Source of the DNA: a virus
Strand: one strand, 5' to 3'
Virus record (IMG/VR): IMGVR_UViG_3300025122_004743
Coordinates: 1-27,918 of that record
DNA length: 27,918 nt
Below are positions 1 through 27,918 of this stretch, one piece after another; position 1 is the first letter of the stretch, and each line of letters opens with the position of its first letter. Below the pieces are notes generated by a model, which ran no database searches, was not told where the DNA came from, and saw nothing but the letters and a program-made list of their open reading frames with translations. A program made the translations under genes and the position numbers.

Positions 1-1
1 A

Positions 2-280
2 TGGGATACAATGTTTGAGGTAACCACCATTTCACACATGGATTTTGCTATACGCACACAAAGGAATGGATCGACGTATTATATGTTTGAGAAACCTATC
101 TTTATTTGCACTCATATGCCGGGCACGTCAGGTGATCACGCTCCCGTACATTATGCTCACATCGGTCATGACGAACCTCTTTTTAGAAGGATTTATAATG
201 ACCCGACTTCGGTCAGCAGGATAAAGATCGATCTTGATAATTGGAAGCAGTCACCAGAAGTTTGGAAGAGGAGATTTTAG
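2..280 (+). CDS. Glycosyltransferase-like protein, C-terminal fragment (5' end outside window)
   Basis: The reading frame is open from the first bases of the window, so this is the end of a longer gene. An ATG at 11 exists, but the residues just before it (WDT) align with an internal FDCRW segment of the paralogue at 2221-3066, so that ATG is not the start. The visible part matches the C-termini of the proteins at 281-1063 and 2221-3066: QRNGS, then PGTSGDHAP, a HD-P turn, and the ending DNWK..PEVW.RRF. By homology to those two it should be a GT-A-fold, family-2-like glycosyltransferase, though its catalytic half is not visible. The stop codon abuts the ATG of the next gene, and the codons for the last residues contain GAGGAG, which serves as that gene's ribosome binding site. 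Confidence 0.75.
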   Translation, partial: WDTMFEVTTISHMDFAIRTQRNGSTYYMFEKPIFICTHMPGTSGDHAPVHYAHIGHDEPLFRRIYNDPTSVSRIKIDLDNWKQSPEVWKRRF

Positions 281-1063
281 ATGTATGATTTGTCCATTTG
301 CTTGACCGCCATTAGAGATGATAATTGGCTGAGGCTACATGACAGTATAGTTGAGTCCGTGGGAGATTATTCGTTCGAACTAATTTTCTGCGGCCCCCAC
401 GAGGAACTACCCGAGGAACTACAGGGATTAGACAACGTTTCTTGCATTCAGGATTTTGGTCCTCCCACCAGATGCCAGCAGCGTTCGATGCTAGATGCGA
501 CCGGCCGGTATCTGACTTGGAGTGCTGATGACGGCTGGTTTTTGCCAGGTAAGCTGGCAGAATGCATAGAGTTTTTAGATTCTTTGGAGGCGGAAAAGAA
601 ATGTATTGTGACCCAGTATAACGAGGGAGATCATGATGGTTTGGGCGATCCTGATAAAGGAATGTATTTCATTAATTCCCACGACCCAGTTCGATCCCCC
701 CACTATCCTAATAATTTCCTGATTTTTAATTCGGTTATTTTGCAGACGCAGTACTTTAAAGATTTGGGAGGTTTTGATTGCAGGTTTGAGGCGTGCCCCA
801 TGGCTTTTGTAGATTTTGGTGCCCGGGCACAGCTGGATGGTATCGAAGCACACTTAACTGATGTGGTTTTTGAGTGCACCCAGTTCCCGGGTACCTCCGG
901 CGACCATGCGCCAATTCACCATGCGCAGCTTGATCATGACCAGCCTCTGTATGCTAGGGTTTGGAGTAACGCCGACTGCCTGCAGAGGGTCAAGATTGAT
1001 ATCGATAATTGGAAAGAAGCGCCAGAAGTCTGGACACGAAGATTCGGAGATGAAAATGAGTGA
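281..1063 (+). CDS. Glycosyltransferase, GT2-like (GT-A fold)
   Basis: This 260-residue protein starts with MYDLSICLTAIRD, the first beta strand typical of GT-A transferases, followed by a FELIFCGP strand and, near residue 87, a LTWSADDGWF segment. The acidic pair there is the likely nucleotide-sugar/metal binding motif. The C-terminal half (FDCRFE, PGTSGDHAP, DNWK..PEVW.RRF) is closely related to the upstream fragment and to the protein at 2221-3066, so the three are tandem paralogues. It probably transfers a sugar to a phage or host surface glycan; donor and acceptor cannot be read from the sequence. GAGGAG at 267-272 lies 8 bases before the ATG. The end overlaps the start of the aminotransferase-like gene by 8 bases. 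Confidence 0.8.
   Translation: MYDLSICLTAIRDDNWLRLHDSIVESVGDYSFELIFCGPHEELPEELQGLDNVSCIQDFGPPTRCQQRSMLDATGRYLTWSADDGWFLPGKLAECIEFLDSLEAEKKCIVTQYNEGDHDGLGDPDKGMYFINSHDPVRSPHYPNNFLIFNSVILQTQYFKDLGGFDCRFEACPMAFVDFGARAQLDGIEAHLTDVVFECTQFPGTSGDHAPIHHAQLDHDQPLYARVWSNADCLQRVKIDIDNWKEAPEVWTRRFGDENE
1046..1049 (+). promoter_or_regulatory. Ribosome binding site selecting the 1056 start
   Basis: GGAG lies 6 bases before the ATG at 1056 but directly touches the in-frame ATG at 1050. Normal spacing therefore favours 1056 as the start of the DegT-family gene. The frame stays open upstream to an ATG at 861, but that stretch lies wholly inside the preceding glycosyltransferase and is not needed for the fold. 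Confidence 0.6.
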
Positions 1064-2228
1064 GATAATTTATCCATTGGCCAAAGAGACCATCAACACT
1101 GAAGATATTGATGCTTTGTGTGATTGGCTTAAAAGCTATCCGCGTCTGACCAAGGGTACTGTAACAGTAGAAGTAGAAGCGAAGTGGGCCAGTTATATTG
1201 GCACCAAGCACGCTGTGTTCAACAACTCAGGATCCTCAGCCAATTTGCTAATGATTTACGCCGCCTTGATGACGGGGAGAATTAAGAACAAGAAGATTGT
1301 AGTTCCATCAGTTGGTTGGGTGACAACGATCGCACCCGCTATTCAGTTTGGCTTGGAGCCCATTATGGTGGGCGCAGATCCCGACACCTTTGGGATTGAC
1401 TTGGACCAGCTTGAGGCAGTGTGTGAGACTGAGCGTCCCGACGCTGTAATCTTTGTTCAGGTACTCGGAGTGCCTCATCACCGAGAGCGCTTGTTACAGT
1501 TAAAAGAGAAGTATGGTTTTTGTCTCCTAGAGGACGCCTGTGCGGCTCTAGGAGCGGCTTACGGGGACGGAAGCATGGTTGGCACTGTCGGCGACATGTC
1601 GTCCTTCTCGTTCTATTTTGGGCACCAATTATCCACCATTGAGGGTGGTATGGTAAATACTGATGACAAGGAGTTGTATAACGCGCTGCTAATGCTCCGA
1701 AGTCATGGCTGGGCGAAGGACCTGGATCAAGAAGCATATAACACTTTAATTCGGGATCATGGAGTTGATGACTTTCATAAGCCTTTTACTTTCTTTGTTC
1801 CTGGCTTCAATCTGCGGTCGACGGATTTGCAAGCATTTGTAGGATTGCGTCAAGTAGATAAGGCTATTTGGGTGTCCCAACGACGCAACGAGAATCACGT
1901 TGCCTATGCACAGTTTCTTGAAGGCTATGTCGATTTCCAGAGATGGGGGGATAACGTGCCGGTTTCAATTTCCTTTGGTGCTTTGGCGGATTCTAATGCT
2001 CATCGGCGTGAAATTGTCTCTCGGCTGGTCGAAAATGGCGTAGAAACTCGTATCTTTTCAGCTGGAAATCTTGGCTTACATCCGTTTTGGACTGATCTGT
2101 ACCCGCCATTTGAGGATGAGGTAAGTAATAGAATTCATACATGTGGCTTCTTTTTACCAAATTATCCTGAGCTGACCATTGAGGGAGTGGTTAAAATTTG
2201 TAAGATTGTGAGAGGTATCCATGACTGA
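1056..2228 (+). CDS. DegT/DnrJ/EryC1/StrS-family PLP enzyme with active-site His (probable sugar 3-dehydratase)
   Basis: From the ATG at 1056 the protein has 390 residues, the usual length for this fold-type-I PLP family. Visible family marks are FNNSGSSANL (cofactor phosphate contact), PSVGWVTT, the LEDACAALGA segment with the cofactor-binding Asp, GTVGDMSSFSF, and the active-site loop ending in EGGMV. In aminotransferases of this family the loop reads SFHATK....EGG; here it is SFYFGHQLSTIEGG, so His190 sits exactly at the Schiff-base lysine. ColD (GDP-4-keto-6-deoxymannose 3-dehydratase) and the ascarylose/abequose E1 enzymes carry this same Lys-to-His change and remove the 3-hydroxyl instead of transaminating. 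A 3-dehydratase role is therefore more likely than amination. Substrate unknown; a Fcl-like reductase lies downstream at 4350-5252. It overlaps the next gene by 8 bases. Confidence 0.85.
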   Translation: MSEIIYPLAKETINTEDIDALCDWLKSYPRLTKGTVTVEVEAKWASYIGTKHAVFNNSGSSANLLMIYAALMTGRIKNKKIVVPSVGWVTTIAPAIQFGLEPIMVGADPDTFGIDLDQLEAVCETERPDAVIFVQVLGVPHHRERLLQLKEKYGFCLLEDACAALGAAYGDGSMVGTVGDMSSFSFYFGHQLSTIEGGMVNTDDKELYNALLMLRSHGWAKDLDQEAYNTLIRDHGVDDFHKPFTFFVPGFNLRSTDLQAFVGLRQVDKAIWVSQRRNENHVAYAQFLEGYVDFQRWGDNVPVSISFGALADSNAHRREIVSRLVENGVETRIFSAGNLGLHPFWTDLYPPFEDEVSNRIHTCGFFLPNYPELTIEGVVKICKIVRGIHD

Positions 2229-3066
2229 GTATAAATATGATATAAGTTTTTTCTTTCCTGCCATTCGAACCCCGCGTTGGTATGAAATGTACAAGAGCCT
2301 GGAGAGGTCGTGCAAAAAGTATAAGTGGGAATTGGTATTGTGCGGTCCCTTTGAGTTGCCCCCGACACTGAAAGGGATAGAAAACGTGAAACACGTCAAA
2401 GAGCGCGGGCATGTGAGTAGAGCAGTCCAGGTCGGCATTTTAGAAACCAGCGGAAAACTAATTTTTATTGGTAATGATGATACCGTTTATCGAGAAGACG
2501 CGTTTGATAAAGCGTTAGATTTATATAATCAAGAGTGTGGCCCACAGGACATTATGCAATGCACCTATACCGAGGGCGGTCATGAGCAGCCCAATCATTA
2601 CTGGAGTACTTCCTTCAATGATGCGTTTAAGCTGGGAGGGATTGACCAAACATGGCTACTTGCCACAGAGCCCGTTATGCATAAAGAACACTTCTTTGAG
2701 ATGGGCGGATTTGATTGTAGGTGGGAATACATGGACAGTTCAACCCACGACTTTATGTTTAGATGTCAGAGGAATGGTTCAAAAATTGTTTATTCTCCAG
2801 AGACCGTGGGCGATATGACGTGGTGGCCAGACCACCAGGGAGATCACGGCGCCATTCACGATGCAATGGTTTTGCATGATCTTGACATTTTTAGAGAAAT
2901 GTGGGGGACAGAGAACGATCGGTTAAAAATCAATTATGATAATTGGAAGGATACACCGGAAGTTTGGGAGAGGAGATTTCCTAGCAAAGTGTATAATTCT
3001 TATGAAGAACTGTGGCAGGGAGAGAACTATACACACAAATGGAAGGCAGCTCCCCCCAAAAAGTAA
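2221..3066 (+). CDS. Glycosyltransferase, GT2-like (GT-A fold), third paralogue
   Basis: A 281-residue protein with MTEYKYDISFFFPAIR at the N-terminus, a WELVLCGP strand, and LIFIGNDDTVY around residue 85, a good match to the Asp-pair motif of GT-A transferases. The second half shares FDCRW, QRNGS, GDHGAIHDA and DNWK..PEVWERRF with the two upstream paralogues. It has an extra C-terminal tail of about 29 residues ending in a lysine/proline-rich KWKAAPPKK that the others lack. GAGAGG at 2209-2214 lies 6 bases before the ATG. Sandwiching of the DegT-type enzyme between copies suggests duplication. Donor and acceptor are unknown; cell-surface or virion glycan modification is inference from context. 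Confidence 0.8.
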   Translation: MTEYKYDISFFFPAIRTPRWYEMYKSLERSCKKYKWELVLCGPFELPPTLKGIENVKHVKERGHVSRAVQVGILETSGKLIFIGNDDTVYREDAFDKALDLYNQECGPQDIMQCTYTEGGHEQPNHYWSTSFNDAFKLGGIDQTWLLATEPVMHKEHFFEMGGFDCRWEYMDSSTHDFMFRCQRNGSKIVYSPETVGDMTWWPDHQGDHGAIHDAMVLHDLDIFREMWGTENDRLKINYDNWKDTPEVWERRFPSKVYNSYEELWQGENYTHKWKAAPPKK

Positions 3067-3070
3067 ACAA

Positions 3071-3826
3071 ATGAAAATCTTGATTATAGGCGAAAGTTGT
3101 TTAGATGTGTATCAATATGGTGATAGCCGCAGGCTGTGCCCAGAGGCACCAGTACCGGTGTTCAATTCAAATAATTTAAAAAATACTAATGGGGGCATGG
3201 CGCAGAATGTTTATAATAATATGTCCGGTATTGCACCAGAGATTGAAATCGACATTTGTACTAACAAGGGATGGGAAAATATTACCAAAACTCGGTATGT
3301 GGATTACCGAACGAATTACATAGTTTTAAGAATCGACGAAAATGAAGATTTATATGGCAAGTGTGACCTGGCGGACCTTGACTTTAGCTCCTATGATGCA
3401 GTGATTATTTCCGATTATGACAAAGGATTTTTATCTGAGGATGACATCGCAGATATTGCCGCAATTGCAACCACTACCTTTTTAGATACCAAGAAGATTT
3501 TGGGCCCATGGTGTAAGCATGTAGACTATATTAAAATCAACGACACAGAGTACGAAAGAACCAAGCATAAGCTCACAGCTGATATTGTTAATAGGATGAT
3601 TATCACCACTGGTCCCAACGGTTGTTTATACCAAGATAAGGTTTTTCCTGTACCAAAAGTAGAAATTAAAGACACTTCCGGCGCCGGCGATACTTTCATC
3701 GCGGGTTTGACCGTGGAGTTTGTACGTTCGGGGGAGATTCTCAGCGCAATCGAGTTTGCCAATCGTTGCGCGACCCGGGTTGTCCAGAAAAGAGGCGTTA
3801 GCACACTGGACAAGGAGATAAAATGA
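3071..3826 (+). CDS. rfaE1: D-glycero-D-manno-heptose 7-phosphate kinase-like (PfkB/ribokinase family)
   Basis: From ATG 3071 the protein has 251 residues. It opens with MKILIIGESCLDVYQYGD and has NGGMAQNV, the substrate-loop motif of PfkB sugar kinases. It continues with YIVLRIDENE and VIISDYDKGFL, both characteristic of the kinase half of HldE, and the PfkB signature DTSGAGDTFIAGL with the predicted catalytic base Asp207. Known reaction of the family: ATP-dependent phosphorylation of heptose 7-phosphate at C1. At 251 residues it is clearly shorter than the roughly 320-residue HldE kinase domain, so parts of the lid or middle are reduced. The frame extends upstream to 2936, but that stretch lies inside the previous gene, so 3071 is preferred. 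No strong ribosome binding site is visible. The cognate nucleotidyltransferase half is a separate gene at 5243-5623. Confidence 0.85.
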   Translation: MKILIIGESCLDVYQYGDSRRLCPEAPVPVFNSNNLKNTNGGMAQNVYNNMSGIAPEIEIDICTNKGWENITKTRYVDYRTNYIVLRIDENEDLYGKCDLADLDFSSYDAVIISDYDKGFLSEDDIADIAAIATTTFLDTKKILGPWCKHVDYIKINDTEYERTKHKLTADIVNRMIITTGPNGCLYQDKVFPVPKVEIKDTSGAGDTFIAGLTVEFVRSGEILSAIEFANRCATRVVQKRGVSTLDKEIK

Positions 3827-4365
3827 AATATATGGTCGACCCAGACATCGCCGGCCTTGTGGTGTTTGAACCCGAAGTTTTTCACGATGTTCGTGGAGAA
3901 TATATTAATACGTTTAATGTAAGGGATTATGCGTTTCTTGATGAAAAGTTTGTGGAAGATGATTTTTCCATCTCCCGAAAGAATGTTCTGCGCGGTATGC
4001 ACGGTGACTCTGAGACAAAGAAGCTAATTCAATGCCTTCATGGCAGCATCTTGCTTGGGGTGGCTGACCTACGCGGTGACTCACCGAGTTATCTTCATAC
4101 ACGCCTTTACGCGTTGAATGATAAGAACCGCCACCAAGTGTTGGTTCCAGAGGGTTGTGTCAACGGGCACCTCGTCTTATCGGATACGTGTATCTTTTCT
4201 TATAAGCAAACTAAGCTTTATACAGGTGCCTCTAATCAGATTTCTGTAAGGTACGATGACCCCTGGCTTGAGATCCCTTGGCGTGTCGAAAACCCCTTGC
4301 TTTCGGAAAGAGATGCTAGTGCCCTCTATCTGAAAGACATGGAGGAAGAATGCAGAAAGCTTTAG
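3823..4365 (+). CDS. RmlC-like sugar nucleotide epimerase (dTDP-4-dehydrorhamnose 3,5-epimerase family)
   Basis: This 180-residue cupin-fold protein has the RmlC order of motifs: FHDVRGEYINTF, FVEDDFSISRKNVLRGMH (containing the catalytic His of the LRG-H motif), KKLIQCLHGSILLGVADLRGDSP, then VPEGCVNGHLVLSD and FSYKQTKLY (the tyrosine region). Family members invert carbons 3 and/or 5 of 4-keto-6-deoxy nucleotide sugars. The second conserved His (AHG in RmlC) is Asn here (VNG), so its activity may be restricted or altered. The sugar need not be dTDP-rhamnose: RmlC-like epimerases also act in the GDP-6-deoxy-heptose pathways of Campylobacter, and the heptose kinase/transferase neighbours favour such a role. 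AAGGAG precedes the ATG, which overlaps the previous stop (ATGA). Confidence 0.8.
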   Translation: MKYMVDPDIAGLVVFEPEVFHDVRGEYINTFNVRDYAFLDEKFVEDDFSISRKNVLRGMHGDSETKKLIQCLHGSILLGVADLRGDSPSYLHTRLYALNDKNRHQVLVPEGCVNGHLVLSDTCIFSYKQTKLYTGASNQISVRYDDPWLEIPWRVENPLLSERDASALYLKDMEEECRKL

Positions 4366-5252
4366 TCCTTGGAGCTACGGGTTTCTTTGGGCGCCACTTT
4401 ATAAGAAAAGCTGCAGCGGAAATGGAGATTACCGCGCTTAATTCTGTATCGTGTAATTTACTAACTGATAAACTTTATGATTTTAAGGAAGTTAAGTACG
4501 ACTATATCTTTCACTTTGCTGTGAAGACCGAAGCCGGAGGCTACTGTCAGCGACATCCGGGAGAACAATTTTTGATCAATGAGCGCATCAATTCTACTGT
4601 GTTAAATTATTGGAAAGAGTTACAACCTCAAGCTAAGTTTGTAACATTTGGATCTAGCTGTTCTTACTCAGATGATGCATTGCGGATTGAAGACAATTAT
4701 CTTTTAGGGTCCTGTGAGAGCGGCTATGAAGTCTACGGCATGGTGAAGAGGATGCTATTAGTCGGGCTCAAAGCCCTAGCAGAAGAATTTGGAATGAAAT
4801 ATATGTTTTTTGTTCCGTCGTGCCTTTATGGTTCGGATTATGACCAGAAGGATAAGCACTTTATTTATGATTTGGTGCGCAAAATTTGCGATGCAAAGTA
4901 TAAAAAGGTGGAACCCGTAGTATTGTGGGGAACTGGATTTCAGCGAAGAGAACTAATTTTTATTGATGATGCTGTTGACATCATTTTAAAATCTTTAAAT
5001 CAAGAAAACGAGGTAATCAATTTATCAACAGGAAACGATTGTTCGATTCGTGAATACGCCGAATTGATTTGTGATATAGTAGATTATGAATTTGATCAAA
5101 TTAAGTTTGACACCAGTCAGTATGTCGGCGCCGAAGCGAAGAAGTTCGAGGTTGACAAAATAAAAGATTATCCCTTTACAAAACCAGAAATAGGCTTACA
5201 ACCAGTGATAAAGTTTTACACTGAGAAATACATGGACAAGCCGTGTCAGTAG
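4350..5252 (+). CDS. NAD(P)-dependent sugar epimerase/reductase, GDP-L-fucose-synthase-like (extended SDR)
   Basis: A 300-residue extended short-chain dehydrogenase. The Rossmann glycine motif GATGFFG lies at residues 8-14, the serine of the catalytic triad in FGSSCSY, and the Y-x3-K pair in YGMVKRM. CLYGSDYDQKDKHFI, then VVLWGTGFQRRELIFIDDAV, follow the pattern of GDP-fucose synthase (Fcl/WcaG), where WGTG..RRE..YVDD is diagnostic. Enzymes of this type epimerise and reduce 4-keto-deoxy nucleotide sugars; relatives include ColC (GDP-colitose) and the heptose reductases of Campylobacter. GGAGGA at 4340-4345 lies 4 bases before the ATG, and the start overlaps the epimerase gene by 16 bases. The exact product sugar cannot be told from sequence. 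Confidence 0.85.
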   Translation: MQKALVLGATGFFGRHFIRKAAAEMEITALNSVSCNLLTDKLYDFKEVKYDYIFHFAVKTEAGGYCQRHPGEQFLINERINSTVLNYWKELQPQAKFVTFGSSCSYSDDALRIEDNYLLGSCESGYEVYGMVKRMLLVGLKALAEEFGMKYMFFVPSCLYGSDYDQKDKHFIYDLVRKICDAKYKKVEPVVLWGTGFQRRELIFIDDAVDIILKSLNQENEVINLSTGNDCSIREYAELICDIVDYEFDQIKFDTSQYVGAEAKKFEVDKIKDYPFTKPEIGLQPVIKFYTEKYMDKPCQ

Positions 5253-5623
5253 TTTTTACTAACGGATGTTTCGACATCCTTCATCGAGGACACGTCGAAT
5301 TGCTGAAGTATTGCAAATCACTGGGAACTGTGGTTGTCGGGCTAAACAGTGATGTCGGTGTTCGAGGGCTGAAGGGTGACACTCGTCCCTATAACAACGA
5401 AACCGATAGAAAACTAGTCCTTGAGGCATGCCGCTTTGTTGATGAGGTGATTATTTTTGATGAACAAACTCCGTGGGAGTTAATAAAAAGAGTAAAACCT
5501 GATATAGTAGTCAAAGGTGGAGACTACAGAAAAGAAGATGTAGTCGGCAATGATCTTGCTGAAGTAAAAATCTTTAATTTTGTGGACGGCTATTCTACAA
5601 CAGGTATTTTGGAAAAAATGTAA
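5243..5623 (+). CDS. rfaE2: D-glycero-beta-D-manno-heptose 1-phosphate nucleotidyltransferase (HldE C-domain type)
   Basis: This 126-residue protein is a compact match to the adenylyltransferase half of HldE. It has VVFTNGCFDILHRGHVELL with the nucleotidyl-transfer motif H-x-G-H, GLNSDVGVRGLKGDTRPYN, the DIVVKGGDY segment, and the C-terminal GYSTTGILEKM that matches the GCSTT.II end of HldE. It joins a nucleotide (ADP, or GDP in HddC-type pathways) to a sugar 1-phosphate, most likely heptose. The start is a GTG at 5243 overlapping the previous gene by 10 bases; an ATG does not fit because the motif begins right after. Splitting kinase and transferase into two genes, separated by epimerase and reductase genes, is unusual compared with fused HldE. 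Confidence 0.9.
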   Translation: MSVVFTNGCFDILHRGHVELLKYCKSLGTVVVGLNSDVGVRGLKGDTRPYNNETDRKLVLEACRFVDEVIIFDEQTPWELIKRVKPDIVVKGGDYRKEDVVGNDLAEVKIFNFVDGYSTTGILEKM

Positions 5624-5943
5624 TGGTATATGTATTTGACATCGATGGTACAATTTGTACGAGCACCAACAGCGAGTATGAAAAAGCACTTCCGATTGCC
5701 AGTAGAATTGAAAAAGTTAACGAGATCTACGATGGTGGCCACACGGTTATCTTTCAAACGGCCCGGGGGATGGGCCGAAGTGGAAATTCAGCAGCGTATG
5801 CTCACAAAGCTTTTTATGAGCTCACCAAGGAGCAGTTAGGCGAGTGGGGCGTTAAATATCATGACCTTTTTTTAGGGAAGCCTGCAGGAGATTTTTACAT
5901 TGATGACAAAGGAATTAGAGATGACGACTTCTTTACCGATTAA
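5623..5943 (+). CDS. HAD-superfamily phosphatase, capsule-biosynthesis type
   Basis: A 106-residue protein with HAD motif I as VFDIDGTI (nucleophile Asp plus general-acid Asp), motif II in TARGMG, and a C-terminal GKPAGDFYIDDKG acidic motif. This layout and short length match the EcbF/BcbF family of small HAD phosphatases in capsule and surface-sugar clusters. In this cluster it could remove the C7 phosphate from heptose 1,7-bisphosphate, the job done by GmhB; that is inference from neighbours. The ATG shares its A with the previous stop (TAATG), so translation is probably coupled. Confidence 0.8.
   Translation: MVYVFDIDGTICTSTNSEYEKALPIASRIEKVNEIYDGGHTVIFQTARGMGRSGNSAAYAHKAFYELTKEQLGEWGVKYHDLFLGKPAGDFYIDDKGIRDDDFFTD
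5909..5913 (+). promoter_or_regulatory. Ribosome binding site selecting the 5921 start
   Basis: AAGGA lies 7 bases before the ATG at 5921. In-frame upstream TTG 5900 and ATG 5903 lack such a site, so 5921 is taken as the start of the cupin gene. Confidence 0.6.
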
Positions 5944-6280
5944 TTTTGTCCCCAAAGGGTGGGGATTTGAAAAATGGATTGTAAACTGTGAGAAGTATTG
6001 CGGTAAACTACTGTATTTTGTAAAAGATCGTCGATGCTCGTGGCATTATCACGAGATCAAGGACGAGGTATTTTATGTGCAGTCTGGGAAACTGCTTGTA
6101 AAGTATTCCGATGGAGACGATCTTGAAAAATCAGATGAAATTGTTCTAGGGCCTGGGGATAATTTTCATGTTTATACGGGCCTTCGCCATCAAATGATTG
6201 CTATAGAAGACACAGAACTATTTGAGTTTTCTACACAACATTTTGATGAAGATAGTTATAGAATTGTGAAAGGAGATTAA
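5921..6280 (+). CDS. Small single-domain cupin, putative sugar-phosphate isomerase or related
   Basis: A 119-residue protein with both cupin motifs. Motif 1 is WHYHEIKDEVFYVQSGKLLV, with two His and a Glu as metal ligands. Motif 2 is GPGDNFHVYTGLRHQM, with the final His. Such cupins near phage and bacterial sugar genes are often called mannose-6-phosphate-isomerase-like, but the fold alone does not fix the reaction. A role in supplying or modifying the sugar made by the upstream genes is inference. It overlaps the HAD phosphatase gene by 23 bases, pointing to coupled translation. Confidence 0.75.
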   Translation: MTTSLPINFVPKGWGFEKWIVNCEKYCGKLLYFVKDRRCSWHYHEIKDEVFYVQSGKLLVKYSDGDDLEKSDEIVLGPGDNFHVYTGLRHQMIAIEDTELFEFSTQHFDEDSYRIVKGD

Positions 6281-6281
6281 C

Positions 6282-6506
6282 ATGAAATTATCTAACCAAG
6301 CGATTGGTGCTTTAATGATGGCTCTTCAAAAGTCGTTAATAGAGCAAAGTGATATTGTCCCACTCTTGGCTGACATGAGTTTTGAAAAGGCTCCCGACGT
6401 CAAGAGATGGGGAGGCAAGAATGCCGAATTGATGGTTGCTAACCCACCCATTGTTTCGCTGGAGGGGGTAACACCACCCTTCACTATTGAAGAAATTGAA
6501 GAATAA
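6282..6506 (+). CDS. Small hypothetical protein
   Basis: 74 residues, with a strong AAGGAG site 6 bases before the ATG. It begins with a predicted amphipathic helix (SNQAIGALMMALQKSLIEQ) and ends with a proline-containing PPIVSLEGVTPPFTIEEIEE. No catalytic motif, signal peptide or membrane segment is visible. Placement between sugar genes and the sigma-factor cluster suggests a phage-specific small protein. Function unknown. Confidence 0.65.
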   Translation: MKLSNQAIGALMMALQKSLIEQSDIVPLLADMSFEKAPDVKRWGGKNAELMVANPPIVSLEGVTPPFTIEEIEE

Positions 6507-6523
6507 AATAAGGAGAAATAAAA

Positions 6524-6709
6524 ATGGCTACACTTAAATTTAAAACGGCCGACGGCCGTCCGGATCCGAAAGGACTTTCGGAAACTGAGGTGCGTGAGAT
6601 AGTCCAGGACATGTTGGGAACTGCATTTCGCGATCATTCGCGAAGCTTAGAACAACACCTGGCTGACATACATCAAAGATTAACAGCAGTAGAAGATAAA
6701 ACAAGATAA
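6524..6709 (+). CDS. Small hypothetical protein
   Basis: 61 residues, preceded by AAGGAG 9 bases before the ATG. It is charged, with a likely helical C-terminal half (SRSLEQHLADIHQRLTAVED) whose heptad-like leucine/isoleucine spacing could form a short coiled coil. Its stop codon directly abuts the next ATG. I do not recognise a family. Confidence 0.6.
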   Translation: MATLKFKTADGRPDPKGLSETEVREIVQDMLGTAFRDHSRSLEQHLADIHQRLTAVEDKTR

Positions 6710-6958
6710 ATGCCTCGGTATGTATACCGATGTGATAATTGTACCGAAATGTCAGTAATCTCGCATCTATCAGACGAAGAGCCCTCGGAATGTCCAGAGT
6801 GTAATTCAGAGGGATGTCTTGTAAAGGTTTTGACATCGTTTACCACAGCGAATAAGTCTGCAGTTAAGCCCAAGGTGGGTCAAATAACTGAAGAATTTAT
6901 TCAAGAGGCTAAACAGGACCTAGGTCAACAAAAAGATAAACTAGAGAAAAAGAGATGA
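6710..6958 (+). CDS. FmdB-like zinc-ribbon protein
   Basis: 82 residues. The N-terminus MPRYVYRCDNC with a later CPEC gives two Cys-x2-Cys knuckles about 17 residues apart, a zinc ribbon of the FmdB/CxxC_CxxC_SSSS type. The second half is charged and helical (QEAKQDLGQQKDKLEKKR). Ribbons of this kind bind zinc and may contact nucleic acid or protein; the adjacent late sigma factor makes a transcription link possible but unproven. It abuts the previous stop and overlaps the next gene by 4 bases (ATGA). Confidence 0.75.
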   Translation: MPRYVYRCDNCTEMSVISHLSDEEPSECPECNSEGCLVKVLTSFTTANKSAVKPKVGQITEEFIQEAKQDLGQQKDKLEKKR

Positions 6959-7287
6959 CTTTATATCTAATAGTATCGATTTCTGTTATCTTAAACGGGT
7001 TTCTAATTTGGTACTTAGTAAAACTATTACGAAAATTTCTTTTTATTTCGGAAACTATTGCCGACTTATATCTGACGTGCAGGGCCTTTCGGATATTTGC
7101 CAAGTCCATGTACAGCATGGATACTTATCATGGTGAACCGATGATCCAGGAGTTAATAGTGAGAATGAAAGAAGTTAATTTAGAAATAGAAAATTTTAGA
7201 GAAGTTTTTGAGTATGCCCTGGACACCGAAATAGAGGAGGAATTTGATGCCGCCGAAGAGGAAGCGTCGCAAGAGCAAGAGCACTAA
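6955..7287 (+). CDS. Small membrane-anchored protein of unknown function
   Basis: 110 residues. Residues 2-22 (LYLIVSISVILNGFLIWYLVK) form one hydrophobic helix followed by basic residues, so the protein is probably inner-membrane anchored with a cytoplasmic remainder. The middle (SMDTYHGEPMIQELIVRMKEVNLEIENF) is likely helical and the tail is strongly acidic and Glu-rich. Small proteins of this layout occur beside the late sigma gene in marine T4-like phages, to my recollection. The last 41 bases overlap the sigma gene in another frame. Confidence 0.65.
   Translation: MTLYLIVSISVILNGFLIWYLVKLLRKFLFISETIADLYLTCRAFRIFAKSMYSMDTYHGEPMIQELIVRMKEVNLEIENFREVFEYALDTEIEEEFDAAEEEASQEQEH
7234..7240 (+). 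promoter_or_regulatory. Strong ribosome binding site for the late sigma factor gene
   Basis: GAGGAGG lies 6 bases before the ATG at 7247, inside the coding sequence of the preceding membrane-protein gene. It favours 7247 over the TTG at 7244. Confidence 0.65.
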
Positions 7288-7951
7288 AAATCATTATTTT
7301 ACTCAAGTTCACGAAGACGCAATAGTAAAATACGCCAACACCAACGATCTTGCGTTGCGGACACAGCTGTATATTCAATACATCCAGCCTGCTTTTGACC
7401 AGATGGTCGATAAAATCATTTATACGTATAGGTTTACTACCCTTCCGAATATTGATTATTTAAAAGATGATTGCAAGGTGTGGCTCACCACCATTTTAAA
7501 CAAATACGATCCGAATAAAGGATCGAAAGCATTTTCTTATTTTAGTGTTGTAACAAAAAATTGGTTTATCCATAAGGTTAAGCGGACTCAAAAACGCAAT
7601 CAAACCGAAGTCTTTATGGAGGATCTTCTTAATAAACTGGATGAAGATTTAGTTTCTGATGAGCCAACTTATGAACAAAAAAGAACCGAACTGGAATTTT
7701 GGACGTCTCTAAATCACGAGATTGATACCTGGAATTCTTTTATGCTTAAAGAAAATGAAAAAAAAGTGTTGATGGCAGTTCGCATTTTGTTAGACTCGGC
7801 CGACACAATCGAAATTTTCAATAAAAAGGCTATTTATTTATACCTACGAGAAATTACGGGGCTTAATACGAAACAAGTTGTTAACAACTTAAATAAGTTG
7901 AGAAAAAGGTATAGGGTATTTAAAGACAAATGGGAAAGCGGCGAAATTTAA
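7247..7951 (+). CDS. 55: Late-transcription RNA polymerase sigma factor, T4 gp55-like
   Basis: 234 residues from ATG 7247. After a very basic N-terminus (PPKRKRRKSKSTKNH) it has a sigma-region-2-like core: DDCKVWLTTILNKYDPNKGSKAFSYFSVVTKNWFIHKVKR, where the YDPNKG.KAFSYFS..A-like pattern matches region 2 of gp55 and other sigma factors. A C-terminal helical part (LREITGLNTKQVVNNLNKLRKRYR) resembles a small helix-turn-helix. In T4, gp55 directs host polymerase to late promoters with the gp33 and gp45 partners. Length and position ahead of the tail genes fit. It overlaps the preceding gene by 41 and the next by 22 bases. Confidence 0.85.
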   Translation: MPPKRKRRKSKSTKNHYFTQVHEDAIVKYANTNDLALRTQLYIQYIQPAFDQMVDKIIYTYRFTTLPNIDYLKDDCKVWLTTILNKYDPNKGSKAFSYFSVVTKNWFIHKVKRTQKRNQTEVFMEDLLNKLDEDLVSDEPTYEQKRTELEFWTSLNHEIDTWNSFMLKENEKKVLMAVRILLDSADTIEIFNKKAIYLYLREITGLNTKQVVNNLNKLRKRYRVFKDKWESGEI

Positions 7952-8244
7952 GCTTAGACGATTACATAGAGGAAACAACCACCAACATTCGTGAGGATCG
8001 TGCCCTGGCAAAATCCTTGTTGATGGATGCTATCAATGACATGAAATTGTCCGATTCGGCGCGCAAAGAACTGGGGCCCATTGCGGCAAAGTATGTCGAA
8101 AATCTGCAGCGCTCCAATGAACAAATGGTAAAGCTAGCCGGCCTCCTGCAGAAACAAAAATTCCAGTCGCATGCCTTATCCGAACAAGATAAAGAACAAC
8201 TTTTTGATCTTTTGAATGAGGATCCATCCACCGATGGTAATTAA
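7930..8244 (+). CDS. Small hypothetical helical protein
   Basis: 104 residues, predicted almost wholly alpha-helical and charged (RALAKSLLMDAINDMKLSD, KYVENLQRSNEQMVKLAGLL), with an acidic end. No enzyme motif, signal or membrane segment. The start overlaps the sigma gene by 22 bases with only a weak AAAGA ahead of it. It could be a polymerase- or DNA-associated small protein because of its position, but that is guesswork. Confidence 0.65.
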   Translation: MGKRRNLSLDDYIEETTTNIREDRALAKSLLMDAINDMKLSDSARKELGPIAAKYVENLQRSNEQMVKLAGLLQKQKFQSHALSEQDKEQLFDLLNEDPSTDGN

Positions 8245-9724
8245 GTTCTCCAATCAGCACTTAAGTCGCATGCGAGAGACGAACGCGGCTGCGTCGCTTC
8301 CTCTGGCCGTTTCCTCCAAAGCGGCGATGAATGGTTTTTTGGCTGACGCGTATGCGAGAAACGCTTTACGAAATGTTGATGAATTTTACGGGCTTGTTGT
8401 TTATCAAATGGTCCGTAGCAACCCATCGGCTGATTGCTTTGGATCTCAGGTTGTAGAGGAAGGAAACGAGAGTAAATCGGTAAACGATTGCCCTCGTTAT
8501 AAAGTTTATATTCCTGAACTAGAGTGTCGCCCCTTTCCTGAAACCTATACGGATCCTGTTATATCTACCTATAGAGAAATGTGCGCCGCAACCGGTATAC
8601 TCACGGCAGTTGGAATAGGATCAATTGTAGTGGTGAAGTTTCTAAATTTTGCGACCTTAGGTCGCCCCCTCATAGTTGGGGTCGAGGGCGCCATTGAGGG
8701 CGGCATGGTACCAGTCCAGCGTACGAACTTGAGTACTGCCCATACCGGCGGCCTCAAAAAAGGTCTTCCCTTTAACCCGAACCAACGTGCTATGGTGGTG
8801 GGAGACTCAATGAGTCAGACACCCGGTAGTTTTGGAGGGTGGCTCGGCCGATTCCTTCAAGAAGCTGGTTTCGAAGTGAAACCGGCCACCGAGCGCACCA
8901 AAGATGGCGGAACTGGCACCTATCCGCATCCTGCGGGGGTCATCTCCTATCCCGGCGAGGCCACCTCGCACTACGCCAGCAAAGCCAAGGGCGGCGCCAA
9001 CAGTTTCCAAGAGCATCTGGCCAAGTGGCGCCCTCAATTGCTTATCGTGGCCCTCGGCGCAAACTCCGCGTCGCTGGGAATCCCTCAGGGGTCTTACAGC
9101 GTTGGCAGGCGTTGCAGGGGCCCCGCAATCCAACACGACACCCCTGCGGGCAGTGACGACGAAACTGTCTTCACCAGGAGACATCCCGATGGCACACCGG
9201 GCGGTTGCCGGAAGCAGGGCCCTCTGGCCCCCAAGAAGGCGAAATACCAGAGTTATATGAAAGAATTTGTAAATATTGCAAAGGGGGCTGGAGTGCAGCG
9301 CATCATCTGGTTTGGTCCTAGCTACATGAGTGGCCCTTATGGAAATGTGCCGTTCAAGGTTACAAAAAGAGCGTGGAAGAGTCTTAAAAGATCGGGCTTC
9401 GAATTCAGCAAGGAACTCATCGGCAAGGAGCGCGACTGGGGTACCAGCGGCCTTGAAGAGGGCGCAAAAAACGTTCGCCTCTGGCAAAAGGAAACACTTC
9501 CTGGCCTCGGTGTGGAGTGGTACGATTCCTATTCTATGACGCGCGAGCTTAGTAATAGATCGGACGGACTTCATTGGGACCAGCCTAACTACAAAATTTG
9601 GGCCCAAAGAGCCTGGGGCGCCGCCTTTAGTAGTGGCAAAGCAGCCGACGTACTTACGCGCTCAAAGGCTATGAAAGCCGTCGCCGATACAACAGTTGGC
9701 TTCGGAACGGGGGCGGCCGCATGA
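8234..9724 (+). CDS. Baseplate-hub-like protein with C-terminal SGNH hydrolase domain
   Basis: 496 residues from ATG 8234 (GAGGA 11 bases upstream; an in-frame ATG at 8216 is the alternative). Residues 1 to about 165 share the pattern YG.VV...VYIPELE..P.P...DP....Y....G.GSIV with the next two genes, probably an OB-fold hub domain. From residue 185 an SGNH hydrolase follows: block I VVGDSMSQTP (Ser192), block III ALGANSAS (Asn277) and block V SDGLHWDQPNY (Asp444, His447). Such enzymes deacylate glycans or lipids, so on a tail tip it may strip acyl groups from the host surface. A GC-rich, Arg/Gly/Pro-rich stretch at about residues 285-340 looks inserted. It overlaps the next gene by 4 bases. 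Confidence 0.8.
   Translation: MVIKFSNQHLSRMRETNAAASLPLAVSSKAAMNGFLADAYARNALRNVDEFYGLVVYQMVRSNPSADCFGSQVVEEGNESKSVNDCPRYKVYIPELECRPFPETYTDPVISTYREMCAATGILTAVGIGSIVVVKFLNFATLGRPLIVGVEGAIEGGMVPVQRTNLSTAHTGGLKKGLPFNPNQRAMVVGDSMSQTPGSFGGWLGRFLQEAGFEVKPATERTKDGGTGTYPHPAGVISYPGEATSHYASKAKGGANSFQEHLAKWRPQLLIVALGANSASLGIPQGSYSVGRRCRGPAIQHDTPAGSDDETVFTRRHPDGTPGGCRKQGPLAPKKAKYQSYMKEFVNIAKGAGVQRIIWFGPSYMSGPYGNVPFKVTKRAWKSLKRSGFEFSKELIGKERDWGTSGLEEGAKNVRLWQKETLPGLGVEWYDSYSMTRELSNRSDGLHWDQPNYKIWAQRAWGAAFSSGKAADVLTRSKAMKAVADTTVGFGTGAAA
8941..9240 (+). other. GC-rich island inside the SGNH-hydrolase gene
   Basis: By hand count about 193 of these 300 bases are G or C (64%), against about 101 of 300 (34%) at 22381-22680 in the gp6 gene. 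All reading frames stay open for long stretches here, including a long antisense frame, as expected for GC-rich DNA. It spans the part of the hydrolase between block II and the end of the Arg/Gly/Pro-rich stretch. Confidence 0.7.
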
Positions 9725-11049
9725 GCGAAACCGAACAGAAAGGCTTAGGTACCTTCGGAGAAAATTACGAATACGGTTCGTGGAATACACTGCGGGATTC
9801 TACGCGCCCGTCAAGTGACCCCAACCGAAGCAGCCAGATAGACAAAATTAACAGGGCCCTTCAAGGGGTTTATGAGAAAGATACCTTGGCTGGAGTTAAA
9901 CACTGGTATGGAGTGGTTGTGCGACAGATAGATAGGATAGGATCACGTCCTTGCATAAAGCTCTCCCATAGTAGTACATCTGAATCTCCCGCGTCAACAA
10001 CGATGTACAACGTGTATATTCCAGAGGTTGAATCGTTACCGATTCCTGTTTCCAAGAATGATCCGATTTTAATGGACTATAAAGATGTTCGTGCATCGCT
10101 GGATTTAGCTTCGACAGTAGGCGCCGGCGCCATTGTCAAAATTAGATATGATAATCCTGAGACGTTTTCATGCCCGGCTATAATAAGTGTGGCAGGATCC
10201 GTCTCTGCGGATTTTATGCCAGCGTTGAGGAGCAGTTCGCGGTCTATAGCCTCGTCAGGTACGAGCACTGCGATAAGCAGCGGGTGTGGTAATATGAAAT
10301 GGCCCGCCGGCAAGCAGGGTGGTCTCAAAAAGTGGAAGAATGGCAAGCTTACTTATGCTGAACTAGCGCATTTTAGAGAACCTATGAAAGACTTGATGAA
10401 GTTTATTTCGGCCCACGAGGGAACTTATTATTCAGTCAATCGCGGCTGCGCAGGCGACACGCGTGGTAAGTGGACGATCCACGGTAAGAACATAACCCAA
10501 ATGACCATAAAGGAGATACAGAGTTACTCGAGGGGTGGCTCGAAGAAGGACGAGGTCGAGATCTCGTCCTGTCCCCCATATCACGGTTCGAAACGAGGCC
10601 TGTTCGCAGTGGGGAAGTTTCAGTGGATCCCCGAGACCTTCAAATCTCAAATCCGAGCGCTCGGTATAGACAGAAATTTGATATTTAATAAGGAAGTCCA
10701 AGACATTATGGGTCTCAATCTAGCATTGAATTCGATGCCGCTACTGGGAAAATACATCTTCGGGATGATCGCTGACCCTTGTAACGGCGGTCAACACCTT
10801 GCGCTGGTGTGGAGATCAATTGCGTTGCAATACGAGCGCTGCAAGGATGGTAAATGTTGCCCCCGCGGCTATAGTGCTTCGTGCGGCGGCGCCGGCGGAA
10901 ACCCGACGAGAAACATCGGGGAGAAGGAAGGTCGTTCTCCGGATGATATCATTGCGTTAATGCACCGCGCGCGCCAGAATGTATTAAATACTCCCGCAGC
11001 AGTAGCAGTGCTGCAAGCAAAGGGATACGTAGGGAGCGGTACAGTATAA
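9721..11049 (+). CDS. Baseplate-hub-like protein with C-terminal muramidase-like domain (tail lysozyme)
   Basis: 442 residues. The first about 160 match the flanking paralogues (HWYGVVVRQIDR, NVYIPEVESLPIPVSKNDP, GAGAIVKIRYDNP), followed by a Ser/Thr-rich linker. From about residue 215 comes a lysozyme-like domain: FISAHEGTYY with Glu233 as the predicted catalytic acid, a TIKEIQ helix, and GLFAVGKFQWIPETF near residue 298, equivalent to the G+YQ..P.TW signature of phage muramidases and transglycosylases. The order hub domain then lysozyme is that of T4 gp5, which digests peptidoglycan during tail penetration; no gp5-type beta-helix repeat is seen. At least seven cysteines lie in the enzyme half, four in a 15-residue cluster. 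The ATG overlaps the previous stop; TAATG leads to the next gene. Confidence 0.8.
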   Translation: MSETEQKGLGTFGENYEYGSWNTLRDSTRPSSDPNRSSQIDKINRALQGVYEKDTLAGVKHWYGVVVRQIDRIGSRPCIKLSHSSTSESPASTTMYNVYIPEVESLPIPVSKNDPILMDYKDVRASLDLASTVGAGAIVKIRYDNPETFSCPAIISVAGSVSADFMPALRSSSRSIASSGTSTAISSGCGNMKWPAGKQGGLKKWKNGKLTYAELAHFREPMKDLMKFISAHEGTYYSVNRGCAGDTRGKWTIHGKNITQMTIKEIQSYSRGGSKKDEVEISSCPPYHGSKRGLFAVGKFQWIPETFKSQIRALGIDRNLIFNKEVQDIMGLNLALNSMPLLGKYIFGMIADPCNGGQHLALVWRSIALQYERCKDGKCCPRGYSASCGGAGGNPTRNIGEKEGRSPDDIIALMHRARQNVLNTPAAVAVLQAKGYVGSGTV

Positions 11050-12371
11050 TGCTTCCGTTGATTACATTCCAAGGAATTTTAGAGACGTTTGGTTTTGGGC
11101 ACCTGAACCCATTCAGCGAGACGAAGTCAGTCCAGATAAGCCAACGTCGCAGTACCTCTGTCAGCGCCATGAATACAGCCTTGCGCACACACTATAGTAA
11201 AAATTGCTTAACGGATGTAACTGAATACTACGGGGTTGTGGCCAAAGTTATCGATCGAAGTGTTGTTTCTTATGCTAATAAAAATAGCTGGGCCCAGCGC
11301 GAGGGTGTTAGTGGAATAGCTGCCGATCCTTATCAGGTTTATAAGGTTTATCTGCCCGAACTTGAATGTCGACCGGAGCCTGAATCGGAGTTGGATCCGG
11401 TTATAGCTACCTATGAAGAAATTCCTGCAGCGCCCGATCTTTCTATGACTATTGCAGTTGGCGCTATTGTGAAAATAGCGTATGGAGATCCTTTTAGTAT
11501 GAGGCAGCCCGAAATAGTTGCTGTGGAGGGAGCGCTTCCGGGCGGCGCAATGCCCGTGTCGCGGCTTAGTATTGTTGATACTCACGGCGATGGCAATAAG
11601 TTAGAGACAACGACGGCAGGCGGTGCGTCAGGCGCAGAGGTCGATAAACCGGAGAACGCCCCGGCCCTCGCAACGAATAGATCCGGACGCACAGGCGCGC
11701 CCGGTAAGCTCAAGGAAATTCCCGGTAACAATAACTGGCGCTCGGGAAGGATTGAGACTTTTGAATCAATGCAACATTTACAGACAAAAGTTGGAATAAA
11801 GATTATTGTTAATCTGTCTGCTGATGCTATGTGGGGCCAAAAAGATGATCGGAAGATGTTCGGTGCCCAAAAGAATCAGTCGTGCGGGCTGCTCCCCAAG
11901 GATCAGGGAGACCGTTTCCAGGGGCGCCCTGATAGTTGTTGTGATTCTGCCAAGGGGAGGAACTGTGCAGAACATTGCCCGGGCGCTTGTGAGCCTCTTT
12001 GGGCTGCTGCACTCGGGATAAAGTATTTGGACTTTTACATTGGCGGCAGCCCGCCAAACGATCAGCGGTGGGGAGAAATAGAAAAGTCGCTCCGGGAGGG
12101 TAATACTCTGATTCATTGCAAGGCCGGCACGGACCGCACCGGTGCGGTGGTGGGTCGCTGGATGAAAGTGATAGGTGCCCCGGAAGCCAGAAGCGATTTC
12201 GCACTTCTTGACTATGTACGCAATACTGGTTCGCATCGGCAGCCTACCAAAAACTGCAAAGGAAACAAGGGCGAGTCCAATCCATGCGGGTGGGATAAGA
12301 GAAATCCGAAGCTTAAGTACTGGATGATCAAAGGCCGCCGCTGCCCGAGTGGCCAGTATGGATGCCGCTAA
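11049..12371 (+). CDS. Baseplate-hub-like protein with C-terminal tyrosine-phosphatase-like (CX5R) domain
   Basis: 440 residues. The N-terminal part again has EYYGVVAKVIDR, KVYLPELECRPEPESELDP and VGAIVKIAYGDP, close to the gene at 8234. After a Gly/Ala-rich linker (about 190-225) a phosphatase-like domain follows: a KVGIKIIVNLS strand, GIKYLDFYIGG, PPNDQRWGEIEKSL and the P-loop IHCKAGTDRTGAVVGRWM. The CX5R motif (Cys357, Arg363) plus the RTG ending is the signature of the cysteine phosphatase superfamily; Asp328 or Asp338 could be the general acid. Residues 278-319 hold six cysteines and look like an insert. Substrate could be a phosphorylated glycan, lipid or protein; on a tail tip a surface phosphate is plausible. 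GGGAG at 11031-11035 precedes the start. Confidence 0.8.
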   Translation: MLPLITFQGILETFGFGHLNPFSETKSVQISQRRSTSVSAMNTALRTHYSKNCLTDVTEYYGVVAKVIDRSVVSYANKNSWAQREGVSGIAADPYQVYKVYLPELECRPEPESELDPVIATYEEIPAAPDLSMTIAVGAIVKIAYGDPFSMRQPEIVAVEGALPGGAMPVSRLSIVDTHGDGNKLETTTAGGASGAEVDKPENAPALATNRSGRTGAPGKLKEIPGNNNWRSGRIETFESMQHLQTKVGIKIIVNLSADAMWGQKDDRKMFGAQKNQSCGLLPKDQGDRFQGRPDSCCDSAKGRNCAEHCPGACEPLWAAALGIKYLDFYIGGSPPNDQRWGEIEKSLREGNTLIHCKAGTDRTGAVVGRWMKVIGAPEARSDFALLDYVRNTGSHRQPTKNCKGNKGESNPCGWDKRNPKLKYWMIKGRRCPSGQYGCR

Positions 12372-12421
12372 GCTAGCAGACAGAATATGATGATTTTTAA
12401 CTCACAGGAAGACAAAATATT

Positions 12422-13441
12422 ATGGACCCATTAAAACGATTCGGCGCACCGCGAAAGAGTTCGCCTGTTTATGATCTTAGATGTTTAAGCGCAGCAAAAA
12501 CAAAGCGCTATGATAAGTTACCTAACACTATAGAAAAGGCTGCCTTTCTCACGGGCCCGGGCCAACAAAAGCGGCCAACTTATGATTGTCCGTCTTTTAA
12601 CGAACTTCATGGTAAAGAAGTGGTTTTAGGAGGCCCCAAAAAGGGCGCCGGTAATGCATGGATAGTTCTGGGGCTCGATCGAACTGGGTTTATGAAAGGC
12701 TTTGCAACAGAACAAGCCTCTCACTGCGCAGCGGTTGATATTGTCGCCGGACGTCAAGGGTTTACTGCTGCTTCTCATGAAATCGATGGCACCCCAATTC
12801 TTGTAGATCCTAATTTTAACGATGATGCGGCCAGAGTTTACTTGAGTCAGAGATGCGAGGTTGACGCTGCCTTTGGTTTCGAACGTGCGAAGTCGAGCCC
12901 ACCCCGCTCTACTGTCGCTGCTAAAGCGGATACGATTAGACTAATAGCTCGCGAGAACATAAAATTTATCACACGAACCGATGAATTAAATTCACAGGGA
13001 GGAGCTCTTGGTGACGCATGGAAAGGGGGGTACGGAATTGATCTTATCGCGTGCAACGACCTAGACACTTTACAGCCAATGGTTAAGGGAGATAACCTGG
13101 TGTCCTGCTTGGACGATATCATAGATATGTTAATTATTACACTAAGTATAGTTAACACGTATACGGCTGAAACACAAAAATTGCATTCAAAGCTTTTACC
13201 CCACGATCACATGTCTCCTTTTTATGCAAACCCAACGGCCCCTGATTTTAAGGGCATTATACCCGAGGGCATGAAGGTTATAATAAATAATGTTTGTGAT
13301 GCTACTGTGGCCCTTCAACAGGGAAAATTGGCACTCACACAATTAAAAACCACTTATTTGAAATCGACGGGAGTTGAAGCAACTGAAAAGGGGACGAAGA
13401 AGTCGATGCACATTTTGAGTCCTTATAATTCTAATAACTGA
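12422..13441 (+). CDS. Putative virion/baseplate structural protein
   Basis: 339 residues; AGGAAG lies about 12 bases before the ATG. No enzyme motif. The centre (VAAKADTIRLIARENIKFITRTDELNSQGG) resembles the ALKADxIxIxGREGIxIxT pattern of phage tail-spike-associated proteins, where residues alternate as in beta structure. The C-terminal part is helical (CLDDIIDMLIITLSIVNTYTAETQKLHSKL). Position directly after the three hub-like genes and before the giant protein points to a baseplate hub or spike component. Function is inferred from context only. Confidence 0.7.
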   Translation: MDPLKRFGAPRKSSPVYDLRCLSAAKTKRYDKLPNTIEKAAFLTGPGQQKRPTYDCPSFNELHGKEVVLGGPKKGAGNAWIVLGLDRTGFMKGFATEQASHCAAVDIVAGRQGFTAASHEIDGTPILVDPNFNDDAARVYLSQRCEVDAAFGFERAKSSPPRSTVAAKADTIRLIARENIKFITRTDELNSQGGALGDAWKGGYGIDLIACNDLDTLQPMVKGDNLVSCLDDIIDMLIITLSIVNTYTAETQKLHSKLLPHDHMSPFYANPTAPDFKGIIPEGMKVIINNVCDATVALQQGKLALTQLKTTYLKSTGVEATEKGTKKSMHILSPYNSNN

Positions 13442-13453
13442 GAAACGTATATT

Positions 13454-16400
13454 ATGGCAACGTTAGATGAATATCAATTAGATGGTGCCGCCGCCAACGC
13501 GGACGGTTATCGTTCAAAGAAGCGGAACATTCCTTTTTATTCTGTTGAAGACAAAAGAATAAAGGTTAAACTTTTATATCCCGAATTCTCGGCAACGAAT
13601 CCGTTCGCCGCTGCGCTGCCCAGCATTAGGACCAGGGCTGTTAATCGCCTTACCTTACATTACTTTCCTGAGTACTATCTTTATTATCGCACTTTCACAC
13701 GTAAGAAGGAAGCTGCCTTTCCTGAGAACTCCCCACTAGAAATGGCTTATCGACGCCTTCGTGAGAGTATGAGCCAGGGGATAACGGCCAATCATTATAG
13801 GCCTCATGACCCCCACCTTCGAAAAGATAAAGACATAGTTTTAGCATCATTTTCTGGCTTCGGTTTTGAGCTGGCACGACCAGAAGTCGAGGCACTTAAA
13901 TTAAAGGTAGGCCCCTCGAATCCTATATACCAGAAAGTTCAACGCTTTAGACTTCCATCGGAATATGAAACTATTACATTTGTGACTCGATCTCCCAAAG
14001 AAATAAAAGCAGTTTTAGCAGCTCTTGAATTGTTGCCGGACCTGGACGGTCTTAGAAACTCTTTGCTCTTGTTTAATGGGGACGAAGGTATTACCGCTGC
14101 TACTGCACATACAACCCTGCAGGTGGGCTCTCTTATGCGCGATAATGCTCTCGCACAGGACGGTCTCGCCAGTTATCAGGAACAATTAAATGGTTTTGAG
14201 GGATCATTGCCAATTAATTTGAATTTTAATGATATGGAACGGGGAATGATGCAAATTTTAAACGGTGTCGTAGTGGAGGGCATTGTAAAAGAATTGACTG
14301 ATGTGCATGAGCCAAGTGGATTGGTTAGTGGTCCTTATATTGAATTTGGTGAGGCCGACACAATTACGCTAGGCTTTGGAATCAAAGATGGCGATGCGGC
14401 TATTTCTTCTATTTCTTATTTAGTCCGAGCAGCATCACAAAATCAGCAGCCGCTGAGAACGGGTTATATGACAAATGTGCTTTATAACAAGGAGTTTAAT
14501 GATCCGCTCATATTAGCTACTTTAAAAGGTTATGAAAAACTCGTAGCAGCGATGGCACTCGCCCGACGATTAGGGGGAACTCCTTCTTCTTTTATGGACT
14601 TTTTAAAGGACAATCCTGAGGGCTTCGGCGCCGGTGAGAATTTTGTATGGGATGACCTCGCTGCTCCGCCCAAACCACAACCAACAGATCATATATATTT
14701 AAGAGAAGCTCATCGATTAGGCATCATCGATCTTGGGGATACCGAGAATCTTGATGAGGCCTTTTTCGACACGATGGATCCAGAAACTCTTGCAAGATTT
14801 AAGGCTGAGGTGCGCGATAATCCTGAAGTATATGCTAGAGTCCGCGCATCAATAAAGAATAAGACCCTCGGCACATCCGCTGATATTCTTGGTGAAATCA
14901 CCAAAGTTTTGGAGTCAGGAGGCCCCTTAATGATGGGTGGGGTTAAAGCTAATTCCCCTCTCGGTGCACTATTGAGGAAGATTGGTATCCAGGAGCTTGC
15001 AAAAGAAGCGTGGATTTGTGCCACTTTTGGATTGGCGCCAGCATTTGCTAGAGTCTCGGGCGCCGGCACAAAGGCGATTAATAAAGTCCGTTCACAGCAG
15101 GGCTTTCCTATCCCGGAAGCTCCTCGCGGCCGCCTAGGCCCTCCTGTAAAATTGAAGAAACGTACGGGTAAACCAAAGCCTCCGAAACCATCCATAACAA
15201 TACCGAAGCCTCCTCCCCCTGCGAAACTTAAGCTTAAGACAATTGATGGGAAATTGTGGAATAAGATCTTAAAAGTAATGGTCGACACTTTAATGCAGGG
15301 CGTCTTAGAAATAATTAAGGCTTTGGCAAAATTATTGAAAGAGTCGTGCAAGTTAAATAATCCACGTTCTGATGATTACGGGGCCAACGATGTGGGGGAC
15401 CTGGTTAATGATAATTTAAATGACGATTTTCTAAATTTACCAAGTATTTCTAATGATTCTCCCCTCGATCATTTGTTTGCCAATGACGGATTGACGCCTG
15501 CCCAAGTTTTGGGTGGTGGAAGCAGCTACGGAGACCGCGGTGCCGGCTATCTGAGTGATCTATCTGCGATTTTGAGTTCTATGGACATTTGCTTCTTATT
15601 TACCAATCGCAGCGAGTTGTCGGAAGCGACAATGGACAAAATAATTAATTTTAATTTATCTTATCACGATTTAGGTATCAGAGCAGCCCTGAATACCCCA
15701 AGTGCAATTGGCGGCTTCTTTGCTAATTTAGCAAGATTCGTGGATGTTAGTGCTTTTTGCAATGAGATTGCCAATGAATTGTACCAAGCTAACATAGATA
15801 ACATCTGCTTGTTAGAGGAAGAGATTCCTGATAGGCTTACCGACCTACTGCAAGACATTGCGGAAAATGGGATCGATGTTGCAGACCCAGCAGAGGAGAT
15901 TCAGTCAAGGCTAGATTGCCCTGAGCGAGATGATTTTATAAATAATCCTTTGATGAATACATCTATTCCCATCCTTTTGAATACTGTAGCCGATATCGTG
16001 GAAAGAGAATTTATAAATGGGGTTTCGGCCGCCCAACAAATTTTGAAAGAGCCCACTGTTTCCCAAACTGATTCATCGAGAGTAGTATCTGAAAGCATTA
16101 ATGCTGCCCAACGATCAGGCCTAGTAGTAGCTGACGATGATCCCGCAGAAGAACCTGCATCTAAGGTTTCGCAAGATATTTTAAAGGGTGTTGCCAAAGC
16201 TTTTGAGGGAATGGATAGTTTATTTGATCGACTAAATGAGATCTGCGACGTACCGTCGATTTTGGGAGTAGAGGCCGACGCCGCAGAAGATGCTCTCCAA
16301 GTGATTATCGATGTTATTAGAGAGATGCTCAGTGATCCTGGATTTGTGACAGGGATCCAGGAGATTGAGAATCGTATTACAGAGATTTCTGGCGCCTTTA

Positions 16401-19400
16401 ATCAGCCTGGGGGCGCCTCTTCGGTGGCCACCCAGTATGAATTTCCTGTGCGCTTTAAAGAACGATTTGAAGACTATCTCGCTGAGTCTCCAACATTTAA
16501 ACCCATTGCAAGTATGGGGATATCGGATTTTGATACCTTTCGGACGACCGGTCACGTAAAATCTAAGTATTTTAATGCGTACTCAAATTATAGTGATTAT
16601 ACTAGTTATAAGCCTATAAATATAAAATTTACTCTTCCTAGGCAAGACCCACCGCGTTTGGAAGTTGACCCCCACAAGCCTCCTTATGGAGAGATAGGCG
16701 GTATCACCATCCCTCGATTTAGGAAAGTGAAGGAGGCCGGCCAGCACCCCGGCGATCATCTTCTTGTTACGTTTCCTACTGCCGATGACGCCACTAAGGG
16801 TGGGGCGTTTGCAAACATTACTCTCAAATCTCAATTAATCCCCGGTACATCCGAAGATAACGGCTTCACTATGGAGGATCCCGTTCCCTTGGTCGCCAAT
16901 AGTAGAGATACTAATCCTTATGTTTCGCTATTTTCTGATACCCTTATAAACCAAATTAAATTTGGTGGAAACTTTGCTGCTATTCTGAATGCTGACCCAC
17001 AGACGAAAAAAAGGTACACTCGGGAAATTGACACAGTGTTCTTTCCTGCTGCATTTGCTGGCCAGGTGGAGGGGATGTTTAATTTCATTCAGAGCAATGG
17101 AATTTTTGATACGGAGAGACTAAATTCACTTAATTTCTTTTACAACAATGCGGGCTGTCTACCCGAGGACGCTGCCGACCTACTAGACATGGGCCCATCG
17201 CCTGCGGGAACTCCCGCAAAAGGTCGCAATTCTATTTTAGATCTAGTAAATGACGAACTCCTGGGCGCCATGTGTAATGACAAGGCTGCAGCCGATGATG
17301 GTAATCCGACGGGTACACAAATTCGAGACGTTCTTCGGTTCGCAGTCTTTCAAATGTTTATACAGATTCACATTGCTCAGTTCATAATTAAGAATATATT
17401 TGTATTCTCTGCCTTTGAAATTGATGAACTCTTAGAAATTCCAACTATTAAACGATTTATGTCTGTAACAATTCGTAATCAGATAATGAAATTAATTAAG
17501 ACTAAACCACTCGTGGGCGAAAAGTTAGTAGAATATTATAATAAAAAGCTGCGCCGCCCGAATATAAGCATGCAAGGCGGCTTGTTGGATTCGGATGGAA
17601 ATATAGTTTTATCGGCCGAGAGAGCGCTGGGGCTTACGGATATCCCGCTCCTTATAGAATATCTGGTTCAAGATCGTATTACCAGATCTCGAAAATCAGT
17701 TTCTAATGCGGTTAAAAGATGCTCCAATTTGACAAATCCTAAATCCTTTGATCGGGCGTTTATTGAAGACGTGGTAACTGTCCAACCAAGTTTCTTGGGC
17801 GCCGGCCCCGCCGGCAGCGGCGCGAGCACCGTGGGCGGCACGGGGTACATATGGGCACGCCACAATCCGAAACATGCGCCGGCAAACGAACCAATGGGGG
17901 GTTATTCCACAAAGGCCGGCTCCAACCGGATTAAATATCTTGACATAGCCCGGGAAAAATTTGAGTTCGACGATCCCGTCGCAAAGACTTTGCGTTATGG
18001 AAAATTAGTATTAGAAAGACAAGTTGTATGGGAAAGGGTTGAGACCGAAGATGGCAAACCTGTTCCTAATATGCTGCGTTATACCTCCGGGCATGGGTAT
18101 GGCCTAGAATTAAGTATTTTTCGGGCCGTGATGTTTGATTCAGCCTTGAGAACAAGGGCTTTCGGGACCAACACTAGTCGCAAACTTAAATTTACAAATT
18201 TAGCAATGCAATACAATATTGTATACTATATGCCAGACGATAGAACCGGCGGCGTTCCATCGGGCCAGTTATTTTTTGAAGATAATCCATTGTCCAAGAG
18301 CAAAAGAATGCTTCTCGGCTCCAACGGTATAGTATTAAACCGATTTGTGTTGGCCAGATTAAATGGTACATTGCCTTTGGCAACCGAAATCTCAACGACG
18401 GAAACAGCACTGCAAAATCGATGGTCAACTACAACAGGTACCTGGCAATCTATTTCGGTGCCCGTTTTAGAGACGCAAATCGCGGATCGGCCGCTCGGCT
18501 ATGGTTCGACGGTAACCAATAGTGAATTAGCCTTAATAACGCAAGACCCAGTTTTTCAAGATTATTTTGATAAGACTTTTAATAGAAGTATAACGAATTT
18601 AGTTCCTATTATGTATAATTTTTATTTGACAACCGAGAGCTTCCCCGCCATGGACGGCATTCTTATGGGTGCGAAGCTTCGTTGTTTGGACATCTTTTAT
18701 GATTCGGTACTCAATGACGACCCCAGCGTACAGGGCCCCCCCGCGTATACATCTCCGCAGGCTGAAGCCGCCGCCGCGGCCGGCGATGACGAATTCCTTG
18801 ACACCGTAAGTCCGTCTGCGCGCGATTTCATTTTGAAGATGTTGATCGAGACTCCCATTAACATCTTGCGGGGTGTTTCAGAGATGATGGATCCGCACGT
18901 GGGAATTAGCAACCTGATCCGCAAGATTACGGCCGCTATTTTTCTCGAGCTGTCTAAGGCAATTGACAAGTCTGAGCCCATTAGATTTTTGCGAGAAGGC
19001 CCCAAGTCACAGGCGCAACTAGACGCCGAAGAGGCCGAACGTGCCGCCGCCACAGAACCGGCTCCCGCCCAAGCCCCGACCGATGCCGCTCCTAACGCCC
19101 CCGCCCAAGCCAACGGTCTTCCAGCGGGAGCCCAATTGTACAGGCTCGAATTATCTCCTGGCAAGTATGATGAAAAATATGAATATGGCCGCCTCCCTCA
19201 AGAGCCTCCGGGATCCCCAGCGATATGGTTCACACGAGGGATCCCCTGCGACCCCAACACCCCCTGGATTAACTTGTCAGAGCCCGAACCTAATGAAGTA
19301 GCAATTCATAGACTTGAGACACACGGAAAATCTGAATTCATCTCCCGCTTTCCAAGCGCACCACGCCAAGCTCAAGGTGTCGTAGAATATACCTTGTCTA

Positions 19401-20611
19401 AATCTGGCCGCGTACGCACCTACCAGTACGCAAAGAACTCCGACGGAGAGTGGCTCACGCGCGAGACCCGCGCTGCAGCATCAACCCCATGGTCGGAGGC
19501 ACGTAATCTGACACGTGAGGGCAATACTCTGGCTATTCAGATTCTAGAGGAGGGGGTAACCGGTCGAGGGGGCCCCGCAACTCCAGTAAATCCTCCGCCC
19601 GCCGCCGACCCTGCGACACCCGACCTCGACCCTGCGACACCCGACCTCGACCCGACCGATATTCATCAGTCCATTCAAGAAGAGCAAGCTGCGCTAGCCG
19701 CTGAAGACACAGCAGCTGCAGTTTTGGCAGCCGCGGCAGCCGAGATCGCGGCCCTACCCATAGACACGGTTTTGCAGAATGGATCTCAAGGCGAAGCCGT
19801 GTTTATCCTGCAGGCCAAGCTCGAACAATTAGGATATACCCTTGAGCAATACGGGGTAGATGGGATCTTCGGTACCGAAACAGAAACTCATGTTGAAGAA
19901 TTTCAGTCCGACAAAGGGATTACTATTGATGGCATTGTAGGCCCAGAGACCTGGGGTGCCATAGTAAATGCGCTTGAGGCTCTAGCAGAAGCAGAAGCGA
20001 ACATAGCTCCTACACCGGGCGTGGGGCCATTCCCGGACATTACTGGGGAGAAGGTTATGGAACTCATGTTCTGTGCCTTAGCTATCGCCATGGAGATTGC
20101 AACCCAAGGATTTATTCTTGGCGACGGCGCAAACGCAGGGGATGGAGGCAAAGATCGCCGAGGAGTTGATACGGATACTCGGGGCCGCCTCCCGGCGCCG
20201 GACTCCGGCTTCTTCTTGGGAACGGAGGGCCTCAGAGTCCCGGGCGCAGTGTTCTTGGGGAATCGACCCAAGCCCGACGCCAACGGCGTCTCCAGACCTT
20301 TCTGGGAGCCGGGTATGGGTATTACCGATCTCACTTATCAAGAAGGCCAAGAGGATCCTCGTGATCCGCGAAATAATGTTCCAGAGGCAATTAGGGATAA
20401 TTTGTTCCCTCGAATAGATATGGATGGTGTGGATTTCACTGGGACCTTCTTGGGCCTCTTAATGCTGCCCCCGGGCCCGTTTGGAATTGTGTATCTATTA
20501 CTGATGTTAATAAAGAATGCGCTGGAGGATGCCTTGAAGTCAGATGAATCTGATGAGTCGGGAGACCCCATGAGTAATGTTTCCGGGGAAGAAAGTGCAA
20601 GTGAGTGTTAA
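13454..20611 (+). CDS. Giant structural protein (2385 aa) with peptidoglycan-binding domain
   Basis: One uninterrupted 2385-codon frame between hub-like genes and gp25, so probably a tail or baseplate component. Landmarks: a Lys/Pro-rich linker at about 559-596; long helical stretches from 600 to 1050; a hydrophobic helix FQMFIQIHIAQFIIKNIFVF near 1300; a Gly-rich GC-high loop near 1450; an Ala-rich segment at about 1765-1775; an Ala/Pro linker at about 1857-1890; a small unrecognised domain at about 1890-2035; an Asp/Pro linker with a tandem repeat at about 2047-2070; and a PG_binding_1 domain at about 2104-2175 (LQNGSQGEAVFILQAKLEQLGY, GVDGIFGTET, EFQSDKGITIDGIVGPETW). Two hydrophobic stretches and a Ser/Asp/Glu-rich tail follow. 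It may anchor the tail tip to peptidoglycan; the rest is unassigned. Confidence 0.8.
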   Translation: MATLDEYQLDGAAANADGYRSKKRNIPFYSVEDKRIKVKLLYPEFSATNPFAAALPSIRTRAVNRLTLHYFPEYYLYYRTFTRKKEAAFPENSPLEMAYRRLRESMSQGITANHYRPHDPHLRKDKDIVLASFSGFGFELARPEVEALKLKVGPSNPIYQKVQRFRLPSEYETITFVTRSPKEIKAVLAALELLPDLDGLRNSLLLFNGDEGITAATAHTTLQVGSLMRDNALAQDGLASYQEQLNGFEGSLPINLNFNDMERGMMQILNGVVVEGIVKELTDVHEPSGLVSGPYIEFGEADTITLGFGIKDGDAAISSISYLVRAASQNQQPLRTGYMTNVLYNKEFNDPLILATLKGYEKLVAAMALARRLGGTPSSFMDFLKDNPEGFGAGENFVWDDLAAPPKPQPTDHIYLREAHRLGIIDLGDTENLDEAFFDTMDPETLARFKAEVRDNPEVYARVRASIKNKTLGTSADILGEITKVLESGGPLMMGGVKANSPLGALLRKIGIQELAKEAWICATFGLAPAFARVSGAGTKAINKVRSQQGFPIPEAPRGRLGPPVKLKKRTGKPKPPKPSITIPKPPPPAKLKLKTIDGKLWNKILKVMVDTLMQGVLEIIKALAKLLKESCKLNNPRSDDYGANDVGDLVNDNLNDDFLNLPSISNDSPLDHLFANDGLTPAQVLGGGSSYGDRGAGYLSDLSAILSSMDICFLFTNRSELSEATMDKIINFNLSYHDLGIRAALNTPSAIGGFFANLARFVDVSAFCNEIANELYQANIDNICLLEEEIPDRLTDLLQDIAENGIDVADPAEEIQSRLDCPERDDFINNPLMNTSIPILLNTVADIVEREFINGVSAAQQILKEPTVSQTDSSRVVSESINAAQRSGLVVADDDPAEEPASKVSQDILKGVAKAFEGMDSLFDRLNEICDVPSILGVEADAAEDALQVIIDVIREMLSDPGFVTGIQEIENRITEISGAFNQPGGASSVATQYEFPVRFKERFEDYLAESPTFKPIASMGISDFDTFRTTGHVKSKYFNAYSNYSDYTSYKPINIKFTLPRQDPPRLEVDPHKPPYGEIGGITIPRFRKVKEAGQHPGDHLLVTFPTADDATKGGAFANITLKSQLIPGTSEDNGFTMEDPVPLVANSRDTNPYVSLFSDTLINQIKFGGNFAAILNADPQTKKRYTREIDTVFFPAAFAGQVEGMFNFIQSNGIFDTERLNSLNFFYNNAGCLPEDAADLLDMGPSPAGTPAKGRNSILDLVNDELLGAMCNDKAAADDGNPTGTQIRDVLRFAVFQMFIQIHIAQFIIKNIFVFSAFEIDELLEIPTIKRFMSVTIRNQIMKLIKTKPLVGEKLVEYYNKKLRRPNISMQGGLLDSDGNIVLSAERALGLTDIPLLIEYLVQDRITRSRKSVSNAVKRCSNLTNPKSFDRAFIEDVVTVQPSFLGAGPAGSGASTVGGTGYIWARHNPKHAPANEPMGGYSTKAGSNRIKYLDIAREKFEFDDPVAKTLRYGKLVLERQVVWERVETEDGKPVPNMLRYTSGHGYGLELSIFRAVMFDSALRTRAFGTNTSRKLKFTNLAMQYNIVYYMPDDRTGGVPSGQLFFEDNPLSKSKRMLLGSNGIVLNRFVLARLNGTLPLATEISTTETALQNRWSTTTGTWQSISVPVLETQIADRPLGYGSTVTNSELALITQDPVFQDYFDKTFNRSITNLVPIMYNFYLTTESFPAMDGILMGAKLRCLDIFYDSVLNDDPSVQGPPAYTSPQAEAAAAAGDDEFLDTVSPSARDFILKMLIETPINILRGVSEMMDPHVGISNLIRKITAAIFLELSKAIDKSEPIRFLREGPKSQAQLDAEEAERAAATEPAPAQAPTDAAPNAPAQANGLPAGAQLYRLELSPGKYDEKYEYGRLPQEPPGSPAIWFTRGIPCDPNTPWINLSEPEPNEVAIHRLETHGKSEFISRFPSAPRQAQGVVEYTLSKSGRVRTYQYAKNSDGEWLTRETRAAASTPWSEARNLTREGNTLAIQILEEGVTGRGGPATPVNPPPAADPATPDLDPATPDLDPTDIHQSIQEEQAALAAEDTAAAVLAAAAAEIAALPIDTVLQNGSQGEAVFILQAKLEQLGYTLEQYGVDGIFGTETETHVEEFQSDKGITIDGIVGPETWGAIVNALEALAEAEANIAPTPGVGPFPDITGEKVMELMFCALAIAMEIATQGFILGDGANAGDGGKDRRGVDTDTRGRLPAPDSGFFLGTEGLRVPGAVFLGNRPKPDANGVSRPFWEPGMGITDLTYQEGQEDPRDPRNNVPEAIRDNLFPRIDMDGVDFTGTFLGLLMLPPGPFGIVYLLLMLIKNALEDALKSDESDESGDPMSNVSGEESASEC
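19607..19653 (+). repeat. Tandem 21-base repeat in linker of giant protein
   Basis: Two perfect copies of a 21-base unit (19607-19627 and 19628-19648) plus five bases of a third, in frame, encoding repeated DPATPDL. It sits in the Asp/Pro-rich linker just before the peptidoglycan-binding domain. Length variation by slippage would keep the frame. Confidence 0.85.
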
Positions 20612-20632
20612 TTATAGAGAGGAACTAATAAT

Positions 20633-21022
20633 ATGTCAGGACTTTCACCAAGATTGCCGTTGATAGTCGACAGTGTCGACGGCCCATATCGACTGCACAA
20701 AACGTATGCAGGGCTAGCAAAGCAAAATTTTAAAATGCTATTATTAACGGCCCCCGGGGAAAGAATAATGAATCCAGATTTTGGTGTAGGCTTAAAAACG
20801 TATTTATTCGAGCAGAACGAGCCTGGAACTTATGCTGAAATTAACAATCGTATCCTTACACAAGTAAAGAGATACCTGCCTTTTATTGCAGTAAATAGAA
20901 TTGATTTTTCTATACCCGAAGGAGCTCTTGACTACTATCCCCATGATTTATCTATTTCTATACATTTTACAATCGTACCATTACAATCGAGTACTACGCT
21001 TGAAATCGGATTTGGTAACTAA
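20633..21022 (+). CDS. 25: Baseplate wedge protein, T4 gp25-like (GPW/gp25 family)
   Basis: 129 residues, the normal size for gp25. Family marks are YAGLAKQNFKMLLLTAPGERIMNPDFGVGLKTYLFE, where the PGER..NP.FG.GL..LF pattern is diagnostic, followed by a helix (INNRILTQVKRYLPFIAV) and two beta strands (LSISIHFTIVPLQ). In contractile tails it joins gp6 and gp53 in the baseplate wedge and helps start sheath assembly. A GAGAGGA site lies ahead of the ATG, and the gp6-like gene follows 18 bases on. Confidence 0.92.
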   Translation: MSGLSPRLPLIVDSVDGPYRLHKTYAGLAKQNFKMLLLTAPGERIMNPDFGVGLKTYLFEQNEPGTYAEINNRILTQVKRYLPFIAVNRIDFSIPEGALDYYPHDLSISIHFTIVPLQSSTTLEIGFGN

Positions 21023-21040
21023 TTAATAACGGACTTTTCA

Positions 21041-22837
21041 ATGCCAAAGAAACTGCAATCCATAGATTATACTAGTCGCGATTTTGATTCGATTAGGCAA
21101 GACTTAGAAAATTACGCTAAGCGCTATTACCCTAATACTTATAAGGATTTTGGCGAAGCGTCGTTCGGTTCCCTAATGCTAGATACTGTTTCCTACATTG
21201 GAGATATTTTATCATTTTATGTTGATTACCAGGCAAACGAGAGTTTTTTCGACTCGGCTATTGAGTACACAAACGTTGTACGCCACGCTCGGCAATTTGG
21301 TTTTCGTCTTCCCACAAGTCCTTCCTCTTTTGGTCTTTTAACTTTTTACATTAAGGTACCTGCGGCCAATATTGGCGGAGGCCCTGACCTAAAGTATGCG
21401 GGTGTTTTAAGAGCCGGCTCTACTTTTGGCTCGATGGGGGGTGGGTCTTATACACTATTAGAAGACATAGATTTTTCAACACCCACTAATCAAATGGTCG
21501 CCGGCGAAGCGGATGCTACCAATGGGGATGCCACATCTTATATTATTAGAGCTCTGGGGCGCGCTATCTCTGGCCACGGGGTGGTAGAAGAGCGAGAAAT
21601 AGGAAATTTCCAGAGATTTTTGAAGGTGAATTTATCCAATACAAATGTGGCAGACATTTTGAGTGTTGTGGATACCGAAGGCCATCAGTATACGCAAGTT
21701 GATAATTTATCTCAAAATGTTATTTATAAAGCAATCCGCAATACCGATACCACCCGTGCGACGGTACCCAATATTTTAAAGGCTGTTCCCGTAGGCAGGA
21801 GATTCGTTTTAGAACAGACGGCAGTTGAGTCCTTTTTACAGTTTGGGTACGGTTCCGATTCTGAGTTGTTAAGTAATTCAGTGCTGGACCCAACGCATTT
21901 AATGTTGGACTTGAATGGTAGAGATTATATAACAGATGCAGATTTTGATCCCACCAAACTTATAAGCAGTGATAAATTTGGAGTTGCGCCCTCTAACACG
22001 GTCTTAAGGATTTCCTATAGGATTAATTCAAATCTAGATGTTAATGCTGCTATCAATACAATTAATTCGGTTGAGGATGTAAATTTTAGATTTCTTAATC
22101 AGACAGCCCTCATTCCTACTATGCGTGATAGCGTAGTGAATTCTCTAGAAGTAACTAATGAGCAGCCTTTTATAGGAAATATTGATCTTCCCTCTTCAAC
22201 TGAGATTAGGGAAAGAACTAGAAGTTATTTTGCCACACAAAATCGAGCTGTAACAGCTCAAGATTATCAGGCGATGGTGTACGGAATGCCTGGAAAATTT
22301 GGATCTGTTTACCGCGCTCGCCTCCTGAAGGATTTTCAGGAATTCAAGAGAAATTTAAATTTGTATGTAATTTCGACAGACACCAGTGGCAAATTGACGG
22401 CAGCCAATTCTATGCTCAAAAGTAATTTAAAGAATTGGATAACTCAATACAAAATGATCAACGATACAATCGATATTCTTGATGCCGAAATAGTAAATTT
22501 TGGAATTAAATATCAAGTTACTTTAGAGGCTAATGCAAATCGATACACTGTGATTAGTCGGGCCAATACAAGATTGTCAGCCTTTTACACCGATAATCCT
22601 TATGACATTGGGGAAAGAATTTTAATAAGCGATGTCTATAGAGAGTTATTAAAAGTAAAAGGGGTTTTAGATGTTTTCGACGTACAGATAATAGGGAAAC
22701 AGGGAGGCCCCTATTCCGAGAGTAACTTTGATTTTCAGAGCAAATTGTCAGTCGATGGACGAGCAATTCAAGCTGACAAAACTACCATTTTTGAATTAAA
22801 ATTCCCTAACAACGATATCCAAGGATCCATAAGATAA
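21041..22837 (+). CDS. 6: Baseplate wedge protein, T4 gp6-like (baseplate J family)
   Basis: 598 residues, close to the 660 of T4 gp6. The start IDYTSRDFDSIRQDLENYAKRYYPNTYKDF and the following GSLMLDTVSYIGDILSFYVDYQANESF are hallmark gp6/baseplate-J sequences. A later IDLPSSTEIRERTRSYFATQNRAVTAQDYQAM also matches the family (AVT..DYE). In T4 this protein forms the iris ring of the baseplate with gp7 and gp53. It directly follows gp25, the conserved order. The stop overlaps the next ATG by one base (TAATG). Base composition is AT-rich here, about 34% GC in 22381-22680. Confidence 0.92.
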   Translation: MPKKLQSIDYTSRDFDSIRQDLENYAKRYYPNTYKDFGEASFGSLMLDTVSYIGDILSFYVDYQANESFFDSAIEYTNVVRHARQFGFRLPTSPSSFGLLTFYIKVPAANIGGGPDLKYAGVLRAGSTFGSMGGGSYTLLEDIDFSTPTNQMVAGEADATNGDATSYIIRALGRAISGHGVVEEREIGNFQRFLKVNLSNTNVADILSVVDTEGHQYTQVDNLSQNVIYKAIRNTDTTRATVPNILKAVPVGRRFVLEQTAVESFLQFGYGSDSELLSNSVLDPTHLMLDLNGRDYITDADFDPTKLISSDKFGVAPSNTVLRISYRINSNLDVNAAINTINSVEDVNFRFLNQTALIPTMRDSVVNSLEVTNEQPFIGNIDLPSSTEIRERTRSYFATQNRAVTAQDYQAMVYGMPGKFGSVYRARLLKDFQEFKRNLNLYVISTDTSGKLTAANSMLKSNLKNWITQYKMINDTIDILDAEIVNFGIKYQVTLEANANRYTVISRANTRLSAFYTDNPYDIGERILISDVYRELLKVKGVLDVFDVQIIGKQGGPYSESNFDFQSKLSVDGRAIQADKTTIFELKFPNNDIQGSIR

Positions 22838-24381
22838 TGGCCATTGCCAGGTACGTCGCGGACATCGACACCACCATTACAAATGCTTTCGAGGCTGACC
22901 TTACTACACGTGGTACTGGCTCAAATATGGGTTATGCTGACTCCCTAGAAATTTTTTCAATTTATGGACAAGTATCAGGTAGCACGGGACAATCCCAGGA
23001 ACTATCGAGAACCTTAATAAGATTTCCGATTACTTCCATTACGGCCGATAGAACGGCTGGTACTATTCCCGCTAGTGGAAGTGTGTCGTTTTATCTTAGA
23101 ATGTTTAATGCTGCTCATCCTTTCACGCTCCCCCAGGATTTCAATTTGACGGTGGCGCCAGTTTCTCGTTCATGGGCAGAAGGAACTGGACTTGACATGG
23201 ACAACTATCTGGACTTGGGTACCTCTAATTGGATCAAGCCTGATGACTCTAACACGTGGACCAACATTGGGGGAGATTATATCACGCAGGATCCGGGTTC
23301 AACTTATAATATTAATTTTGCACAGGGCTTTGAAGACATTCAATTAGACATAACTCGAATTGTAGAACAGTGGGTCGACGGTACTTACAGTAATTACGGC
23401 CTCGGCCTCCGTTTAACAGCTAGTGAGGAAGCTTATTTTTCTAGTTCTACGGGGGCGGACACAGGAAAAATTATCAACAATACGAATGGTGCACAGCAAT
23501 CTTATTATACCAAGAAGTTTTTTGCTAGATCTAGCGAATTTTTCTTCAAGCGTCCTGTAATCGAGGCCCGCTGGGATTCTCGGGTTTCAGATGATCGCGA
23601 GAACTTTTATTATTCGAGCTCTCTGGCCCCGGCAGCTGATAACCTTAATACATTGTATTTGTATAATTATATCCGTGGGCGCTTGGTCAATATTCCGGTG
23701 GTTGAGGCCGGGAGTACTCTGATGGTTTCCCTTTTTTCAGGTTCGACAGCTCCTACCGGCTCAAAGTTAACTCTATATGACGGCAATCTCAATACGACAG
23801 CTTCTTGGGTGTCCAGGGGCGTTTATTCCGCCGAGATGGCCATAACCGCAGCACTTTCGACGGAGCTACCAAAGGGGTTGACCGTTATGTATGATGTGTG
23901 GCATAACCAATCCAGCGCTGGCCCGCATACTCTTGGGACAATCCAGTATTTTACAGGCTCTATTTTCCCAGAGCACATGCCTACCTATGATTCGGCACCA
24001 ACTTTTACTCAACTAACGAGTTGCAGAAATCTTAAAAAGTCTTATTCTACTAGTGACACGGCGAGGTTCAGATTCTTTGTTCGCGATAGAAATTGGAATC
24101 CAACGATTTATGTGAAGGCGACAGCTAACAACCCCACACAGATTATTACTAGTGCTTCATACAACATCCGGCGCACAACGGATGACTATAACGCAATCCC
24201 GTATGGCACTGGCTCCAGTTATAGTACTTATTTGTCTTACGATAAGGAAGGTAATTACTTCGACTTAGACATGTCGTTATTAGAGCCGGGATATATGTAT
24301 AGGATAAATTTATCCTATTATAATGATAGTATAGGTGCATGGCAAGAGCAGCCACAAACGTTCAAATTTAGAGTTGACTGA
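22837..24381 (+). CDS. Virion protein with DNRLRE/CBM96-like N-terminal domain
   Basis: 514 residues. The first about 210 follow the DNRLRE/CBM96 plan: an early LEIFSIYG, SRTLIRFPITSI, a FYLRMFNAAHPF strand, LTVAPVSRSWAEGTGLDMDNYLD, then ITRIVEQWVDGTYSNYGLGLRL. This is a beta-jelly-roll known from carbohydrate-binding and surface proteins. The rest is rich in Ser, Thr, Tyr and Asn with beta-strand patterns, typical of virion or fibre proteins. Placement right after gp6 suggests a baseplate or tail-fibre-attachment component in the place of T4 gp7/gp8. Carbohydrate binding is inference. Confidence 0.75.
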   Translation: MAIARYVADIDTTITNAFEADLTTRGTGSNMGYADSLEIFSIYGQVSGSTGQSQELSRTLIRFPITSITADRTAGTIPASGSVSFYLRMFNAAHPFTLPQDFNLTVAPVSRSWAEGTGLDMDNYLDLGTSNWIKPDDSNTWTNIGGDYITQDPGSTYNINFAQGFEDIQLDITRIVEQWVDGTYSNYGLGLRLTASEEAYFSSSTGADTGKIINNTNGAQQSYYTKKFFARSSEFFFKRPVIEARWDSRVSDDRENFYYSSSLAPAADNLNTLYLYNYIRGRLVNIPVVEAGSTLMVSLFSGSTAPTGSKLTLYDGNLNTTASWVSRGVYSAEMAITAALSTELPKGLTVMYDVWHNQSSAGPHTLGTIQYFTGSIFPEHMPTYDSAPTFTQLTSCRNLKKSYSTSDTARFRFFVRDRNWNPTIYVKATANNPTQIITSASYNIRRTTDDYNAIPYGTGSSYSTYLSYDKEGNYFDLDMSLLEPGYMYRINLSYYNDSIGAWQEQPQTFKFRVD

Positions 24382-24391
24382 TAATTAGAAC

Positions 24392-27300
24392 ATGGGTTTT
24401 AAGGACTATTACGATAAAGCAAAGTCTATCCAAGCACTATCCGACAAATCGGCCGCCCAAATCGGTGATGAAGTTGAATCTGCTGGATATCATACCGCAG
24501 ATATAATTCGCGAAGAGCGTTTTATACCTCGTGCTAATTTTAGATTCCCTAAAAACTTTGCTCGATACGGGTCGGCGGAAGAGTATTACTCTCTAGCTCT
24601 GAGAAAGATTTATGAGGATTATCCTTATGATGGGTCTCTCAAAGAAAGGGTGGAGTGGGAAAATAGTTGCACCTACCTAGACCTTCACGTATTCGATAAC
24701 GAATACCCGCGCACCAATGGTTATATTAATTTCTCCGCCGGCGAATGGGGTGATCTCGACGATATGCGGGAAGGCTATGGTCTTCCCACTGATGTAGAAT
24801 ACATTTATCTTAAGGGGGGACCCCATGCCAATCCTGATGGGATGGTCCCCTACTCAACTCAATTTACGGGAGCAAATTATTATGAGCCCATTCGAAATCG
24901 GGAAAATAATTTACAATTTGATTTATTAAGTAAGGGCGCCACTGTAGAATTTTGGATGAAGAAGGAAGCCTTCGATCTCGCAAAAACCGAAAAAGAAGTT
25001 ATTTTTGACCTCTGGAACGGCAACGCATCGGGATCGGGTAACTACGGACGTTTTAGACTAGAATTAACTGGTGCCTCCGGCGCCAACTGCTTCCGTGCGA
25101 CCGTATTGTCAGGCGGCCATGGATTCGAAATGCAATCTGTCGCTGCCAGCACGGTTACAAGCGAGACCGTTGCAGATGGAGTTTGGCATCACTATGCACT
25201 TACACTTATGTCGGCTTCCAATGGCGTACTGAGTAATTTTTATTTAGATGGAAACTTGAATAAGTCTAGCATTTTGGGTACCTCGATGGACCTTAATGAG
25301 ATTACTGGCGCCCTTCGAGCAAACATTGGCGCCTTGATTTCTGCTCCAGCATCTTCATCGGCTGCTCAATACGCCGGCAAATTGTCGGCTTCATTGGATG
25401 AATTTCGCTACTGGAAGACTGAGCGCAGCGGCCAAAAGATTGGTCGCCATTGGTTTACTCAAGTGGGCGGCGGTACAAACGATGATCCGAAACCGTTTAA
25501 AGAGACGCGAGAAAACGTAAACACTAACTTGGGTGTTTACTATAAATTTAATGAAGGAATTACAGGAGTGGCGGCCACTGATTCTGTGGTTCTTGATTAT
25601 TCTGGTCGTATTACCAACGGTACCTGGACTGGTTACACGTCCGACTCTCGCGCAACCGGCTCAGCGATTGTATTATCAAAGGCGGCAATCAAAGAGTTCA
25701 AAGATCCAATTATTTATTCGTTCCATCCTGAAGTGTCCGAGCTCGCCGTTCGACTGCAGTTAACCGGTTCTGAATACGACGTTAACAATAATGCGGCCAT
25801 GTTTAATTCTATTCCGTCCTGGATTACGGAAGAGGATGAAGAGGGACAGAGGCAATTAAAGCAGCTTATTCAAATAATGTCAAGTTATTTCGACACTTTA
25901 CAGCTTCAGGTGCAATCATTATCTGACCTAAAAAACATAACTTATGCTTCTGGCAGCCACAAGCCATTGCCCTTCGCAGATCGTTTGCTGAGATCCTCAG
26001 GCTTTATGGCGCCCGATCTTTTTATCGACGCCGACGTATTGGAAAAGCTGGCTGATCGCAGCGAGGATAGGTTATACGAAAAATCATTAGCGGATGTTAA
26101 GAATACCATTTATCAGAACATCTACAACAACTTGGTTTACATTTACAAGACAAAGGGAACGGAAAAGGCTTTCCGTAATCTAATTCGCTGTTTCGGTATT
26201 GACGATGAGCTCGTCAAATTGAATATGTATGGTAATGGAATTCAATATGAGATTCGAGACAATCGCCGCACCGTTTCGGTTGTAGACAAGTTTGTCGATT
26301 TTAACACCGAAGATAATCGAGGAGGCACTGTATTCCAGTTCCAAGACCCTACAGATACCACCAACACCACAGGGTTTATTCCGGCTAATACAAGGCTCAG
26401 CGGCGGCTTTGCGCAGACGTTGGAAGCTGATATCCTGTTTCCTCTCAAGCCCGATGAGGATGCATCGTTTTATTACAACACAAATACTATAAGTGCTTCT
26501 CTTTTTGGTGTTCATACCGCCCATGATTCCGAAGATTTTACCACGTGGGGAACGTCCCCAGCGGATACCACCAATTTTCAGGTTTATGCCGTTCGAGACG
26601 AATTAGCTTCGGATAGTGTTCGATTTGTGCTTACGGGGACTGCTGGCGGCAGGGTGCCCCCCCTGGTATCCGATCTTTATGAAGAAGTTTATGATAACAC
26701 CTATTGGAATTTGGCGGTCCGCGTTAAACCAGTAAGTTATCCTCAAGCCGGTCAAGTCCTGGGCGCGGTTGCTTCTGGGCCCATCAATGACTACATCATA
26801 GAACTTCACGGTGTACAGTTAGATGCCGGAGTTGTAAGGAACGAGTTTACTTTAACTGGCGAGGTCGAGGGCGCGCCCGTGGGATTTATAACTGGCAGCA
26901 AGAGGGCCTTTATCGGAGCACACAGGACCAACTTCACCGGCGCAATGTTGTCGCCGTCAGACGTGAAAGTTAACGCGTGTCGTTATTGGTTAGACTATGT
27001 GGATGATGCGACCCTCGTCGGCCATGCCTTTGATACTCAGAATTATGGCTCTTTGCAACCACATCGTTATGCATTCCCGTTTATTCCTTCGGCTTCATTT
27101 GGCGACATACTACAGGCCGATACACTGATGTTTAACTGGGAGTTTTCTCAGAATACCGGCTCGAACGCTTCTGGAGAATTCATTGTTGCAGATCAATATT
27201 CTGGTTCAGCTGCTACGGCTGGTTCAAGATTCGATTGGCTCGGAAATTTCTTGGGTATCCAATTCCCTGGTAAGGGCCAAGGATTCGAAGCTTCATCAAT

Positions 27301-27918
27301 AAAAGTGGTAGACAAAGACCATGTGATTTCTTCAAAGCTGCAGCTACCCGAGAACGTACAGTCGAGTGACATGGTTACCGCTCTCGGCGCTCAAGAACAG
27401 CAGATATTTACGAGAGACTCCCGGCCTGTCAACTATTTCTTTGCCTTTGAGAAGAGCATGGCGCAGGCACTTTCAGTGGAGATGATTAACTATTTTGCCA
27501 CGTTGAAGGATGTTAATAATTTAATTGGCGCCCCGGTAAATCGATACCGCCCCGAGTATAAGGGTTTGAAACTTCTACGTCAGCGCTTCTTTGAAAGAGT
27601 TGGCAACACCGAAATTGATTTTGAGAAGTTCTACGAGTTCTACAAGTGGTTTGATTCTTCATTAACAGCAATGTTGCAACAGCTTGTTCCGGCCTCAGCA
27701 GATTTTGCTGAGAATGTGCGAACTATTATCGAGAGCCACATGCTGGAACGCAGCAAGTATCAAAGTAAGTTTGTAAATGTTAAGCAGCAACTTGGTGACC
27801 CTGAAGGCATCCTACAGCCTGGCACTGTGAATACCCAACAGGGTACATCTCCAGACAGCGACCCTACTGGAACTGGCTTTTACTCTGCAAACGCGCACGG
27901 CCGTCGCCAAATCGGAAC
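24392..27918 (+). CDS. Large virion protein with LamG/concanavalin-like domain, 3' end outside window
   Basis: Open frame from ATG 24392 to the window end, 1175 codons plus two bases, with no stop. Residues about 180-340 look like a LamG/concanavalin-A-type jelly roll: ATVEFWMKK, GVWHHYALTL, NFYLDGNL and SLDEFRYWKTERS match the W.K...W.H.A...YVDG...DEVR pattern. A helical segment follows (RQLKQLIQIMSSYFDTLQLQVQSLSDL), then YKTKGTEKAFRNLIRCFGI, a pattern I associate with baseplate wedge and tail proteins, and a C-terminal part with DSRPVNYFFAFEKSM and FYEFYKWFDSSL. Its place after gp6 suggests a gp7-like baseplate wedge with an added sugar-binding domain. No clear ribosome binding site precedes it. 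Confidence 0.8.
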   Translation, partial: MGFKDYYDKAKSIQALSDKSAAQIGDEVESAGYHTADIIREERFIPRANFRFPKNFARYGSAEEYYSLALRKIYEDYPYDGSLKERVEWENSCTYLDLHVFDNEYPRTNGYINFSAGEWGDLDDMREGYGLPTDVEYIYLKGGPHANPDGMVPYSTQFTGANYYEPIRNRENNLQFDLLSKGATVEFWMKKEAFDLAKTEKEVIFDLWNGNASGSGNYGRFRLELTGASGANCFRATVLSGGHGFEMQSVAASTVTSETVADGVWHHYALTLMSASNGVLSNFYLDGNLNKSSILGTSMDLNEITGALRANIGALISAPASSSAAQYAGKLSASLDEFRYWKTERSGQKIGRHWFTQVGGGTNDDPKPFKETRENVNTNLGVYYKFNEGITGVAATDSVVLDYSGRITNGTWTGYTSDSRATGSAIVLSKAAIKEFKDPIIYSFHPEVSELAVRLQLTGSEYDVNNNAAMFNSIPSWITEEDEEGQRQLKQLIQIMSSYFDTLQLQVQSLSDLKNITYASGSHKPLPFADRLLRSSGFMAPDLFIDADVLEKLADRSEDRLYEKSLADVKNTIYQNIYNNLVYIYKTKGTEKAFRNLIRCFGIDDELVKLNMYGNGIQYEIRDNRRTVSVVDKFVDFNTEDNRGGTVFQFQDPTDTTNTTGFIPANTRLSGGFAQTLEADILFPLKPDEDASFYYNTNTISASLFGVHTAHDSEDFTTWGTSPADTTNFQVYAVRDELASDSVRFVLTGTAGGRVPPLVSDLYEEVYDNTYWNLAVRVKPVSYPQAGQVLGAVASGPINDYIIELHGVQLDAGVVRNEFTLTGEVEGAPVGFITGSKRAFIGAHRTNFTGAMLSPSDVKVNACRYWLDYVDDATLVGHAFDTQNYGSLQPHRYAFPFIPSASFGDILQADTLMFNWEFSQNTGSNASGEFIVADQYSGSAATAGSRFDWLGNFLGIQFPGKGQGFEASSIKVVDKDHVISSKLQLPENVQSSDMVTALGAQEQQIFTRDSRPVNYFFAFEKSMAQALSVEMINYFATLKDVNNLIGAPVNRYRPEYKGLKLLRQRFFERVGNTEIDFEKFYEFYKWFDSSLTAMLQQLVPASADFAENVRTIIESHMLERSKYQSKFVNVKQQLGDPEGILQPGTVNTQQGTSPDSDPTGTGFYSANAHGRRQIG

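What the first reader, a model, noticed from the sequence alone, without database searches (positions are those of the whole stretch)
11676..12371. Tyrosine-phosphatase-like domain on a baseplate-hub-type protein
The P-loop IHCKAGTDRTGAVVGRW (Cys357, Arg363) fits the CX5R cysteine-phosphatase signature with the RTG ending, preceded by the strand order usual in dual-specificity phosphatases. It is fused behind the same N-terminal domain as a neighbouring tail-lysozyme-like protein. Phage tail tips are known to carry lysozymes, depolymerases and deacetylases; I know of no described tail-tip cysteine phosphatase. Inference: it removes phosphate from host surface molecules (lipid A or core heptose phosphate, teichoic acid, phospholipid) or acts as an injected effector.
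Basis: partly seen in the sequence, partly recalled or inferred. Interest (0 to 1): 0.8.

Follow-up and report, generated by a model that had tools for sequence, protein, structure and literature searches.

The report
Phosphatase carried on a phage tail tip
An uncultivated tailed phage, and two relatives at the same genome position, carry a tyrosine-phosphatase-type enzyme in the tail-tip slot where related phages carry cell-wall-cutting enzymes, suggesting that some phages strip phosphate from the bacterial envelope as they enter.

Summary
ORF 11049-12371 (440 aa) has the P-loop HC(357)KAGTDR(363)TG at 12114-12143. Pfam Y_phosphatase3 matches at its curated cut-off. An AlphaFold model of the domain matches only PTP-superfamily structures among the 50 best PDB hits. 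The N-terminal ~186 aa are shared with two adjacent genes carrying an SGNH-esterase-like and a lysozyme-like C-terminus.

In 58 further viral contigs the same slot lies upstream of a conserved ~336-aa gene. It holds 1-3 carriers with VanY, amidase, M23, SLT, lysozyme, GDSL or DUF2272 cargo. Only the window and two other contigs have the phosphatase. A second phage group fuses a similar phosphatase to endolysin-like and PG_binding_1 domains, or to a membrane anchor.

Best explanation: a virion enzyme that removes a phosphomonoester from a cell-envelope molecule during penetration, with Cys357 as nucleophile, Arg363 binding phosphate and Asp362 as general acid. Fold, intact active-site residues and slot are shown; virion location, activity and substrate are inferred. 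An injected effector is the main rival. I found no published tail-tip cysteine phosphatase, but phosphodiesterases (GDPD) in phage tail modules are known.

The parts
11049..12371 (+). 440-aa tail-tip carrier with C-terminal PTP-superfamily phosphatase domain
11049..11606 (+). N-terminal carrier domain (residues 1-186), predicted five-stranded OB-like barrel with helices
   Evidence: paralogy; model; Foldseek best hits ribosomal uS12-type OB folds, weak (E=1.5e-3, TM below 0.5)
11685..12338 (+). PTP domain, residues about 213-430
12114..12143 (+). P-loop HCKAGTDRTG (Cys357, Asp362, Arg363)
   Evidence: H, C, A, G, D, R, T, G invariant in six relatives
11883..11990 (+). Cys-rich insert in the PTP domain (residues 279-314), present in all three tail-tip homologues, absent in the PG-binding group
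   Evidence: alignments
8216..9724 (+). Paralogous carrier with SGNH/GDSL-esterase-like C-terminus
   Evidence: N-domain; DUF459 only E=0.13, but homologue L004:1374-3209 and other carriers match DUF459/GDSL
9721..11049 (+). Paralogous carrier with lysozyme-like C-terminus
   Evidence: phrog_37890 E=9e-10; tblastn to cyanophage proteins annotated lambda lysozyme, endolysin or late control gene D
12422..13441 (+). Conserved 339-aa gene bordering the slot, probable hub component
   Evidence: 63% and 44% identical in the two PTP-bearing contigs; relatives in 58 viral contigs
13454..20611 (+). 2385-aa giant baseplate-region protein with PG_binding_1 near its C-terminus (19787-19963)
   Evidence: Pfam E=1e-15
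20633..21022 (+). gp25-like baseplate wedge protein
   Evidence: Pfam GPW_gp25 E=1.4e-12
21041..22837 (+). gp6-like baseplate wedge (Baseplate_J)
   Evidence: PHROG 219/6 E=3.5e-19/2.3e-18; tblastn to a Flavobacterium phage baseplate wedge protein
7244..7951 (+). Late-sigma-like gene on the other side of the slot
   Evidence: phrog_234 E=1.2e-4; relative in 44 of 58 slot loci

Best explanation
The gene encodes a modular tail-tip enzyme. Its N-terminal OB-like domain anchors it in the baseplate hub, as the OB domain does in T4 gp5. Its C-terminal PTP-fold domain is an active phosphomonoesterase exposed at the cell envelope during entry: Cys357 attacks the phosphate, Arg363 holds it, and Asp362 of the P-loop acts as general acid, as in MptpB-type lipid phosphatases that lack a WPD loop. 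It works beside the SGNH-esterase-like and lysozyme-like proteins of the two adjacent paralogues, removing a phosphate from an envelope molecule (most likely a phosphorylated sugar of LPS core/lipid A or of glycan bound to peptidoglycan; a lipid head group is second choice) so that the tail can pass or the other enzymes can reach their bonds. Shown by computation: fold, intact catalytic residues, fusion, paralogy, conserved slot and cargo census. Inferred: virion location, catalysis, substrate, cooperation.
For: Fold and catalytic residues. P-loop Asp essential and WPD loop absent in the MptpB-related family: PMC3091653. Fusion to a domain shared with lysozyme-like and SGNH-like neighbours in overlapping ORFs (overlaps at 9721-9724 and 11049). 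Baseplate setting. Cargo census at the same slot: 48 carriers and 61 slot proteins; apart from isolated weak matches (HTH_AraC, an Ig-like domain) only cell-wall, esterase or lysozyme families plus the phosphatase in three. Two further contigs with the PTP at the syntenic place: L141 (directly upstream of the 336-aa gene) and L138. Independent link of such a PTP to the cell wall: L095, 534 aa (phage endolysin-like region; PG_binding_1 E=3e-12 and Y_phosphatase3 E=4e-8), L094 PG_binding_1+PTP, L097 with hydrophobic N-terminal segment.
Against: The fusion to the carrier domain is read directly only in the window; in L138 and L141 the contig ends inside the phosphatase gene. The OB assignment is structural and weak, and no sequence similarity to T4 gp5 was found. 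PTPs are most often intracellular. No substrate evidence. The PTP is rare in the slot (3 of 59 contigs). The two PTP groups are only distantly related: leave-one-group-out scores of 34-38 bits barely exceed those of other phage PTPs.
Confidence: 0.6

Rival explanations
1. Injected effector: the tail tip carries the phosphatase into the cytoplasm (or its inner face), where it dephosphorylates host proteins, lipids or signalling nucleotides.
For: The weakly matching profile Tc-R-P is a polymorphic-toxin phosphatase (E=0.02); most studied PTPs act on intracellular targets (general knowledge).
Against: Other cargo in the slot is almost all envelope-acting; PG_binding_1 fusions and a version with a hydrophobic N-terminal segment in other phages; the Cys-rich insert suits an oxidising exterior (inference).
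Confidence: 0.15
2. Phosphate-binding adhesin: the PTP fold serves to bind a phosphorylated receptor, not to hydrolyse it.
For: Tail-tip proteins often recognise receptors, and inactive PTP domains that bind phospho-ligands are known (general knowledge); no tool result speaks for it.
Against: Cys, Asp, Arg and Thr of the P-loop are invariant in all six relatives, as expected for catalysis.
Confidence: 0.1
3. Not in virions: a late-expressed intracellular enzyme that only shares an assembly domain, for instance tied to the phage's sugar-biosynthesis genes at 861-5623.
For: Phosphosugar genes lie in the same window; virion content is untested.
Against: The N-domain is shared with the lysozyme-like and other cell-wall-enzyme carriers, and the gene lies in tandem with two of them next to baseplate genes.
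Confidence: 0.08

Closest known systems
T4 gp5 (baseplate hub subunit and tail lysozyme)
   Same: N-terminal OB-like domain followed by an enzyme that acts during penetration (PMC3004832), in a baseplate gene cluster
   Different: No detectable sequence similarity; no C-terminal beta-helix segment (the protein ends with the PTP domain); cargo is a phosphatase; three tandem paralogues instead of one gene
MptpB-type atypical lipid phosphatases (Pfam Y_phosphatase3)
   Same: HCxxGxDRTG P-loop with catalytic Asp, no WPD loop; best profile match in PDB
   Different: Window has Thr instead of the conserved Lys of the P-loop and an extra Lys directly after the Cys; Cys-rich insert; tail-tip fusion. 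Two members of the PG-binding group (L095, L094) do have HCxxGKDRTG
Siw14 / plant PFA-DSP phosphatases
   Same: Best structural matches of the model
   Different: 16-19% identity; intracellular inositol-pyrophosphate enzymes (general knowledge)
P. aeruginosa TpbA, a dual-specificity phosphatase
   Same: PTP fold matched by profile and structure; described as periplasmic (general knowledge)
   Different: Cellular regulator of biofilm formation (PMC4409338, abstract), not fused to a virion domain
Tail-associated GDPD of enterococcal phages (PMC10194240)
   Same: A phosphate-ester-cleaving enzyme encoded in phage tail modules
   Different: Unrelated fold; phosphodiesterase acting on teichoic acid, not a cysteine phosphomonoesterase

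Membership tests
PTP superfamily (Cys-based phosphatases) | CX5R(S/T) P-loop | tested here: met
   HCKAGTDRTG; invariant in relatives
PTP superfamily (Cys-based phosphatases) | PTP fold with strand-loop-helix P-loop | tested here: met
   AF2 pTM 0.69; all 50 listed Foldseek PDB hits are PTPs. TM-scores 0.33-0.44 by query length, so topology rather than fine geometry
PTP superfamily (Cys-based phosphatases) | phosphatase activity | not testable with these tools
   needs assay
MptpB-type atypical lipid phosphatases (HCXXGKDR[TA]G) | Lys before the P-loop Asp | tested here: not met
   Thr361 in the window, Thr in L141 and L138
MptpB-type atypical lipid phosphatases (HCXXGKDR[TA]G) | Asp before the P-loop Arg and no WPD-loop Asp | tested here: met
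   Asp362 invariant; no conserved Asp in the preceding loop
Pfam Y_phosphatase3 | score at curated cut-off | tested here: inconclusive
   22.2 bits against a cut-off of 22.2, only about 35 residues of the profile matched; L095 reaches 33.9 bits
T4 gp5-type tail lysozyme | N-terminal OB fold | tested here: inconclusive
   Five predicted strands; Foldseek hits are uS12-type OB proteins at E=1.5e-3, none of the listed hits is gp5
T4 gp5-type tail lysozyme | sequence similarity to gp5 | tested here: not met
   hhalign probability 0.7%, BLASTP of the lysozyme-like paralogue E about 1
T4 gp5-type tail lysozyme | C-terminal triple-stranded beta-helix | tested here: not met
   protein ends at residue 440 shortly after the PTP domain
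Carrier family of phage tail-tip enzymes (defined here by alignment A5) | shared N-domain in the slot next to the 336-aa gene | tested here: met

The most novel reading that the evidence does not exclude
The three tandem carriers assemble as a hetero-trimeric tail tip, each subunit bringing a different envelope enzyme (esterase, lysozyme, phosphatase), and the phosphatase removes a phosphate that blocks cell-wall or LPS cutting: a new lytic chemistry for phage entry. In favour: three tandem carriers in the window, in G035 (L005), in G009 (L008) and in L184, and three genes of this kind in L138. Against it as a general rule: most records have one carrier.
Probability: 0.15. Interest if true: 0.85.

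Novelty: new variant of a known kind. Interest (0 to 1): 0.62.

Why it matters
Phage tail tips are known to carry lysozymes, peptidases, depolymerases, esterases and phosphodiesterases. A cysteine phosphatase in an interchangeable tail-tip enzyme slot would add a chemistry to cell entry and point to a phosphorylated envelope component as a barrier or receptor in the hosts. The slot (a carrier domain with eight or so cargo classes between two conserved genes) is also a natural catalogue of envelope-active enzymes.

Tried and rejected
Chance motif: rejected by fold, profile and conservation evidence. Whole-protein tblastn in 50,697 phage records and the peptide-pattern scan of viral contigs found nothing; the P-loop DNA pattern with Lys directly after the Cys found none, the looser one found 62 contigs, most of them other PTPs and a few out-of-context matches. 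Sequence homology of the N-domain to T4 gp5 or to the S-CAM7 protein: not found. Bacterial relatives: three weak loci only, of no help for function. The mixed N-domain plus PTP alignment A3 misaligned the domains and was not used for folding. A rule of three carriers per phage: rejected as general. Common ancestry of the tail-tip and PG-binding PTP groups: not established. Literature searches for a tail-tip tyrosine or dual-specificity phosphatase: nothing relevant.

Full report
The window is a whole IMG/VR virus record of 27,918 bases, probably a fragment of a larger genome. It carries sugar-biosynthesis genes (861-5623), a late-sigma-like gene (7244-7951), three tandem paralogues (8216-9724, 9721-11049, 11049-12371), a 339-aa gene, a 2385-aa giant with PG_binding_1, and gp25- and gp6-like baseplate genes. 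The gp6-like protein is closest to phages of Microcystis and Flavobacterium and to an uncultured 484-kb phage, so this is a contractile-tail (T4-type) baseplate region.

Observation. The 440-aa protein has the P-loop HCKAGTDRTG at residues 356-365 with Cys357 and Arg363 as stated. Pfam gives Y_phosphatase3 at its cut-off and DSPc, PTP-NADK, PTP-SAK and Tc-R-P below theirs. Because these hits cover little more than the P-loop, I collected relatives and tested the fold.

Relatives of the phosphatase. A degenerate P-loop scan of 2.9 million viral contigs gave 62 stretches. Six of those records (two with the identical protein) carry the same kind of domain as judged by a joint profile. Group 1: contig 3300037586_004273 (L067/L093/L138) and contig 3300025122_000065 (L030/L092/L141), 43% and 49% identical to the window in the domain. 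Both contigs end inside the phosphatase gene, so their N-termini are not seen. Group 2: L024/L048/L095 (534 aa: phage endolysin-like region, PG_binding_1, PTP), L076/L094 (PG_binding_1, PTP) and L058/L097 (hydrophobic N-terminal segment, PTP). In group 2 the Y_phosphatase3 match reaches E=4e-8. Leave-one-group-out searches show that groups 1 and 2 find each other among the best hits but with little margin over other phage PTPs, so two independent recruitments remain possible; either way the domain is joined to cell-wall modules twice.

Fold. AlphaFold2 on the six-row alignment gives pTM 0.69, mean pLDDT 67, with the P-loop blocks above 80 and a poorly modelled Cys-rich insert. Foldseek against PDB lists 50 PTP-superfamily structures and nothing else at the top, led by Siw14, SsoPTP and PFA-DSP1, and including laforin and TpbA. 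Against viral models the best hit is A0A1B1IUT8, also 440 aa, 38% identical, E=5e-14, unnamed. The six relatives keep H, C, A, G, D, R, T and G of the P-loop invariant. No WPD-type Asp is conserved; in MptpB-related enzymes, which lack a WPD loop, the P-loop Asp is essential and the probable general acid (PMC3091653). The window's Thr361 replaces the Lys that defines that family, so I do not file it there.

Carrier domain. The N-terminal 186 residues are shared with the two upstream genes. Profiles of the domain found 45 viral loci and 48 non-redundant carriers, the window's three included. Its model has five strands and resembles OB folds, with best hits uS12 ribosomal proteins at E=1.5e-3 and low TM-scores. 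[quoted passage not shown]

The slot. A profile of the 339-aa neighbour found 58 viral contigs. In them the carriers lie directly upstream of that gene, and 44 of the loci also hold a relative of the late-sigma-like gene. Of 61 slot proteins scanned, Pfam finds VanY 9, Amidase_2 7, M23 6, SLT 6, Phage_lysozyme2 3, DUF459 3, DUF2272 3, GDSL 3, GDSL_2 2, Phage_lysozyme 1 and Y_phosphatase3 3; the set of 48 carriers also has Muramidase 5. The phosphatase occurs only in the window, L138 and L141. In the window and L138 it accompanies an SGNH-like and a lytic-enzyme-like carrier, in different order. Most contigs have one carrier, a few two or three.

Interpretation. The slot is an exchangeable place for enzymes that act on the cell envelope during entry. 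A PTP in this slot, with intact catalytic residues, is best read as an envelope-acting phosphomonoesterase of the virion. The substrate is open. A phosphorylated sugar in LPS or in glycan bound to peptidoglycan is my first choice, because the companions are a putative esterase and a lysozyme-like protein and because group 2 couples the domain to PG-binding modules; this step is inference. The injected-effector reading is less likely but not excluded. Fold, residues, paralogy, slot and census are shown by computation; virion location, activity, substrate and cooperation are inferred.

Novelty. Tail-associated phosphodiesterases are known (PMC10194240); I found no paper on a tail-tip cysteine phosphatase in the open library searched, which does not cover most subscription journals. 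I therefore rate it a new variant of a known kind (modular tail-tip enzyme with a new cargo).

Noticed in passing
window 861-5623: Phage-borne sugar genes: DegT aminotransferase, HldE-like heptose kinase (TIGR02198 E=8.5e-32), RmlC-like epimerase, Fcl-like epimerase and a cytidylyltransferase-like gene, next to the tail module.
   Followed up: partly
window 8216-12371; L139:997-4727; L184:2651-6540; L008:4330-8199: Three tandem carriers with different C-terminal parts in these phages, against one in most relatives; a hetero-trimeric tail tip is a testable idea.
   Followed up: partly
L072:3735-5564, L034:5429-7036, L061:1346-3196, L066:9827-11980: Large (535-717 aa) proteins with HC.AGADRTG P-loops lie beside structural-looking genes in what look like gut-phage contigs (judged by eye only); possible further virion phosphatases.
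   Followed up: no
L095:3702-5306 and L094:4200-5267: Fusions of PG_binding_1 (and an endolysin-like region in L095) with a Y_phosphatase3 domain, in contigs with a tail-sheath-like gene by eye.
   Followed up: yes
window 13454-20611: 2385-aa giant protein between the tail-tip slot and gp25, with PG_binding_1 near the C-terminus and otherwise no Pfam match; a gene of similar size holds the same place in L067 and L030.
   Followed up: partly
window 24392-27918: Gene cut by the window end, with a Laminin_G_3/concanavalin-like lectin domain, a likely receptor-binding tail protein.
   Followed up: no
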